The position numbers were made by a program, and so were the translations under genes. Below are positions 1 through 64,000 of a stretch of 64,000 bases of DNA, one piece after another. The notes under the pieces are model-generated. The model was not told where the DNA came from, searched no databases, and saw only the letters and a list, made by a program, of their open reading frames with translations. Position 1 is the stretch's first letter. Each line of letters begins with the position of its first letter. Origin of the DNA: Hyphomicrobium album (GTDB lineage Bacteria; Pseudomonadota; Alphaproteobacteria; Rhizobiales; Hyphomicrobiaceae); contig NZ_WMBQ01000001.1 of NCBI RefSeq assembly GCF_009708035.1, positions 1,240,001 to 1,304,000 of the forward strand, given 5' to 3'.

Positions 1-1556
1 GCCAAGTCCGCTGCGGCTTCCAGCGGTTTCATCATCGGACTCTCGGCGGAGAACATCTCGTACTGGATTCGCAGCGGGTGCATACGCCGCATCGCCACGG
101 CCAGGTCCTCGTTCGCCCATAGCCGCACCCACGGCTGCACGAACATCCTATAGAGACCAAGATTGATCTCAGAAACGCGGGCGACCGTCGCGAACTTGCG
201 ATCGTCGCTTTCGTCATTGCCGCCGAGGGCGCGAATGTCATCCAGGGTCCGCGCCTCGAACCGCACGAGGTAGTTTCCGCCGATCAAGTCCGCGGCGCGC
301 TGCCCGGGATCCTTGGCCACCATCACCGCTTCATAGAGTCCCGGCGGCAGAACATCGATGAGGTCGATGTTGCTGGCGAACTCGTCGTGCTCTTTCTTCG
401 CCACTGAGCCTGAGACGAAAATCCCCAGATGCCCGATCGAGGGATGCACCGTATAGACGATGGTTTGGCCGTGGGTGCGGATGTCCTCCACGTTTTCGTA
501 AAGCTCGAGGATCCAATCGAGCGCTTGCGGCGGCGGCGTGATGTTATCGGCCTTCGAGCAGAAGACGATGATCGGGGAGGTGATGTTGCGCAGGTCGAAG
601 CGGGTGCCATCAGAGGATGCGATCTCGCCGGACGCCAGTTTGTTTCCGATGAATAGCTCGTCGGCGATAAACTGCATCTCTTCTGCGTTGAGAACGACGT
701 GCCCGCCCCACCACTGCTCGAACTCGAGATAGCGCGGCGCCTCGCTGTCGACCTTGGCATAGAGGTTGTGCTGCTTCGACCAGAGCGTGTTCGCGGGATT
801 GAGGTTCTCGAAGTTCGACACGAGCCAGGCGCCGTCGAATTTGCCGTTGCCGATATCGCCGGTCAGGGCCGTTAGCCAGCTACCGCCCAAAAGACCCGCC
901 GTGTACCGCATCGGGTTCTCGCCGTGCACGCCCGCCCAATAGGACAGCGGGGAGCCGGCAACGATAATAGGTCCGAACAGCTCTGGTCGTTGTGCCGCGA
1001 CGAGCATCACGGCCCATCCCGCCTGGCAATTGCCGACGACGGCAGGTTTACCATCTGCATCTGGATGCAGCTCGATCACCCGCTCGAGGAAAGCGGCCTC
1101 GGCGTGCACGATGTCTTCGATCGTCTGACCGGGAATTGGCTCCGGCAGAAACCCAATGAAGTAACAGGGATGCCCGGCCTTGAAGGCAACGCCGATCTCG
1201 CTCTGGGGCTTGAAGCCGCCTATGCCCGGGCCGTGTCCGGCGCGTGGGTCGACGATTACGAACGGGCGCTTGGTGGCATCGATCTCGACATCGGGGGGAG
1301 GCGCGACCCGTACCAACACATAGTTGACCGGGCGCCCGAGAGTGCGCCCGTCCATGACAAGCTCGCACGCGAACTTCAGAACATGCGGAGCGACCTTAGC
1401 GGCGTGCTCGCGATACCGCTCGCTGCGCTGCTGCAGCACATCAAAGAAGAGGAGGGAGCGTTGGCATGCATCGATCCAATAGGACCAGGCATCCCCCAGA
1501 GGAAAAGCCGGTGCCGGCGCGCGAGGATCGGTGATTGGAGTCGAGGTACGGAGCAT
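1..1556 (-). CDS. DUF3141 alpha/beta-hydrolase-like protein (3' part missing)
   Basis: An open frame of 518 codons starts at an ATG at 1556 and runs off the left edge without a stop. The translation has the PhaC-like fold of DUF3141 proteins. A G-N-C-Q-A-G-W nucleophile elbow lies near residue 175, where polyhydroxyalkanoate synthases carry a G-x-C-x-G box. A Tyr/Trp-rich segment follows, then S-I-G-H-L-G-I-F, a plausible catalytic-His region. The family's substrate is unknown to me; some members sit beside polyester or acetate metabolism genes. It is divergent from the DUF3302/HlyD pair, with about 200 bp between them. The family call is firm; the reaction is not. Confidence 0.85.
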   Translation of the reverse strand, partial: MLRTSTPITDPRAPAPAFPLGDAWSYWIDACQRSLLFFDVLQQRSERYREHAAKVAPHVLKFACELVMDGRTLGRPVNYVLVRVAPPPDVEIDATKRPFVIVDPRAGHGPGIGGFKPQSEIGVAFKAGHPCYFIGFLPEPIPGQTIEDIVHAEAAFLERVIELHPDADGKPAVVGNCQAGWAVMLVAAQRPELFGPIIVAGSPLSYWAGVHGENPMRYTAGLLGGSWLTALTGDIGNGKFDGAWLVSNFENLNPANTLWSKQHNLYAKVDSEAPRYLEFEQWWGGHVVLNAEEMQFIADELFIGNKLASGEIASSDGTRFDLRNITSPIIVFCSKADNITPPPQALDWILELYENVEDIRTHGQTIVYTVHPSIGHLGIFVSGSVAKKEHDEFASNIDLIDVLPPGLYEAVMVAKDPGQRAADLIGGNYLVRFEARTLDDIRALGGNDESDDRKFATVARVSEINLGLYRMFVQPWVRLWANEDLAVAMRRMHPLRIQYEMFSAESPMMKPLEAAADL

Positions 1557-1765
1557 CGCGGTTCACTCCCTTGAAGGGTGTGCGTGAACAATCCGAACCC
1601 CTCGCACTCCATACCCACGGTGGCGGCCGGTCAACAAAAAGCAACCGCGATGAGGGCAAATATTCCGTTTACTGAACCAGCGTTAACGTGCCGAATTGCG
1701 TATCGGTCGGAGCGCGCTGGTGTAAGCTAAGCGGCTGGCGACCGCATGTGTCGGGGAGTGGTGTC

Positions 1766-2314
1766 GTGCTCCGAAAAGCCGATGAGAAGACCGGAGACGA
1801 CGTTTCGCGGAAGTCCTTTGCCGACTACGCGCGTTGGTCGCGCGATCGGGTCTTGGACTCCGGGCTAGTACACTTCTGGTTCAAAAAGTGGGTGATCGCT
1901 GCACTCGCCGCGATTGTCGTCCTCGTCATCGGCGTGACGCTGCTCGTCCGCAGCGATATCGACTTCGATACGTTCCTCAACTATTTCGCTCTCGGATTGC
2001 TGATCTTCGTTCTCATAACGCTGTTCTATGGGATCATCGCAATCCACGACGTGCCCTACGAAATCGCCAAGCACCGCGATCATCCGCACCAGGACGCGAT
2101 CCACGCAGCCGGGTGGGTCAGCCTCTTCACCCTGCATGCGATTTGGCCGTTCCTGTGGATCTGGGCGATGCTCTACCGCCCCGACCGCGGCTGGGGCGTG
2201 CAGCAGAAGTCGCAAGCGGGTAACGGACACGCCGAGATCGAGCCCGATATAATCGAGGCGTTGCGGGCGCGCGTCGCGGAGCTCGAACGCCGCGTGGATC
2301 AGGGAGCGCGGTGA
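1766..2314 (+). CDS. DUF3302 inner-membrane protein (YiaW/YibI type)
   Basis: The core carries the DUF3302 signature: F-L-N-Y-F-A-L-G, then H-D-V-P-Y-E-I-A-K, H-P-H-Q-D-A-I-H-A-A-G-W-V-S and Y-R-P-D-R-G-W-G. There are three hydrophobic segments: one near residues 45-65, one in the DUF3302 core and one in the I-W-P-F-L-W-I-W region. The C-terminus is a short coiled coil. I chose the GTG at 1766 because GGGGAG lies 7 bp upstream; a frame-consistent GTG at 1688 would add 26 poorly supported residues. The stop overlaps the next gene's ATG by one base. In E. coli the homologue YiaW pairs with the HlyD-like YiaV, the same order as here. The substrate is unknown. Confidence 0.85.
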   Translation: MLRKADEKTGDDVSRKSFADYARWSRDRVLDSGLVHFWFKKWVIAALAAIVVLVIGVTLLVRSDIDFDTFLNYFALGLLIFVLITLFYGIIAIHDVPYEIAKHRDHPHQDAIHAAGWVSLFTLHAIWPFLWIWAMLYRPDRGWGVQQKSQAGNGHAEIEPDIIEALRARVAELERRVDQGAR

Positions 2315-3468
2315 TGGAGCTACTCCTCATCCTCACCTACACGGCGATATGCGTCGCCATTTTTAAGATCTTCCGGATTCCGGTGAACAAGTGGACGCTG
2401 CCGACTGCGGTCCTCGGCGGCATTGCCCTCATTGGCTTCATCCTTCTGGTGATGAACTACAACCACCCCTTCACGGACAATGCGCGCATCTACTTTGCGA
2501 CGACTCCAATTCTTGCTGACGTGAGAGGGCGCGTTATCGAGGTTCCCGTCGAGGCGAACCGTCCCCTGAAGAAGGGCGATGTGTTGTTCCGTGTCGATCC
2601 GGCGCCCTATCAGTTTGAAGTCGACAAGCGACGCGCAGCGCTCTCGGAAGCCGAGCAGAACGTAGCGCAGCTCAAGGCCGGCTTCGATTCCGCGCAGGCG
2701 GTCGTGGCCTCGGCCACAGCAGAACGCGATCGTGCGAAGGCCGCCTATGGACGTTTCAGCCAAGGCAACGAGAATGCGCGCGCTGCCGGGCGCGATCTGC
2801 CGTTTTCTGTGGCCGACGTAGAAAACAGGCGCGGAGTCTATCTCGCCGCAGAAGGCACGTTGCAGCAGGCGGAAGCCAAGGCGGAGCAGGCGCGCGTCAC
2901 CTATCAGTCCGAAATCGGCGGCGTTCATACCTCGGTGGCGAAGTTGCGCGCGGATTTGCGCGATGCCGAGTTCGACCTCGAGATGACGACCGTGCGCGCA
3001 CCGGGACCGGGGTTTGTTACGCAATTGGCGTTGCGACCCGGCATGTACGTTGTTCCTGCACCGCTTCGGCCGGTCATGGTGTTTGTGCACGAGGACGACC
3101 GCACGCTCGCCGCGGGTTTTCAGCAGAACGCTCTGCAGCGGGTGCGCCCGGGTGACGAGGCGGAGATTGCTTTTGATGCAGTTCCGGGACGGGTTTTTAA
3201 GGGGGAAGTGGTACGCGTCCTCGACGCCATCGCGCCGGGCCAATTTCAAGCGAGCGGCTCATTGCAAGACATGGGTGAACGGCTGCCCGGCGGCCGCGCG
3301 GTGGCGGTGATCGAGGTCCGACAGGACATGTCCGCCTACAACATCCCCGGTGGAGCTGCCGCCCAGGTCGCCCTCTATACCCCTTACTGGCATCACTTCG
3401 CGATTATCCGGCGGATCTTGCTGCGCATGCGGGGTTGGCAGAACTACATCTTCCTCGAAGGTCACTAG
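2314..3468 (+). CDS. HlyD/EmrA-type membrane fusion protein (YiaV/YibH type)
   Basis: This 384-residue protein has two N-terminal hydrophobic stretches. A periplasmic adaptor follows: a lipoyl-like half (V-R-G-R-V-I-E-V-P-V near residue 75), an alpha-helical coiled coil near residues 105-215, the second lipoyl half (T-V-R-A-P-G-P-G-F-V) and a beta-barrel. Its ATG overlaps the stop of the DUF3302 gene, so the two are probably translationally coupled. Such adaptors link an inner-membrane pump to an outer-membrane channel. No pump is encoded next to it, and the DUF3302 protein is the likely partner. Length matches the YiaV family. Confidence 0.9.
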   Translation: MELLLILTYTAICVAIFKIFRIPVNKWTLPTAVLGGIALIGFILLVMNYNHPFTDNARIYFATTPILADVRGRVIEVPVEANRPLKKGDVLFRVDPAPYQFEVDKRRAALSEAEQNVAQLKAGFDSAQAVVASATAERDRAKAAYGRFSQGNENARAAGRDLPFSVADVENRRGVYLAAEGTLQQAEAKAEQARVTYQSEIGGVHTSVAKLRADLRDAEFDLEMTTVRAPGPGFVTQLALRPGMYVVPAPLRPVMVFVHEDDRTLAAGFQQNALQRVRPGDEAEIAFDAVPGRVFKGEVVRVLDAIAPGQFQASGSLQDMGERLPGGRAVAVIEVRQDMSAYNIPGGAAAQVALYTPYWHHFAIIRRILLRMRGWQNYIFLEGH

Positions 3469-3479
3469 GAGCATCCGCT

Positions 3480-3791
3480 ATGTCTAGAAGTACGATCTGG
3501 GGTCTCATGGCGCTGCTGGCCGTCGGCGCGGGCAGCGGATCGGTAGCGGCGTTACCCTTCGGCGACCTCGCGACCGACGGACAGGTGATCTTGGTGGGAG
3601 AGACCTCGCCAAGTTCGCAGGCAGAGACCGCGACTCCCGACGAAGGTGGGCAGGAAAGGTCCCTTGCTACGCAGTCAATGGAGGCCTGCATGAATAGCTG
3701 GGATCCTGGAACTCACATGACGAAGGAAGCGTGGCGCACCTCGTGCGAACGCATCAAGCAAGAGCGCTTGCCCTACGTGCAGAAGCGGTAA
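3480..3791 (+). CDS. small exported protein of unknown function
   Basis: A 103-residue protein starts at an ATG 8 bp after an AGGAG ribosome site and 12 bp after the HlyD-like gene. It begins with a signal peptide (M-S-R-S-T-I-W-G-L-M, then a hydrophobic run ending near A-A-L-P). The mature part has two cysteines (E-A-C-M-N and T-S-C-E-R) that could form a disulfide in the periplasm. Position suggests it belongs to the DUF3302/HlyD operon. I do not recognise the family. Confidence 0.7.
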   Translation: MSRSTIWGLMALLAVGAGSGSVAALPFGDLATDGQVILVGETSPSSQAETATPDEGGQERSLATQSMEACMNSWDPGTHMTKEAWRTSCERIKQERLPYVQKR

Positions 3792-3840
3792 GACCGAGGA
3801 GCGCTAGCGTCGCCTCTCGCCCGGCGGAGGGTGTATCACC

Positions 3841-4041
3841 TTGCGGAAGTTGATCGGCGCGGGACTGGTGCTGGGTTGGGCCGTCTACCTGGGAACGACG
3901 GCCTACGTTGTGTGGCGCATACTGGCGGGCGATCCACCCTCGTTCCTTGCCAACTATAGCCTCGGGACGAACGCCGCCTGGGTCATGATCGGCTTCATGC
4001 TTTGGCTCGCCACAGAGTGGGTACGCGGCTTCCGCACTTGA
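3841..4041 (+). CDS. small two-helix membrane protein
   Basis: This 66-residue protein starts at TTG with GGAGG about 11 bp upstream. Hydrophobic helices lie near residues 5-28 and 43-60, separated by a polar loop, and the C-terminus is basic (W-V-R-G-F-R-T). It is the last gene before the island boundary at 4201 and may end the DUF3302/HlyD operon. No family recognised. Confidence 0.6.
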   Translation: MRKLIGAGLVLGWAVYLGTTAYVVWRILAGDPPSFLANYSLGTNAAWVMIGFMLWLATEWVRGFRT

Positions 4042-4200
4042 CCAATTTGCATCTGATGGGTGCCGGACCGTATTTCTCGCGACACCGAGTTGGCGTTGCG
4101 GGAACCGCCAGCGTCGGTCGACGCTGTCCACAAGATCACGCACAGCTCCTGCGGAGGATTGGCTGATCTACATAAGTACTTTATATGTCGCAGGAATTTA

Positions 4201-4219
4201 ATGGCGCCCCGTAGGGGAC
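4201..4219. other. att core, distal end of element A
   Basis: ATGGCGCCCCGTAGGGGAC is identical to the last bases of the tRNA-Glu(CTC) gene as read on the plus strand at 29946-29964. The match stops where the tRNA continues into its T-arm, so this is a duplicated crossover core and not a tRNA. AAGTACTT lies about 25 bp to its left; the core at 5614 also has it on that side. It marks the boundary with the original chromosome. Confidence 0.85.
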
Positions 4220-4276
4220 CCACAGTGGTCAAATAACCTGCTGCAATCTCTGTGTTTTCTACTCGCCCTCTGGGCT

Positions 4277-4298
4277 CTGTACCGTGCTTTGTACCGTG
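4277..4298. repeat. paired TGTACCGTG repeats, left inside end of element A
   Basis: Two copies of TGTACCGTG start at 4278 and 4290, exactly 12 bp apart and about 60 bp inside the 4201 core. The same pair with the same 12-bp step recurs at 5497 and 5509, at the other inside end of the element. This looks like arm-type binding sites for a tyrosine recombinase or its directionality factor. Confidence 0.6.
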
Positions 4299-4559
4299 CC
4301 TCGAACATGCGACAGCATGAGACGCGTTGAGACGCGCTGGCAAATCAGTTAGACGGATAGTTCGTCATCGTCGCGGACGTAAACTGCGATGCATTACGCC
4401 CTCGTCGACGCGATAGTTCGGCGCCACTAACCGCACTTTCGTTGGAAGCGAAATTCCAGCGCCACTACCCCGCTCTTCGGAGCGCCACTCCCATAGCTAG
4501 CAATACCGCGGTCACACCCAGCCTTAACCCGGCCTGGGCGCCTGGGCCTACCAAGGATC

Positions 4560-4652
4560 ATGTCCATGAAGGATGTGAAGGTAGTGCTCATAGTAGATGT
4601 GGCGAGGGTACTTATCGCGACGGCGATCCTCGTCGATCTGCTACTGAAGTGA
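4560..4652 (+). CDS. 30-residue single-helix membrane peptide
   Basis: A short frame starts at an ATG preceded by AAGGATC; a second ATG two codons on is an alternative start. After a charged start (M-S-M-K-D-V-K) the peptide is almost wholly hydrophobic (V-V-L-I-V-D-V-A-R-V-L-I-A-T-A-I-L-V-D-L-L-L-K). It could span a membrane, though Asp and Arg lie within the helix. A GC-rich hairpin (GCCCGGC with GCCGGGC) begins a few bases after the stop. Peptides this short can be chance frames; the ribosome site and following hairpin are the support. Confidence 0.4.
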   Translation: MSMKDVKVVLIVDVARVLIATAILVDLLLK

Positions 4653-4658
4653 AGAAGC

Positions 4659-4680
4659 GCCCGGCGGGAAACTGCCGGGC
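4659..4680 (+). other. GC-rich hairpin after the membrane peptide
   Basis: GCCCGGC and GCCGGGC form a 7-bp perfect stem around an 8-base loop, just after the stop of the 30-residue peptide. No clear T-tract follows, so it is more likely an mRNA-stabilising or attenuating stem than a full terminator. Confidence 0.4.
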
Positions 4681-4746
4681 GTCATCTCCTTGAAGCGTGA
4701 GGTACGCGTCCCTATCTCCAAAACGGCCAAACAAAAGGAGGTTCCT

Positions 4747-4818
4747 TTGAAACTCATTTTGAATGGCCCGGAAAACTCCATCAGTGCGGAGTTCACCGCC
4801 ACCCGGGGCAGCAGTTGA
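4747..4818 (+). CDS. 23-residue leader-like peptide with strong ribosome site
   Basis: A TTG-started frame (K-L-I-L-N-G-P-E-N-S-I-S-A-E-F-T) stops at 4818. An almost ideal Shine-Dalgarno, AAAAGGAGG, ends 5 bp before the TTG. The frame lies immediately upstream of the candidate structured RNA at about 4820-4991. That arrangement suits a leader peptide or a small product translated from the same transcript. It may be a chance frame; the ribosome site is its best support. Confidence 0.35.
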   Translation: MKLILNGPENSISAEFTATRGSS

Positions 4819-4819
4819 T

Positions 4820-4991
4820 AGGTAACTGCCAGTGGCTATAGGGCTTCGGCCCGGTGTTATCGCGGAGACGCAAGGCGTGGAGCTGGCCTACCAGTAATGC
4901 GATTAGACTATCAGCCATAGGGACGGACCGTCCTATCCCGACCGAGCCCTACACGAGAGACCCCAAGCTTCGGCTTGGGGTCTCTTTTTTT
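4820..4991 (+). ncRNA. candidate structured small RNA ending in an intrinsic terminator
   Basis: Several stems nest in one 85-base block. A closing stem pairs TGGCT-ATAG (4833-4841) with CTAT-C-AGCCA (4908-4917). Inside are a GGGC-TTCG-GCCC tetraloop hairpin (4841-4852) and a second stem ATCGC (4859) with GCGAT (4899). That stem encloses hairpins ACGC-AAG-GCGT (4868-4878) and CTGG-CCTA-CCAG (4883-4894). GGACG-GAC-CGTCC follows at 4921-4933, then a strong terminator (4957-4991). The terminator fixes the strand as plus. I recognise no known RNA family, and it lacks a tRNA T-arm. It lies inside the 1.4-kb att-flanked cassette. The transcript start is unknown. Confidence 0.5.
4957..4991 (+). terminator. 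Rho-independent terminator of the candidate RNA
   Basis: GAGACCCCAAGC and GCTTGGGGTCTC form a perfect 12-bp stem capped by a TTCG tetraloop and followed by seven T residues. This is one of the strongest terminators in the window. It follows no normal-sized gene, which argues for a small transcript ending here. Confidence 0.9.
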
Positions 4992-5117
4992 GGCGGCAGG
5001 TCAAGCCGCGGAGTGTTTCATGCGCGCAAGCCTTTGGACACGGAGCGTCTCGTGGACTTTCGATCGCGTTCGTCGACGGGCGCTAGCGAGCGCACCCGCT
5101 CGTAGTGCGCGACGGTA

Positions 5118-5156
5118 ATGTCGATTTCCGACACTGTCGTTGTCGGTGGTCGACAT
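5118..5156. repeat. long imperfect inverted repeat next to the sponge-like gene
   Basis: ATGTCGA pairs with TCGACAT and, after a 3-base internal loop, CCGACA pairs with TGTCGG around a 7-base loop. It sits directly after the stop of the 5158-5391 gene (minus strand). No T-run follows. It could be a transcript 3' end, a protein-binding site or part of a replication origin. Confidence 0.5.
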
Positions 5157-5157
5157 A

Positions 5158-5391
5158 TTATGCAGCAGTAGCGGCCTTGACGGCCCACATCGCCGCTTCC
5201 TCGTAGGAGGTTTGCGCGAGTGATGCGAGACGCGGATCTTTAGGCTTGAGAGCCTCGCAGAGGTCGATGAGCTCGGCGCTTTTCTGTTTGATCTCGCGGA
5301 CCTTGTCGGCGACGTCGCCGCCCCGCTCGGAGGTGGCCGGATTAAAGTTGATACGGACGCGCTGCTCTCCGACTGTTTCTGTTGGTGCCAT
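5158..5391 (-). CDS. Acb2/Tad1-like small helical-hairpin protein (candidate anti-CBASS/anti-Thoeris sponge)
   Basis: A 77-residue protein has an N-terminal basic patch (Q-R-V-R-I-N-F-N-P) and then two helices: V-A-D-K-V-R-E-I-K-Q-K-S-A-E-L-I-D-L and L-A-S-L-A-Q-T-S-Y-E-E-A-A-M-W-A-V-K-A. A K-D-P-R turn joins them. This pattern (a lysine-rich first helix, D-P-R, then a second helix ending M-W-A-V-K-A) is how I remember the Acb2/Tad1 hairpin family. Its phage members form oligomers that bind cyclic nucleotides and block CBASS or Thoeris signalling. The family call is from pattern memory only. It lies inside element A, between two att cores. Confidence 0.55.
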   Translation of the reverse strand: MAPTETVGEQRVRINFNPATSERGGDVADKVREIKQKSAELIDLCEALKPKDPRLASLAQTSYEEAAMWAVKAATAA

Positions 5392-5468
5392 AAGAATGCA
5401 TCTAGCTAATATTCAGCCATCATATCATCTGTGTACGGATTGTCGCGACGAGGGGCTGTGGAAAAGGT

Positions 5469-5517
5469 CACGGTACAGCCACCCTCAAAAAGGGTCTGTA
5501 CCGTCGAATGTACCGTG
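5469..5517. repeat. TGTACCGTG repeat cluster, right inside end of element A
   Basis: There is one inverted copy (CACGGTACAG at 5469-5478) and two direct copies (CTGTACCGT from 5496 and TGTACCGTG at 5509-5517). The direct pair has the same 12-bp step as the pair at 4278/4290. It lies about 100 bp inside the core at 5614. Arm-type recombinase sites at both inside ends are expected of an integrated element. Confidence 0.6.
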
Positions 5518-5613
5518 GTTTTATTTCTTCCACAGCCTTATCCACTTAAAAGTGGAGGCTCTGTGGAAAACTTAGCTAGCCGAAACAAGTACTTGAAAAA
5601 TAACTGTTAATTT

Positions 5614-5632
5614 TGGCGCCCCGTAGGGGACT
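5614..5632. other. att core shared by elements A and B
   Basis: TGGCGCCCCGTAGGGGACT is identical to 29947-29965, the 3' end of tRNA-Glu. It overlaps the 4201 core by 18 identical bases in the same orientation. It is the junction between the small cassette and the large island. Confidence 0.85.
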
Positions 5633-5664
5633 TTTGCCAGCGAGCGATATCAATCGCTTAGCTC

Positions 5665-5726
5665 AAGGTTTGACAGTTTTGCCGCCCATGATGTTTCAAG
5701 GCGTTAGCTGGGCGAGTGTCAAACCT
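5665..5726. repeat. TGTCAAACCT repeats, left inside end of element B
   Basis: One inverted copy (AGGTTTGACA, 5666-5675) and one direct copy (5717-5726) of the 10-mer TGTCAAACCT lie 35-95 bp inside the 5614 core. Two more exact copies lie 40-70 bp inside the 29947 core. The placement fits arm-type sites for element B's integrase. Otherwise I see nothing between 5633 and 5932. Confidence 0.65.
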
Positions 5727-5932
5727 CGGCCGCCCATTTCACATTGCTCGAACAAGTAACGTCTCCCGAGTCTACAGAGGCGCCGGCGGGAGGCTCTCGC
5801 CCGCAATCAAACCGTATGAGAAATTGAGATCCGGAGCCGGATGGCCCTAAGCAGACCGCGTGATCTCGATCGGTGACGCCGGGGGGCAGAAAACGGCTAG
5901 ATAGCTGCTCGAGCAGCTCCTGGGGGAAGCTC

Positions 5933-6607
5933 ATGGAAAACGTGCTTTCATTCGTGCAGGCCCACAAGCCGTATTTCGAGGTGGCGCAGGCCGTAAGTTC
6001 GGTCGTCAACCTGTTCGCCTGGCTCCTGGCCCTCCTTCTACTGGTCATTGCGCTTCGAAAGAGCCGCGTCGAGAGTCTTTCCGTTGGCCCCTTCAGCTTC
6101 CGGATGATGAAAGAGGAGGCAATCATTGCCACCGCCACGGCCAGTCGGGCGTGGCAGTCCACCTCAGGAGAGAAGGTCGATGTTCCCCTCATCCGCGCGA
6201 CTGTCGACCGCGTCTTCACCCCGGAAACGTTTAACAACCTGACGGGCAAGGCCATTCTCTGGGTCGACGATAACCCGGCAAACAATGAACTCGCGGTGAG
6301 GGCGCTCAGGAAGTTTGGGCTGGACATAGAGCAGGCGACCAACACCGAGGCCGCCATGGTGGCGTTCCAGCGCCGAAAGTTCGACCTCGTGATCTCAGAC
6401 ATGGGCCGCGGCGACGACATACGCGCCGGCTATCGTCTGCTAAAGCTGGTGCGTGACAGCGGTAGCGGGGTCCCGTTCTTTATCTTCGCGGGATCGGACA
6501 CGCTAGAATTCCGGCGCGAGGCCGCGGAACGTGGCGCCCAGCTGTCAACCAACGACATGCTGGAGCTGGTCGACCACGTTGTGAAATATTTGGGCTCGAA
6601 TTCTTAG
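5933..6607 (+). CDS. membrane-anchored receiver-domain protein
   Basis: This 224-residue protein has one membrane helix near residues 23-43 (V-N-L-F-A-W-L-L-A-L-L-L-L-V-I-A-L). A linker follows, then a CheY-like receiver domain from about residue 105. The acidic pair is in I-L-W-V-D-D-N and the phospho-acceptor Asp in L-V-I-S-D-M-G-R-G. The conserved Thr/Ser site reads F-A-G-S-D. The usual Lys after it is absent (G-A-Q-L-S-T-N-D), so it may not switch normally. I chose the ATG at 5933 because GGGGGAAG precedes it. No histidine kinase is nearby. Element B begins here, and the next gene (53 bp on) may be its partner. Confidence 0.8.
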   Translation: MENVLSFVQAHKPYFEVAQAVSSVVNLFAWLLALLLLVIALRKSRVESLSVGPFSFRMMKEEAIIATATASRAWQSTSGEKVDVPLIRATVDRVFTPETFNNLTGKAILWVDDNPANNELAVRALRKFGLDIEQATNTEAAMVAFQRRKFDLVISDMGRGDDIRAGYRLLKLVRDSGSGVPFFIFAGSDTLEFRREAAERGAQLSTNDMLELVDHVVKYLGSNS

Positions 6608-6660
6608 CTCTTTTCCCCGACCAACCAAGGTCCAGTTGATACCGCTGGAGGAAGATCGCC

Positions 6661-7938
6661 ATGGTGTCTAGGCAGGAGCTCTACGAGCTGGTGTGGTCCA
6701 GCCCTATGACAACAGTCGCTAAGCAGTTCGAGGTGTCCAGCAGCTATCTGGCCCGGGTCTGTGCCGCATTAAATGTGCCCCGGCCCGGGAGAGGCTATTG
6801 GGCCAAGCTGGTCGTTGATGCAGCGCCACCGCGCATTCCATTGCGGGAACCGCACCCTGGCGACCAACTCTCTTGGGAACCTGGCGGCGAGCTCAGTCCT
6901 GCTGCAAACCTACGACGCCCGCAGAAATACGAGGGAGATCGTCAATCACGATCACAGGTTCGCACCCATTGGTTGATCACCAGCGCGCGACAACACTTTG
7001 ACAATAGCCGCCCGATTGAAGACGGCGATTACCTGAAGCCCTACAAGAAGCTCCTGGTCGACATCACGTCATCTAAGGCGTGCCTCGAAAAAGCATTCGG
7101 CTTCGCCAGTACCCTATTCAACGCTCTTGAAGCGGCCGGACATCGCGTGATGGTGGCCTCAAATCAGGGCTTGTACCGGATCGAAATCAACGAACACGAG
7201 GCGCGGAGTAAGCAACAAAGGCACCGCTATCCGAGCATTTGGACGCCACGAGCACCAACCGTCGTCTACATTGAAGAAGTGGCCATCGGACTTGCCATCA
7301 TCGAGATGTCCGAAGACGTTCTCATGCGTTACGTTAATGGCAAATACGTTCGAGATGCTGACTACAAGTCCCCCAAAGCCTCGCGGCACTACGTCGACCG
7401 CACGTGGACCACTACGCAATCCCTACCGTCCGGCCGACTGCGCCTTGTTGCTTATTGCCCCTCCTGGAGGGTGTCCTGGACAACGGAATGGCAGGAGACG
7501 CCGAAATCCCCACTTGAGAGTTCGTTACGCGCCATCCTAAAGACCATCGGAGGATCGGCCGTCACCTTAGCGGAAAAGCTGGCGGAAGCGAAACGCGTGG
7601 CGGAGGCGGAGCGCCTTGAGCACTTAGCAGTAATCGAGAGACACGAAAGAGAAGAGGATCGACGTAAGATTGCGGAATCGATCAAAGACAGCCACCAACA
7701 CCTTGCGCAAATTATTCAGCAGTGGGCCAGCGTTAAGAGCGTCGAGCAATTCCTTCTGGGAGTTGAAGAGAGTGTTGCAAAGCTATCGGACGAGGAAAAG
7801 AAGGCCGCGTTCGAACGACTATCGCTCGCCCGACAGCTTCTCGGATCCGTCGACCCGATGCGCTTTTTCCTAAATTGGAAGACCCCCTCGGAGCGCTACC
7901 AATCGCGCTATGTCGGCAACGCCGATGACAAATGTTGA
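6661..7938 (+). CDS. 425-residue protein with N-terminal helix-turn-helix, function unknown
   Basis: The start ATG follows GGAGGAAG. The first 50 residues read like a DNA-binding HTH (E-L-Y-E-L-V-W-S-S-P-M-T-T-V-A-K-Q-F-E-V-S, then L-A-R-V-C), followed by P-R-P-G-R-G-Y-W-A-K. The middle is mixed alpha/beta with no motif I know. Residues about 300-360 form a charged coiled coil (A-E-A-K-R-V-A-E-A-E-R-L-E-H). Proteins with this N-terminus recur in genomic islands as uncharacterised genes. It is co-directional with the receiver protein. No catalytic motif is visible. Confidence 0.8.
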   Translation: MVSRQELYELVWSSPMTTVAKQFEVSSSYLARVCAALNVPRPGRGYWAKLVVDAAPPRIPLREPHPGDQLSWEPGGELSPAANLRRPQKYEGDRQSRSQVRTHWLITSARQHFDNSRPIEDGDYLKPYKKLLVDITSSKACLEKAFGFASTLFNALEAAGHRVMVASNQGLYRIEINEHEARSKQQRHRYPSIWTPRAPTVVYIEEVAIGLAIIEMSEDVLMRYVNGKYVRDADYKSPKASRHYVDRTWTTTQSLPSGRLRLVAYCPSWRVSWTTEWQETPKSPLESSLRAILKTIGGSAVTLAEKLAEAKRVAEAERLEHLAVIERHEREEDRRKIAESIKDSHQHLAQIIQQWASVKSVEQFLLGVEESVAKLSDEEKKAAFERLSLARQLLGSVDPMRFFLNWKTPSERYQSRYVGNADDKC

Positions 7939-7978
7939 CCGTCAATCGAGCGACCATTCGAATGAGCGGTCAAACCGC

Positions 7979-8587
7979 TTACCCTGCGATGACAACTGCT
8001 CGCCAGCGCTTCAAATATTGACCATTCACTCCAGCAAGAGCGCTAGGGTACGCGTCAAGAATCTCTAGAAAGGCCCTTACGCCACCTTCCCAATCAGCCA
8101 TCGGATTTCGAGGCAACACCTTCCAGCCGAGTGCTTCAAGGCTGTAGCGGCTGCGAACCTGGTTCCGAGCCATACTCGTCGTGATCCAGTTGTCCTCAGT
8201 CTCGGCTCCTCCCATCGAAACTGGATCGAGATGCTCGACGCTCGCAAAGTGCGTCCAGTATGCCTCATGAGCTTCATCAGATTTGCCGTGCGGATGGGCA
8301 GGAAACGTTTCGGGCCAAAGCGCTGAGAGTGCAGTGAGATAGCCGGAGAAAAATAGGAGGTCGCCGGTGTAGCGACAGCGGAAGCCATCAGCTTTGAAGA
8401 TCTTCAATTTCTGCCGATCGCTGATCGTCCGTCGAGTTCGGGTAGCTTTCAGATGGGGCCAGCGCCGGCGAACTAAGTCCTCACCCGCTTCGGAACCATT
8501 CAGAAGAACGCTTTGACCTGCCTCAAGCAACAATCGAGCCAGCGTGTCGTGGGTAGAGCAAGTCATCTTCGGCTTTGATCTCCCCAA
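7979..8587 (-). CDS. HNH endonuclease
   Basis: This 202-residue protein carries a beta-beta-alpha-metal HNH core. F-K-A-D-G-F-R-C-R-Y-T-G-D lies near residue 70, V-E-H-L-D-P-V-S-M-G-G near residue 117, and D-N-W-I-T-T-S-M-A-R-N-Q-V-R-S follows. These supply the first His, the Asn and the final His/Asn-type position. It has no methyltransferase partner next to it. In this island it is either a stand-alone defence nuclease or a relic of a mobile element. Confidence 0.85.
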   Translation of the reverse strand: MGRSKPKMTCSTHDTLARLLLEAGQSVLLNGSEAGEDLVRRRWPHLKATRTRRTISDRQKLKIFKADGFRCRYTGDLLFFSGYLTALSALWPETFPAHPHGKSDEAHEAYWTHFASVEHLDPVSMGGAETEDNWITTSMARNQVRSRYSLEALGWKVLPRNPMADWEGGVRAFLEILDAYPSALAGVNGQYLKRWRAVVIAG

Positions 8588-8603
8588 GTCGACTCATACG
8601 ACG

Positions 8604-8825
8604 CTATGCAATTCTGATCGTGACCGGCTCGTCACGCTCAGGAATGACGGCTTCGACTGCCAATGGTTTTACACTCGGGAGAGTCAGCCTCAGTTCGATC
8701 ACCCGCACTCCTTCGCCGTGACCAGAGCTTTCCACGAGACCATCAAGCGCTTCTTCGGCCCCCTCGTGGCTCGCAAAACATTCGTCGTCCGTGTTGTACG
8801 CGATCCAAACAGTAATGCCGCTCAT
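8604..8825 (-). CDS. small acidic protein, unknown
   Basis: A 73-residue protein starts 15 bp after the stop of the 8841-9464 gene, so the two are likely co-transcribed. It reads as an alternating beta-alpha-beta fold (I-T-V-W-I-A-Y-N-T, then E-G-A-E-E-A-L-D-G-L-V) with an acidic surface. It could be a partner or antitoxin-like subunit of its upstream neighbour. That idea rests only on size, charge and spacing. Confidence 0.6.
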   Translation of the reverse strand: MSGITVWIAYNTDDECFASHEGAEEALDGLVESSGHGEGVRVIELRLTLPSVKPLAVEAVIPERDEPVTIRIA

Positions 8826-8840
8826 GCGTGCACCCCTATC

Positions 8841-9464
8841 TCAGGTTTTGGCGGCGCCGGGCCGTTGGCCGTCGCCGAAGGTAATCTCGACGCCGACGTC
8901 GATAAGTCCCAGAACCCCGGTTCCAACTTTTCCCGACATCTTCCATTGCGTTGGCGTCAGAAGATTTGCCAGCATGGACCAAAGCTGAGCGGAGAGGCTT
9001 TTCAGCCAGCCCATGATGCTCCCGATCCAACTCAGAGCCTGCGCCGCCGCGGCCTGAGCAGCGGCGGTGAGCGAGCGCATCCGCTGCACCTTGACCTTGA
9101 TGAGACTGCGCAAACGTCTGAGGACAGAGCGTGCACCTTCGACGTTAGGCAACGCCGCGCTGATAGAGATGCGCAACATAAAGGGACTTCTATCGTGGGC
9201 CGGGTCCTCCCAGAATGACTCTCCCTCGTCCGCATTGATGGATTCAACCTGCGCCAGGGCGGCAGAGAGGTACGCCGTCACATCGCTCTCGATGGCTTCA
9301 AGGTCAGCTTGCGGATAATCGAGCATGGCCATCACCATCGGCATGGAGAGGTCTCCGTCGTCGCGCAGGCGATCACCTTGCGGCCGACTCAGCACGTCGG
9401 TTAGTTCGCGCAACAGCGCCTTAATGTCCTGGGTGAGGGTGCGGGCAGCGTGAAAAGGCGTCAT
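8841..9464 (-). CDS. hypothetical protein with amphipathic C-terminal half
   Basis: The protein has 207 residues. The N-terminal half is acidic and helical. From about residue 115 a basic stretch (V-L-R-R-L-R-S-L-I-K-V-K-V-Q-R-M-R) leads into an Ala/Trp/Leu-rich amphipathic region (A-L-S-W-I-G-S-I-M-G-W-L-K-S-L) and a glycine-rich tail. That layout suggests membrane contact, not a soluble enzyme. It is followed after 15 bp by the small acidic gene. No family recognised. Confidence 0.6.
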   Translation of the reverse strand: MTPFHAARTLTQDIKALLRELTDVLSRPQGDRLRDDGDLSMPMVMAMLDYPQADLEAIESDVTAYLSAALAQVESINADEGESFWEDPAHDRSPFMLRISISAALPNVEGARSVLRRLRSLIKVKVQRMRSLTAAAQAAAAQALSWIGSIMGWLKSLSAQLWSMLANLLTPTQWKMSGKVGTGVLGLIDVGVEITFGDGQRPGAAKT

Positions 9465-9605
9465 GATCGACCTGTAGGCTAAACCGACCTGAACTTCTCT
9501 GTCGGATGTAGCAAGGCCTGCGGCGCTTCGCGACGCGCCGGCGGCATTCTCTTGTTAGCATCGAGAAATCTGCGACGCGCTAGCGTAGCTGGTTTGGCCC
9601 GGCAT

Positions 9606-10625
9606 CTATTCGCCTTCCGCGGCCGATGTCTCGGGAATGTAGACTCTTCGCAAAGGAAGTAAGCCCTTATGGCGCGTGTCGAACTTCTCATAGTTTTCAA
9701 AAATGAGCTGAACGATCTCTTCGCCATCTATGACACGGAGATTGCTCTTGCTCCTTTCAAATCGCAGAGCTTCCGCTGAAAAGTCTCCGAGCGTAACGAA
9801 TAGGCCGTACTCGCCGGGGGCAAGTTTGCCAAAGAGCGCTGAGACGTCACGGTCCGAGACTGAGCCGTCACCGCTCTTGACCTGAACCTTAATGATAGGC
9901 GGTTCAATGCCGAGGTGGTCTTTGTGGGCGATGATGTCGACGCTGGGCTCATTCGTCCGGGCAAGCCGCGCGTGGTATCCCATGCATTCGAGTAGGTGCG
10001 CCACGAATCCTTCGAACGCGGTTCCCTTGAGGTCACGGGCGAGCTGCTTGAGGACGAAGTCCTTCGTCGTCTCTTCGATATCTTCTGCAACCCGCGCCAC
10101 GGTCAAGTCGTCAGCGGCGGAGACTACGGTCTCCGGTGCCTTGCCATCAACGAGCGCCCGGAATTCATCCGCAAAGTTTCGCACCTGGAACAAGCTGAGC
10201 GCAGAGCCAATCTCGTATAGGGCACCCTGGCTAAAATGCGTGCGCGGTGCCGACTTCAGCCACGTTACCTTGCGCCGGTTCGGATACCCGGCCGGCGCCC
10301 CAGTGTCATATTCATATTCGCCCTCAACGCGGCCGATATGAACTTGTCTGCTTTGCTTGGCAGGATAGATGACGAGGTCGCCTACCTTCATCTCGTGGAC
10401 AAAACGGAATGGCTGCCCGGCCGCCTGCGGTACGGCCCCGGGCTTGATGTCGGCATAAGTTGAAATGACCTTCGCCTTGAAGGCTTCTCTGTTTGCTCCG
10501 ATCGCCGAAAGATTGCCCAGGTCGGCCCAACCGATGGCGACACAGTTGCCGCGAAGAAAGAGCTCATCGGCGTCGCCGGTTCTGCCAGCGTGTATCCCCC
10601 AAAACACAGGATCGAGCCTAGACAT
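9606..10625 (-). CDS. Mrr-type restriction endonuclease with N-terminal EVE/PUA-like domain
   Basis: This 339-residue protein starts at the ATG at 10625 (M-S-R-L-D-P-V-F-W-G). The first 110 residues resemble the EVE/PUA-like domain that often recognises modified bases (C-V-A-I-G-W-A-D-L-G, V-G-D-L-V-I-Y-P-A). The C-terminal half is an Mrr catalytic domain: G-T-A-F-E-G-F-V-A-H-L-L-E with its Glu, then S-V-D-I-I-A (Asp near 230) and V-Q-V-K-S-G near 247. Such enzymes cut modified foreign DNA. It begins 32 bp after the Type ISP gene and is probably in its operon. Confidence 0.8.
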   Translation of the reverse strand: MSRLDPVFWGIHAGRTGDADELFLRGNCVAIGWADLGNLSAIGANREAFKAKVISTYADIKPGAVPQAAGQPFRFVHEMKVGDLVIYPAKQSRQVHIGRVEGEYEYDTGAPAGYPNRRKVTWLKSAPRTHFSQGALYEIGSALSLFQVRNFADEFRALVDGKAPETVVSAADDLTVARVAEDIEETTKDFVLKQLARDLKGTAFEGFVAHLLECMGYHARLARTNEPSVDIIAHKDHLGIEPPIIKVQVKSGDGSVSDRDVSALFGKLAPGEYGLFVTLGDFSAEALRFERSKSNLRVIDGEEIVQLIFENYEKFDTRHKGLLPLRRVYIPETSAAEGE

Positions 10626-10657
10626 GTCCGGCCTCTCAATTGTTGCGCTCAGCCGCG

Positions 10658-13600
10658 CTAGGTTGTCTGTGCTGCCGTTGCTTCCAATATCTCGAGCTTG
10701 GGTAGAGACCGGACAAGTTTCATGGTCTCCAAGCTGACGGTGATGACGCGCAAGAACAGCTCTAGAGGATATTTCGGGTTCTTCATGGTCTCGACGGCCC
10801 AATCGTTGGCGTCGTTCACGATGCCGCTATCCGCATCTGTCTTTACACCCTGGCGCTCCACCACCCAGTCCAGTGCGGGCTTGCCGTTCACGATGTAATC
10901 GTAGGCATCCAGCGGAATCTCGGTGACGGTGATCTTGTCGTTGTAGTGAAGCGTGGTGCGGTCCTTGTCCTTGCCGTAGCGCATTTTCACGACGCTATAA
11001 TCACCCGGCTTGCCGCCGCCGGCGACTTTGGCGGCGGCATAGATGGGCACGTTCTCATAGTTGATGTGAAGCTCAGCGAGCACGCGGCCGGCCTTGCTGA
11101 ATGCCCAGAAATCCGCAGCCATCTTCACGCGCGGGATTCGAGGCAGCTCCTTGCCAAGGTTGTCAGCGAAGCGCTCGCGGTAGTCTTCCGAATGCAGGAG
11201 GCCATAGACGTAATAGAACAAGTCCTCCTTGCTGATCTTATCGCGGGGATAGGCTTCCGCGAAGTGCGCCAGCCCCTCGTCCGTGATGGCGTCGCGGCGC
11301 GAGGGGGTTTTGGCTTTCTCTTCCCCCTCAGCCGCGGCAAACAGGTTGCCCTCCGCATCTGTGCCATCGCCTTCGGCCGCATCGTACAGGTAGAGGGGAA
11401 AATATTGCGAGCCCACCATATCGACCGCGTGAAGGCTAGGGACCCTGTTGGTGATCAAAACTGAGTAAGCACTGCGAGACTCAGAGGCAGATACGCCAAT
11501 GACAATGTTCTCAGCCTTTGCGTCAGGGAAAAAATAGGGCATCTGATACACCATCTCATTGAGACGGCGATTGAAGTACATCCATTGCTTGGTGAACGGA
11601 CGATACAGCCCGACGACGAGAGCTGATGCGTCAAATTCAAGGGCCTTGTCCTTCACGAGGTCCTGCTTTAGGGCGCGGGTCCAAGCTATCTTGGTTGGAT
11701 CGGCATCCACAAAATCGTCAACGATCTTGCGGCGTGCGGCGACATCTGGATAGGAGCGGACGAAGCGGCGCCGCTCGCCCGAAAACGCATCGATCAAACC
11801 CGAAATGTTCTCCTTGAGTTTAGATTTCGATCCGTTTAGGCACCAGGCATCGCGGTTCGTGACCACACCGAGCGAGAAGTTCTCAAATACCTTAGGCCCT
11901 TCACCCTTCTTGTTACCGGCGACGATGTGTGCCGAAAAACTATCGTCGCGCTGCTTGATCCAGTCGCCATGTCTATCTGGAGTGATTGTCTTCCAGAATT
12001 CCAGTGGCACTTGACTTAAGCTACGGCGCTCGTTGAGCAAATTGAGCTTCTGTTCGCGGCTGAGGTAGTCATCGACCTCGGCGAAGAAAATTTGGCCCTT
12101 CTTCAGGGCGAGAGGATTCTTGACAAGTATAGTGATGCAGATGCTGGCCGCACTTGCGAGACCAAAGATCTGTCCACCTTCGCGCTTTGCTCTCTCACCA
12201 GAAGTCTTTTGCCCTCTTAGGCCCTTAAGGTGAAACACGAAAATATTTGCGAACTCGTCTGCCAAACATTTTCTTAGTCCATCGGATGTCCTGGAATCCA
12301 AGAATCCTGCGTTCGTTACGAAACCTATCACTCCGCTGTTTCCGATGCGGTCACTGGCCCATCTAATGGCTCGTACGTAGCTGTCATAGAGGCCCTTGGA
12401 GAGAACAGCGCTCGATCTTGCGGCGTAGGTCGCAGCGATGCGTTCGTCGAGGTGCGCGTACTCGATGTTTTCGTTGTTGTCGTTCTCACTGCGTTGGCCA
12501 ACCGAATATGGCGGGTTGCTGATGATGACGCGGATGTCGAGCTTCTTCTGCAGCCTGCGGCGCTTGCTGTTGTCGACAAGAATGGCGTCGATCAAATCCT
12601 CCTTCTCGTACATCTGGAACGTGTCCGTGAGACAGATGCCTTCAAACGGCTTGTACACTCCGCCGACGATGTCGTGATAGGCAGCCTCGATGTTGATGGC
12701 GGCGATGTAGTAGGCCAGGAGAACGATCTCGTTGGCGTGCAGCTCGTTCGCGTACTTCTTCTTGATCTCGGCGGGACTCATCAGGCCCGATTGCAGCAGG
12801 CGCGTGATGAAGGTGCCGGTTCCCGTGAAGGGATCTATGATGTGAACGCCTTCGCTCCCCAGCGTCTGTCCGAATTCGGATTTAAGCACGTCGTTGACGC
12901 TGTGGACGATGAAGTCGACGACTTCGACCGGCGTGTACACGATGCCCAGTCGCTCGGTCATCTTCGGGAAGGCATTGCGGAAGAACTTGTCGTAAAGCTC
13001 AATGACGATCCGCTGCTTGCCTTGAGCGTTCTCGATGCCTGACGCTCGCATCTTCACGCTGTCGTAGAAGCGCTGGAGCGTGTCGGCTTCCTTGTCGAGG
13101 TGATGTTCATGCAAGAGGTCCAGCACGCTCTGCATGGCCTGCGACATGGGATTGTGGCTGGCGAAGCTGTAATCGCTGAACAGGGCCTCGAAGACGGGCT
13201 TGGTGATCAGGTGCTGAGCGAGCATTTCGACGATGTCGTCGTCACCGATGCTGGGGTTCAGGTCGTCGCGCAGCTCCTCGGCGAATTTGTCGAAGGCAGC
13301 CCGCTCAGCCTTGTTCTTCGGATTCTCAATAATGCCCTGGATGCGGTCGATGTGGGTTTGGGCGATCTTGGCGATGTCGGCGGCCCACTCTTCCCAGTGG
13401 AGCCGGTTCCCGCACTTCTGGACGACCTTGGCGTAGATGGCACGTTCCACCTCGCCGATTTCAAACTGCAGCTTGCCCTGTGCGTCTAACCCTACCTTCT
13501 TCGGCGCGGGGGTTCCGATGCCGAAGGTATTTTTACCGGCTGCGCCGGCGCTTCCCGACTTGCTCTGCTTGCGCTGAATCTTGTCGGTAACCGCGATGAC

Positions 13601-15595
13601 CTCCATTTTGCTGGTGTCCTTGCCGATCAAGTCGAGCTTGTTGATCATCGCGTCGAAGCGGTCGTCATGAGACCGCAGGGCCTGGAGAACCTGCCAGACG
13701 ACGCGGTACACTTGGTTGTTGCTCAGTGCTTCATGCGGCTCCATCCCTGCAGGGATGACGACCGGTAGGACAACATAGCCGCGTGTCTTGCCCGGCGCAT
13801 TCCGCATGACTCGGCCGACCGATTGCACCACGTCGACCTGCGAATTGCGCGGTGTCAGGAACACCACGGCATCAAGCGCGGGAACGTCAACGCCTTCGGA
13901 CAGGCACCGAACGTTGCTTAGGATTCGGCAGGTGTCTTCGCCGGGATCAGCCTTCAGCCAGGCGAGCTTCGTTTCCTTCTCGCTGGCATTCATGCTGCCA
14001 TCTACATGCGCGGCTTCGCATTTGAGGCGCATGCTGGGCTCAATCTCGACACCAGCCTCCAGCTCAGCTTTTTGATAGGCTTCCACAACCGATTGGAACA
14101 TCCCAGCAATGTTCTTGGAGCTGACCTTGTGGGTCTTTGCCCCCTTCTGTACCTCGATCACTTGGCAGAATGCGACGGCGCGGCGCATGGCGGCGGTGTC
14201 GCCTTCCAGGGGTGTCAGGTTCTGCTTGGAAAGGGCCTTCCAGCAGCCGATGATCTTGGCGGCGTCGTCAACCTTGATCTGGTTGTTGCCGTCCCTCAGC
14301 AGTTCCTGCAGCCGGCGGCTGACATGCTCTTCCTGAACCGCCAGCACGATCACTTTATAATCGACCAGCAGGCCGCGCTGCACCGCGTCGGAGAACGTCA
14401 GGACGTGAAGCTCTCTGCCGAAGAGAGATTCATCGTCCATCGAGCATAGCGCGACATTGTCTTTTTCGGCTGTCGCCTTGGCCGCGTCGCCATAGATGCG
14501 CGGCGTGGCCGTCATATAGATGCGCTTGTTGCCACGAATAGTCTTTTCATCGTGGACCATGATGAAGGCGCTTTCGTCCTCATCCTCGAAAGTTGCGCCC
14601 GTGGTGCGATGCGCCTCGTCGCAGATGATCAGATCGAAATCGGCAAGCTTGTGCTTCTTCTGCGCCTCACTGATCGTCGCAATTGAATGGTAGGTACTGA
14701 AGACGACGGACATGCTTTCGTCGTCGTGTCGGGAGGTCATCTCCTTGGCGAAGTTCTTGGCATTGGTCGTGGCGGGATACCGCAACTCGTGCACGAAGGT
14801 TTCAACGGTGTCGTCGTTCTTGTTCCGCTTCTTGCCGATGTCGGCGTCGGAGCAGACCGCGAAGCAGTGCAGCGGGACGGCCCCTTCTTGCGACCATTCG
14901 GTCAAAGTCTGCGAAAGAAGGTTGAGGCTGGGCACCAGGAACAGAACCCGGCCACCGGCCCCCGCAATCTTCTCCGCAATCTTCAGGCTGGTGAAGGTTT
15001 TGCCCGTACCGCATGCCATGATCAGCTTGCCGCGGTCCACGGAGGCTAATCCGTCTACGACAGCTTTCAGTGCCTTGGTCTGGTGCTCGCGCAGCTCCTT
15101 CTTGGATTTCAGGACCGGCTTGGATTTTGGCGCGTATTTCGACCAATCAATCCGGCTTTCCTCAAGCGCAGTAAGATCGATCTTGTGCACTGGCGGCTGC
15201 TGACCTGTAAGCGCCGCTTCCGCATGATCGCTCCAATGATCAGTCGTGCTTACGATGACGCGTTGAGTGAAGGGCTTCTTGCCGGAGGCAGTGAAGAAGC
15301 TATCGATGTCCGCCTTCTGCAGGCGGTATTCGGGGTCGAAGAGCTTGCACTGAATGGCATGGTACTCGCCGGTGCCGTGCGTCTGGGCGACAAGATCGAT
15401 GCCGGCGTCGCGCCCGTCGTGGCCTTGCGCGTGCGCCCAATCGGCATAGGGCCAAACCACGTCATAGAGATCCCGGTAACGGGGCTCATTCCGCAGGTAG
15501 CAGGTGATCAGCTCCTCGAAATACATTCCCTTCTCGCGCTCGGACTTGGCCGAAGCACGGAAATTCTCAAGGAGTGCGCCCAGCGCGCTTTCCAT
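10658..15595 (-). CDS. Type ISP single-polypeptide restriction-modification enzyme
   Basis: One 1645-residue chain has the LlaBIII-like order. An Mrr-like nuclease comes first (Glu near 28, A-G-I-D-L with Asp67, I-Q-C-K with Lys84). A superfamily 2 translocase follows: A-C-G-T-G-K-T at 194-200, D-E-A-H, T-A-T-P-R and Q-S-V-G-R-V-M-R. After a helical coupler comes an N6-adenine methyltransferase (D-P-F-T-G-T-G-T-F near 923, N-P-P-Y near 1027), then a target-recognition domain. All key motifs look intact, so it should methylate and cut. I chose the ATG at 15595 (M-E-S-A-L-G), which drops 29 unlikely residues. Type ISP enzymes cut between head-to-head sites after translocation. Confidence 0.9.
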   Translation of the reverse strand: MESALGALLENFRASAKSEREKGMYFEELITCYLRNEPRYRDLYDVVWPYADWAHAQGHDGRDAGIDLVAQTHGTGEYHAIQCKLFDPEYRLQKADIDSFFTASGKKPFTQRVIVSTTDHWSDHAEAALTGQQPPVHKIDLTALEESRIDWSKYAPKSKPVLKSKKELREHQTKALKAVVDGLASVDRGKLIMACGTGKTFTSLKIAEKIAGAGGRVLFLVPSLNLLSQTLTEWSQEGAVPLHCFAVCSDADIGKKRNKNDDTVETFVHELRYPATTNAKNFAKEMTSRHDDESMSVVFSTYHSIATISEAQKKHKLADFDLIICDEAHRTTGATFEDEDESAFIMVHDEKTIRGNKRIYMTATPRIYGDAAKATAEKDNVALCSMDDESLFGRELHVLTFSDAVQRGLLVDYKVIVLAVQEEHVSRRLQELLRDGNNQIKVDDAAKIIGCWKALSKQNLTPLEGDTAAMRRAVAFCQVIEVQKGAKTHKVSSKNIAGMFQSVVEAYQKAELEAGVEIEPSMRLKCEAAHVDGSMNASEKETKLAWLKADPGEDTCRILSNVRCLSEGVDVPALDAVVFLTPRNSQVDVVQSVGRVMRNAPGKTRGYVVLPVVIPAGMEPHEALSNNQVYRVVWQVLQALRSHDDRFDAMINKLDLIGKDTSKMEVIAVTDKIQRKQSKSGSAGAAGKNTFGIGTPAPKKVGLDAQGKLQFEIGEVERAIYAKVVQKCGNRLHWEEWAADIAKIAQTHIDRIQGIIENPKNKAERAAFDKFAEELRDDLNPSIGDDDIVEMLAQHLITKPVFEALFSDYSFASHNPMSQAMQSVLDLLHEHHLDKEADTLQRFYDSVKMRASGIENAQGKQRIVIELYDKFFRNAFPKMTERLGIVYTPVEVVDFIVHSVNDVLKSEFGQTLGSEGVHIIDPFTGTGTFITRLLQSGLMSPAEIKKKYANELHANEIVLLAYYIAAINIEAAYHDIVGGVYKPFEGICLTDTFQMYEKEDLIDAILVDNSKRRRLQKKLDIRVIISNPPYSVGQRSENDNNENIEYAHLDERIAATYAARSSAVLSKGLYDSYVRAIRWASDRIGNSGVIGFVTNAGFLDSRTSDGLRKCLADEFANIFVFHLKGLRGQKTSGERAKREGGQIFGLASAASICITILVKNPLALKKGQIFFAEVDDYLSREQKLNLLNERRSLSQVPLEFWKTITPDRHGDWIKQRDDSFSAHIVAGNKKGEGPKVFENFSLGVVTNRDAWCLNGSKSKLKENISGLIDAFSGERRRFVRSYPDVAARRKIVDDFVDADPTKIAWTRALKQDLVKDKALEFDASALVVGLYRPFTKQWMYFNRRLNEMVYQMPYFFPDAKAENIVIGVSASESRSAYSVLITNRVPSLHAVDMVGSQYFPLYLYDAAEGDGTDAEGNLFAAAEGEEKAKTPSRRDAITDEGLAHFAEAYPRDKISKEDLFYYVYGLLHSEDYRERFADNLGKELPRIPRVKMAADFWAFSKAGRVLAELHINYENVPIYAAAKVAGGGKPGDYSVVKMRYGKDKDRTTLHYNDKITVTEIPLDAYDYIVNGKPALDWVVERQGVKTDADSGIVNDANDWAVETMKNPKYPLELFLRVITVSLETMKLVRSLPKLEILEATAAQTT

Positions 15596-15797
15596 GGCAT
15601 CCCCCCGTTGCCGCCGGCAACCTAACGATCGGAATAGGCCTCTCGCTATGACCACCCGCTGTAGTCGAGCTCGGTTCAGCACGCAAGATCAACGCCGCCG
15701 ACGCGATTCCCGGACGCCCGCTGCGAGGGGATGTCGCGCACCGCGGCGTAGATCAATCGTTACGACTGTCAGGGCGTGACGAGAAGGAAATTTAGCA

Positions 15798-15833
15798 GGG
15801 GAGACGGTCCAGGCTTGGACCGCCCCTCTTTTT
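15798..15833 (+). terminator. plus-strand intrinsic terminator without an obvious gene
   Basis: AGGGG and CGGTCCA pair with TGGACCG and CCCCT around a GGCT loop (three unpaired bases on the left arm), followed by TCTTTTT. The T-tract is on the plus strand, but the genes on both sides are on the minus strand. It may end an unannotated short or antisense transcript. Confidence 0.7.
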
Positions 15834-15835
15834 GA

Positions 15836-16135
15836 CTACGCCGTTGCCATTTCCCGGACCAGGACGTGGGCGCGTTGGACCGTGCTCTTGCTTGTGTTGA
15901 ACCGGCGGGCGATGGCGCGCTGTGAACCGGTAGCGCGGCCCTCCAGCAGAGCTGCTGCGATAACCGCCGGTAGGCCTCTCGGCCCGTCCTTGACCACCCC
16001 AGCAGCTTGGACCACCGGTGGACCGGCCGCCGGCGGCATGGGTGGATCCGTAAATATGTTATCTAGCCAGCATTCCCAACGCGCCCGTAGGCGGCTGATA
16101 AGTCGGTCCAACGGACCGGGCACGTGACTAATCAT
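15836..16135 (-). CDS. small helix-turn-helix protein
   Basis: I placed the start at the ATG at 16135 after a G-rich stretch, giving 99 residues; a longer frame to 16237 is possible. The N-terminus (P-L-D-R-L-I-S-R-L-R-A-R-W-E) is basic. A Pro/Ala linker follows, then a C-terminal HTH: S-Q-R-A-I-A-R-R-F-N-T-S-K-S-T-V-Q-R. It is probably a phage- or element-encoded DNA-binding protein. Its target is unknown. Confidence 0.6.
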   Translation of the reverse strand: MISHVPGPLDRLISRLRARWECWLDNIFTDPPMPPAAGPPVVQAAGVVKDGPRGLPAVIAAALLEGRATGSQRAIARRFNTSKSTVQRAHVLVREMATA

Positions 16136-16283
16136 GGGCCGCCCCCGTTGAGAGATGGGAAGAGGCTGGACCAGGTAAGCACCTGAAATAGTTGCGTCGG
16201 AAACTTTTGGCTCCGCGCTTGCCGCGATGCCGTGCAAAATTACTCATCGGGATCGATCTCCTTGGAAGAGGATGTCGGTTCAA

Positions 16284-16327
16284 GAGCCCCGCCGCGGTTC
16301 CAGCCGCTGCGGGGCTCGCTTTATTTA
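16284..16327 (+). terminator. second orphan plus-strand terminator
   Basis: GAGCCCCGC with most of CGCGG pairs with CCGCTGCGGGGCTC around a TTCCAG loop, then GCTTTATTTA. Again no plus-strand gene precedes it. The stretch 16136-16283 between it and the HTH gene holds no convincing frame and could contain a small RNA. Confidence 0.55.
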
Positions 16328-16464
16328 TGCCTTCTCGCTATTTCACAATTCTTAGTCTGACCTCCACTCCGGCTCGCGACCAGACATCCTTGGCTCCGCC
16401 GTTGAGCAACTGAGCAACTGGGCAACTGAGCAACGGCTCGCCTCAGCAAGTGCTACCTCCACAC

Positions 16465-16674
16465 TCATCTCCCCTTCTTGCCCGTGGCATCAAGCGCGAC
16501 CCTGACAAGCCGTCTGATCGCCTCTGCACGGCTGGGGATGTCTTCCTGCGCGCGGCGCCAGTTATCGATCCCAGCAAGCTCTGCGTCGTGCCAACGTGCA
16601 CCTACTTGGGTGCCCACCCCCGTGCTCGCAGGTCTTCCGCGCTGTTTTATGGTACCACGATTTGACTTTGTCAT
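16465..16674 (-). CDS. ribbon-helix-helix DNA-binding protein
   Basis: A 69-residue basic protein: R-G-R-P-A-S-T-G, V-G-A-R-W-H-D-A-E-L-A-G-I-D-N-W-R-R and S-R-A-E-A-I-R-R-L-V-R-V-A-L. The second and third stretches match the RHH/CopG strand and helices. Its ATG (16672-16674) lies between two GGTACC-containing inverted half-sites, which suggests autorepression. The neighbouring resolvase is divergent. Confidence 0.75.
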   Translation of the reverse strand: MTKSNRGTIKQRGRPASTGVGTQVGARWHDAELAGIDNWRRAQEDIPSRAEAIRRLVRVALDATGKKGR

Positions 16675-16690
16675 GACATCACGGTACCAT
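16649..16690. promoter_or_regulatory. candidate operator: inverted ATGGTACC sites at the RHH start
   Basis: ATGGTACC (16649-16656) and GGTACCAT (16683-16690) form a perfect 8-bp inverted repeat 26 bp apart, and each contains the palindrome GGTACC. The start codon of the RHH protein falls between them. RHH dimers typically bind such paired short palindromes. Function is inferred from position. Confidence 0.45.
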
Positions 16691-16745
16691 TATATCAATG
16701 GTTGAAGCAAGGCGCTGGCGAGCGTGATGGTGCGAGACCTAGGGT

Positions 16746-16799
16746 TTTCTATCCACTCGCCGGCCCTCAACAAAATCAAGTTCTGAGCCTGGATAGAAA
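16746..16799. other. candidate resolvase (res) site
   Basis: TTTCTATCCA (16746-16755) and TGGATAGAAA (16790-16799) are perfect 10-bp inverted repeats separated by 34 bp, ending 16 bp before the resolvase start codon. A related direct repeat, GGTGCGA-n-AC, flanks them on both sides (about 16730 and 16802). Serine resolvases usually bind such sites next to their own gene. Confidence 0.5.
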
Positions 16800-16815
16800 C
16801 TTGGTGCGAAACTAG

Positions 16816-17364
16816 ATGCAGAAAATTGGCTACGCGCGGGTATCCACCGCTTCTCAGAACCTTGACCGGCAGATAGCCGCTCTCAGGGCTGCCGGCTGCG
16901 AATTGATCTTCCGGGAGAAGGCGAGCGGTAAGGCTACGAGAGGCAGGCCTCAGCTCGAAAAGGCTATCGACGCTCTCGGGACTGGCGACATCCTAGTGGT
17001 AGCGGAGTGGGACAGGGCCACGCGGTCGATGTTGGACGGGATCGCGATCATCGAGCGCATCCACGCTCGCGGCTCTTTCGTGCAAGTATTGGACAAGCCG
17101 CACCTGGACCTCACCACCCCCTTGGGCCGAGGCCTGATTGCGCTCCTCAGTGCCATGGCCGAGGACGAGCGTCAGCGCATCGTCAAGCGGTCTCGGGATG
17201 GCCTGGATGCCGCCAAGGCGCGCGGGGCCAGGTTCGGGCGCAAACCCAAGTTGACCCCTTACCAGCAGGCCGAGGCACTGCGACGGCTCGAGGCCGGCGA
17301 GAGCGCCAGGGCCATCGGCAAGTCCTACGGGACCCACCACGCGACGATCTCCCGCCTCCGATAG
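16816..17364 (+). CDS. serine recombinase (resolvase/invertase family)
   Basis: This 182-residue protein has the full family layout. The catalytic Ser is in Y-A-R-V-S-T near residue 10, Q-N-L-D-R-Q-I and A-S-G-K follow, and the arginine motifs are V-A-E-W-D-R-A-T-R-S and D-E-R-Q-R-I-V-K-R. A long helix precedes a C-terminal HTH (S-A-R-A-I-G-K-S-Y-G-T-H-H-A-T-I-S-R-L). It resembles Tn3-type resolvases and Gin/Hin invertases in length. No transposase is present, so it may resolve dimers of element B or be a relic. Confidence 0.9.
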   Translation: MQKIGYARVSTASQNLDRQIAALRAAGCELIFREKASGKATRGRPQLEKAIDALGTGDILVVAEWDRATRSMLDGIAIIERIHARGSFVQVLDKPHLDLTTPLGRGLIALLSAMAEDERQRIVKRSRDGLDAAKARGARFGRKPKLTPYQQAEALRRLEAGESARAIGKSYGTHHATISRLR

Positions 17365-17465
17365 CACCGACGACGTCGAGCAATTCATCCATGGGGGATG
17401 ACCCCTGAAATTCATCGCCGGTCGCCGGCAACCTACCGCCGGACCACCCAGAAATAGGTATAGTC

Positions 17466-18083
17466 ATGCGTAACAGGCCCGACCCCACGCGACCCCTACC
17501 CAACCCCCGGCACGAGGCCTTCGTTCAGGCGCTCCTCAGGGGGGAGCCCGCGACCCAGGCCTATGCCTCAGCGGGCTACAAGCCCAACAGGGCGAATGCA
17601 GCTCGTTTGACGACAAATGACGACATTAAGGCTCGCTCGGCGCATCTCAAGGGCGCCGTGACGGAGCGCGTCGTCGCTGATACGTCGATCACCCTTGCTG
17701 ATGTCATCAAAGAGCTGGCTATACTCGGCTTCGCAAACATTAAGCACTATGCGACCAAGACGGTGAACGGTCAGGCTTACGTCGATCTGACGAACGCAAC
17801 CGATGCCCAATGGGCAGCGATCCAGGAGCTGACGAGCGAGACATACACCGAGGGCAAGGGAGAAGACGCCAAGCTCGTTGTGCGCACCAAGATCAAGCTC
17901 CACGGCAAGGAACCGTCGCTCGTTCAGATCGGCAAGCACTTAGGCCTTGGCAAGGACAGGGGCCCTGCGCCGTCCGATGCCGTCCTCGTACCGCAGCTCC
18001 CCTCTCAGGAACGGCTCGAGGAGATGCGGAAGCGCTTCGACAAGCCAACGCTCCGCACGATTGACGGTGGCAAGCAGGAATAG
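17466..18083 (+). CDS. phage terminase small subunit
   Basis: A 205-residue protein whose start (P-R-H-E-A-F-V-Q-A-L-L-R-G, A-Y-A-S-A-G-Y, then A-A-R-L-T-T-N-D-D-I-K-A-R) is the classic small-terminase HTH region. It normally recognises the packaging site and hands DNA to the large subunit. No large terminase, portal or capsid gene follows. Here it is an isolated phage remnant or a satellite-style packaging gene. Confidence 0.85.
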   Translation: MRNRPDPTRPLPNPRHEAFVQALLRGEPATQAYASAGYKPNRANAARLTTNDDIKARSAHLKGAVTERVVADTSITLADVIKELAILGFANIKHYATKTVNGQAYVDLTNATDAQWAAIQELTSETYTEGKGEDAKLVVRTKIKLHGKEPSLVQIGKHLGLGKDRGPAPSDAVLVPQLPSQERLEEMRKRFDKPTLRTIDGGKQE

Positions 18084-18179
18084 ATGCCGTAGCCTCCCTG
18101 CAGCCAAGGGCCCAACAAGGGAGCCGCCACCTCCGCAGGTATACAGAAGCGGTCCTCGGCTTTGACGGCCGGAGTCTGC

Positions 18180-18290
18180 CGCCTGTCAAATAGATGACGG
18201 CGCTTTGTCCCAATAACGGAAGTCGGCCGATCCTTTGTCGGCGCGCCGTAAGCATGGCCGACCAGGTCTGCTCTCGGCAGTGAACCGGCC
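18180..18290. repeat. degenerate dispersed-repeat-like segment
   Basis: CGCTTTGTCCCAATAACGG and the sequence around it resemble short repeats common in Rhizobiales intergenic DNA (tgtccgctt-tgtcccac-type units). A related segment appears at about 25270-25395. The match is from memory and the copies are decayed. Confidence 0.3.
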
Positions 18291-18294
18291 ATCC

Positions 18295-18540
18295 GATGTC
18301 GATCTTCTCCGCGATCTCGGACGCGTTATCGACCTCGATTCCGAGGTAGCGAACGGTGCTCTCGATCTTCAAATGCCCGAGAATGAGTTGAACTGCTCCC
18401 GGCTTACCGGTCCGCCGATAGATCAGGACCGCCTTGGTCCGTCGCAAGAGCGGATGCCGAGATTGACCGGATCGAGCCCGATGCTAGCGGCCCTTGATGG
18501 GGCCATCGATAGCCTGGACGAGTATTGGCAGCATGCCTAA
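18295..18540 (-). pseudogene. remnant of a tyrosine recombinase C-terminus
   Basis: Two frames together encode an integrase C-terminal region. One reads Q-Y-S-S-R-L-S then S-I-G-L-D-P-V-N-L-G-I-R-S. The next reads R-R-T-K-A-V-L-I-Y-R-R-T-G, L-G-H-L-K-I-E-S-T-V-R-Y-L-G-I-E-V and A-E-K-I-D-I. The second holds the catalytic Arg, the L-G-H motif and the Tyr. A frameshift near 18445-18455 separates them, and the N-terminal two thirds are gone. It is a dead copy from an earlier mobile element. Confidence 0.75.
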
Positions 18541-18594
18541 AGCTACGCGGCCTGACCTAGCTTGATCCAACGCGCGAGGGCTCTCCTGTGAATG

Positions 18595-19434
18595 CTAGAC
18601 GCGAGCTCGGACAAAGTCGGCGAGTTTCTGAATGCTCTGGGGTCCATGGTAGGTGATGCGGTGCTGGCTCGTGTCCTTATCGGCCTGCCAGTAGATGACG
18701 CCGGCCAAGGCCTTCTCGAATTCGGTGTTCAAACTGTTTGGCGAAAATCGCCATATGGGCCCGCCGCTCATGCCGCCATAGTCGGTGAGCGCGGCGCCGC
18801 GCCTTGACTGATCCAGCGTGAAATCACCGATGTCGTATCCCTCGATGTCTCGCCAGTTCGAAGTAGCGCCTTGGCAGATGAGAGCATTCACACCCTTGCG
18901 CCTCGTATCGGTACCGGGCGGCGACAGGTCTTCGGTCCACTGGGCGACGACTCCGAATGCTGCTTCTCCGATACCCGAGTCCGGCAGCTCGTGGGCCATT
19001 AGGGCGTCGGGCCGCGCAATGTCGAGATTGTAGAAGCTGTGGGAAGCGGCAAGCGTCGCAGCGTCAGGCAGGGGCAGTTGCAGGAAGCCGATATCCGGGG
19101 CGCGGTCTTCGGGCGTTTCTGGTTTTTGATGATCGGTGCTGCGGACGTGCGGGGTGGCGAGCTTGAGATCCAGCTTAAACCTTTGAAGGTGATGCGGGCC
19201 GAGACCGATGCGAACGATTCCGACCTCTTCCTGTGAAACCGCGTCCACTACATGGGCTGCTGTGAGGATACCCTTCGCGCCGTTGATGGAAACGAGCGTG
19301 CCCGTTCCCATAGGCTTTCCATCCAAACCGTCCGGCGCTTTGAAGAAGGCGAGGAACCCGACGCTGTATAGCGCGAGTTGCCGGCTCAGCTCGTCCAGCA
19401 ACTTGATGGCAGTTGCCTCATCGAGTTGCTGCAC
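18595..19434 (-). CDS. trypsin-like serine protease, appended to the Qat operon
   Basis: A 279-residue protein starts at GTG 19434 behind AAAGGAG. The chymotrypsin-fold triad is visible: His in I-L-T-A-A-H-V-V-D, Asp in A-P-D-I-G-F-L-Q-L, and Ser in G-G-M-S-G-G-P-I-W. A G-T-G-T-L-V strand precedes the His. There is no signal peptide, so it should act in the cytoplasm. It follows qatD and a small overlapping gene in the same direction. Trypsin-like proteases occur in several defence systems as effectors or processing enzymes; a role with Qat is inference. Confidence 0.85.
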   Translation of the reverse strand: MQQLDEATAIKLLDELSRQLALYSVGFLAFFKAPDGLDGKPMGTGTLVSINGAKGILTAAHVVDAVSQEEVGIVRIGLGPHHLQRFKLDLKLATPHVRSTDHQKPETPEDRAPDIGFLQLPLPDAATLAASHSFYNLDIARPDALMAHELPDSGIGEAAFGVVAQWTEDLSPPGTDTRRKGVNALICQGATSNWRDIEGYDIGDFTLDQSRRGAALTDYGGMSGGPIWRFSPNSLNTEFEKALAGVIYWQADKDTSQHRITYHGPQSIQKLADFVRARV

Positions 19435-19598
19435 CGCTGCTCTCCTTTAAGTCGCTCTATAACGGCGACGATTTCAGGGCCAGATAGCTTTCCTCCTGCA
19501 GCAAGGACCGTCTTGCCGACGGCTTCTAGGACAACGTCTGCTCCTCGCGCTAAGCGCTGCGGCTCCGACCGAAGCAGTGGCTGTGCGAATTGTGACAT
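19386..19598 (-). CDS. small protein between qatD and the protease
   Basis: A 70-residue frame starts 14 bp after the qatD stop and overlaps the protease start by 49 bp. The first 50 residues look real and helical (A-D-V-V-L-E-A-V-G-K-T-V-L-A-A-G-G-K-L-S-G-P-E-I-V-A-V-I-E-R-L). The Shine-Dalgarno of the protease lies inside it, so the two are probably translationally coupled. Function unknown; it may be a partner or inhibitor of the protease. Confidence 0.5.
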   Translation of the reverse strand: MSQFAQPLLRSEPQRLARGADVVLEAVGKTVLAAGGKLSGPEIVAVIERLKGEQRCSNSMRQLPSSCWTS

Positions 19599-19612
19599 GC
19601 GTCGGAGCGGTC

Positions 19613-20371
19613 TCAGACAGGCGCCTGAGTAGCACGATCTGGCACTCTGGAAAGAAGGTCTTTCAAGTTGGCGTTGAGCTGATACTGCACGTCATGCTCC
19701 CTGGTAGACCAGAGCTTTGCAATTTGTGTAACCGCTGTACGGACATCGGTGGGCATTAGGGGCCTTTTGCCGTCCAGGGCAAAGGGTCCATCGGTTTCGG
19801 TCAGCAAGCGGTCCCGTGGCATTCGAGCCGCCAGCTGGCGGCCCTTCTCACTGCGTAGCATCGCCGGGCCGACCGAGAACCAGCACCCAAGTGCAATGGC
19901 AGCATCCAGTTCGACGCGCGTGCCTGAAAACCAGTGAAGTACAGCAGTTGACCCGCATCGATGCCGATGCAGAGACGAAATGACGGCCTCTGCGGCTCCG
20001 CGGCTGTGAATGGTGAAGATGTGCCCGCCTCCGCTTTGCGACGCGGATAGGACACGTTCGAACACCTTGAGCTGGATCTCCGCGTGCGGTCGATGGGCCG
20101 GGGAACCATCGAGCCCGATTTCGCCGACGTAACTTGCTTCGCCCAAAAGCGCCTCTAGCAACGGGACTTCGCTTGAGCGCTCATGCGCGAGCTGCGGATG
20201 CAATCCCAAGGCCGTGCGAACATATCGCCTGTTTTTTGCCAATGCCGACGTCTTGCGCCACGCCTTGGGTGTTGTCGTGACTGACAAAACGAACACGCCT
20301 GCCTTCTCGCACTCTGAAGCAACGGCCTCCGGGTCGTCAAAAAGGTCAAGATGACAGTGAAAGTCGATCAA
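19613..20371 (-). CDS. qatD: QatD: TatD-family nuclease of the Qat defence system
   Basis: A 252-residue metal-dependent hydrolase with all TatD ligands: D-F-H-C-H-L-D (His5, His7), V-G-E-I-G-L-D-G, F-T-I-H-S-R-G, L-H-W-F-S-G-T and T-E-T-D-G-P-F. It starts at TTG overlapping the qatC stop (TTGA). It is the fourth gene of the QatABCD order described by Gao and colleagues in 2020. Its substrate in defence is not established; TatD proteins are 3'-5' DNases. Confidence 0.9.
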   Translation of the reverse strand: MIDFHCHLDLFDDPEAVASECEKAGVFVLSVTTTPKAWRKTSALAKNRRYVRTALGLHPQLAHERSSEVPLLEALLGEASYVGEIGLDGSPAHRPHAEIQLKVFERVLSASQSGGGHIFTIHSRGAAEAVISSLHRHRCGSTAVLHWFSGTRVELDAAIALGCWFSVGPAMLRSEKGRQLAARMPRDRLLTETDGPFALDGKRPLMPTDVRTAVTQIAKLWSTREHDVQYQLNANLKDLLSRVPDRATQAPV

Positions 20372-21669
20372 ACTGCAAACCCCTCGCTCGTCAGATAGGC
20401 CCGCAACTCGCTCAGCCCGCGCGCAGCTACATCTATATAGGCTTTGCGTTCCACTGCTTCCGTCGGCAGAGGCCCTGCCTTCATCAGCTCTACTTCAAGA
20501 GGGCTTCCGCGTATCAGCGCCGCCTGAACCGCAACGAGATCGTCGCGCCCCTCCTCATCGTCCATGACGGCGCGGAGGTCCGGAAATTGATAGTCAGTAT
20601 CGTCGACAACAGCGGCGGCGTGTAGTGACGCACGGCGGATGAGGCATGGGACGCAGCGTCCACACTGTTGGTTTCGGCGCTTCCACTTTCCGCATGAAAC
20701 AGTTGAGGATGCGAATGCACGAAAATTGGGATCGTTCGCGTAGGGCAGCGCCATCTCCCCTTTCGTTCGGTGGCGATAAGGATTGACTATCTGTATCGGC
20801 ACGTGAAGGGCATCGAGCAGCGACTGAATGCTTTCAAGAAAATGTGGATGCGCGGTGCGGGTGCTGTGCGACCCCATCCGGCGAGGTGTTAGTGGCGGGT
20901 TCAACGCGATGAGCCCATTCTCGCAGACATAGAGCTCCGCCTTGGGTCCTCCGCGATACGCGGCCACCGCCTCGGCGGCTACAGTCCCAAGCGCCAGGAA
21001 CTGGAAGCTTCGCGTACGCATGCTGTCATCATCGGCGCCACTCCAGGTCGGATACGTATTCACAGAAACCCGCTGACAATGGGATGGCAGGAGCTGAGCG
21101 ACCTCATCCTGTTTCTGCGCATCTTTTGCGTAAGCATGGCTAATGAGGAGTGGCCGGTGACTCTTGGCCAAAAGGTCGAGCACTCCGATCGCGCTATCGA
21201 GCCCACCAGAGAAGAGTGAAACACAATCAACTTGGGACAGGTCGACAACACGCTGGCGACTCTTGATAAGGCTAACCGGTGGGGGCTGAACTCCATGCCC
21301 CGCAAACTCAAACTCCCACGTATCCGAGCTTAGGAACCGCAGCGCCGACTGCAGTTTCGGCTTCAGTGCGTTCCAAGGATCGGGATTTGCGAGAGGCAAC
21401 ACGATTTCGAAATCGCGGCTCCAGCCGCCGCGTGCGTCGGACCTTGGCACGAAGGTGTCGGCTGCTGTGACCGCCATAGCGATCGACATGAAGTCAATGG
21501 CAGCAGGGCTTGGTCTCAGCGTCAAACGGGATGCTTCGTCGAGTGCTTGCGCACCCACGCTTGCGGCATGCAAGAAAGGAGGGCTCGGCCCGTAGAGCCA
21601 GACGTGGATATTCCCATCCGGCTCCTCGGGGATGCTGTCCCGATTAACGTGAAAGATCAATCGGTTCAT
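20368..21669 (-). CDS. qatC: QatC: QueC-like protein of the Qat defence system
   Basis: The start is the ATG at 21669, overlapping the qatB stop as ATGA, giving 433 residues. An ATP-pyrophosphatase P-loop S-G-G-L-D-S lies at residues 154-159. A zinc-type cysteine set (S-C-G-K, Q-C-G-R-C-V-P-C) lies in the C-terminal third. QueC makes 7-cyano-7-deazaguanine, but QatC is much longer. It may modify a nucleobase or a protein; the reaction is unknown. Confidence 0.9.
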   Translation of the reverse strand: MNRLIFHVNRDSIPEEPDGNIHVWLYGPSPPFLHAASVGAQALDEASRLTLRPSPAAIDFMSIAMAVTAADTFVPRSDARGGWSRDFEIVLPLANPDPWNALKPKLQSALRFLSSDTWEFEFAGHGVQPPPVSLIKSRQRVVDLSQVDCVSLFSGGLDSAIGVLDLLAKSHRPLLISHAYAKDAQKQDEVAQLLPSHCQRVSVNTYPTWSGADDDSMRTRSFQFLALGTVAAEAVAAYRGGPKAELYVCENGLIALNPPLTPRRMGSHSTRTAHPHFLESIQSLLDALHVPIQIVNPYRHRTKGEMALPYANDPNFRAFASSTVSCGKWKRRNQQCGRCVPCLIRRASLHAAAVVDDTDYQFPDLRAVMDDEEGRDDLVAVQAALIRGSPLEVELMKAGPLPTEAVERKAYIDVAARGLSELRAYLTSEGFAV

Positions 21670-22427
21670 TGCAGGGTTTCCCACTCGCGCCAGACCTCAT
21701 CCATGGCTTGGCGCTCGAGCTTGCGAAACTCTTCGCGGTTGGCGTTTGCTAGTCCTTGCGCCAGGCGGGGCGAGAAGTGCTTGTCGACGACCACGCGGAT
21801 CAATTCCAGCAGATCGGCTTCGGTTTGCGTGGCGTGCTGCGCATCGGGCGCCTTGTTCCAAGCGTCTCCTGCTGTCGCCGTGATTTCCATGAACAGGATG
21901 CGGCTGAAAAACTCTACCATGATCTGAATGAGTGTGTCCGGCGTCAGGAGGGACGGATCGAAGACGCCTGCTTCAGGAAGCACTTCGGTTATCGCTTCTT
22001 GGATAGCGGCAGACACCTCGTCGGCGTCTGCACCTTCCGGCGCTAAAGCTCGCGCAATTTCCTGCGCAGCGACGTTGACAGGCTGTCCTTGCAATGTTGA
22101 GAGGTCGAGCCCGCCTGGAGCGAGCCCAGAGCCAAATTGCGCAAGATCACGTAGCGTATCGGCGAGCGCCGCACCGGAGCGGTAGGCGGGACCAAAGCGG
22201 CGCGGACCAACCGTACTGCCTTGCGTTGCGTCACGTGCGTATTTCCCGAGAGCGGAATTCAGCGCCCCTTTCCCACCTCCTGCAGCCGCACGGCCGAATT
22301 CGGTTCGGAAGCCGCGGAAACGCTGCCCCTCCGGTGATGGGAGCGGTTTGCCAGGCTCGTCGTCCACACCTGGCGGAACCAATGGCGATGTGGATTTGGG
22401 TCCTTTGCTTGATCCCGAGGTACCCAT
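21666..22427 (-). CDS. qatB: QatB: uncharacterised subunit of the Qat defence system
   Basis: A 253-residue protein with a flexible, Gly/Pro/Ser-rich start (M-G-T-S-G-S-S-K-G-P) and an Ala-rich helical body. QatB proteins share this start and lack catalytic motifs. The gene begins 4 bp after the qatA stop and overlaps qatC, so all four qat genes are tightly coupled. The disordered N-terminal tail could be the target of QatC modification, which is speculation. Confidence 0.85.
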   Translation of the reverse strand: MGTSGSSKGPKSTSPLVPPGVDDEPGKPLPSPEGQRFRGFRTEFGRAAAGGGKGALNSALGKYARDATQGSTVGPRRFGPAYRSGAALADTLRDLAQFGSGLAPGGLDLSTLQGQPVNVAAQEIARALAPEGADADEVSAAIQEAITEVLPEAGVFDPSLLTPDTLIQIMVEFFSRILFMEITATAGDAWNKAPDAQHATQTEADLLELIRVVVDKHFSPRLAQGLANANREEFRKLERQAMDEVWREWETLQ

Positions 22428-22431
22428 CTTG

Positions 22432-24201
22432 TCAGCTCCCGTACCAAGTCTCGTCCTTCAGCATCGTGCGCATCCAGGGTGGATGTTGAGGGACGGTTTG
22501 GATGAATCGGGAAAGGATTTTTGCGGCGTCGGGCGACGACCGGGAGAGCAAGACGGCGCCGCGCAGATCGGATCGCGTCTTTGACCAGTCTGGATTCTTG
22601 CGCAACTGGGCAACGATCCCCTCCATCACCATGATGTCCTGTCCCGCGGAAAGACCGGCGATGGCGTTCGCTGCGGCGCGCGAGGACAGTGTCGCTGTCC
22701 GCAATAGCTCGTCGATGGCATGGGTGACCTGTGGTGGGGTCGCGCTGGAAACAAAGCGGACAGGGACCGTCTCGCGAGCCAGATAGACCGCAGGCCGGAG
22801 GTCCACGTCGGCAAGCGTCGGTTCCAGGCGCACCCAATCGGCAACGAACGGCAAATGCTTTTGCCAGGCTTCTGGCAGTTTGCTCTTACCCTCCTCGACT
22901 GGCTCGCCCCTCTCGAAGGCGGGTAGGAACTCGATCTTGCCGCCCGGTGAAACACTGATCACCTCGTGCAGGGCTTCGGTGGCAACCGCGTCGGTGCAGC
23001 GCTCGAACAGCGCCAGCTTGGCGATGATCGCTTCGTCAAGGGGCATACGCCGCTTCTTGGCGATCGACGCGCGCATGCGGACGACATTCAGAAGCCGTTT
23101 GACGATCCGCGGATTGCCCTGCACGCGCGAAGCGTGCGCAAGGAGGGGCGCCATTCGGTTGGCCATCTCAAGGCTCTGACGGAGTGTGTCGTCGCCCTCG
23201 CGCCCAACGCTCTTCAATACGTCGTCGATCGTAAACGGCGCGCCATGCTTCCACGACTCGCGCAGCCGCTCGATGAGATAGCTCCGCAGTCTCTCACGAA
23301 GCTGTTCATCGGCAATGACATCGCGCGTAAGCAGTAGGAAGAGATAGGCGCGGACCTCCTGAACGCCGATGCGCGGCACTCGGACAGGTATCTGGATCAA
23401 TTTGTCCAGATAGTCCGTTACCTGCTTCTCGCCCGGATCTTTGAAATGCCGGGCGACGGCATGGCGGATCATGTCCTCATCGGCACCGATTACGAATGCC
23501 GTGCTCGGCATAAACAGGAAGAGGCGAACCGCTTCAAGCGTATGAATTGCGTTTTCTGGGAGGCAGCGATCGAGATTGTCGATGAAGACGACGAGCGTCT
23601 TACCAAGACCTGCCAGAACCTCGCCAAACTCACTTCGGAAAGCTGCGATCTCTTCGGGTGGGCCTTTTTCAGACACGCTGCCAACCAACCCGGACGCCTT
23701 CTCCTTGGCGTCCCCGGCTGCAGCCTTGATCGCTTCGTAATCTTCCTTGTCGGACGTACCCGCGACGACATCGCGAGCTCCCTCGAGGCCTCGGGTGATG
23801 AGCCCGAATGTGGGCAGGCCCATCGCGAGCGCACCACCTTCCAATAGGAGGCTGAGCGCCCGAAGCTTGTTGATCCGCCCAAAAAGGGACTTGGCTTTCT
23901 CGGCAAGGTCTGGCGGTGAGGCCTTGGTTAGTTCGCTGGCAATGACGGACATCAACGCCGCGCGCGCATCGTCAAAGTCCTGGTAGAGCCACGCGTCGAA
24001 GGTGATTACGAGATAGTTTTGCTCATGCTTTCCAAGTTCATTGGCGACGAGGCGGAGGGTGCTGGACTTGCCGACTCCCCAGCTCCCGAACACACCCAAA
24101 GATAGCGGCAGCAAATCCTTGCGCGCGATCATGTCGGCGATCAACTCGGCCACCTCGGAGTAGTTGAGAAAATCTAGGTCTGTATCCGTATCGGCCCACA
24201 T
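22432..24201 (-). CDS. qatA: QatA: KAP-family P-loop ATPase of the Qat defence system
   Basis: The start ATG at 24201 (M-W-A-D-T-D) follows AAAGGA, giving 589 residues. Walker A is G-V-F-G-S-W-G-V-G-K-S-S near residues 36-47. Walker B is V-V-F-I-D-N-L-D-R-C near residue 210. An Ala/Leu-rich hydrophobic insertion lies between them near residues 115-140, as in membrane-associated KAP NTPases. It is the first gene of the operon and the likely sensor or motor. Confidence 0.9.
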   Translation of the reverse strand: MWADTDTDLDFLNYSEVAELIADMIARKDLLPLSLGVFGSWGVGKSSTLRLVANELGKHEQNYLVITFDAWLYQDFDDARAALMSVIASELTKASPPDLAEKAKSLFGRINKLRALSLLLEGGALAMGLPTFGLITRGLEGARDVVAGTSDKEDYEAIKAAAGDAKEKASGLVGSVSEKGPPEEIAAFRSEFGEVLAGLGKTLVVFIDNLDRCLPENAIHTLEAVRLFLFMPSTAFVIGADEDMIRHAVARHFKDPGEKQVTDYLDKLIQIPVRVPRIGVQEVRAYLFLLLTRDVIADEQLRERLRSYLIERLRESWKHGAPFTIDDVLKSVGREGDDTLRQSLEMANRMAPLLAHASRVQGNPRIVKRLLNVVRMRASIAKKRRMPLDEAIIAKLALFERCTDAVATEALHEVISVSPGGKIEFLPAFERGEPVEEGKSKLPEAWQKHLPFVADWVRLEPTLADVDLRPAVYLARETVPVRFVSSATPPQVTHAIDELLRTATLSSRAAANAIAGLSAGQDIMVMEGIVAQLRKNPDWSKTRSDLRGAVLLSRSSPDAAKILSRFIQTVPQHPPWMRTMLKDETWYGS

Positions 24202-24539
24202 GGAAAATCCTTTGAATGCACCCGGCGCGCCGTGCAATTGTAAGAAGATGGATTTGCGCATTTGCAGTCGCAAGGCACAAGCGGAAAGCCAACGCTTCGG
24301 CTCGCGCTTGGCTTTTCAACAACTTATATTTGTTGAGCGCGGTCATCCGTTCTCAGCCATGTCTTGAGTTTGTGGGGCGGATGACCCCGACCCCTTTTGG
24401 GGCGTGCAGACGTGGCTGCCGCCAGCATGATAGGCCTACACTGAGTGGGCCGCGACTTCTGCATACCCAGCCCCTCGTCGGTGCGGCGCCGAACCTCTCA
24501 ACTCAATGGCCGCTCATCGCACATGACAGGAATAATTGA

Positions 24540-25115
24540 ATGACGAAAGCAACCTTTAAGGAGAATACGCTTTTTCGTGGCTGGAAGGCGCACAGCGCAA
24601 TGAACGCATGCGTAGGCAACAACGGCGGTCCATACGATCTCTATGACTACGCGCAAGGATATTTCGAGGCCACGCGGCTTCTGCTTCAGGAGGCACAAAA
24701 GCCAGGCATCATCATTGACGTTGTGGTCTATCCGATCTGTCTGACTTATCGCCACGCAATGGAGTTGTTCATCAAGTATCTCATCTCTGATCTTGCCAAG
24801 CTAAACAATGCCAAGAAGAGCTACCGACCCAATCACGGACTCAAAGAAAACTGGGAGTTAGCGCTCAAGCTCATCGCAGAAGCTAAGCTCAAGGCCAGCG
24901 ACCGAGAACTGGCCGCGATCGGCGAAGTGGTCGAAGCGATGGCAGAAGTCGATCCGAAGGGAGAGATTTTTCGCTATCCCGAGAGCATCAAAGGGGATCA
25001 GCATCTGAAGGATTGGAGCCTCATCAATCTGGTTGTCCTGGAACGGTCAGCGGCAAAGACCTTCGAGATAGCACACACTCTCCACCACCGGCTCGAGACG
25101 CGCCTTGGCAGGTAA
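24540..25115 (+). CDS. possible HEPN-like helical protein
   Basis: A 191-residue protein is divergent from qatA. It has a helical centre with Y-R-H-A-M-E-L-F-I-K-Y-L-I, then N-H-G-L-K-E-N-W-E-L-A and a conserved-looking P-K-G-E-I-F-R-Y-P. The arginine/histidine helix resembles the start of HEPN-type domains, many of which are RNases in defence islands. The spacing does not cleanly match the canonical R-x4-6-H motif, so the assignment is tentative. The gene itself looks real. Confidence 0.75.
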   Translation: MTKATFKENTLFRGWKAHSAMNACVGNNGGPYDLYDYAQGYFEATRLLLQEAQKPGIIIDVVVYPICLTYRHAMELFIKYLISDLAKLNNAKKSYRPNHGLKENWELALKLIAEAKLKASDRELAAIGEVVEAMAEVDPKGEIFRYPESIKGDQHLKDWSLINLVVLERSAAKTFEIAHTLHHRLETRLGR

Positions 25116-25706
25116 GACCCTCCGCATCCAACTGTGCGGCGTTCGAGATTTTTGCGCGTCCGCTCCCACCAGTGGCGGTCAAGTTCACTGGATCTACTCA
25201 CCCGGCGCCGGTTGCTACTGGGCCGATTTAGGGGGAACAGCGGCCCTGTTCCCAACATGTCGATGCACAGGTCCACCCATCCGACAAATGTCGCCTTTCT
25301 CGGCAAAGCAGACGGCGCGACTGAGCGCGCTGGTAGCGTCCGTGTTAGCCGCGCCAAGTCGGCTTCTGTATAGATGCCGACGTAGCCACATTTGACCGCA
25401 CTGGCCAAGCAAACGAAAGCGCCGCGGCGGTCACCTCGGGGTTTGCTGTTCGGCAGTAGACGGTGCACCTGGCGGATACCAACAAGGCGGCACCCAGGGA
25501 ATTGGGAACACAGTGTTAGCTTCCACCCCACCAACCGTCTCCCAGCGAAGCGTTCGCTGCTCCGTTCGCCGAGAGATCACCATCCTCCTGGGGGACCAGT
25601 GACGCGATAGCCACGATCCACCAGGGTGAAGTGTGACTAGGCCGGCCGATCCTGCTGGCGTCAATCTTCCCCTGGATGCAATCTCGCTCTCCCCGGGCGA
25701 TCACGA
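25116..25706. other. intergenic stretch with decayed repeats
   Basis: No convincing gene. Short overlapping frames on both strands lack ribosome sites and recognisable motifs. From about 25270 to 25395 the sequence resembles the same Rhizobiales dispersed-repeat family as 18180-18290. Confidence 0.4.
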
Positions 25707-26417
25707 TTACCGTGGCACTGAACCTGTCCGACATATATGCGAGCATGTATTGCGGACGTTTTTAATGCCATCTGCTGCTGCCTTCTTACGACGGAAATAC
25801 GTTCTCTCGGAGATGCCTAAGTCCAGCCAGGGCTTCAGCTTCGCCAGCGACGGCGGTCTACCGAGACGCGCTTTGGCGCGCGCTTTGCGCTTGCGTTCCC
25901 GATCTCGCGCTTTGTTGTCGGCCGTCATTTGCCGGCGGGTCACGCCCGCGGCACGGAACGTTTTGATCCCGACCCGTTCGCGTTCGGCCTTCGTAAGCCG
26001 CAGTAATTCTCCCATCTCGGCCGCCCGCCACATGCGCGGGCTCTCAGCCGTGTCGGTGACGATGTCACGCTGCTCGTCGGCATGCAGCATTACGCACCAA
26101 CGCTGTATCCAGTCGGCCGCTGCCCAAGGCTCTGTAACGCTTGCAATGGCCGTTGCGAGTGCACGGGCCTCCTCCGCGGACGGCGGGCTATGTCTATGGC
26201 GATAGCGGGTAAGATCTTCAATCTCGCGAGCTCGGCGCGAACGAAAGTTGAAGCGGCGACGTGCAAGCCTAGTGGGCGTATCGACGTACCCGAGAGTGGC
26301 GCCGCCGAGCATCACGGGACGCGCCGTTTCGGGTGTTAAAACGCTCGCCCGGGCTACGGGGAGCCATCCAGAACGGTCCTCGCAAACGCGGCCAAAGGAT
26401 ACGCGTACTTCCATCAA
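25707..26417 (-). CDS. island protein with C-terminal helix-turn-helix, unknown
   Basis: A 236-residue basic protein. The middle is helical (W-A-A-A-D-W-I-Q-R-W-C-V-M-L-H). The C-terminal third has a very basic linker (D-R-E-R-K-R-K-A-R-A-K-A-R-L-G-R-P-P) and then an HTH (L-K-P-W-L-D-L-G-I-S-E-R-T-Y-F-R-R-K-K). Two ATG codons stand in tandem at the start behind GAGGG. It may regulate the element or bind its DNA. Confidence 0.7.
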   Translation of the reverse strand: MMEVRVSFGRVCEDRSGWLPVARASVLTPETARPVMLGGATLGYVDTPTRLARRRFNFRSRRAREIEDLTRYRHRHSPPSAEEARALATAIASVTEPWAAADWIQRWCVMLHADEQRDIVTDTAESPRMWRAAEMGELLRLTKAERERVGIKTFRAAGVTRRQMTADNKARDRERKRKARAKARLGRPPSLAKLKPWLDLGISERTYFRRKKAAADGIKNVRNTCSHICRTGSVPR

Positions 26418-27475
26418 TCAAACCCTCGACAATTGAGGACGAGGGCTTGTGCGTTTCGCTTGAATTGGCTATAAAACGCTTGTTCACACCACGCCCTTTT
26501 TACTGGTCCAATAGCGCTTCTAGCGGGAACTAAAGGCGCTACCGATTGAATTACACGCCCGTCTGCGGGCTCCGCCGGAGGCGGGTTCTTTTATTAGATT
26601 GCCGGGGAAGAGCTTCTGGTTTGAGCTTAAGCAGCCTGTGAAACCTGTCCGGTTCGCCCGCGGCCTTCATGCCAATTGGGCATCGCTTTCCAGCTACTTC
26701 GACGCGACGAAGATAGACGAAAATGGGCGTTGACGCGTCGCGGCAAACCAACCCGAATTGTGTCTAAACTTGTCGTTACAATTGCGCGTCTGTTCCGATG
26801 ATGATCACGTCATCGCGCGCCAATATTTGCTGGGCTAATTTGAGTCGGGCGCCGGATGGGACGCGTGGCCAAACGCCCTCTTTGGCGGGTCGTTTGATTC
26901 TGATTTTCGCGATGCCGCTTTGGTTGCTGCGCGAACAACAAATAGCCGGCAGGTGGCGCCATGCTGGAATGGAGCGCCTAGCCGTTCCGCGCATCCATGC
27001 AGTCCTCGGGCGAGCAGTGTGGGGGATACCCCTGGACGAACGCATCGAGCCTTCATTCTGGTCCCCATCCGTCGATGTCGCTCGGCCATTCTATGAGGAA
27101 AAAGCAGTTATCCGCGCGTAGAACGGTGCACACGCGAAGCTACTCTTCGCTGGGGGAAGCATTTCCTCGGGATGCCCCGAGCCCTACAGACGGAGGTTCA
27201 GCCGCGATGCTTTTGCGGCCTCGTAGACCTCAGCCCTTGAGCGCCGAAGTTATCGTCCTTGACCCGTTGTTCGGCTTCGGCACGGATGCTTCTGAATATA
27301 TACAACCATCACTCAAAACCATTGTTGGCGGGAGATTACGCAAACAAGTGGTAGCCCGGCGTCTGGATAATTTCGCCCGTAGCCTCGATTTTTTCGCTCG
27401 GAATCGAGAGACAGCTGCAGCGCGATTTGGGAGGCTGATCTAATCGAAACCTGATCAGTAGCAAAAGAGCGCAGC
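26418..27475. other. intergenic stretch, no convincing gene
   Basis: About 1 kb with only short overlapping frames on both strands. One 12-bp imperfect hairpin lies at 26512-26541 and a GC-rich stem-rich segment at about 26559-26590, followed on the plus strand by TTCTTTTATT. I see no ribosome site or motif that supports a protein. Confidence 0.4.
26512..26541. repeat. imperfect hairpin TAGCGCTTCTAG / CTAAAGGCGCTA
   Basis: A 12-position stem (one C-A mismatch and one G-U pair) around a 6-base loop. No T-tract follows on either strand. It could be a mobile-element palindrome or a structured RNA. Confidence 0.35.
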
Positions 27476-27832
27476 ATGCCTCGCTATAGCGGTCGCGCCC
27501 CGGGTCACGTGCGGAACGCGTTTCAAGATGCCATTGACGCGTTCTTTGAATGGAACTCGGGAGAAGCGGAACCAAGAGTCGAATTTGCAGACCGCGAAAT
27601 CAAGATCTCCGCGGTTTGCAGCTTAGTCTGGAACTGCACGGACATCCTACCCATGCACTGCCGAAATACGTTGGGCTATTGCGACATCGAACCGCGAGCT
27701 CGTACCTACGCTGCAGCTGCGCGGGCTTTAAAACTTCGCGTCAAGGAGGAACTCGAGCTCGACGACATCTCCAAGCCTGTACCCATACATGGGGGGACAA
27801 CTTCCTCTGGATGCCCACACGGCGACGGATAG
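27476..27832 (+). CDS. small hypothetical island protein
   Basis: A 118-residue protein. The central stretch (I-S-A-V-C-S-L-V-W-N-C-T-D-I-L-P, then A-R-T-Y-A-A-A-A-R-A-L-K) resembles short proteins common in Rhizobiales genomes, by memory only. It lies upstream of the excisionase-like gene and the integrase in the same direction. Function unknown. Confidence 0.6.
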   Translation: MPRYSGRAPGHVRNAFQDAIDAFFEWNSGEAEPRVEFADREIKISAVCSLVWNCTDILPMHCRNTLGYCDIEPRARTYAAAARALKLRVKEELELDDISKPVPIHGGTTSSGCPHGDG

Positions 27833-27897
27833 GGCGTATTCGAGGCTGACGCGATTGAGAAACTTGCAGCATCGAAAGACGAGCCGCAGCAAAGCCA

Positions 27898-28155
27898 GTG
27901 ACCCGCCACGATAAGACTAGCGCCGTCCTGCCTGCCAGCATGCCATTACTGTTGTGCTCGCGGGTTCAAGCCGCGGCGCTGCTGAACATTGGCCCCTCGT
28001 CCTTTGACAAGCTCCGCAAGCAAAACAGGCTCTTGCGGCCGGTGATGATCGGGTCGCGAACGCTGTGGCCCTACCGAAATTTGGTGGCCTTCGTTGATGA
28101 TCTGATCGATGCTGGCGACGGCGCTGACGATCCATGGTCGGGCGCCGCGGCATGA
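27898..28155 (+). CDS. excisionase-like helix-turn-helix protein
   Basis: An 85-residue protein with a MerR/AlpA-like fold: A-A-A-L-L-N-I-G-P-S-S-F-D-K-L, then a wing with P-V-M-I-G-S-R-T-L-W-P-Y-R-N-L. Such proteins act as recombination directionality factors or activators of the adjacent integrase. The start is GTG at 27898 or ATG at 27940. Its stop overlaps the integrase ATG as ATGA, so the two are coupled. Confidence 0.7.
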   Translation: MTRHDKTSAVLPASMPLLLCSRVQAAALLNIGPSSFDKLRKQNRLLRPVMIGSRTLWPYRNLVAFVDDLIDAGDGADDPWSGAAA

Positions 28156-29228
28156 GTAGCGCGATGGTCAAAGTCGAATACCCCTACGTTCAGGTGTTTC
28201 GCGACCGGCACGGCAGGACACGCCTCTACTATCGCCGCGCGAGCGAGAACCGCGTGTCACTGCGCGGACCACTCGGTAGCGCGGATTTCGAGCAGGACTA
28301 TAGGGCGGCGCTTTCGGCCAGCGCAGCAGGGCAACTCGCGCAGCCGACGCCAGCGAACCCCCGCACCTATAAGTGGCTGTGCCTGAAGTATCTCAAGAGC
28401 GCTGACTTCCTGCGGCTCGATCCAGGCACCCAGCGCACTCGCGAGCTGATCATCGAGCACACATGGGCCGAGCCAATTGCGCCCGGATCGGCCGTGCTCA
28501 TCGGCGACTGTCCCCTCAACCGCTTCAGCCCGAAAATCGTGCGGGTCCTGCGCGATAGGAAGATGAAATTTCCGCATGCCGCGAACGGTCGCGTGAAGAA
28601 CGTCCGCCGGATCTTCAAGTGGGCCATGGAGAATGAGCATATCGAGGCGAACCCCGCGCGCGATGTGCAGTACCTCAAGACGAGCGGCAGCGGCTATCAC
28701 ACGTGGACGGACGATGAGATTGCGCAGTTTGAGAACCACTGGCCCGTGGGCTCAAAGGCTCGGCTCGCGTTCGCGCTGCTCCGATATCTCGGCGTTCGTC
28801 GCTCAGATGTTGTCGCCATCGGCCGGCAACACGTTCGCGGTGGCTGGCTGCGCTTCACGACAAAGAAGTGCAAGACCCCACTAGAGTTGCCGATGCCCTC
28901 GGCGCTTCAAACCGTAATCGAATCGAGCGAGACGGGCGACTTGACGTATCTGCTCACTGAGTACGGCAAGAGCTTCGCGGACGCCGGCTTCGGCAATTGG
29001 TTCCGCGAGCGATGTGACGCCGCGGGCTTGCCGCACTGCTCAGCGCACGGGCTCCGCAAGGCTGCCGCGACGGCGCTCGCTGATGCTGGGGCCACCGCGC
29101 ATCAACTCATGGCGTGGTTCGGCTGGAAGTCGCTGAAGGAGGCTGAGCGGTACACGCGCATGGCCGATCAGAAGCGGCTAGCTGCGAGCGTCGTCACGCT
29201 CATAGAAAAATGCCGCTCAGGCGAGTAG
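28152..29228 (+). CDS. tyrosine-type integrase of element B
   Basis: A 358-residue phage-type integrase. The start ATG at 28152 overlaps the excisionase stop. The catalytic region shows Arg in L-G-V-R-R-S-D-V-V, then H-G-L-R-K-A-A-A-T, W-F-G-W in the second His position (a common variant) and Tyr in E-R-Y-T-R-M. The N-terminal half has an arm-binding domain (R-D-R-H-G-R-T-R-L-Y-Y) and a core-binding domain. It ends about 720 bp from the tRNA-Glu gene into which the element is inserted. Confidence 0.9.
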   Translation: MSSAMVKVEYPYVQVFRDRHGRTRLYYRRASENRVSLRGPLGSADFEQDYRAALSASAAGQLAQPTPANPRTYKWLCLKYLKSADFLRLDPGTQRTRELIIEHTWAEPIAPGSAVLIGDCPLNRFSPKIVRVLRDRKMKFPHAANGRVKNVRRIFKWAMENEHIEANPARDVQYLKTSGSGYHTWTDDEIAQFENHWPVGSKARLAFALLRYLGVRRSDVVAIGRQHVRGGWLRFTTKKCKTPLELPMPSALQTVIESSETGDLTYLLTEYGKSFADAGFGNWFRERCDAAGLPHCSAHGLRKAAATALADAGATAHQLMAWFGWKSLKEAERYTRMADQKRLAASVVTLIEKCRSGE

Positions 29229-29238
29229 GGAGGCCCAC

Positions 29239-29484
29239 ATGGACCCGCTTGAACTGGTGCTGATGGTCGGCACGATCGGCGCGATATTCGCGGCGATCTT
29301 CTACTTCATGTTTCGCGCCCTGCGGAATGCCCGCCATCTCTGGGTCGGCACACCATTGCATGAGCGCGAGTGGTGGGTGGTCGTGCTCGTTGCCGTCATG
29401 GTGCTGATCGGAGCGGCAGCGGGGCACAGCCCCGGCGTCGGGGGGAAAATCTTCAGGAGCGCGCCGCACACGACGTCGGACTGA
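29239..29484 (+). CDS. small two-helix membrane protein
   Basis: An 81-residue protein starts 10 bp after the integrase stop, with GGGAGG upstream. Hydrophobic helices lie at about 5-27 and 45-64. Probably co-transcribed with the integrase. No family recognised. Confidence 0.55.
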   Translation: MDPLELVLMVGTIGAIFAAIFYFMFRALRNARHLWVGTPLHEREWWVVVLVAVMVLIGAAAGHSPGVGGKIFRSAPHTTSD

Positions 29485-29515
29485 AAGGAATATAGTTTGA
29501 GCAGCGGGGTGCCGC

Positions 29516-29725
29516 TCACCGTCTCCGAGCGCTCAAAGTCGATTGCGGTGCTACCCACTTCTCGACCTTTGCCAGCGTCTCAGGGGGAAACATTTCCGAA
29601 TGAAGGTTCCCTTCCTTATCAATCCACGAACAACGCAAATGGCCGGTGTCGTCCGCGATCGCGTCCACGTCCATCTTCGGACCGCCAGAGTTCTTGCGTA
29701 CCACATCGCCAATTTGCGGAATCAT
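29516..29725 (-). CDS. YodC/DUF2158-family small protein
   Basis: A 69-residue protein with the family pattern: I-G-D-V-V-R, N-S-G-G-P-K-M-D-V, C-S-W-I-D-K-E-G and a late F-P-P-E-T. DUF2158 proteins are small beta-barrels of unknown role, often carried on mobile elements. An AGGAGACC-type site precedes the start. Confidence 0.8.
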   Translation of the reverse strand: MIPQIGDVVRKNSGGPKMDVDAIADDTGHLRCSWIDKEGNLHSEMFPPETLAKVEKWVAPQSTLSARRR

Positions 29726-29874
29726 CGAGGTCTCCTAGCGGTCTCACCTTGACAGCCGAGACTGCTGTGATTCGCATCGTCTGGAAAGCGCGGGACCGCG
29801 TCATTTCACAGAACTCGTTGCCGCTAGAGTCGCGAGGGGATCTCGACACCGCGAGGCCGAAGCGCGAACGAAAT

Positions 29875-29908
29875 TGTCAAACCTTGACGGCCCGGCGCTG
29901 TCAAACCT
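29875..29908. repeat. TGTCAAACCT repeats, right inside end of element B
   Basis: Two exact direct copies of TGTCAAACCT (29875-29884 and 29899-29908) lie 40-70 bp inside the 29947 core. They match the two copies at 5666-5675 and 5717-5726 at the other end. Confidence 0.65.
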
Positions 29909-29946
29909 GCGCCAAGCCCTTGATTTAAAGCGGTGATTTTATGGGA

Positions 29947-29965
29947 TGGCGCCCCGTAGGGGACT
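29947..29965. other. att core at the tRNA end of element B
   Basis: TGGCGCCCCGTAGGGGACT is both the 3' end of tRNA-Glu and the repeated core also found at 5614-5632 and, in overlapping form, at 4201-4219. All three copies are in the same orientation. Confidence 0.85.
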
Positions 29966-30022
29966 CGAACCCCTGTTCCCAACGTGAGAGGCTGGTGTCC
30001 TAGGCCACTAGACGAACGGGAC
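29947..30022 (-). tRNA. tRNA-Glu (anticodon CTC)
   Basis: A 76-base gene including the encoded CCA. The anticodon arm is CCAGC-CTCTCAC-GTTGG, giving anticodon CTC. The T-arm is intact (GGTTCGAGTCC) and the acceptor stem pairs GTCCCGT-type bases with ACGGGGC apart from weak positions. Its last 19 bases are the att core of the island, and integration has restored a full 3' end, so the gene should work. Confidence 0.95.
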
Positions 30023-30036
30023 AGCGCTGGAGCGAA

Positions 30037-30066
30037 CCTATATGGGAGGCGGGGCCTCCCGATCAA
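30037..30066 (-). promoter_or_regulatory. candidate promoter of tRNA-Glu
   Basis: On the minus strand TTGATC (30066-30061) and TATAGG (30042-30037) are 18 bp apart and end 14 bp before the tRNA. The spacer contains a palindrome (GGGAGGC...GCCTCCC). Confidence 0.5.
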
Positions 30067-30102
30067 GCCGTTTCTTTCGTCGCCTCGCCGTTGTAGCGGC
30101 CG

Positions 30103-30486
30103 TTAATTGGGCGCTGCGCGCGTAATACCGACAGATGCGACAGGCTGCCCCGTCGCCAGATCGATCACCGCGACACCTTCCGCGCCCGATGCCTCATAGT
30201 GAACGGCTAGGCGGTCGCCCGACAGAGAGATGGATTTGACCTGCGCCCCGGCCGGCAGTTGCAGACCCGCTGCGGGTGCCAGCGTCATAGACGACGACGC
30301 CGGTTGCGCCGGCTTGGCGGACGCGAGATAGATGATGCGCCCGACCGCGGTGGCCAGCCCGGCAAAGATCAGCACCCCCAGCGCGACCACGACGATCTTG
30401 AGGTTGCGCTGCAGGCGCGCCTCGGCGGCGGTCTGGCCGGTCGCATCCGCCGCGGGCCGCGCATCCACCGTTTGCGTCCCCTGCAT
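30103..30486 (-). CDS. single-pass membrane protein, possibly DUF6476
   Basis: The start ATG at 30486 follows GAGGAG and gives 127 residues; a longer open frame upstream overlaps rluD and is not used. One membrane helix lies near residues 30-52 (I-V-V-V-A-L-G-V-L-I-F-A-G-L-A). A periplasmic domain follows with beta repeats (S-I-S-L-S-G-D-R-L-A-V-H-Y, V-A-V-I-D-L-A-T-G-Q). It is divergent from rluD, the place where DUF6476 proteins often lie in Rhizobiales; that label is from memory. Confidence 0.75.
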   Translation of the reverse strand: MQGTQTVDARPAADATGQTAAEARLQRNLKIVVVALGVLIFAGLATAVGRIIYLASAKPAQPASSSMTLAPAAGLQLPAGAQVKSISLSGDRLAVHYEASGAEGVAVIDLATGQPVASVGITRAAPN

Positions 30487-30514
30487 CAATCGCTCCTCGT
30501 CGAGTTCGCACACA

Positions 30515-31531
30515 ATGGTTGGCGCCGTGAGCCCACAACGCGCAAGCACGATCGAGCTGGTGGCGACGGAGGCCGATGCCGGCGTTCGTCTCGACAAGCT
30601 GCTCGCGCAGCGCATCGACACCCTGAGCCGCGCCCGCATCCAGGCGCTGATCCGCGCCGGCAACGTGGCCGGGGCCGGCGGCGCGACCATAGGAGATGGG
30701 TCATACCGGGTCAAACCGGGCGAGGCCTTTGCCGTCAACGTGCCGGAGCCGGAGCCGGCGGAGCCCGTGGGCGAGGCCATCGCCCTCGACGTGGTCTACG
30801 AGGACGACGACCTGATCGTCATCGACAAGCCGGCGCAGCTCGTCGTGCACCCGGCGCCGGGGCACGAGAGCGGCACACTCGTCAACGCGCTGATTGCCCA
30901 TTGCGGGGAAAGCCTGTCCGGCATCGGCGGGGTGAAGCGCCCTGGCATCGTGCACCGCCTCGACAAGGGAACGTCGGGACTGCTCGTCGTCGCAAAGAAT
31001 GACGCGGCGCATCGCGGCTTGAGCGAGCAGTTCGCCGCCCACGGCACCGACGGACGGATGCAGCGCGCTTATCTGGCGCTCGTGTGGGGCAAGCCATTGC
31101 GGCCGCGCGGCATGATCGATGCGCGGCTCGCCCGCAGCCAATCGAACCGGACGAAGATAGCGGTGACGCGCGGCGCGGGCGGCCGCCATGCGGTGACGCA
31201 CTACGAGGTGCTCGGCACGTTCGATACCGCCGCGGGTCCGGTATCGCTGCTGCGGTTGGAGCTTGAAACCGGCCGCACGCACCAAATCCGCGTGCACCTC
31301 GCCCACGTCGCGCATCCCGTCCTCGGCGACGCCACCTACGCCAGCGGCTTCAAGGCCAAGGCGGCGAAGCTCGACGAGCCGGCGCGCGCGGCGCTCGCGG
31401 CGCTCGATAGGCAAGCGCTGCATGCCGCCGAGCTCGGCTTCGAGCACCCGATCACGGGCAAATCACTTCGGTTTGAACGCCCCTTGCCAGCCGACATGCA
31501 GGCGCTGCTCGAGGCGTTGCAGGGGGATTAG
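30515..31531 (+). CDS. rluD: 23S rRNA pseudouridine synthase RluD family
   Basis: A 338-residue enzyme. An S4 RNA-binding domain lies near residues 15-75 (R-L-D-K-L-L-A-Q-R, S-R-A-R-I-Q-A-L-I-R-A-G-N-V). The catalytic domain has G-I-V-H-R-L-D-K-G-T-S-G-L near residue 147 with the catalytic Asp, then T-G-R-T-H-Q-I-R-V-H-L. It converts uridines in 23S rRNA helix 69 to pseudouridine. The start ATG at 30515 is 28 bp from the divergent membrane gene. Confidence 0.92.
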   Translation: MVGAVSPQRASTIELVATEADAGVRLDKLLAQRIDTLSRARIQALIRAGNVAGAGGATIGDGSYRVKPGEAFAVNVPEPEPAEPVGEAIALDVVYEDDDLIVIDKPAQLVVHPAPGHESGTLVNALIAHCGESLSGIGGVKRPGIVHRLDKGTSGLLVVAKNDAAHRGLSEQFAAHGTDGRMQRAYLALVWGKPLRPRGMIDARLARSQSNRTKIAVTRGAGGRHAVTHYEVLGTFDTAAGPVSLLRLELETGRTHQIRVHLAHVAHPVLGDATYASGFKAKAAKLDEPARAALAALDRQALHAAELGFEHPITGKSLRFERPLPADMQALLEALQGD

Positions 31532-31875
31532 CGGCAAATCCTCTACGCCCGGACAAGCCGCCGTTAGTGCCTTTCGGCATTTGTCCGAATAGCCAAAAGA
31601 CACGTTAGTGGGCCACCGGCTAATCCGTGGATGCGTCCTGGTGCAAGATCGGGGTGAGACGGTCCACGGGCCACAACGCAGCGTTGCGATTGCGGCATAG
31701 GTAACTTGCAACATTGTACCTGTTCCCCGCGTATAGTGGGGTTGAGAGCGTCGCATCGACGGAACCCGCCGGGTGACGCGTTAGGAATGGGGGCCAAAGG
31801 TACAAATGCCCCGGCGCGGCTAGCCGCGTATCATTAGTGAGGGACCGTCCAGCGGCACAGGGCGGCTAAGAGATC
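31532..31875. other. rpoH leader region
   Basis: No gene. It holds the candidate heat-shock promoter at 31705-31736 and a leader of about 130 bases before rpoH. The leader has several short self-complementary stretches and could form an RNA thermometer, but I see no stem clearly covering the ribosome site. Confidence 0.5.
31705..31736 (+). promoter_or_regulatory. RpoH-type (sigma-32-like) promoter candidate for rpoH
   Basis: CTTGCAA (31705-31711) and CCCCGCGTATAG (31725-31736) are separated by 13 bp. This fits the sigma-32 pattern (CTTGAA, 13-15 bp, CCCCAT) with one or two changes. It suggests that rpoH is transcribed in part by its own sigma factor. Confidence 0.5.
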
Positions 31876-32763
31876 ATGGCGACAAAACTTCCGACTATCG
31901 CGCAAGGCTCGTTGGGCCTCTCCCGCTATCTCGAGGAGATCCGCAAGTTTCCGATGCTCGAGCCGGGCGAGGAGTTCATGCTGGCCAAAAGCTGGCAGCA
32001 GCACTCCGATCAGGCAGCGGCGGAGAAGCTCGTGACGTCGCATTTGCGTCTCGTCGCGCGCATCGCCATGGGCTATCGCGGTTATGGGCTGCCGATCGGC
32101 GAGGTCATCTCCGAAGGCAACGTCGGCCTGATGCAGGCGGTGAAGCGCTTCGATCCGGACAAGGGATTCCGCCTGGCCACGTATGCCATGTGGTGGATCC
32201 GCGCCTCGATCCAAGAGTACATCCTGCGCTCCTGGAGCCTCGTGAAGATGGGCACCACGGCGGCGCAGAAGAAGCTGTTCTTCAACCTGCGGCGCGCCAA
32301 GAGCCAGCTGCAGGCGCTGGACGACGGCGATCTGCGTCCCGATCAGGTAAAGACGATCGCCCGCAAGTTCGGCGTCACCGAAAACGACGTCATCTCGATG
32401 AACCGGCGGCTGGGCGGCGACGCCTCGCTGAATGCGCCGGTGCGCGCCGACTCCGAAGCCGGCGAATGGCAGGATTGGCTGGCCGACGATCAGCCCACGC
32501 AGGAGGACACCCTCGGCGAGGCGCAGGAGCTCGACCAGCGCAAGAACTACCTGTCGAATGCGCTTTCCTCGCTCAACGATCGCGAGCGGCGCATCTTCGA
32601 GGCGCGGCGCCTGGCCGATCAGCCGGCGACGCTGGAGGATCTGTCGAGCGAGTTCGGCGTGTCGCGCGAGCGCATCCGCCAGATCGAGGTCCGCGCCTTC
32701 GAGAAGGTGCAGCGCGCGGTACAGTCGGCGGCCCAAGCCGACGACGCCGGCCGTCTCAACTGA
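31876..32763 (+). CDS. rpoH: RNA polymerase sigma-32 factor RpoH
   Basis: A 295-residue sigma-70-family protein. Region 2 is intact (L-R-L-V-A-R-I-A-M-G-Y-R-G-Y-G, then R-L-A-T-Y-A-M-W-W-I-R-A-S-I-Q-E-Y). The RpoH box Q-K-K-L-F-F-N-L-R lies near residue 131. The region 4 HTH is V-S-R-E-R-I-R-Q-I-E-V-R-A-F. It directs heat-shock gene transcription. Alphaproteobacteria often have two copies; only one is in this window. Confidence 0.95.
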   Translation: MATKLPTIAQGSLGLSRYLEEIRKFPMLEPGEEFMLAKSWQQHSDQAAAEKLVTSHLRLVARIAMGYRGYGLPIGEVISEGNVGLMQAVKRFDPDKGFRLATYAMWWIRASIQEYILRSWSLVKMGTTAAQKKLFFNLRRAKSQLQALDDGDLRPDQVKTIARKFGVTENDVISMNRRLGGDASLNAPVRADSEAGEWQDWLADDQPTQEDTLGEAQELDQRKNYLSNALSSLNDRERRIFEARRLADQPATLEDLSSEFGVSRERIRQIEVRAFEKVQRAVQSAAQADDAGRLN

Positions 32764-32799
32764 TCGCAAAGTCTATCGATGCACGAGAGAGCGGCGCCG

Positions 32800-34083
32800 C
32801 TACTGCGGCGCCGTTACTTTTAGATCGCTGACCGACCAGCTGTCGCCCTTCTTGCTCTCAGCCGAGGCCGCCATCATGCCGAGGTAGCTCGGCGAGCGGG
32901 GAGGCTCGCCCGCGAAACTCGCCGCCGTCTTGCCGTTGATGGCGATCTGCACCTCCGAGCCCTTGGCTGTCACGCGCAGCGTGTTCTTCTGCTCGGCGCC
33001 GGTCTTGATGCTGTCGAGCTTCTTCCAATCCACGGGCCGTTTGGCGACCACCTTGCCGTCGACGATGCGCGCCACGGTGAAATAGCCGTTGGGGGCGATC
33101 ACGGCCTGATAGTAGTTGCGGCCATCCTGCACCCAGAACAGCAGACCCGCGTAGCTTTGCGTCGGATCTTGGGTCGCCTTGGCGAGCTCCACCTTGGCGC
33201 AGGCATCGATGTCGCCGAACACGAACGCGCGGTTCCAGCGCATCACCGGTGTTCCGGGGGCTGGCGTGAACACGGCCTCGCCGCCGGAGATCGCGAACTG
33301 GCCGTCCTTGCCGCCCCAGCTTGAATCGTGCCCGACAAAGCCATCGTCGAACAGGACTTTGCCGGCGCCGCAATCTGTTGGTGCGGCGGTGATAGCCCCG
33401 GTCACTTCGCCAGCGGGCGCCGCCGTTGGGGTGGCAGCTGCAGGCTGCGCGGGGGCGACAATGTCCGTCACCTTGAAATCGGAGATAGTCCAGGTGTCGA
33501 CCGCCGCGGGCGCCGACGAGGCGACGAGCCCGACGTGCGAAGCTTGATCGGGTACCTGGCCGCGGAAGCTGGCGACTTCCGTGTCGTTGATACGCACCGT
33601 CACCAGCTGACCGTCGATGGTGACGCGCAGTATGTTCTTCTCATTCGGACCAAGTTTCAACGCGCTGGTCTGCAGCCAGTTGACTGGCGGCGTCGGCAGG
33701 ATGCGCCCCTCGACCTTGCGCGCGACGGTGAACATGCCGTTGGGCGCGACCACCGCCTGATAGAAATTGTCCTTATCGACACCCCAGAAGAGGATGCCGG
33801 CGTAGCTGCGCGTGGCATCTGCTGTGCTCGACGGCATGGCGATGGTCGCGCAAGCATCAAGATTGGTGAGGGCTACTCCGGCGTTCCAGCGTGCCGTTTG
33901 GGTGCTGACTAGCGGGGTGAACACGGCTTCCGAACCCTTGGGCTGGAACTGAGCGTCGGCTTCACCCCAGCCTTTGTCGCCCGTTTGGAAATCACCTGAG
34001 ATCTGAACGTTTGGACCGGCACAGGCGAGGGCAGGTCCAGCGAGAAAGAGAGCCGCCAAGGCAATGAAGGCAGATGAGCGCAT
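32800..34083 (-). CDS. exported protein with two tandem LamG-like beta-sandwich domains
   Basis: A 427-residue protein with a signal peptide (M-R-S-S-A-F-I-A-L-A-A-L-F-L-A-G-P-A-L-A-C). Two similar halves follow, near residues 25-205 and 235-425, joined by a Pro/Ala/Thr linker. Each half repeats D-x-x-W-G, A-V-F-T-P, D-A-C-A, S-Y-A-G-L/I-L-F-W, Y-Q-A-V-V/I-A-P-N-G and F-T-V-A-R. The fold is like concanavalin-type 3-keto-disaccharide hydrolase (DUF1080) domains, without obvious catalytic residues. It probably binds glycans in the periplasm or outside the cell. Confidence 0.75.
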   Translation of the reverse strand: MRSSAFIALAALFLAGPALACAGPNVQISGDFQTGDKGWGEADAQFQPKGSEAVFTPLVSTQTARWNAGVALTNLDACATIAMPSSTADATRSYAGILFWGVDKDNFYQAVVAPNGMFTVARKVEGRILPTPPVNWLQTSALKLGPNEKNILRVTIDGQLVTVRINDTEVASFRGQVPDQASHVGLVASSAPAAVDTWTISDFKVTDIVAPAQPAAATPTAAPAGEVTGAITAAPTDCGAGKVLFDDGFVGHDSSWGGKDGQFAISGGEAVFTPAPGTPVMRWNRAFVFGDIDACAKVELAKATQDPTQSYAGLLFWVQDGRNYYQAVIAPNGYFTVARIVDGKVVAKRPVDWKKLDSIKTGAEQKNTLRVTAKGSEVQIAINGKTAASFAGEPPRSPSYLGMMAASAESKKGDSWSVSDLKVTAPQ

Positions 34084-34803
34084 TCCGGTCCTCGGGTAGC
34101 GATTCGAGCGAAGCCGCAGTATGCCGCAGAAAGCGGGCGAACGACGGCCTTCAAAACCTGCTTTTTAGCACCGGCGCAACAGCACCGCGCATGCAACATT
34201 AATTTGCGAGGCCCTACCCCTCGTATATGTGGACGAATCACATACTCTCTATCGCTGAGGGGGCCGACCTCTCGCGGCTCCGGCTCGGGAGCCGACTACG
34301 AGTGCGCGTCAGAGACGGAGGGCCAGAAGGCCTTGTACTCTCTGAGCCAGAATTGTCTAACGACTGGCGCTATTGGCCGGTTGGATGCGCGGCGGGCATG
34401 GATAGGGCCGCCCCAGGGAGCATCCGCTGGTTTTGTTCGTCGGCCTCTGCCGAACCCTATCCGCGACCGCCGCAATCTCCTGCAATCCCCGACCATCGCT
34501 GTTCAGGCGCTGCGCCCATCCCGGCGTGCGAGCTGGCGCGTTGCGTACGTCGGCCGTTCCACTTCGGATCGCCGGTTCAGGTTGCGGCACAGACTGGAAG
34601 ATGGAGTGGCAAATGCTGAAGCGCCTTCATCACGCGAAGGTCCCACACACCGTATCTTCTTGTACCCGCGTCGCTCGTCCGCTTCGGCCTCAACTGGATT
34701 GGTTTCGGATACTGCTCTGGCGCCAAAAACAAATGCATCCTCCGAGTATGACTTGACGGGGGCTTAGCCGAGGAGGGCGTGCGAACCCAACTCGGCCACA
34801 AGA
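34084..34803. other. intergenic stretch, nothing convincing
   Basis: Several overlapping frames of 66-187 codons exist on both strands, but none has a good ribosome site or recognisable motif, and they contradict one another. GC-rich near-repeats (ggctccggctcgggagcc) occur near 34280. Confidence 0.4.
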
Positions 34804-34835
34804 AAAAGGCCGGTCCTGCGGGACCGGCCTTTGTT
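34804..34835 (-). terminator. intrinsic terminator after the amidase gene
   Basis: AAAGGCCGGTCC and GGACCGGCCTTT form a perfect 12-bp stem around a 4-base loop. On the minus strand a T-run (TTTTTC) follows, and a weaker one lies on the plus strand, so it may work both ways. Confidence 0.9.
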
Positions 34836-34863
34836 GTTCCTGGCGCCCATGAACGGCGGAGCG

Positions 34864-36216
34864 TCACATCGGGACCTGCGCCACCTGGTTGGAGAAGTAG
34901 TTGTCGATCGCCGTCATGATCGAGCTCGTGACCTTGTCGCGCCAAGTATCCGACTGCAGGTTGGCCGCGTCCTGCTTGTTCGTCACGTAGGCGAGCTCGA
35001 TCAGCACCGAAGGGAACTGCGCCGTCTTGAGCACGCGGAAACCGGCCTGCTGATCGGGCTTGGTCCGCATGGTGGTGCTGGCACCCATGTTCTCGATGAC
35101 CGTGCGGGCGAAGACGCTGGTGCGGTCGGCCGTTGCATCGACTTCGCGCTCGGCCAGATCGGCGAGGATGCCCTTGACGGAGCTCACGTCGTCGCTACCG
35201 CCACCGGCCTTCTTCAGTTTCTCGACCTCGCTCTTCACGTCGTCGGCAACGTCGTCGCGCGTGGAGCGGCGCAGGCTGTCGGCAACGGACTCGCGCAGCG
35301 AGTAGATCGTGGCGCCGCTGGCGGTGCTGCCCGTATCGGCGTAGTCGCAGTGCACGGCGATGAACAACGCCGCCTTGTGCTTCTCGCCGAAGGCGACCCG
35401 GTCGCCGAGCGGAATGAACACGTCCTCCTCGCGCGTCATGAGCACCTTGTAGCGGCCGGTCTCATTCAGCTTCTTGGCGAGGATCTTGCTGAAAGCGAGG
35501 GTGATGTCCTTCTCCACCGCGCCGTTCTTCATGGCGCCGGAGTCGTGTCCGCCGTGGCCGGGGTCGATCACGATGATCGGCTTGAAGGCGCGCTGCGCCA
35601 AAACGTCGGGAGAAACGGCGGGGCGCGGAAGCGGCGGCTGCAGCCCGGCGGCGCCCAGAGCGAATGGCGGCGGCGTCATCGCCGGCGAGGCAGCGACTTG
35701 CTTCACCGGCTGAGAGATGCTGGCGGTTACCGGCGTGAACGATGCGATCTCGACGACCAGATGCTCGTTGTTGCCGCCCGCGGCCTTCTCGATGCGGGCG
35801 CTCGAGACGATGACGGGCTCGGTCACGTAAATGATAATGCGGGAGCGGTCGGCTCCGGCGAGACCCGCCTGGAATGACTTGATGAGGCCAACGGGCGCCG
35901 CCTTGGGCTGATCTGGCAGACGCAGTTTGGTCTCGCTGACTTGTACGACCACCCGGTTCGGATTGGAGAGCGAGAAGACCTCGAACTCGGTCGTCTTCGG
36001 CAGGCCGATAACGAAGCGCGTGCGCTGCTGCGGCTCTTGTGATGCGACCTGGCGGGCAGCGGGCTCGGATGGACCGCCGAACAGGTTGTCGGCGCCCTTC
36101 AGAATGCGCTCGGCTCCGTCCAACAGGCTTTGTGCCTGCAGCGGCGTGTGCGCGCAGAGCAAGGTAAGCGCAAAGAGGATCCCGCGGCGCACGCGCCACG
36201 GAGTGCCGTAAACCAT
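34864..36216 (-). CDS. N-acetylmuramoyl-L-alanine amidase with AMIN domain
   Basis: A 450-residue exported enzyme. The start ATG at 36216 precedes a signal peptide ending near L-Q-A-Q. An AMIN domain (residues about 55-155: T-R-F-V-I-G-L-P, R-V-V-V-Q-V, R-I-I-I-Y-V) targets it to the septum. The amidase_3 domain from about residue 220 has the zinc ligands in V-I-D-P-G-H-G-G-H-D-S-G, G-A-V-E-K-D-I and F-I-A-V-H-C-D-Y. It splits septal peptidoglycan in cell separation. AmiC/AmiB is the closest type. Confidence 0.92.
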   Translation of the reverse strand: MVYGTPWRVRRGILFALTLLCAHTPLQAQSLLDGAERILKGADNLFGGPSEPAARQVASQEPQQRTRFVIGLPKTTEFEVFSLSNPNRVVVQVSETKLRLPDQPKAAPVGLIKSFQAGLAGADRSRIIIYVTEPVIVSSARIEKAAGGNNEHLVVEIASFTPVTASISQPVKQVAASPAMTPPPFALGAAGLQPPLPRPAVSPDVLAQRAFKPIIVIDPGHGGHDSGAMKNGAVEKDITLAFSKILAKKLNETGRYKVLMTREEDVFIPLGDRVAFGEKHKAALFIAVHCDYADTGSTASGATIYSLRESVADSLRRSTRDDVADDVKSEVEKLKKAGGGSDDVSSVKGILADLAEREVDATADRTSVFARTVIENMGASTTMRTKPDQQAGFRVLKTAQFPSVLIELAYVTNKQDAANLQSDTWRDKVTSSIMTAIDNYFSNQVAQVPM

Positions 36217-36383
36217 GACGTCTGACCCCCGTCTACGCGGTACAAGTTCAAGTGGTGGGACAGTCAAGGTTGCCTGGAATGATGGCGTTTTGCAGTCCGC
36301 CTTCAGGCATTGTTAGGGTTATCGCACCTTAAGCCTTAAGACTTCGCTAACGGCGAAGTTGTCTATGCTTTGCAAAGCTTAAG

Positions 36384-36836
36384 TCAGCTCCAGCGCTTAG
36401 CTGCGGTGTCGTCCTGCTCGCGCGCGTCGACCCAGCCGCTCTCGCCGGCTGAAGTCGTTTCCTTCTTCCAGAACGGCGCGCGGGTCTTCAGATAGTCCAT
36501 CAGGAATCCGGCGGCTTCGAACGCGGCCTCCCGGTGCGCTGCGGCGGTGATGACGAGGACGATATTGTCGCCTGCCCTGAGCTCGCCCACGCGATGCACG
36601 ACGAGCGATGCCTGCAACGACCAGCGCGCCTGCGCCTCGGCCTCGATGCGCGCCATCTCCGCTTCGGTCATGTCGGGATAGTGCTCGAGGGTCAGCGCGG
36701 CGATCTCGCGCCCTTCGTCGCTGCCCCGCACACGGCCCGTGAAGGTGACGATGGCGCCGACGTCGGTGCGGCCGCCGAGGAGCTTTTCCGTCTCCGCGGC
36801 GACGTCGAAATCTTCCGTCTGCACGCGCACGGACAC
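36384..36836 (-). CDS. moaE: molybdopterin synthase catalytic subunit
   Basis: A 150-residue MoaE. It has A-I-V-T-F-T-G-R-V-R-G, L-E-H-Y-P-D-M-T and R-V-G-E-L-R-A-G-D in the usual order. The active-site segment near the end reads T-R-A-P-F-W-K-K-E with the catalytic lysines. It inserts sulfur into precursor Z to make molybdopterin, needed by the formate dehydrogenase of this window. It lies 4 bp after moaD. Confidence 0.95.
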   Translation of the reverse strand: MSVRVQTEDFDVAAETEKLLGGRTDVGAIVTFTGRVRGSDEGREIAALTLEHYPDMTEAEMARIEAEAQARWSLQASLVVHRVGELRAGDNIVLVITAAAHREAAFEAAGFLMDYLKTRAPFWKKETTSAGESGWVDAREQDDTAAKRWS

Positions 36837-36840
36837 GGTG

Positions 36841-37116
36841 TCAGCCTCCAGTCACCGGCGGGAAGAAGGCGATTTCCTGCGCCGCGCCAAGCGGCGCCGA
36901 CGGCTTGACGTGGACGCGGTCGAGCGCCGCCCGCACCACCTGAGGCCGCGCAAAGGCATCGCCATACTGGGGTCCGCGGTCCTTTAGCCATGCGACGAGG
37001 TCGGCAACCGTAGCCACGGTCGCTGGCAGCTCGACGGATTCCTCAGGGCAGCCGATCTTCTCCCGCACCCAGGCGAAATACAAAAGCCGTACGCGCCTTG
37101 TCGCGGCGGAACTCAT
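36841..37116 (-). CDS. moaD: molybdopterin synthase sulfur carrier subunit
   Basis: A 91-residue ubiquitin-like protein ending in the required Gly-Gly (P-P-V-T-G-G). The C-terminal Gly is thiocarboxylated and feeds sulfur to MoaE. It has the usual F-A-W-V-R-E-K-I start region. It overlaps neither neighbour and sits between pgsA and moaE in one direction. Confidence 0.92.
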   Translation of the reverse strand: MSSAATRRVRLLYFAWVREKIGCPEESVELPATVATVADLVAWLKDRGPQYGDAFARPQVVRAALDRVHVKPSAPLGAAQEIAFFPPVTGG

Positions 37117-37137
37117 AAGGACCTCGAGGACGTGCGC

Positions 37138-37746
37138 CTAGCGCTCCATGGCATGCACGATGCCAGCCTTTAGATAGTCATAGCCGGTCCACAGCGTGAG
37201 TAGCGCGGCAATCCAGAGGATGACGAGGCCTCCGGTCATGATGCCGGGTACGATCTTCTCGGCAGCCGGGCCGGCCAGCAGAACGCCCAGCGCGATCATC
37301 TGCATCGTCGTCTTCCACTTGGCGAGCTGCGTCACGTGGATCTTCACGTTCAGCTCGGCCAGGAACTCGCGCAGGCCGGAGACGAGTATCTCGCGGCACA
37401 GGATGATGATCGCCGCCCAGATCGACCAGCCGCCGATGGTGTTGTCGTGCACCAGCATCATCAGGACGGCGCCGACGAGCAGCTTGTCGGCGATCGGATC
37501 GAGCATGCGCCCCAGCGTCGATTGCTGCTCCCAGGCGCGGGCCAGGTAGCCGTCCAGCCAGTCCGTAATGCCGGCGAAGACAAACAGTGAGAAGGCCGAC
37601 CAGCGCGCCACGTCGCCCTTGAGGAAGAACAGGCAGGCGACCAAAGCCGGCACGGCGGCGATGCGAACGTACGTCAGCACGTTCGGCACGCTCATCGGCA
37701 GGGCACGGGAGGCGGCGGCTTGTTCCATAAGTCTTTGGTACACCAT
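37138..37746 (-). CDS. pgsA: CDP-diacylglycerol--glycerol-3-phosphate 3-phosphatidyltransferase
   Basis: A 202-residue integral membrane enzyme with the CDP-alcohol phosphotransferase motif D-W-L-D-G-Y-L-A-R, then G-R-M-L-D-P-I-A-D-K. Four or more membrane helices are visible. It makes phosphatidylglycerophosphate in phospholipid synthesis. The start could also be the ATG at 37728; neither has a strong ribosome site. It is upstream of moaD, an order seen in Rhizobiales. Confidence 0.92.
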   Translation of the reverse strand: MVYQRLMEQAAASRALPMSVPNVLTYVRIAAVPALVACLFFLKGDVARWSAFSLFVFAGITDWLDGYLARAWEQQSTLGRMLDPIADKLLVGAVLMMLVHDNTIGGWSIWAAIIILCREILVSGLREFLAELNVKIHVTQLAKWKTTMQMIALGVLLAGPAAEKIVPGIMTGGLVILWIAALLTLWTGYDYLKAGIVHAMER

Positions 37747-37804
37747 CCGACCAACGGTCCGTCAATGGCGCAACTGCACCTAGCGTAGCCGAAACGGAAA
37801 CGCC

Positions 37805-38953
37805 TCAGTGGCACACGCCCTGGGGCGACCGGCGCACCTTCATATCGAGGTGAAAATGGTCGCGGTGGGCCTCATTGGCCTCCGGCCCGAGGACGGTCGC
37901 AAACAGGCCGCAGGAGCCGTGGTGCAGGCGCTTCAGGAACGCCGCCTCTTTGGTCGTCGCCGGCTTGAGGTCGACGACCACCGCGGGGGCCGGCTTATTC
38001 GGATCCGGCTTGGCGGGGTCCTGCTTGAACTCGGTTTTCTCGACCCGCCCCTTTTTCTTGGCGTCGGCCTTCTTGCCGGCCGCCTCGATGGAAGGTGTCG
38101 GGGTTACTGCCGCGGTCTCGTCGGCCTTGGCCGCCGGTGTTTGCTTGGCGAGCTTCTCGGCGGCTTTCTTTTTTGCCGCGGAGATATCCCGCTCGGTCGG
38201 TCCCCAGGCCTGCCTCACCGTCACGGTTCGCCCGTCGGCGGTGACAAAGGCGGCGACATCAACGGCGTTCCCGGTAGCGTGCTCGCTGAGGGAGAGTTTG
38301 GGGTTGTTGTAGATGTTGCGGCAGGAATACGAGCCGGCGCCGAGGATTTTCGTGATGCGCGAGCCCAGCACTTCCTGCGCCGCGGGCTGCAGCACCTTGT
38401 CGACCCACTCGCTCAGCGAAGCGGCAAGGCGGCAATTCATGGTCGGCGCTGGCGAGAACTCGACCTTGTCCTTGCCGCCGGCACTGCGTAGGGCGAGCGG
38501 CGTCGGCGTGCCGCACTGGCCCTTCTTCATCGGCTCCTCGAGCGCGATGTCGGCGCTCGCCGGCCCCAGCAGCTGCACGCACTGACGCAGTCCGGCGGCG
38601 ATCTCTTCCGGCGTCCACACGTCCGGTGGTGGCACTGCGGGGGCGGCGGCACCGGCGGCAGGCTCCACGGTTGCCGGTGCAGTCGCGGGTGCAGCCGTCG
38701 GGGATACCGCGACCGAAGGCTTGGCGATCGATGCCGGCGGCGCCGCCCTCGGGGCGGGCGAAGCAGGTGCCGCGGCGTGCGTCTCGGGAGCGGATTTCGT
38801 AGCCACGGGCGGCACGACGGCAGCCGATGCTGGCGGGGAAGGCGGATTGCGCGCGGGAAGAAACGCGAGTCCGACCCAGCCTGCAAAGGCCACGGCAGAC
38901 ATCCACGTGGACAACCGGCTCAGCGTTTTGTCGACAGACGTCAAGGACGCCAT
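37805..38953 (-). CDS. extensin-family protein
   Basis: The start is the ATG at 38953 (M-A-S-L-T-S); another lies 6 bp upstream. One N-terminal membrane helix is followed by a long Pro/Ala-rich linker (residues about 40-120). The conserved extensin-like C-terminal domain follows: C-G-T-P-T-P-L, N-C-R-L-A-A, S-Y-S-C-R-N-I-Y-N and S-E-H-A-T-G-N-A-V-D-V-A, ending with H-R-D-H-F-H-L-D-M-K. The H-x-x-x-N/D-A-x-D and H-F-H sets resemble zinc D,D-peptidase ligands. A Lys/Ala-rich insert splits the domain. It probably acts on the cell envelope. Confidence 0.85.
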   Translation of the reverse strand: MASLTSVDKTLSRLSTWMSAVAFAGWVGLAFLPARNPPSPPASAAVVPPVATKSAPETHAAAPASPAPRAAPPASIAKPSVAVSPTAAPATAPATVEPAAGAAAPAVPPPDVWTPEEIAAGLRQCVQLLGPASADIALEEPMKKGQCGTPTPLALRSAGGKDKVEFSPAPTMNCRLAASLSEWVDKVLQPAAQEVLGSRITKILGAGSYSCRNIYNNPKLSLSEHATGNAVDVAAFVTADGRTVTVRQAWGPTERDISAAKKKAAEKLAKQTPAAKADETAAVTPTPSIEAAGKKADAKKKGRVEKTEFKQDPAKPDPNKPAPAVVVDLKPATTKEAAFLKRLHHGSCGLFATVLGPEANEAHRDHFHLDMKVRRSPQGVCH

Positions 38954-39111
38954 GCGCACCTGCTGGTCGAATTTGGCTGAAACGCTTTTGCGAAGTCCCC
39001 TGTCACACCATCTGCCGCCAGCGCGGCAAAAATGCGATTTGCATTCTAGCGCCGAGCCATGAAGGTGCGGTTGCCCGATTGCGTCCGCAACACCTTCCCA
39101 GGAGTAAATGC

Positions 39112-39987
39112 ATGGACGGGTTCGAGAACGATCGCCGGAGCCTCGGCGCCAAGCAGGGCGTCGACCGCCGTGAAATGCTCACTGCGAGCCTGGCGGTCGG
39201 GTTCGCAGCGGCGACTCATCCCGTTTCGGCGCAGACCGTGATTCATACGAGCGCCGAGGGGCTAGAGGCCGGCACCGTCGGCATCCCCACGGCCGACCGG
39301 GATGTCCCCGCGTACTACGCCATGCCCGCGAAACCTGGGCCCTTCCCCGTCGTCATCGTCGTGCAGGAAATCTTCGGCGTGCACGAGCACATCCGCGATG
39401 TGTCCCGGCGACTGGCCAAAGCCGGCTACATGGCCATCGCGCCCGAGCTCTACGTGCGCCAAGGCAGCGTCGCCGAGATGACCGATGTGAAGGAGATCAT
39501 CTCCAAAGTCGTCTCGAAGGTCCCCGACGCGCAAGTCATGTCCGACCTCGATGCCACCGTCGCCTATGCCAAGGGCACCGGCAAAGGCGATACCAAGAAG
39601 CTCGGAATTACCGGCTTTTGCTGGGGCGGGCGCATCGCCTGGCTCTATTGCGCGCACAGCACCGACGTGAAGGCCGGTGTTGCCTGGTACGGCAAGCTCG
39701 TGGGCGACGCTTCAGCCAATACGCCACGCCACCCCATCGATGTCGTCGGCGAGCTGAAAGCGCCGGTCCTCGGCCTCTACGGCGCGGTCGACCAGGGCAT
39801 TCCCGTGGAAACCGTCGACCGCATGCGCGCGGCCTGCCAAGCTGCTGACAAGACGTGCGAACTTGTCGTCTACCCGGACACGCCGCACGCCTTCAACGCC
39901 GACTATCGCACGAGCTATCGGCCCGAAGCGGCGAAGGACGCGTGGGCGAAAATGCTCGCTTGGTTCCGCGATCACGGCGTCGCTTGA
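39112..39987 (+). CDS. dienelactone hydrolase family protein, Tat-exported
   Basis: The start ATG at 39112 follows AGGAG, giving 291 residues. A twin-arginine signal is visible (D-R-R-E-M-L-T-A-S-L-A-V-G-F-A-A-A). The hydrolase triad is Cys in G-F-C-W-G-G, Asp in Y-G-A-V-D-Q-G and His in D-T-P-H-A-F. Family enzymes open dienelactones or related esters. Export makes the true substrate uncertain. Confidence 0.88.
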   Translation: MDGFENDRRSLGAKQGVDRREMLTASLAVGFAAATHPVSAQTVIHTSAEGLEAGTVGIPTADRDVPAYYAMPAKPGPFPVVIVVQEIFGVHEHIRDVSRRLAKAGYMAIAPELYVRQGSVAEMTDVKEIISKVVSKVPDAQVMSDLDATVAYAKGTGKGDTKKLGITGFCWGGRIAWLYCAHSTDVKAGVAWYGKLVGDASANTPRHPIDVVGELKAPVLGLYGAVDQGIPVETVDRMRAACQAADKTCELVVYPDTPHAFNADYRTSYRPEAAKDAWAKMLAWFRDHGVA

Positions 39988-40147
39988 ACGGAACTGCAAT
40001 CGTTCCGTCACATCAGAAGCCTAGAGAGTTCTACTGCGCACAAAGGGTTGCCTGCGCGGCCTTGCATCTGCGAGCCCGTTGGCGGAGACTGCGCGCGCAA
40101 GCACATTGAAACAGCCCACAAAGATGGGATTTGGGGGAGTCGTTCGC

Positions 40148-40369
40148 ATGCCTCAACTGCCGTTCGACTTGGCTACCGTCGATTGGACGACGGTCGCCAT
40201 CTTCTCGGGGATTGCATTCCTCGCCGCACTTGTCGGCAACGCCATCGCGTTCGGTAGCCGCTTCTTCGGAGCGATACTGACGGCGGTGTTCTTTGCCGTG
40301 TTCTACGTGGCGTGGGTCTACTGGCTGGCCGCAATCGCCATGCCGCCGGCGGCCGCACCGCCCGTCTAA
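40148..40369 (+). CDS. small two-helix membrane protein
   Basis: A 73-residue protein from the ATG at 40148 with helices near 15-35 and 42-64, ending in a Pro/Ala tail. It is not clearly linked to its neighbours. No family recognised. Confidence 0.55.
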   Translation: MPQLPFDLATVDWTTVAIFSGIAFLAALVGNAIAFGSRFFGAILTAVFFAVFYVAWVYWLAAIAMPPAAAPPV

Positions 40370-40443
40370 AGCTCGCTCGTCGCGAGAGATTAAGCTGCGT
40401 GGCCGGGAACTCTGTTCCTCGGTCGCGTTTGCTTGTCTGGACC

Positions 40444-42486
40444 TCAGCTACGGCGTTCGTGGAAGTGATCGTAGATGCGTTGCGCCATCTCGGCCGAGAT
40501 GCCGTCGACGGCCTTCAAGTCTTCGACGCCGGCGCGCGACACCGCCTTCGCCGAGCCGAAGTGATTCATCAGCGCGCGACGCCGGCGGGCGCCGATGCCG
40601 TCGATATCATCGAGTGGGTTGGCGCTGATCGCCATGGCGCGGCGCGTGCGATGCGAGCCGATCGCGAAGCGATGCGCCTCGTCGCGCAGCCGCTGCACGA
40701 AGTAGAGCACCGGATCGCGCGGCTCGAGCAGTATGGGCCGGTCGGCGCCGGGGAAATGAAAATGCTCGCGGCCGGCGTCCCGGTCGGGGCCCTTGGCGAT
40801 GCCCACCAAGCAGATGTCGTGCAACCCAAGGTCTGCCATGACCTCACGTGCCACCGCGAGCTGCCCCGCGCCGCCGTCGATCAGCACGAGATCGGGCCGA
40901 TCGGGGAAGATATCGTCATCGTCGACCTCGTCCGGTGAAGCTCCCGCCGCCGCCGCAGCCAGCGCGACGAGGTTGCTCGCCGCCTCCTTGACGACGCCGA
41001 CAATGCCGTCGTCCTTCTTCTCCTCCTCGTTGGACTCGAGCACCAGCCGCTTGAAGCGGCGCGTCAGCACCTCGCGCATCATGCCGTAGTCGTCGCCGGG
41101 CGCGAGGTTCTCCGACTTGATGTTGAACTTGCGGTACTGCCCTTTCACGAAGCCGTCGCGGCCGGCAACGATCATGGCGCCCACCGCATTCGCACCCTGG
41201 ATATGGCTGTTGTCGAACACCTCGATGCGCCGCGGCGGTGCCGCCAGTCCGAAGCGCTCGGCGAGCCCCTCGAGCAGTCGCCGCTGCGATGAGCTCTCCG
41301 CCAGCTTGCGCCCCAGGGCCTCGCGCGCGTTGTTCACGGCGTGCTCGACGATGCCCGACTTGGTGCCCCGCTGCGGCACCCGGATCTCGACCTTGCGATC
41401 GGCCTTGATGCACAGTGCTTCGGCGAGCAGCTCGCGGTTCGGCACATCGTGCGAGAGCAGGATCAACCGCGGTACCGGCTTGTCGTCGTAGAATTGGGCG
41501 ATGAAGCTATCGAGCACCTCCTCCACCGGGAGTGCACGATCAGCCTTCGGGTAGTAGGCGCGATTGCCCCAATTCTGCCCGGTGCGGAAGAAGAACACCT
41601 CGATGCACGTCTGGCCGCCCTCCTGCACCGCCGCGAAGACGTCCGCTTCCTCGATGTTCTCCGGATTGATCGCCTGGTCGGCGGTGACGTGCGCCAGCGC
41701 CGACAGCCGGTCGCGGAAGCGCGCCGCGCGCTCGAACTCGAGCTGCGCCGAAGCCTCCTCCATCAGCTTGCGGTACATGATGCGCACGTTCTGGCTCTCG
41801 CCGCGCAAAAAACGCACCGCCTCGTCGACAAGCCGGCCGTAGTCGTCCAGCGCAATCTCGCCCGTGCACGGCGCCGAGCAGCGCTTGATCTGATAGAGCA
41901 GGCACGGCCGCGTGCGGCTCTCATAGACGCTGTCCGAGCACGAGCGCAGCAGGAACGCCCGCTCCAGCATATTGATGGTGCGGGTAACCGCGCCGGCGGA
42001 GGCGAACGGCCCGAAATAGTCGCCTTTGCGATTGCGCGCGCCGCGATGCTTCAGGATCTGCGGCGCCGACGAGTCGCGCGCGATCAGGATGTATGGAAAC
42101 GACTTGTCGTCGCGCATCAGCACGTTGAAGCGCGGCCGGAAGCGCTTGATGAGGTTGGCTTCGAGGAGCAGCGCTTCCGCCTCGGTGCGCACCGAGACGA
42201 ACTCCATCGCGGCGGTGCAGGCGATCATGCGCGCGATGCGGTTGGTATGTCCGCCGAGCCGGGTGTAGTTCGACACGCGCGCCTTGAGGTTGCGTGCCTT
42301 GCCGACGTAGATGACGCTGCCATCCGCATCGAGCATGCGATAGACGCCGGGCGAGGCCGGCAGCAGCTTCAGATACCGCGCAATAACATCAGGACCGCTG
42401 GCGACCACCGCTTCCGCGGCGGCCGGCGGCACGGTCTCGTTCGCCGGCAGCTCCGGCGTCGGCTCGCGCGTGTCCTTATCGGGCAT
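40444..42486 (-). CDS. uvrC: excinuclease ABC subunit C
   Basis: A 680-residue UvrC. The N-terminal GIY-YIG domain has P-G-V-Y-R-M and [11 protein letters not shown]. The UVR motif lies near residue 240. The C-terminal RNase H-like nuclease has [21 protein letters not shown] and a late H-R-x-x-R. Two helix-hairpin-helix motifs end it. A low-complexity insert near residues 490-530 (E-E-E-K-K-D-D, then A-A-A-A-A-G, D-D-D-D) interrupts the nuclease domain. It makes both nicks in nucleotide excision repair. Confidence 0.95.
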
Positions 42487-42865
42487 GGCCGATAGATCGG
42501 CCCCCGCGCGCCCAACGTCAAGCAACCGCAAGCGTCCCGCGGCGGAAGCCCGGGGTGATAAAAACGCGGGAGCGAGGCGGTCCTGGCCCTCATATTTGTT
42601 TAGTTGGAAGCAGCCATCGCCGCCCCACTCGGCAGGGATGCCGACCAACAGTCTTCCTCGGATCGCTTCCCTGCCCGAGGCCCACTGACATTTTCGCGTC
42701 AGCGACAGATAGGTCGTGAGGCCAGCTTATGGGCCCCGCGCATTTTCCTGCCGGCTCATCCCCATGCAATCCGCCAGCGCACGTCTGCACCCCGCGTCTT
42801 TGAGATGGGCCGCCGCAACTTTAGGCGAGCCGCGATGTACGGGGATAACAGTCAGGGCGCCAAAG
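42487..42865. other. intergenic stretch, nothing seen
   Basis: 379 bp between two minus-strand genes. It must hold the uvrC promoter, but I see no convincing hexamers and no gene. Confidence 0.4.
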
Positions 42866-43735
42866 CTACCAGGCGAGCGTGGGCATGGCCGCTATGGGAC
42901 GCGGCGTGCCGGCTGGGAAGAGCGCGGCGATGGCCTCGCCGTCGAGCCCGCCTTTGACATGCACCCCGCTCGCCACGAACACCGAGGGCACACCCGCCGC
43001 TGCGGCCCCGGCGATATCGGTCCCGATGCCGTCACCGATCGCCAGGAGCCGTGCCCTGTCGCTGCTGCCCGGTTTCAGCTTTTCGAGCGTCGCGAAGGTC
43101 AGCTCGTAGATCGGCAGATACGGCTTGCCGGCGTACTCGACCCTGCCGCCCAGTTCCTCGTAGGCGCGCGCAATGGCTCCGGCGCAATAGATCATGCGAC
43201 CGCCACGCTCGACCATGAGGTCGGGATTGGCGCAGACCATAGGCAGGTTGCGTGCGCGACACGCAGCCAGGGTCGCGGCGTAGTCGTCGGGCGTCTCGCA
43301 CTCGTCGTCGAATAGGCCGGTGCAGACGATGACCTCGGCCGCTTCGGGGAGAACGCGCTTGATATCCAGCCCGGCGAAGGTGGCGAGGTCGCGCTGCGGG
43401 CCGATGTGATAGACGGGGCCCCCTGCATAGCGGCCGATCAGCGTGCGCGCGACGTCGCCAGAGGTGACGATGGCGTCCCACGCCTCACGCGGCACGCCGA
43501 TATCGTCGAGCTGTGCGGCGACGCTGTCATGCGGACGCGGCGAGTTGGAGACGAGGACGACGATCCCGCCGGCGGCGCGAAAATTGGCGCAGGCGGTGCA
43601 GGCGTCCGCAAACGGGTTCACGCCATTGTGGATCACGCCCCAGATATCGGTCAGCCACGCCCTCGTCACGCCGGCAAGCGGCGCGATCGATTGGATGAGC
43701 GGGATGGCGGAGTCGGGAAGGGACGCGGGCGGCAT
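42866..43735 (-). CDS. HAD-superfamily class IIA phosphatase (TIGR01459 type)
   Basis: A 289-residue NagD-like protein. Motif I reads L-T-D-I-W-G-V-I-H-N-G with the nucleophile Asp; motif II is V-L-V-S-N-S-P-R; a Lys lies in Y-A-G-K-P-Y; motif III is I-G-D-G-I-G-T-D-I. A class IIA cap domain lies between motifs II and III. The substrate is unknown. Confidence 0.88.
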   Translation of the reverse strand: MPPASLPDSAIPLIQSIAPLAGVTRAWLTDIWGVIHNGVNPFADACTACANFRAAGGIVVLVSNSPRPHDSVAAQLDDIGVPREAWDAIVTSGDVARTLIGRYAGGPVYHIGPQRDLATFAGLDIKRVLPEAAEVIVCTGLFDDECETPDDYAATLAACRARNLPMVCANPDLMVERGGRMIYCAGAIARAYEELGGRVEYAGKPYLPIYELTFATLEKLKPGSSDRARLLAIGDGIGTDIAGAAAAGVPSVFVASGVHVKGGLDGEAIAALFPAGTPRPIAAMPTLAW

Positions 43736-43766
43736 GGCACTTGCCTAGCCGCCGCCCGCGTAAATC

Positions 43767-45506
43767 TCAAGCGGCTGCGTCATCGGCGACGGCATAGCCG
43801 TCGCCTGCCACAGGCACGGGCGCGCCGAACAGCGCTCCCTGGCCGAGAGGTACGCCGGTCTCGGCCACACGATCGCGCGTCACCTCGTCATCGACGTTGG
43901 CGACAACGAGGGTGAGGCCCAGCTCGCTGAGGTTACGGCACACCTCGTCGCCCGGCATGGTGCCGTTCGGAGCGGCGAGGCCGGCCAGCAGCGTCGCGGC
44001 ATCGAGCTTCACGAAGGCGAAGCCGGCGGCGCACAGCGCGGTGAACTCGTAGTCGAAGTCGGTGACGTCCTCGACGCCGAAGCGGAAGCCCAGATCGCGC
44101 ATGTCGGTCAGCGCGCTCCACTCGGAGCCGCCGAACGTCCGTACGTCCGCCTGCGCGAACGTCAGCACCAGATCGCTAGCCAGCGCCTCACGGTCGCGGA
44201 ACGCGTCGGCCAGCTCGTCGAGGAAACTGTCGTTGGCGAGCGACACCGCCGTCGCCGGGACGAACAGGCACGTCTGGCGTCCCTCCTCGGCGAACGACCG
44301 GGCGACCCCGGCCGCCTGACGTAGGCGGGCGCTGTCGAGCATCGGCAGCAGGCCCGCGAGGGCAAGCTGCGGCTCGCGCGTCGTCACCGACATCGCCACT
44401 CCGCGCTCGTCGCGCGGCGAGGCCACGACCTCGTAGTAGTGCACCAGGTGATCGGCAAGGCCGACGATCGGCGCCAAAGCAACGTCGATCCGCCCGGCCG
44501 ACACCGCCTCGGCGAGCGAAGCCAGGCGCGTATGCGCAGGCATGATCGGCGGCGGCATTGGGGCACCGGCGCGCGGCGCGGAAGACGCGAGCGGCAGGCC
44601 GTCCTTCTTCTTGGTCGCGCGCATCGCGTTGGCGGTAGTCTGCAGTGCGTTGAGCGAGGCGCGCAGGGCGCTCTCCTGGCGCTGCGGCGGCAGACCCTCG
44701 AGCATCGGCTCAGCGCCCACGTCCACCTCGTCGGCGAGACGCTTGATCATGCCATGCACCGCGTCGAGGTCGGTCTCGCGGTCGGCGGCGAGCGGCGGCA
44801 GCTCTACCCGCGGTCCGTCGGCCAGGGTCGGCTTCGTTTGGCGACCGGGCCAGTAGTCGTGCGCCCCTTTAGCGGGTGCCATCGGCGCGGCCGGCGGCGA
44901 CGACCAATCCGGCAGCGTCGGCACCAACGGAGCGTCCGATGCAGCGGGTGACGGCGATACGGAAAGCTGCGGCTCCTGCCGCGGCGGTGCGGACAAGCGC
45001 GGTTCGCGCTCGGGCGCGGTGGCAACCGGCGCCGGCTCGGTGCTGCGGAAGATGCGCGGCGTCCGCCCCGCTGGAGGCGGGAGCGTCGGCGATGCGGCCA
45101 CGGGCGGGGACGGCGGCGCGGCTACCCGCGGAGCAATCGGTGGCATTGGCGGAGGCGGCGGCGCCTTGGCGAGCGGCGGTGGCGCCATGTTCGGCGCACG
45201 CTGCTGGCGCGATGCGACAGGAGGCACCGCGCCGGTCTTCAGGCGCGCGACCTCGTCTTCGAGGCGCTCCACCACTGAGACCAAATCTGTCTCACGCTCG
45301 CGGCGGCGCATGACGGCATGCCCCATCAGCAGCGTGATGTAGACCGACAGCGCTCCGATGAGCGCCATCCAGAATGAGACCTGGAATTGCAGATAGGCCC
45401 CGACGAAGAAGGCCGCTGTAACCAGCGCGATGGCCCCCTTGACGATGAGATCGGCCATGCCACTGTGCTTCGGCATCCCGCCCTCGCTGTTTTCGATGCT
45501 CGCCAT
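43767..45506 (-). CDS. membrane-anchored degenerate EAL-domain protein
   Basis: The start is the ATG at 45506, giving 579 residues. Two membrane helices lie near residues 20-65, then a short coiled coil. A Pro/Ala-rich region of about 200 residues follows, then a C-terminal EAL-like fold from about 350. The catalytic signature is altered: the EAL triplet reads E-V-V, and the metal motifs (N, D-D-F-G, E) are replaced by F-G-V-E-D-V and similar. It should not hydrolyse c-di-GMP. It may bind it or act as a scaffold. Confidence 0.8.
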   Translation of the reverse strand: MASIENSEGGMPKHSGMADLIVKGAIALVTAAFFVGAYLQFQVSFWMALIGALSVYITLLMGHAVMRRRERETDLVSVVERLEDEVARLKTGAVPPVASRQQRAPNMAPPPLAKAPPPPPMPPIAPRVAAPPSPPVAASPTLPPPAGRTPRIFRSTEPAPVATAPEREPRLSAPPRQEPQLSVSPSPAASDAPLVPTLPDWSSPPAAPMAPAKGAHDYWPGRQTKPTLADGPRVELPPLAADRETDLDAVHGMIKRLADEVDVGAEPMLEGLPPQRQESALRASLNALQTTANAMRATKKKDGLPLASSAPRAGAPMPPPIMPAHTRLASLAEAVSAGRIDVALAPIVGLADHLVHYYEVVASPRDERGVAMSVTTREPQLALAGLLPMLDSARLRQAAGVARSFAEEGRQTCLFVPATAVSLANDSFLDELADAFRDREALASDLVLTFAQADVRTFGGSEWSALTDMRDLGFRFGVEDVTDFDYEFTALCAAGFAFVKLDAATLLAGLAAPNGTMPGDEVCRNLSELGLTLVVANVDDEVTRDRVAETGVPLGQGALFGAPVPVAGDGYAVADDAAA

Positions 45507-45880
45507 GGAAGAGTGACGACGCCCCCTTGCCGATTCGTTATCCCTGCGAGCTTTTCGCCCGCACCCCCGCCGCGCAATGACGGCGCGGCCACTTTCACCA
45601 GCTTTCTCAACAACGCGTCGATTCGTGTCCGGCGCGTGGCGATGCGCATTGCTGAGAAAAATCGGCCACATCGCCGCGCGCGCGATTCGTCCACAGGCAA
45701 TCGCCGTGCCACGGGGAACTACCCATATGCCCGGGGATTGCCATCGCACGCCTCAGTCGCGCCGCATGCCGGCCTCCGGCCGACCGGAATCGGGGTGCTG
45801 TTTAGAACTCGTTAGGCGAATCGACGTGGTATCAGTGGTGTCGGGGCGTTCCCACAAGTCCCGGCGTAAATTCAAAGGGA
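45507..45880. other. divergent intergenic region, nothing seen
   Basis: 374 bp between the minus-strand EAL-like gene and the plus-strand SDR-like gene. It must carry both promoters; none stands out. Short frames here have no support. Confidence 0.4.
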
Positions 45881-46633
45881 ATGCTCATGCTGATGACGGT
45901 GATGGGTCGCGACTCGAGTGCGTCATATTATGGTGAGCTTGCCGGCGTTCGTGCGCTGATCACCGGCCTTTCGCCGACTAGCGGCGTGGATGTCGCCCGC
46001 AAATTCGCCGATCACCGCGGCCGTCTTGTGCTGCACGCCACTGCGCCGTCCGTTGAGCTCGACGCCGTTACGACGATGCTGGCCGAGACGGCCAGCGAGG
46101 TGAAGCTGTTCACCGACGCCTGCGGCGATTCCGACGCTTCGATCCGCTTCGCCAAAGCCGCCGCTCAGGCATTCGGCGGTCTCGATGTCGTCGTCAACCT
46201 CATCCCCATCACCGCCGCCGATATGCGCGGCCGTGCAAGCATCGAGCACATCGAGGAGCTTGTCTCCGAAAAGCTAATGTTGCCGGTGCACGTGACGCGC
46301 ATCGTCGCCAACCGCATGCGCCTGACGCTGTCGGAAGGCCTTGTGCTCAACGTCATGACCATGCCGGCGCCGCGCACCGCAGCCGAGGGCGCTCTCGCCG
46401 GGATCGTCCGCTCCGCGCTGGCAGCCGTAACCCGCGGCGAAGCCGAGCGGTGGGCGCCGCAGGGCATTCGCGTCAATGCCGTCGGCCCTTCCTCCACTGT
46501 GGCGGGCGCCGGCGCCGCACTTACCAGCGAACCGGATATCGCCGCCCTCGCGTTGTATCTCGCCTCCCGACCGGGCCGCACGCTGACTGGCCAGGTCTTC
46601 GACGCGGCCGGCGTCGCCCGGCGCGGCTGCTGA
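45881..46633 (+). CDS. short-chain dehydrogenase-like protein with altered active site
   Basis: A 250-residue Rossmann protein. The nucleotide loop is A-L-I-T-G-L-S-P-T-S-G-V, with D-V-V-V-N-L-I-P later. The usual catalytic Y-x-x-x-K is missing: the region after N-V-M-T-M-P-A-P reads A-A-E-G-A-L-A-G. The C-terminus keeps G-I-R-V-N-A-V-G-P and L-T-G-Q-V-F-D-A-A-G. It may bind NAD(P) without oxidoreductase activity. The first ATGs (45881, 45890, 45899) are alternative starts. Confidence 0.8.
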   Translation: MLMLMTVMGRDSSASYYGELAGVRALITGLSPTSGVDVARKFADHRGRLVLHATAPSVELDAVTTMLAETASEVKLFTDACGDSDASIRFAKAAAQAFGGLDVVVNLIPITAADMRGRASIEHIEELVSEKLMLPVHVTRIVANRMRLTLSEGLVLNVMTMPAPRTAAEGALAGIVRSALAAVTRGEAERWAPQGIRVNAVGPSSTVAGAGAALTSEPDIAALALYLASRPGRTLTGQVFDAAGVARRGC

Positions 46634-46768
46634 GACGTCAACCTTTCGACCAGAAATCCGGCTGCAGCCCACACGGCTGGCGAATCGCGCGCTGTGGACA
46701 GCTATCCGCTGCAGCCGTAACGATGTGGCAGGGGCGTATCAAGAGGGAGACCCGCCAAGGAGGATCCC

Positions 46769-47062
46769 ATGGCCACTTTCGTTGTGCTCGCGAGCTTCAC
46801 GGAACAGGGCATCCGCAACGTCAAGGAGACGGTTGCGCGGGCAGAGGCCTTCAAGGAAATGGCGAAGAGCAGCGGCGTAACCGTCAAGGACATGTATTGG
46901 ACCCTCGGCAGGCACGACATTGTCGTCGTCTGCGATGCGCCGGACGATGAGAGCTCGACGGCCCTGATGCTGAGCGTCGCGTCGCGCGGCTACGTCCGTT
47001 CCGAGACGCTTCGCGCCTTCTCGTTCCCCGAGATGCAGAAGGTTCTCGGCAAGATGGTCTGA
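46769..47062 (+). CDS. GYD-domain protein
   Basis: A 97-residue alpha/beta-barrel dimer type. The family name motif is modified here (R-H-D-I-V-V-V). It starts with F-V-V-L-A-S-F-T-E-Q-G and ends F-P-E-M-Q-K-V-L. The start ATG follows AAGGAGG. Function of GYD proteins is not established. Confidence 0.9.
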   Translation: MATFVVLASFTEQGIRNVKETVARAEAFKEMAKSSGVTVKDMYWTLGRHDIVVVCDAPDDESSTALMLSVASRGYVRSETLRAFSFPEMQKVLGKMV

Positions 47063-47063
47063 G

Positions 47064-48200
47064 CTACGTCCATTTTGCCGGAAGGCGCTGCAGCCACCGC
47101 AACAGCGGATAGGTCGATCCGGCAAACGCGGCAAGCTCCGGCGCGCGCTCGGCAATGTCGCGTAGGTTGAGACGCAGCTGTCCGAGCGCGAAGTCGAAGG
47201 CCATCACGCGGATGATGTCGTCCATCGACATCTCGCGCGTCTCGCCCTTGGCGCGCATCTCTTCCAACCGATGCTCGATCTCGGCCAGCGCATTCTCGAC
47301 GGCGGCGAGATTGGGCGCCGTGTAGCAGGTGGCAGGCCCCGCAAGATGCTTCGCCACATCGTCGAGGGCCGCGCGCAACTCCTCGATCTGGGGTCCTAAG
47401 ATCTTCACTGCGACCGGGGGCAGCGGCTGATAGACCGCGCGCATGAGCATGATCTCGGTGTGCCACGTGCGGCGCAGGGCGCGCAGGATCGCCTCGGGGT
47501 CGGGGCTGTCAGCGACATAGTTAGCGACCTCGACGCGCGCTTCGCGGGCGAGGGTGTCGCCTTCGGCAAAGGCAGCGCGGATGCGCGTGCCCTGCGCGCC
47601 CATTCCCTCAATGTCGAGTGGCTGGCCCAGCGCCGCGGCAAGTGTATCCCGCGCCACCTCGAACAGCGGCGTGAACGTTCGGGTCACGTGCTCGGCGAAC
47701 AGTGGTCCGGCGCGCGATGGAAATATCAAGAGCGTGGTGAGGATGGCGACGACGGTGCCGATCGCCACCTCGATCATGCGGTTCTCGGCCGAGGAAATGG
47801 GCGGCCCGAGGCTGGGATCGCCGAGGACGACGATGGCGGCCGTGACACAGGCAATGCGCAGCGACGGGCGGCGGGCCGCGAAGAAGCCGAGCACGAGTAC
47901 CGTCACCGCAAGCCCGGCGAACTTCAGCTCTTGCGCGTCGGCAAGGAGGACGGCGACGACGCCGCCGACGACGACGCCGAGCAAGCTGCCGACGAACCGC
48001 TCGGTCGCCAGGCCCAACGACGCGCCGACATTGGCCTGCGTCACCAAAATGGCAGTCATCACTGCCCAGAACCCTTGCGCCATGCCGATGGCATCCACGA
48101 TCACATACGACACGCAGGCGGCGATGGTCGTCTGGATGGCGAGGCGCAGCCGCGGCCACATCTCGGCGCGCGAGCCGAGCCACGAGGTCATGTCGATCAC
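47064..48200 (-). CDS. FUSC-family membrane protein (aromatic acid exporter-like)
   Basis: A 378-residue protein. The N-terminal half has about six membrane helices ([25 protein letters not shown]). The C-terminal half is cytoplasmic and helical. This is half the size of E. coli AaeB, as in single-unit FUSC proteins that may dimerise. The substrate is unknown. Its stop lies 2 bp from the convergent GYD gene. Confidence 0.85.
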
Positions 48201-48304
48201 GAAAGCCGTCCCTCCGAATCGATCGCTTCGAGCCTTGAAATTAACCGCTCGTTCGCCACGTTGCCGCTATGGCACCCGCGCGTCGTGGAGCCGCTCGCCC
48301 TTTC

Positions 48305-48334
48305 TTGACAGGCGATGGCGCCGGCGCGTATCAC
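48305..48334 (+). promoter_or_regulatory. candidate promoter of groESL
   Basis: A perfect TTGACA (48305-48310) is followed 18 bp later by TATCAC (48329-48334). The predicted start falls at the CIRCE operator, as expected for HrcA control. Confidence 0.6.
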
Positions 48335-48344
48335 CTCGGCACGC

Positions 48345-48371
48345 TTGGCACTCTCTGCGATATAGTGCTAA
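48345..48371. promoter_or_regulatory. CIRCE operator (HrcA-binding)
   Basis: TTGGCACTC, nine bases, TAGTGCTAA matches the CIRCE consensus (TTAGCACTC-N9-GAGTGCTAA) with two changes. It lies 58 bp upstream of groES. HrcA should repress groESL here until heat stress. Confidence 0.9.
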
Positions 48372-48429
48372 CGCGCCATCAAAGACGCCGGCCCCTCCGG
48401 CCGAGCTGCCATCTGGAGCAATATTTCCC

Positions 48430-48720
48430 ATGAAGTTCCGTCCCTTGCATGACCGCGTCGTCGTCAAGCGCGTCGACAGTGAGACGAAGACGTCCGGCGG
48501 CATCATCATCCCCGACACCGCCGCCGAGAAGCCCCAGCAGGGCGAGGTCGTAGCCGTCGGTCCCGGCAGCCGTGACGAGAGCGGCAAGCTGATCGAGATC
48601 GGCCTCAAGAAGGGCGACAAGGTTCTGTTCGGCAAGTGGAGCGGCACCGAGGTCAAGATCGACGGCCAGGACCTGCTCATCATGAAGGAAAGCGACGTGA
48701 TGGGCGTGCTCGAGAAGTAA
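48430..48720 (+). CDS. groS: co-chaperonin GroES
   Basis: A 96-residue GroES with [12 protein letters not shown], the mobile loop [13 protein letters not shown] and the C-terminal [12 protein letters not shown]. It caps GroEL. It is the first gene of the operon under CIRCE control. Confidence 0.97.
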
Positions 48721-48741
48721 GCGAAGACAGCGAGTGAGTAG

Positions 48742-50502
<1,761 letters not shown>

Positions 50503-50528
50503 CGCCGGCCACCCGGCACGAATAGAAG

Positions 50529-50561
50529 AAGCCGCGCGCAGGAAACTGCGGGCGGCTTTTT
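50529..50561 (+). terminator. intrinsic terminator of groESL
   Basis: GCCGCGCGCAG and CTGCGGGCGGC form an 11-position stem with one mismatch around GAAA, then five T residues. It lies 27 bp after groEL. Confidence 0.9.
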
Positions 50562-50659
50562 CACTTTCAGGCTTGGCGAGTCGGCCATCGATTGTTGCAG
50601 CGAAACAATTGCGCGCCCGGAATACCATTCCGTTGGCGCATTGCTGATTGTACTTATTT

Positions 50660-50696
50660 CCCCTTGGGCTCAACTTGAAGTAGTTGAGCCCAGGGG
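50660..50696. promoter_or_regulatory. long hairpin in the leader of the ParA-like gene
   Basis: CCCC-T-TGGGCTCAACT pairs with AGTTGAGCCCA-GGGG, a 15-bp stem with one bulged T and a 6-base loop, ending 7 bp before the chosen start ATG at 50704. The right arm contains the G-rich stretch that would act as ribosome site, so the stem could hide it. No T-tract follows. An operator function is the alternative. Confidence 0.6.
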
Positions 50697-50703
50697 TGCG
50701 TAC

Positions 50704-52005
50704 ATGTGTGGATGGGAATCTCCCGACGAGATCGCGCAGTGCGTAGTCGTCGCCAAATACTGGCTCGATACCATAAGGCCCTGGATCGAATTCGGCCTGT
50801 CGTTGGCTGGCGTCGGGACGCTCATTGCGTTCGGTATCTTCGTTTGGCTCTTCAAGAACTGCCGTCGAGACATTGACCATCTACAAACCAAGGCCGACGA
50901 ACTCAGAGAAATAACGCGCCAATCAATCGAGGCAAAGGACGAAGCGGAGACCAAAGCGCGTTTGTTGGAACGCAACCTCGCTTTCGCGATTGAGAGCCGC
51001 GCGCCCGCCGACGAACATCTGAGGGGATGTCGCGACGAGATCACAAGCTTAAGTCGGAAAGTTGCGCTCGTCCGCACTGCAAGCCAGGGCGATGCGGCTG
51101 AGTTTTGGTCGACCAGTCCTGGTCTGCGAATGGATGACTACGTTAGACGTTTGGGTGACAGCATCCCAGTATGCCTATTCGCCAATCAGAAGGGTGGTGT
51201 TGGAAAGACGACCCTAAGTGCCAACCTCGCTGCATGTTACGCCGCTCGAGGGGAGCGAGTACTCGCCATCGATCTCGACTATCAGGGTTCACTTACGAGC
51301 TTAATGTTGGCCCAGTCGAGACAGCGCCCTACAGAGTTCCCTTCCGCGGTCGACCTACTGCACAGAGATGAGTTGCCAGAACTTTGGAGCGGAAGCGCAA
51401 TTGTTGAGGGCAAAGCACATCACAAGCTGGACTACGTCTCCTGTTGGTATTCATTCGAAAAGCTCGAGCGGAACATGGAGTACTCATGGGTACTAGCCGA
51501 CTCAAAGGACGACATTCGGTATCGCTTAGCGCGGGCCATTCTCTCTGAACATGTCCAGAACACCTACGAACGGGTCATAATTGACGCGCCGCCGAGAATG
51601 ACTGCAGGATTTCTCAACGGTCTATGCGCCAGTAACTACCTTTTCGTGCCAACTGTCGTCGACCACGTCTCGGCGATAGCGGTCGGGACCTTCGCAAAAC
51701 AGGTTAGAAGACTGCAGCCGATCAACCCGATCCTCAAGCTTGCAGGTATCGTTGGAACGATGACCTCCGTTGACTATCTGCCCACTGCGGCCGCGCCTGC
51801 CGCAGACTCAGCCGAGACAAATGTCCGCAATGCCATGAATTCTAATGAGAATTTCTTTATTCGGGATGCAGTCATGCGACGCACACAGAAAGTCGCCTAC
51901 TCCACAGAGGAAGGGATCGCATACTTGCAGGAGCCACAGACTCGCCCGATGTTTGAGGCACTGGCCGATGAGGTTGCCCGACGTGCGCCGTTGAAAGGAC
52001 GCTAA
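50704..52005 (+). CDS. membrane-tethered ParA-family ATPase
   Basis: A 433-residue protein from the ATG at 50704; an upstream TTG would run through the hairpin. One membrane helix lies near residues 28-50 (F-G-L-S-L-A-G-V-G-T-L-I-A-F-G-I-F-V-W-L-F). A coiled coil spans about 52-125. A ParA/MinD ATPase follows with the deviant Walker A N-Q-K-G-G-V-G-K-T-T at 161-170, A-I-D-L-D-Y-Q-G-S-L and V-I-I-D-A-P-P. A membrane anchor plus coiled coil on ParA is unusual. Its GC content and codon use look lower than the groEL side, suggesting transfer. It pairs with the next gene, 3 bp on. Confidence 0.8.
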   Translation: MCGWESPDEIAQCVVVAKYWLDTIRPWIEFGLSLAGVGTLIAFGIFVWLFKNCRRDIDHLQTKADELREITRQSIEAKDEAETKARLLERNLAFAIESRAPADEHLRGCRDEITSLSRKVALVRTASQGDAAEFWSTSPGLRMDDYVRRLGDSIPVCLFANQKGGVGKTTLSANLAACYAARGERVLAIDLDYQGSLTSLMLAQSRQRPTEFPSAVDLLHRDELPELWSGSAIVEGKAHHKLDYVSCWYSFEKLERNMEYSWVLADSKDDIRYRLARAILSEHVQNTYERVIIDAPPRMTAGFLNGLCASNYLFVPTVVDHVSAIAVGTFAKQVRRLQPINPILKLAGIVGTMTSVDYLPTAAAPAADSAETNVRNAMNSNENFFIRDAVMRRTQKVAYSTEEGIAYLQEPQTRPMFEALADEVARRAPLKGR

Positions 52006-52008
52006 GCC

Positions 52009-52659
52009 ATGAAGGCTAGGGAGTTTGGCGAAACCCTTTCCTCCTTTGCCGACCTCATCGAAGAGGAAGGCTCGGCCGGTCGCGCGACCAACTTGCGTCT
52101 CTTCGCTGAGGCTATCGCCACTGCAGGCGAGCTACCTGTCTCCAAGGTCGTCCCAGCCATTCAGAAGCATTGGAAGTCGGTCAAGCGCACCGCGGAGTAT
52201 CCCTGTGCACTCGCGGGGCAGTTGACACGGATCGGTTCGGTGCTTGCGGCTGCCGGGGCAAAGGCCAACAGTGATTGCTCAGCCGTGCTCAAGCTCCTCG
52301 CGGGTGAACAGGTGGAGGGCGCGAAGTCTTTCGCGGCCGACATCAAATCCGCTATCCTCGCTCCCCCGCCTGTCAAGAAACGAAGGGCGCCTCAGGGTCA
52401 CGACGCGACCGCGATTGAGAAGCTCGCTGACAGGCTCGTGCGCCACCGGCTGGACAACGCGGAGTTCGATGCGACGATCGCCGAGATCGCGGGCGCGAAG
52501 CTTAAGAAGCCCGACCTAGTGGCCATAGCTCATCGCTTCTTAGGATCGGATCGGTCATTCAAAACCGCGGCAGATGCCCTGAAGGCGATCAAAAATCGTC
52601 AACTTCAGGACGCCCTGCAGGCCAGCCGCGACCGGCGCATCGAGAAGATCGCGGTTTGA
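52009..52659 (+). CDS. helical partner of the ParA-like ATPase, unknown
   Basis: A 216-residue protein that is helical throughout (F-G-E-T-L-S-S-F-A-D-L-I-E-E-E, A-D-I-K-S-A-I-L). A basic linker near residue 120 (V-K-K-R-R-A-P-Q-G) separates two similar-sized halves. The second half repeats A-x-x-K-L-A-D-R-L and A-L-K-A-I-K-N-R. It begins 3 bp after the ATPase stop, so the two are co-expressed. It is not a recognisable ParB. Confidence 0.7.
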   Translation: MKAREFGETLSSFADLIEEEGSAGRATNLRLFAEAIATAGELPVSKVVPAIQKHWKSVKRTAEYPCALAGQLTRIGSVLAAAGAKANSDCSAVLKLLAGEQVEGAKSFAADIKSAILAPPPVKKRRAPQGHDATAIEKLADRLVRHRLDNAEFDATIAEIAGAKLKKPDLVAIAHRFLGSDRSFKTAADALKAIKNRQLQDALQASRDRRIEKIAV

Positions 52660-52664
52660 CTTGC

Positions 52665-53423
52665 CTACGGCTGGGAGGCCCAGCCGAAGGCACGCAGCTC
52701 CGTCGGCATCATCGGGTCCTCTTCCGGCTTGGTCGACGCATCGGCCGCCACCGGCTTGGGGACATATGCCCGGCGCGCGGCAGACTGCGCGGCCTGACGA
52801 AGCGAAGGTGCCGTCGGCCTGCGCGTGACGCCCATTGGCGGGACCGTCGCCATGTCCTCGATGACCGGGGCATCGGTCGCCGCGGCCTGCTTCTTGACTG
52901 GAACTTCAACCGCCGGCTCGACAGCAGTGAATTCGCCGTCAGCCGGCGCCAGCACCTGGTCGTTGGCTGCGGGCACCTCACTGGCGCCTTGGCCGATCGC
53001 CGCGGTCTCGGTCGGAGCTGGCTGCTCGGCGGCTGGCGGGTCGGAGGTAGCGTTGGGGTCGACGGTGAACCGGCGGCTCAGCTCCTCGGCGCGCGACCGG
53101 ACGGCGGCTGCCTCGCGGCTCACCTGCTCGGCGCGCGAGATCGCCTCGCGCGAGGTATTAAGAACGGAAGTGTCGGGCTTGGCGGCGGCGACAGGCGTCA
53201 CGGTCGCCGCAGTCGCCTGCGACGTGTCGGCGTCGCTGAAGCGGGCGCGCCAAGCCTCCTGCATATCCGGCAGGCGCGCGACGTCCAGGAAGACTGGGAG
53301 TGAAACGGCAGGCGCCGGAGAGAAAGGAGCCGGAGACGGGGTCGGCTCCATTGCGAAGGCAGTCGAAGCGAGGGTCGTTGCGAGCAACGTCCCAAAGAGG
53401 CGCGCGCGGTCGTGATTGTTCAT
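52665..53423 (-). CDS. exported low-complexity protein
   Basis: A 252-residue protein with a signal peptide (L-L-A-T-T-L-A-S-T-A-F-A-M-E). The rest is Ala/Pro/Thr-rich with one helical stretch near residues 90-115 (S-R-E-A-I-S-R-A-E-Q-V-S-R-E-A-A-A-V-R-S). No catalytic motif. It is probably a periplasmic or surface protein. Confidence 0.65.
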   Translation of the reverse strand: MNNHDRARLFGTLLATTLASTAFAMEPTPSPAPFSPAPAVSLPVFLDVARLPDMQEAWRARFSDADTSQATAATVTPVAAAKPDTSVLNTSREAISRAEQVSREAAAVRSRAEELSRRFTVDPNATSDPPAAEQPAPTETAAIGQGASEVPAANDQVLAPADGEFTAVEPAVEVPVKKQAAATDAPVIEDMATVPPMGVTRRPTAPSLRQAAQSAARRAYVPKPVAADASTKPEEDPMMPTELRAFGWASQP

Positions 53424-53853
53424 ACGCTATACCCCCCAGCCGTCACGGCCGGTTACAAGGCGAACGGAGGTTCGCCGACTGATTTACCACACGGGGGACT
53501 TTTTCTGTCCCACCCACCCTGAGTTGCCCGCAGGCTTTTTTGCGACCGTTCGAGGTCACCTGCCGAGCCGTCGAAGTCGGCGCGCCCTGAGAGAGCTCTG
53601 CCCCGCTCCCGCGCGGATCGTTTTCCGCGACGGCGTCCGCTTCGTCCGAGAAGAAATATTAAAGCGCTCGAAGGCAATAACATGGCGCGCCAGCACCATT
53701 GAATGCAGCGGAGAAAACCGCATTCGCATTGCGTTTCGCAGGCGTTGGCTAGATGATCATGGCAGCGGCGAGGCGAGCCGGCAGGCCGCGGGCCGGCATT
53801 CCGACAGGCGTAATCCCCCACGCGATAGCGACCGTTGCCTCGGGAGGGGCACG
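53424..53853. other. divergent intergenic region
   Basis: 430 bp between the exported protein and the LysR gene. The LysR reading frame stays open into this region, but the good ribosome site at 53843 sets the start at 53854. No clear promoter or gene seen. Confidence 0.4.
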
Positions 53854-54774
53854 ATGGACATCCGACAGCTTCACTATCTTGCCGCGCTCGCTCGCGAAAA
53901 ACACTTCACGCGCGCAGCGGCCGCCTGCAACGTGACCCAGCCAACCCTATCGGGGCGCATCCGCCAGCTCGAGCTGGAGCTGGAGGTGCCGATCGTCGAG
54001 CGCGGCCAGCGCTACCGCGGGCTCACGCCGGAAGGCGAGCGGGTCCTCAAGTGGGCGCATGTCATCCTGAAGGACTGGCAGTCCATGCAGGAGGAGCTGG
54101 GACACCTCAAGGATCACGAGAGCGGACTGTCGGGACGCCTCGTTCTCGGCGGCATCCCCTCGGCGCTGCCAATGATCCCGCTGCTCACCAAGAAGATCCG
54201 CGCCATCCACCCGGGCATCGACTTCACCGTACTGTCGCAAAGCTCGGAGGAAATCCTGCGCGCTCTCGCCGATTTCTCCATCGACGTCGGAATTACCTAC
54301 CTCGACAACGAACCAATCGACGGATTGCTGGCCACGCCGCTCTACATCGAGCGATACTGCCTGTTCATCCCCGAGACGCACGCGCTGGCCAACCGAGCGT
54401 CGGTCACCTGGCAGGAAGCCGCGGACGAGCCGCTCTGCCTGCTGACCCCCAACATGCAGAACCGGCGGATCATCGACCGCGCCTTCGAAACCGCGAGGTG
54501 TCACCCAAATACGCGGCTGGAGACGAACTCCGTCATCAATTTGTGTTCGAATGTACGTTTGATGGGGCTGGCGAGCATCATGCCGCAATATATATTAGAC
54601 GTGTTGGGGACGATGTCGGGCGTAAAGGCCATTCCGCTCGACGCACCGACAGTTGAGCACAGCGTCGGCCTTGTGGTTGCCGCCCGTGATCCGCTGTCAC
54701 CGCTTATCGAGGCATTGCGGGAAACGGCGGCCCTGCTGACGCCCGTAAACTTCGACGAACGGGTCGACGCCTAG
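53854..54774 (+). CDS. LysR-family regulator of the formate dehydrogenase genes
   Basis: A 306-residue LysR protein. The start ATG follows GGGAGGGG. The HTH is near residues 15-45 (K-H-F-T-R-A-A-A-A-C-N-V-T-Q-P-T-L-S-G-R-I-R-Q-L-E). The effector domain follows. It is directly upstream of and co-directional with fdsG, the place of the LysR regulator in other fds clusters. Formate or a downstream metabolite is the likely inducer, by analogy. Confidence 0.88.
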   Translation: MDIRQLHYLAALAREKHFTRAAAACNVTQPTLSGRIRQLELELEVPIVERGQRYRGLTPEGERVLKWAHVILKDWQSMQEELGHLKDHESGLSGRLVLGGIPSALPMIPLLTKKIRAIHPGIDFTVLSQSSEEILRALADFSIDVGITYLDNEPIDGLLATPLYIERYCLFIPETHALANRASVTWQEAADEPLCLLTPNMQNRRIIDRAFETARCHPNTRLETNSVINLCSNVRLMGLASIMPQYILDVLGTMSGVKAIPLDAPTVEHSVGLVVAARDPLSPLIEALRETAALLTPVNFDERVDA

Positions 54775-54784
54775 CTTCCCCGAT

Positions 54785-54799
54785 TGTTGCAATGCAGCA
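54785..54799. promoter_or_regulatory. possible LysR-binding site upstream of fdsG
   Basis: TGTTGC-AAT-GCAGCA is an imperfect 6-bp inverted repeat within the 127-bp gap before fdsG. A TTGACA at 54813 lies 14 bp further on, but its -10 partner is weak. The assignment rests on position. Confidence 0.35.
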
Positions 54800-54901
54800 T
54801 TGGCCAGCTCGATTGACACATCGAGACGGCCGATTTGATCGGATGGTTGCAAGTTGAGAGAAGACAGGCTGCTGGGGCAGAAGCCGTAAAGGCACCACTG
54901 A

Positions 54902-55411
54902 ATGTCAAAGTCTACTACAGAAGTCAAGATTGAAGCGCCGGCTGGAGCCGATGTAACCGCGCTCGCCATTTGCGCCGCACATGACAACCGCCCGGATGAG
55001 CTGCTCGAAATTTTCCACGACCTGCAGCACGAGCTCGGTTATGTGCCCGAGCAGACGCTCCCCGTGATCGCCAACGCGCTCAATCGCTCGCGCGCCGAAG
55101 TCTACGGCGTACTGACCTTTTACCATGAGTTCCGCCGCACGCCGGGCGGGCGCCACAACATCAAGATCTGTCGCGCCGAAGCCTGCCAGGCCATGCACAC
55201 GCAGAACCTCTGCCGGCATGCGGAGGACAAGCTGAAAGTGAAGTTCGGCGAGACGACCGCCGACGGCCAGTTCAGCCTCGAGGCCGTCTATTGTCTCGGT
55301 AACTGCGCACTGTCCCCCGCCATGATGATCGATGGCGATCTCTACGGGTGTGTCGACAAGGAGCGCTTCGACAGCATTATTGCCGACCTCGATCGCGGAG
55401 CCGCCGCATGA
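54902..55411 (+). CDS. fdsG: NAD-dependent formate dehydrogenase gamma subunit
   Basis: A 169-residue NuoE-like protein. Four cysteines for a 2Fe-2S cluster are in I-C-R-A-E-A-C-Q and Y-C-L-G-N-C-A-L-S-P. It passes electrons within the FdsG/FdsB NADH-forming module. Its stop overlaps the fdsB start as ATGA. Confidence 0.93.
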   Translation: MSKSTTEVKIEAPAGADVTALAICAAHDNRPDELLEIFHDLQHELGYVPEQTLPVIANALNRSRAEVYGVLTFYHEFRRTPGGRHNIKICRAEACQAMHTQNLCRHAEDKLKVKFGETTADGQFSLEAVYCLGNCALSPAMMIDGDLYGCVDKERFDSIIADLDRGAAA

Positions 55412-56961
55412 TCAAGGTCTACGTTCCCCGCGATGCCGCCGCCCTTTCGATGGGCGCCGATGCCGTTGCCAAGGCGATCGCCGCCGAAGCCAAGAAGCGC
55501 AATTCCAAGATCGAGATCGTCCGCAACGGCTCGCGCGGGATGCTGTGGCTCGAGCCGCTGGTCGAGGTCGAGACGCCGAAGGGCCGCGTCGCCTATGGCC
55601 CCGTGAAGCCAGAGGATGTGCCGGGTCTCTTCAAGGCCAACTTCCTCAAGGGCGAGAAGCACAAGCTCGGGCACGGGCTCACCGAGGAAATCCCCTACTT
55701 CAAGAACCAGGAGCGCCTGACGTTCGCGCGCTGCGGCATTACCGATCCGCTGTCGATCGAGGACTACCGCGCGCATAGCGGCTTCGAGGGCCTCACCAAG
55801 GCGCTGACCATGGCGCCGATCGACATCGTGGGCGAGGTCACCACCTCGGGCCTGCGCGGTCGCGGCGGCGCCGGCTTCCCGACCGGCATCAAGTGGAAGA
55901 CGGTCCACGATGCCAAGGCAGACCAGAAGTACATCTGCTGTAACGCCGACGAGGGCGACAGCGGCACCTTCGCCGACCGCATGCTTATGGAAGGCGATCC
56001 GTATTGTCTCATCGAGGGCATGACGATCGCCGGCATCGCCGTCGGCGCCACCAAGGGCTACATCTACGTCCGTTCTGAATATCCGCACGCGGTCGCCACG
56101 CTGCGCGAGGCGATCCGCATCGCTACCGAGGCCAACTGGCTCGGCCGCACGATCCAAGGCTCGCCGCACGACTTCGAGCTGTACGTGCGTATGGGCGCCG
56201 GCGCCTACATCTGCGGTGAGGAAACCTCGATGCTGGAAAGCCTCGAGGGCCGCCGCGGCCTGGTGCGCTACAAGCCGCCGCTGCCGGCGATCGAGGGTCT
56301 GTTCGGCAAGCCCACCGTCATCAACAACGTGCTGAGCCTCGCCTCGGTGCCCATCATCCTCGACAAGGGTGGCGAGTACTACCGCGACTTCGGCGTCGGC
56401 AAATCGCGCGGCACGCTCGCCTTCCAGCTGGCCGGCAACATCAAGCAGGGCGGACTCGTCGAAAAGGCCTTCGGCGTCACCGCGCGCGAGCTTATCGAAG
56501 GCTACGGCGGCGGCACGCTGTCGGGACGCCCTCTGCGCGCCGCTCAGTTCGGCGGTCCGCTCGGCGCCTACCTGCCGAACGGCAAGCTCGACACGCCGAT
56601 GGACTACGAAGCGTTCGTGAAGGTCGACGCGATGGTCGGCCACGGCGGCATCGTCGTGTTCGACGATACGGTCGACATGGCGCACATGGCGCGGTTCGCC
56701 ATGGAGTTCTGCGTGATTGAGTCTTGCGGAAAGTGCACGCCCTGCCGCATCGGCTCGGTGCGTGGCGTCGAGACCATGGATCGCATTATGGCCGGTATCG
56801 AACGCGAGAAGAACATCGAGATCCTCGAAGATCTCTGCAATACGATGACGGATGGATCCTTGTGCGCCATGGGCGGGTTAACCCCCATGCCCGTAATGAG
56901 CGCACTGCGTCATTTCCCTGAAGATTTCAATCGCCCGGTGCGTGCCGAGGCGGCCGAATGA
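55408..56961 (+). CDS. fdsB: NAD-dependent formate dehydrogenase beta subunit
   Basis: A 517-residue NuoF-like protein with a short N-terminal thioredoxin-like domain. FMN/NADH-binding glycines lie in L-R-G-R-G-G-A-G-F-P-T-G. The 4Fe-4S motif is E-S-C-G-K-C-T-P-C-R with a later Cys. It reduces NAD+ with electrons from FdsA. Overlaps fdsG and fdsA as ATGA. Confidence 0.95.
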   Translation: MIKVYVPRDAAALSMGADAVAKAIAAEAKKRNSKIEIVRNGSRGMLWLEPLVEVETPKGRVAYGPVKPEDVPGLFKANFLKGEKHKLGHGLTEEIPYFKNQERLTFARCGITDPLSIEDYRAHSGFEGLTKALTMAPIDIVGEVTTSGLRGRGGAGFPTGIKWKTVHDAKADQKYICCNADEGDSGTFADRMLMEGDPYCLIEGMTIAGIAVGATKGYIYVRSEYPHAVATLREAIRIATEANWLGRTIQGSPHDFELYVRMGAGAYICGEETSMLESLEGRRGLVRYKPPLPAIEGLFGKPTVINNVLSLASVPIILDKGGEYYRDFGVGKSRGTLAFQLAGNIKQGGLVEKAFGVTARELIEGYGGGTLSGRPLRAAQFGGPLGAYLPNGKLDTPMDYEAFVKVDAMVGHGGIVVFDDTVDMAHMARFAMEFCVIESCGKCTPCRIGSVRGVETMDRIMAGIEREKNIEILEDLCNTMTDGSLCAMGGLTPMPVMSALRHFPEDFNRPVRAEAAE

Positions 56962-59894
56962 ACAAGATGCGAGGCAACGCCATGACGAGCGAGACCCAGC
57001 CACTTACGCTCATCAAGGAGAAGGATTTCGGCACGAAATCGGTGCACGCCGTCAATAACAAGACGGTGACGCTGGAGATCGACGGCCGCGAGGTGACGGT
57101 GGCCGAAGGCACGTCGATCATGCGTGCCGCGGCCGACCTCGGCATCATGGTGCCGAAGCTGTGCGCCACCGACAGCCTCGACGCGTTTGGCTCGTGTCGC
57201 CTGTGTCTCGTCGAGATCGAAGGGCGCCGCGGCACGCCCGCCTCGTGCACCACACCGGTCGCTCCCGGCATCAAGGTGACGACGCAGAACGATCGTCTCG
57301 CCCGCATCCGCAAGGGCGTGATGGAGCTCTACATTTCGGACCACCCGCTGGACTGCCTCACCTGTGCCGCCAACGGCGACTGCGAGCTGCAGGACATGGC
57401 CGGCGCGGTCGGCCTGCGCGAGGTGCGCTACGGCTACGACGGCGAGAACCATGTGTTCGCCCGCACGAATGGCGAAGCCAACCCGCTGTGGCAGGCGAAA
57501 GACACGTCGAACCCCTACTTCCAGTTCGAGCCGTCGAAGTGCATCGTCTGCTCGCGCTGCGTCCGCGCTTGCGAGGAAGTGCAGGGCACGTTTGCTCTGA
57601 CCATCGACGGCCGCGGGTTCGCCTCGCACGTCTCCGCCGGTCAGGACGACGACTTCCTGCAGTCCGAGTGCGTGTCGTGCGGCGCCTGCGTGCAGGCCTG
57701 TCCCACCGCGACGCTGATCGAGAAGTCGGTCGTCGAGCACGGCCAGCCCGAGCACAGCGTCGTCACCACTTGCGCCTACTGCGGCGTCGGCTGCTCGTTC
57801 AAGGCCGAGATGCAGGGTGAGCGCGTGGTCCGCATGATGCCCTACAAGGATGGCGGCGCGAACGAGGGCCACTCGTGCGTCAAGGGCCGCTTCGCCTTCG
57901 GTTACGCCACGCACAAAGACCGCGTTATGAATCCGATGATTCGCGAGAAGATCACCGATCCGTGGCGTGAAGTTTCGTGGGACGAGGCGATCCAGTACGC
58001 CGCCGATAGGTTCAAGGCGGTGCAGGCGAAGTACGGCAAGGGTTCGATCGGCGGCATTACCTCCTCGCGCACTACCAACGAGGAAGTCTACGTCGTGCAG
58101 CGCATGATCCGCGCCGCCTTCGGCAACAACAACGTCGACACTTGCGCCCGCGTTTGCCACTCGCCCACCGGCTACGGGCTGAAGCAGACGTTCGGCGAGT
58201 CGGCCGGCACGCAGGACTTCAAGAGCGTCGATCTTTCCGACGTCATCATGGTCATCGGCGCCAACCCGACCGACGCCCACCCGGTGTTCGCGTCGCGCAT
58301 GAAGAAGCGCCTGCGTGAAGGGGCGAAGCTGATCGTCGTCGATCCGCGCCGCATCGACATCGTGAAGAGCCCACACGTCAGCTCGGACTACCATCTGCAG
58401 CTGCAGCCCTCGACCAACGTCGCCGTGCTCAACGCCATGAGCCACGTCGTCGTCACCGAGCACCTTGTCGACCGCAGCTTCGTCGCTGCCCGTTGCGACA
58501 AGGACGCCTTCGCCCGCTGGGAGAAGTTCATCGCCAATCCGAAGCACTCGCCCGAGGCGCTCGAAGCTGTAACCGGCGTGCCGGCCGAAGAGATTCGCGG
58601 CGCCGCCCGCCTCTTTGCTACCGGCGGCAACGCCGCCATCTACTACGGCCTCGGTGTCACCGAGCACAGCCAGGGCTCCACCACGGTCATGGCCATCGCC
58701 AACCTCGCCATGGCGACCGGCAACATCGGTCGCGAGGGCGTGGGCGTGAACCCGCTGCGCGGTCAGAACAACGTGCAGGGCTCGTGCGACATGGGTTCGT
58801 TCCCGCACGAGTACCCCGGCTACCGTCACGTCTCCGACGAGGCGACGCGCCGCCTGTTCGAGAAGGAATGGAAGGTCAAGCTCGACCCCGAGCCGGGCCT
58901 GCGCATCCCGAACATGTTCGACGAGGCTTCGGCCGGCACCTTCAAGGGCCTGTTCGTGCAGGGCGAGGACATCGCCCAGTCGGATCCCAACACCAGCCAC
59001 GTCGAGCACGCGCTCGAGTCGCTCGAGTGCCTGATCGTGCAGGACCTGTTCCTCAACGAGACGGCCGCCTTTGCGCACGTCTTCTTCCCGGGCACATCGT
59101 TCCTGGAGAAGGATGGCACCTTCACCAATGCTGAGCGCCGCGTGAACCGCGTGCGGCCGGTGATGCGCGAGAAGCAGGGTATGGCCGAGTGGGAGATTGT
59201 CTGCCGCCTCGCCACCGCAATGGGCTATCCGATGATGTACACGTCGGCGGCGGCGATCATGGACGAGATCGCCCACATGACGCCGACGTTCAAGAACATC
59301 TCCTTCAAGATGCTCGACGAGCGCGGCAGCGTCCAGTGGCCGTGCAACGACGACGCGCCGGAAGGTACCCCGGTCATGCACATCGACGAATTCACGCGCG
59401 GCAAGGGCCGGTTCATGCTCACCGAGTTCGTACCGACACCAGAGCGCTCCAACTCGCGCTTCCCGCTCATCCTCACCACCGGCCGCATCCTCAGCCAGTA
59501 CAATGTCGGCGCCCAGACCAGGCGGACGGAGAACGTCGTGTTCCACGACGAGGACATCCTCGAGATGCATGCGAGCGACGCCGAGGTGCGGGGCATCAAG
59601 GACGGCTCGCTGACCTCGGTCACGAGCCGCGCCGGCGGTACGACGCTGCGCGTCAAGATCACCGACCGCGTGCCGCCTGGCGTCGTCCACACCACGTTCC
59701 ACTTCCCGATCAGCGGCGCCAACGTGATCACCACCGAGAACTCGGACTGGGCGACCAACTGCCCCGAGTACAAGGTGACGGCGGTGCAGGTAACACCTTC
59801 CAACCGTCCGTCCGAGTGGCAGGACGAGTGGGAGGAGCGCGAGCGCGAGAACAAGCGCATCGAGAAGGACAAGCCGCTTATTGCTGCGGAGTAA
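56958..59894 (+). CDS. fdsA: NAD-dependent formate dehydrogenase alpha subunit
   Basis: A 978-residue molybdoenzyme. An N-terminal 2Fe-2S domain is followed by a His/Cys 4Fe-4S motif (D-C-L-T-C-A-A-N-G-D-C). Two 4Fe-4S clusters follow (C-I-V-C-S-R-C-V-R-A-C and C-V-S-C-G-A-C-V-Q-A-C). The molybdenum domain starts at C-A-Y-C-G-V-G-C. The metal ligand is a cysteine in A-R-V-C-H-S-P-T, not selenocysteine. It oxidises formate to CO2. An internal ATG at 56982 is a possible later start. Confidence 0.96.
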   Translation: MNKMRGNAMTSETQPLTLIKEKDFGTKSVHAVNNKTVTLEIDGREVTVAEGTSIMRAAADLGIMVPKLCATDSLDAFGSCRLCLVEIEGRRGTPASCTTPVAPGIKVTTQNDRLARIRKGVMELYISDHPLDCLTCAANGDCELQDMAGAVGLREVRYGYDGENHVFARTNGEANPLWQAKDTSNPYFQFEPSKCIVCSRCVRACEEVQGTFALTIDGRGFASHVSAGQDDDFLQSECVSCGACVQACPTATLIEKSVVEHGQPEHSVVTTCAYCGVGCSFKAEMQGERVVRMMPYKDGGANEGHSCVKGRFAFGYATHKDRVMNPMIREKITDPWREVSWDEAIQYAADRFKAVQAKYGKGSIGGITSSRTTNEEVYVVQRMIRAAFGNNNVDTCARVCHSPTGYGLKQTFGESAGTQDFKSVDLSDVIMVIGANPTDAHPVFASRMKKRLREGAKLIVVDPRRIDIVKSPHVSSDYHLQLQPSTNVAVLNAMSHVVVTEHLVDRSFVAARCDKDAFARWEKFIANPKHSPEALEAVTGVPAEEIRGAARLFATGGNAAIYYGLGVTEHSQGSTTVMAIANLAMATGNIGREGVGVNPLRGQNNVQGSCDMGSFPHEYPGYRHVSDEATRRLFEKEWKVKLDPEPGLRIPNMFDEASAGTFKGLFVQGEDIAQSDPNTSHVEHALESLECLIVQDLFLNETAAFAHVFFPGTSFLEKDGTFTNAERRVNRVRPVMREKQGMAEWEIVCRLATAMGYPMMYTSAAAIMDEIAHMTPTFKNISFKMLDERGSVQWPCNDDAPEGTPVMHIDEFTRGKGRFMLTEFVPTPERSNSRFPLILTTGRILSQYNVGAQTRRTENVVFHDEDILEMHASDAEVRGIKDGSLTSVTSRAGGTTLRVKITDRVPPGVVHTTFHFPISGANVITTENSDWATNCPEYKVTAVQVTPSNRPSEWQDEWEERERENKRIEKDKPLIAAE

Positions 59895-59949
59895 CGGCGG
59901 GCGCGCGAGCGTCACGCGTGTGTGAGGTATCGCGCGCCATGATCTACCG

Positions 59950-60786
59950 ATGAGCGCCACTGCCAAGATCGCCGAGACGGAGCTAGCCGAAGCGCGGGAT
60001 GCAAGTCCCGCGCTTTGCTCCGTTCCGGCCGATGGCGTCAGCATCGACTCGGCCGGCAAGGAGACGCCCGTCACCTGGCAGCTCCCCGAGGAAGTTCCCG
60101 TCGCGCTGCTCATCAACAGCGAGCCCTACACGGTCATGATGGCGACACCGGCCAACCTCACCGATTTCGGTCGGGGCTTCGTGCTCGCCGAGGGGGTCCT
60201 CCAAAACCGCAGCGACATTCTCGGCATCATCGCCATGCCGGTGGAGAACGGCTGGGCAATCGACGTCGCCGTCGACGAGGAGGCGCTCGCCGAAGCGCGC
60301 ATGCCGCGCCGCACCATTGAGGGCCGTTCGGGCTGCGGTCTGTGCGGCGTCGAAAGGATCGACGACGTCGTCCGCGTGACCGAGCCAGTGGCGCACACGG
60401 TCCGCCCCGCGCCCGAGGCGATGCTCAAGGCAGCGCGCGAGCTGCCGAAACGGCAAATCATGAACCGCTTCAATCGCACCGTGCACGGCGCTGCCTGGGC
60501 GACGCTCGGCGGCGAGATCGTGCACGTGCGCGAGGACGTCGGCCGCCACAACGCGCTCGACAAGCTGATCGGCGTGCTTGCGGATACCGGTACCGACCTC
60601 GCCACCGGTTTCGTCGTCATGACCAGCCGCTGCAGCTTCGAGCTGGTGCAGAAGTCGGTCACTTTCGGCATCGGCGCCCTCGTCACTGTCTCGGCGCCGA
60701 CGGCGCTGGCGCTCGATATCGCCCGCAAGGCGCGCCTGTTCGTCGCCTCGCTCGCTGGCGACGGCGTGGTCGTCCTCAATTCCTGA
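59950..60786 (+). CDS. fdhD: formate dehydrogenase sulfurtransferase FdhD (FdsC)
   Basis: A 278-residue protein with the sulfur-carrying C-G-L-C-G motif near residue 130 and E-D-V-G-R-H-N-A-L-D-K later. It moves sulfur onto the molybdenum cofactor before insertion into FdsA. It follows fdsA by 55 bp. Confidence 0.94.
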   Translation: MSATAKIAETELAEARDASPALCSVPADGVSIDSAGKETPVTWQLPEEVPVALLINSEPYTVMMATPANLTDFGRGFVLAEGVLQNRSDILGIIAMPVENGWAIDVAVDEEALAEARMPRRTIEGRSGCGLCGVERIDDVVRVTEPVAHTVRPAPEAMLKAARELPKRQIMNRFNRTVHGAAWATLGGEIVHVREDVGRHNALDKLIGVLADTGTDLATGFVVMTSRCSFELVQKSVTFGIGALVTVSAPTALALDIARKARLFVASLAGDGVVVLNS

Positions 60787-60811
60787 AACAAAGCCGGAAA
60801 GCACTGACCGC

Positions 60812-61030
60812 ATGGAAAACCGCGACATGATCCGCATGGCCAACCAGATCGCGGCCTATTTCGAAGCCTATCCGCGCGCCGAAGCGTTGACCGGCATTGC
60901 CGGCCACATCAGGAATGCCTGGACTCCGCGCATGCGCCAGCAGCTCGACGAATACATCGCTGGCGGCGCCGAGGACCTCTCGCCGCTGGTGACTGCGGCC
61001 ATCGCCCCCAAGGCGAAGGCGAAGTCCTGA
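60812..61030 (+). CDS. fdsD: formate dehydrogenase delta subunit
   Basis: A 72-residue protein: M-A-N-Q-I-A-A-Y-F-E-A-Y-P, A-G-H-I-R-N-A-W-T-P-R-M-R and a Lys/Ala tail. Small FdsD subunits are needed for assembly of the active enzyme. It ends the fds operon. Confidence 0.92.
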   Translation: MENRDMIRMANQIAAYFEAYPRAEALTGIAGHIRNAWTPRMRQQLDEYIAGGAEDLSPLVTAAIAPKAKAKS

Positions 61031-61215
61031 GCCGTCACACTGCAAAGCAGCAAAGTCGACCGCAGCGCGAAAGCCTTGATTAGCCAAGGCTACCGCTCCC
61101 GGTGAGCCCGCTTGCGGGCGCCTATGTGCGGGAATATCCTTCACCTAACCGCGTGCTGCCGGCATCGCTTGCCGCGGCTAAGGCGCAGCCCGCGAATGTG
61201 GCAGGAGAGACAGCC

Positions 61216-61680
61216 ATGGGCATCGCACTGACGCTGCAAGAATACCTCGACGATCATCACGTCCCGTACGACGTCATGCTCCACAAGCGCACGCACTGCG
61301 CGTTCGACACCGCGCGCGCCACGCACGTACCGGGAGAGCGCATCGCCAAGGGGGTGGTGCTCACGCGCGAGGGCGGCTTCGTCATCGCCGTCGTGCCGGC
61401 GACGGCGCGCGTGCGCCTCGACGTCATCGAACGTGCGCTGCACTGCCGCGTGAACCTCGCCACCGAGGAGGAGATCAGCGAGCTCTTCCCGGATTGCGAT
61501 CTGGGCGCCGTGCCCCCCGTGCCCGAGGCCTACGCCGTCGACGCCTTCGTCGACGAGAGCTTCGACACGCAGCCCGACATCTACCTGGAAGGCGGCGACC
61601 ACCGCAGCCTGGTGCACATGTCGGGTGAGGCGTTCCGCACGATCATGCAGGATGTGCGCCGGGCGCGCATCGCCGCGTAG
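61216..61680 (+). CDS. YbaK/aminoacyl-tRNA deacylase-domain protein
   Basis: A 154-residue protein. The start ATG follows GGAGAGA. The fold is the YbaK/ProX editing domain (A-F-D-T-A-R-A-T-H-V-P, I-A-K-G-V-V-L, then C-D-L-G-A-V-P-P). Members remove wrong amino acids from tRNAs; a specific tRNA cannot be named. Confidence 0.88.
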   Translation: MGIALTLQEYLDDHHVPYDVMLHKRTHCAFDTARATHVPGERIAKGVVLTREGGFVIAVVPATARVRLDVIERALHCRVNLATEEEISELFPDCDLGAVPPVPEAYAVDAFVDESFDTQPDIYLEGGDHRSLVHMSGEAFRTIMQDVRRARIAA

Positions 61681-61701
61681 GCGGTGATAGGCTGACAGCC
61701 G

Positions 61702-64000
61702 CTAGATGCTCGCCGTCTTTTCGAGATGCGCGGCAACGAGCGGGTAGATGTCGCGCGCCGCGTTCTTGCCGAAGATGCAGTCGATGTGACCGTAGCCCGG
61801 GATCACATGCCGCTCGTAGAGCTGCCGGCCGTTGACCTGGGCGAGGCGCTCCAGCGTGCGCGCCGTGCTTTCCGGCTTGAAGCACGCGTTATCGGCGCCG
61901 TGCACGAACAGGATCGGCAGCGCCATCCGGTCGAGGTGCGGCAGGTAGACATCCTTGCCGTCCGCATCGAGCAGCCGCTTACGGCGCGCGAACAGCGCCA
62001 GCTGCGTGAAGGCCTCGATGTTGGCCTCGCCAAACATCTCCGCCAGGCCCGACGTGATCGTCGCGTTGTTGAGCTGCTCGAGGTTGTAGAGCCGTCCGTA
62101 GAGTGCGGTGATCCGGTTGCTCGTGGCCTCCTGCGTGCGCTCGGAGCGCGGCACCGGCACGATGGCCTGCAGTGCCTTGTCGAGAATCCACTCGCGCCAC
62201 GGGTCGGCGTTGGTGGCGCGCGCGTTGACCACGTCGATGCCCAGCATCTCGAACAGCTGCGGAGCGCGCATAAACGCGAGCATGCGCTGCGGAAAGGACG
62301 GCACCACGTAGTCGGTCGAGATCTGCGAGATGACCGCCGAGCGCACGCCCTCGAGTCCGGCGAGCAGCGACATGGTGAATGTGGTGGCGCCAAAGCAATG
62401 CGCGATCACCTGCACGGTCGACGAGCGCGTGACGGCGCGTACTTTGGCGAACGCCGCCGGATAGTCCTGCACGGCGACGTCGTCGGCGTTCCACAGCTCG
62501 CGCGCGTACGGAAGGTCGACGCTGGCGCGATAGTCGAGCAGCCAGCAGTCGTAGCCCTCCGCAACCATGTACTCGAGCATGTTGGTGTCGATGGTATCGA
62601 TCGCGAAGATCAGGCTCGATACCCCTAGCCCGTGCGTTAAGATGAGCGGTCCCTTGTTGCCGCCGCGGTAGCGCGTCAGCTTGAGGATCTTGCTGTCGTT
62701 GGTGCGCACGAGGTGAACCTCGGGCTCCGGTACGCGCAGCGAGCGCTTCTTGCGCGGGTTGTAGACGTCATAGCGCCCGCTTCTGGCCAGCACGCCGCCG
62801 TAGGTGTCGAACAGCTCGCGGCTGAAGAAGGTGCCGAATTTGCCGACGGCGCGAATGCGATCGGCGGCATCGCGCCCTCCGGTGCCGCGCAGGGTCTGCA
62901 TCTGCACGTAGAAATCGGACGGTGCGATCTCCAGGAGGCCGCGCGCGATATGGCCGAGCTGTCCCTGAGCGCCCTTGCCGATGTCGACGTTGAGACGCGT
63001 CGTATCACGCCACAGGTCGAGCGTCGCGTCGGAACGCACGACCTTATGGCCGTTGAAATAGTATTCCGAGCCGTCGCGCGCGCCGAGCGAGAAGCGGTAG
63101 TCGAAGCGCTTGGTCTCCACCGTGTGCTCGTCGACGCGCATCAGATTGAACTGGCCATCGAAGATGTCGAGCGGATCGGGCGACAGCGCCGGGCACTCCA
63201 CGGTTCCGACGATGCGTCCTGCGTGTTGGGCGTTGGAGACGAACTGGTCGACGTCGTCGACGATCACCGTCACGGTAAAGCTGCAGGCGTGCCCTTCCTC
63301 CTTGCCGCGCCGCGCCGCCGTCTCATAGGGCAGCGTGATCGACGGCGAGATGAAGCCCGCCATGCGCTCGGTGAACTCGACGCCGGCCGGTCGAATGGTC
63401 TCTCTCCCGTGCGGCGAGGCGATCAGCATCGGCGAGTCGAAGCGTTGCTCCTCGGAGAACTGCCAGCCGCGATCGGCGGCAAGGTGGATCATCGCCCGCT
63501 CGGCGAGGGCGCTGATCGTCAGGAGCGGGTTGACGCCCAGCGGCCGCGGAACGACCGAGCCGTCGCACACGTAGAGTCCGCTGAGGACAGAACCCTCGGC
63601 CGCGTCGGGACGCGCGTCGAACACCTGGCACTTGTGATTGACAACGCCGCTCTTGGCATCGCGGCCCATCACGCAGCCGCCGAGCGGGTGCACGGTGATG
63701 AGGTTGTTGCCGAGGATCGTCTCTGTGAGTGGGTTGCGCGTGTAGTTGCCGCCCGTCGCCTGCGTCGCCTTGCGCAGGTTGCGATCGACCTTCTCGAAGA
63801 TCGACTGCTTGGCCACCTTCGGCCAGACGACCCTGACCTTGCCCTTCTCGTCGAGCTCGATGCGGCCGTTGCCGTCGTCGTGGCTCATGACAAGATAGGT
63901 CTGCGTGCGGTTGAGTGCGCCCTGGTAGGCGCCGAACAGCAGGCTCTGCCGGCGACGTGCCCGCTCGGCGATGAGGTCGATGACACCGCGGTCTGTATCG
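61702..64000 (-). CDS. GMC oxidoreductase fused to an alpha/beta hydrolase (5' part missing)
   Basis: The frame is open to the right edge (766 codons seen), so the start and the FAD-binding N-terminus lie outside. The visible start carries the GMC C-terminal half: H-P-L-G-G-C-V-M-G and D-G-S-V-V-P-R-P-L-G-V-N-P, as in cholesterol oxidases. A middle domain follows. An alpha/beta hydrolase from about visible residue 430 has H-G-L-G-V-S-S and the elbow A-H-C-F-G-A-T. It ends with H-G-A-D-N and P-G-Y-G-H-I-D-C. A Cys in the elbow replaces the usual Ser. It may oxidise and then cleave a sterol-like or hydroxy-ester substrate. Confidence 0.85.
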   Translation of the reverse strand, partial: DTDRGVIDLIAERARRRQSLLFGAYQGALNRTQTYLVMSHDDGNGRIELDEKGKVRVVWPKVAKQSIFEKVDRNLRKATQATGGNYTRNPLTETILGNNLITVHPLGGCVMGRDAKSGVVNHKCQVFDARPDAAEGSVLSGLYVCDGSVVPRPLGVNPLLTISALAERAMIHLAADRGWQFSEEQRFDSPMLIASPHGRETIRPAGVEFTERMAGFISPSITLPYETAARRGKEEGHACSFTVTVIVDDVDQFVSNAQHAGRIVGTVECPALSPDPLDIFDGQFNLMRVDEHTVETKRFDYRFSLGARDGSEYYFNGHKVVRSDATLDLWRDTTRLNVDIGKGAQGQLGHIARGLLEIAPSDFYVQMQTLRGTGGRDAADRIRAVGKFGTFFSRELFDTYGGVLARSGRYDVYNPRKKRSLRVPEPEVHLVRTNDSKILKLTRYRGGNKGPLILTHGLGVSSLIFAIDTIDTNMLEYMVAEGYDCWLLDYRASVDLPYARELWNADDVAVQDYPAAFAKVRAVTRSSTVQVIAHCFGATTFTMSLLAGLEGVRSAVISQISTDYVVPSFPQRMLAFMRAPQLFEMLGIDVVNARATNADPWREWILDKALQAIVPVPRSERTQEATSNRITALYGRLYNLEQLNNATITSGLAEMFGEANIEAFTQLALFARRKRLLDADGKDVYLPHLDRMALPILFVHGADNACFKPESTARTLERLAQVNGRQLYERHVIPGYGHIDCIFGKNAARDIYPLVAAHLEKTASI

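Follow-up and report, generated by a model that had tools for sequence, protein, structure and literature searches.

The DNA analyzed here, referred to as the window, is a stretch of 64,000 nucleotides from Hyphomicrobium album. It carries an intact tRNA-Glu(CTC) gene on the minus strand (29947-30022), the 3′ end of which forms the tRNA-side core of a tandem array. The core 17-mer TGGCGCCCCGTAGGGGA was found in three copies in the window, at 4202, 5614 and 29947, against an expectation of zero from shuffled sequences. The order along the window is chromosome, core, element A, core, island B, and finally the core in the tRNA gene. A measures 1412 bp from core to core, and its G+C content is 0.562 compared with 0.622 for the window. 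The distal core copy, at the junction of A and the chromosome (4202-4219, minus strand), has 18 bp in common with the copy between A and B (5614-5632, minus strand), which in turn has 19 bp in common with the tRNA copy; an exact identity of 19 bp was also found between 4201 and 29946. The original prediction, made from the letters of the window, that copies of 18-19 bp of the tRNA-Glu(CTC) 3′ end bound A (4202-5631) was thus correct.

Just inside both cores are groups of 9-bp sites, here called arms. The left arm has two sites, TGTACCGTG CTT TGTACCGTG (4278-4298, plus strand; copies at 4278 and 4290), and lies 58 bp inside the core. The right arm has three (5469-5517, no strand assigned): an inverted TGTACCGTG on the minus strand (5469-5477), TGTACCGTC at 5497 and TGTACCGTG at 5509, 96 bp inside the core. 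Arm pairs with a 12-bp step had been predicted inside both ends, and this was confirmed. Their predicted identity was not, as the left pair is exact and the right pair has one mismatch; the inverted third site had escaped notice.

A lone 9-mer is not rare; with one mismatch allowed, it occurs at 13 places in the window compared with 6.8 expected. The paired arrangement is the special part. At one mismatch or less, the pair was found at two sites in the whole 3.9-Mb genome, both within A. A double-pair detector, which reports the same 9-mer pair (step of 10-13) occurring twice at a distance of 400-2500 bp, gave two matches in 1.664 Mb of the source genome, one being A and the other a low-complexity sequence. 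It gave one match each in the loci of two further genomes, G134 and G044, which are described below, and none in order-2 Markov simulations (500 per element, run on A, G134 and G044). No double arm pair was detected in 51 other loci of the family (389,724 bases). Repeats common across the genome would have spoken against the original prediction; the whole-genome pair count and the 1.664-Mb scan indicate that the pairs are uncommon.

Three of 103 genomes of the family contained the 21-bp pair pattern at one mismatch or less (two sites in the source genome, one in G006 and two in G134); the reversed pattern, as a control, had two matches, in one genome. When R was allowed to close each half, the source genome was the only one of 397 genomes of the order with the pattern, while the reversed control had seven matches in seven genomes. 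An exact search with this R pattern of the contigs of 84,980 species gave 33 loci, compared with about 30 calculated for chance. Two of the 33 are in Hyphomicrobium records (NZ_FPEJ01000012.1 and NZ_CADEFI010000048.1); those outside Hyphomicrobium were regarded as chance matches or iterons, without proof. At two of the 33 loci (L059 and L080), a tRNA lies shortly ahead of the pair. The two-site arm of G006 (L007:8878-8898), having no recognizable core or second end, was not counted as an element.

No recombinase is encoded in A, as had been predicted: tblastn with ten integrases gave no similarity at E < 0.3. A is also without integration or transfer genes. A Pfam scan of eleven of its ORFs, which left out most of the shorter ones (<42 aa), gave one family match and no AlpA/primase or capsid-hijack genes. 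The matching ORF (5158-5391, minus strand) encodes a 77-aa protein of the Acb2/Tad1-hairpin family (PF24729; E = 3.6e-14, 53.1 bits, cut-off 27), the phage anti-CBASS sponge type, which agrees with the sponge-like protein of the original prediction. The Pfam model spans both Acb2 and Tad1, and no chain in the PDB credibly matched the protein, here called Acb2, by sequence. In the portion of PMC12043709 available to us, Tad1, Tad2 and Acb2 are sponge-like proteins with which phages counter abortive infection.

The Acb2 domain was detected in 8 of 103 family genomes, above the cut-off in six. Among 397 genomes of the order, including 21 from the family, no copy other than that of the source genome was found at E <= 1e-6. 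Of the seven family copies other than that of A, only the one in G044 lies between arm pairs; at the remaining six loci, the DNA of which was viewed only partly, neither a tRNA nor a double pair was found within 2-3 kb. In a phage collection, 142 records had a match, all from Flavobacterium (best 42.7% identity, E = 8e-6). IMG/VR gave 204 relatives by the patterns used, of which 80, with 55-74% identity, were kept; an alignment of 14 of these 80 with the proteins of A and G044 had 23 invariant columns. A looser 8-mer version of the detector gave double-pair matches at 8 of the 80 viral loci. Six of the eight have one match in common, which at the single locus inspected is Gly-rich coding DNA, and were rejected; the other two were regarded as chance by assumption.

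The rest of A holds less certain features. A candidate structured RNA (4725-4992, plus strand) ends in an intrinsic terminator (4955-4986) and includes a candidate ORF of 23 aa (4747-4818). Its fold had a z-score of -4.59, in line with the candidate that had been predicted; a family identity could not be added, because Rfam gave no match above threshold for A (weak matches with E of 0.18-7.9 were treated as chance), and the RNA remains a candidate. Two tiny peptides had also been predicted. They are present as ORFs, with nothing beyond the ORFs in their favor; a candidate hydrophobic peptide of 30 aa (4560-4652, plus strand), known only as an ORF, had no Pfam match.

We found no relatives of A at the DNA level in phages or plasmids. 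When its DNA was compared with 100 related genomes, six matched: the source genome, G044 at the Acb2 gene, G006 at the left arm, G005 at the right arm, and G031 and G041. The last two matched at short hairpin-like stretches (E = 1e-4 and 7e-4, respectively).

Island B (5633-29946, no strand assigned), the neighbor of A, has an integrase gene (28134-29228), QatABCD (19613-24273), a type IIG RM gene (10658-15682), that is, a restriction enzyme-methyltransferase, and a PDC-S02 candidate. Its integrase has a Phage_integrase domain and no match to Arm-DNA-bind_3. The arms of B consist of four copies of TGTCAAACCT, so its end repeats differ from those of A, in line with the original prediction. As A is distal from the tRNA gene, it is presumably the older of the two units.

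The congener G005 has a match to the left flank of A (2779-4036) on its contig C10, where it adjoins a core (66-75%), and its tRNA contig matches the tRNA side of the locus (79%). Continuity of A with a larger ancestral element would have refuted the original prediction. It was not seen: the flank in G005 adjoins a core and then other DNA, in a locus split over contigs. By these flank matches, A represents an addition at a common accretion site, with the reservation that the G005 array is spread over contigs. A tRNA-Glu core likewise forms the end of a contig of another genome, G003:C16. In the source genome, there are two more integrase-less tRNA-flanked cassettes, a 909-bp one with DUF4253 and a 1603-bp one with a response regulator and an HWE kinase, and neither has arm pairs.

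The original prediction had proposed searching other genomes for such pairs close to an integrase. In G005, a tRNA-Glu(CTC) gene (L008:9429-9504) is followed by an arm and then by the gene of a 389-aa integrase (L008:9664-10833) with Arm-DNA-bind_3 (PF13356), Phage_int_M and Phage_integrase domains. Counted from the tRNA side, A has ACGGTAC at 115 and 127 and an inverted copy at 155, and G005 has ACGATAC at 132, ACGGTAC at 144 and an inverted copy at 172. The two three-site arms agree in order and in spacing (+12/+28). In G005, the GTG listed as the integrase start falls within the inverted site; in A, tblastn with the ten integrases gave no integrase similarity beyond the inverted site. That the A-type three-site arm precedes this integrase, which is P4-type (Arm-DNA-bind_3) and lies at the same tRNA gene, likely identifies the family of the missing integrase. 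The island in G005 is like A in its tRNA-Glu(CTC) target and three-site arm; it is unlike A in encoding the integrase and more genes, including one for an OLD-like TOPRIM ATPase. An element that hitches on another is expected to have ends in common with an autonomous element, and the three-site arm and tRNA target of G005 satisfy this expectation, even though the far end of the G005 island was not found. In the search with A DNA, G005 had nothing similar to A apart from the right arm.

Relatives of the G005 integrase at E <= 1e-30 were present in 52 of 103 family genomes. The source genome has one, only 31% identical; G044 has one, 30% identical and with other upstream repeats; G134 has none at this threshold. 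A close helper integrase is thus absent from all three, and no mini-element was found alongside its presumed helper. Among the 30 integrase loci listed, TGTACCGT words directly precede the integrase in G005 only, and the other loci have different repeats where any are evident, which ties TGTACCGTR arms to a narrow group. The next-closest relative, in G010 (58%), is sited at tRNA-Leu(CAG), the gene at which the G134 mini-element also lies. Its upstream DNA contains ACGGTAC words at a different spacing, so the tie between the G134 target and this integrase is weak. No cognate integrase was found in viral contigs by the patterns used.

The element in G134 (L015:7921-9146) lies at tRNA-Leu(CAG), between 16-bp cores 1210 bp apart. 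Its arms, just inside the duplicated tRNA ends, have the layout of A: three sites on the tRNA side (+12/+27) and two at the far end. The cargo is an ORF of 112 aa unlike that of A, the last 106 aa of which gave a best Pfam E of 0.036, below the cut-off. Relatives of the encoded protein are present in 11 of 103 genomes; apart from its own copy, the 11 loci examined had neither a double pair nor a tRNA. An RNA stretch in this element was unexceptional (fold z -0.15), and Rfam gave only the tRNA and weak matches. The end of contig C48 and the start of contig C63 of G134 share a 55-bp stretch that begins exactly at the core. This overlap might be an assembly-graph branch between filled and empty sites or, equally, a strain mixture or a repeat, and we gave it no weight.

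In G044, an intergenic segment (L009:8420-9341) lies between 12-bp non-tRNA cores, ACTTTCTCCGCT, 910 bp apart, with a gene for a CxxCxxCC protein on one side and a pentapeptide-repeat gene on the other. Its arm pairs have a different motif, TTTTGCAGTC, with an 11-bp step (pairs ATTTTGCAGTCATTTTGCAGTC and ATATTGCAGTGATTTTGCAGTC). It carries an Acb2 gene, the product of which is 77% identical to that of A, and a structured RNA with a terminator (fold z -5.8). At the corresponding site in all three other congeners compared, the aligned flanks are 205, 254 and 256 bp apart, versus 1183 bp in G044, so the G044 segment reads as an insertion. One of the three (G028) has a single core-like copy, ACTTTCTCCGTTATGGT, at the equivalent site; none of the core strings tried turned up in the short gaps of the other two (G055 and G138). 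Outside this segment, the TTTTGCAGTC pair had one match, with one mismatch, in G100, adjoining an ORF with the look of a transposase gene. No cognate integrase for this arm motif was found.

Altogether, three elements of this design were found, A, G134 and G044, with cargo that differs between them. The layout of A is real and not unique, and the design recurs at several independent sites, as would be expected of a MITE-like hitcher of an integrase. No integrase trace was detected in any of the three by tblastn with ten integrases (best E 0.3), nor an integrase match in the 9.2-kb stretch that contains the G134 element, in a neighboring stretch of 11.8 kb, or in 18 kb around the G044 element. 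The original prediction, which offered two alternatives for A, a satellite that depends for its movement on an integrase encoded elsewhere and a remnant left by deletion, is supported, in that the arm of A matches that of the G005 integrase and the only relative in the source genome at E <= 1e-30 is 31% identical. The other two elements, similar in design and likewise without an integrase, weigh in favor of movement rather than a remnant.

Given its att-like ends, the lack of its own integrase and the two look-alikes in relatives, A probably moves on the integrase of another element. We consider it reasonably probable that A is a non-autonomous integrative mini-element, a MITE-like hitcher of a tyrosine integrase mobilized in trans; binding, excision, transfer and the function of the cargo are all inferred. 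Its circle of 1412 bp would consist of an attP of about 240 bp and about 1.2 kb of cargo. The attP would comprise the core, the two-site arm 58 bp away on one side and the three-site arm 96 bp away on the other, and the cargo would be the Acb2 gene, the candidate structured RNA and perhaps the tiny peptides. In a cell that also contains a helper encoding a P4-type integrase like that of G005 (Arm-DNA-bind_3), this enzyme may bind to the TGTACCGTR arms, excise A as a circle and integrate it at the 3′ end of tRNA-Glu(CTC). Acb2 might then soak up signal nucleotides of CBASS or a similar system and thereby favor the invading helper. At the present locus, A would have been inserted first, and B later, between A and the tRNA gene, by its own integrase.

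A weak point of this explanation is that neither an excised circle nor transfer was observed and that no read data support it, and the possibility of a remnant was not excluded. Loss of the integrase after insertion would yield the same end product. A could be what is left of a larger P4-type island or prophage at tRNA-Glu that lost its integrase and most of its cargo and kept its ends and Acb2, like a CIME; this is the leading alternative, although we regard it as rather unlikely. CIMEs, in the part of PMC5704250 accessible to us, lose integration and transfer genes, keep attL and attR, and often stand in tandem with a later island. A stands in such a tandem, next to an island (B) with different arm repeats, which bears on whether A could be mobilized in cis as CIMEs are, and meets the attL and attR criterion with cores and arms at both ends; the integrase-bearing island of G005, with the same arm and tRNA, could resemble its ancestor. 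However, the tblastn search gave no trace of an integrase in any of the three elements, nor a match in the stretches read of the flanks of G134 and G044, and random deletion would not favor the retention of paired arms at both ends of three small elements (0.9-1.4 kb). In G005, nothing except the right arm matched A; decay before dispersal cannot be excluded. Decay is possible for A alone and less likely for all three, and a minimal integrase-dependent hitcher is the best-supported mechanism.

Two other explanations were considered. A might be a single-gene tRNA cassette formed by core-only recombination, through host Xer or an arm-independent integrase, with incidental arms. The 909-bp and 1603-bp cassettes of the source genome suggest that such segments exist; however, these lack arm pairs, while the right arm of A matches that of an integrase in both spacing and sequence, and we think this explanation very improbable. 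The least credible explanation assigns the TGTACCGTG repeats to the origin of a small replicon or phage, where they would serve as iterons or regulator sites, and takes the cores for a scar of an unrelated older island: exact pairs do occur in six viral contigs, several in iteron-like arrays of at least three copies, and words that we take to be DnaA-box-like (CTGTGGAAAA and TTATCCAC) are present in A, where such words adjoin the right arm, but A has only pairs and one inverted site without arrays, the G134 arms also lie just inside duplicated tRNA ends, and G005 has the same three-site arm between the tRNA core and the integrase start.

If A is indeed a hitcher mobilized in trans, it would be a tyrosine-integrase counterpart of transposase MITEs and a cheap vehicle for anti-defense genes such as acb2. 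There might be a bacterial class of 0.9-1.4-kb "integrase MITEs", attP-sized, with paired arms and about one cargo gene (for an anti-CBASS or a membrane protein), which parasitize P4-type tyrosine integrases in trans, differ between lineages in the arm motif and target to which they are adapted, and spread phage anti-CBASS genes without a recombinase of their own; we consider this nearly as likely as not. Integrase-based island finders would probably miss integrase-less units of this size; Islander, according to the text at our disposal, covers tRNA-gene islands made by tyrosine integrases. Units of this type would also provide a natural minimal attP for mapping the arm sites needed by a P4-type integrase. 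Among the matches listed from the open-licence literature (titles and starts of abstracts), att-flanked mini-elements moved in trans by a tyrosine integrase were not described.

Several known systems resemble A in part. CIMEs retain attL and attR, have no integration or transfer genes and lie in tandem with an island at one tRNA, as A does; in the same part of PMC5704250, they are presented as the products of ICE or IME decay, which accretion carries along. The design of A differs in having complete attP-like ends and about one protein gene, and in recurring at three sites with different targets, one of which, that of G044, is short in the three other congeners compared and has no integrase match within the surrounding 18 kb. 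The Dehalococcoides ssrA islands without integration modules (n = 15, from the available excerpt of PMC3146451) are likewise integrase-less at a common att site; unlike A, they are all at ssrA, belong to a serine recombinase, carry rdhA genes and are interpreted as possible cis-mobilizable elements. The phage satellites P4, PICI, cf-PICI, PLE and PICMI are, like A as interpreted here, bounded by att sites, site-specific and helper-dependent. In what was available of PMC10803314, excision of satellites requires integrases that they encode, and average sizes are 9.5-18 kb for P4, PICI, cf-PICI and PLE, compared with 1.4 kb for A, which does not encode an integrase. Further literature, also available only in part, is PMC9745183 and, for HE-PICI, PMC10111431. 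MITEs and CALINs are hitchers that, as proposed for A, contribute no more than recombination sites and rely on the enzyme of a complete element; the portion of the hitcher review at hand (PMC11389934) names no class of arm-plus-core att hitchers. MITEs and CALINs use transposase ends or attC sites, as described there, whereas A uses arm-plus-core att sites of a tyrosine integrase.

The core, that is, the duplicated 3′ end of the tRNA gene, was present in five copies for tRNA-Glu in G005, a congener with a P4-type integrase at tRNA-Glu(CTC). These copies were at C10:289299, C10:306746, C36:54291, C43:44487 and C59:6648, and two of the five were preceded by near-identical DNA. We read these copies as a large accretion array at tRNA-Glu in this congener.

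Two other tRNA genes of H. album itself were followed by a copy of their 3′ end. For tRNA-Ser(GCT), a 31-bp copy was found 1603 bp downstream, and the flanked segment (L270:1166-2862, corresponding to G000:C1:1041166-1042862) carries a response regulator plus HWE histidine kinase (428 aa). For tRNA-Val(TAC), the copy lies 909 bp downstream with an exact core of 21 bp; the single long ORF inside this segment (L241:17705-18688, corresponding to G000:C1:777705-778688) encodes DUF4253 (PF14062, E = 3e-34). Neither segment contained arm pairs, and no integrase ORF was seen in either.

In G134, contigs C48 and C63 (end of L015 and start of L085) share a 55-bp overlap that starts precisely at the tRNA-Leu core. 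This overlap resembles an assembly-graph branch, and the site may be a mixture of filled and empty states. In G006, a solitary two-site TGTACCGTG arm on contig C5 (L007:8878-8898) adjoins two ORFs with no Pfam match above the cut-off. No core was found for this arm, which is possibly the scar of another element.

One pair of TGTACCGTA with the 12-bp step of cassette A was seen in each of two MAGs: about 115 bp from tRNA-Ser in a Campylobacteraceae MAG (L059:6024-6246) and about 57 bp from tRNA-Arg in a Flavobacteriales MAG (L080:1272-1423). These are possibly integrase arms, or possibly the result of chance.

Island B, the neighbor of cassette A, carries a QatABCD defense set (window 19613-24273; PADLOC, each part E = 2e-63 or better) together with a type IIG restriction-methyltransferase (window 10658-15682) and a PDC-S02 candidate (window 9606-10802).
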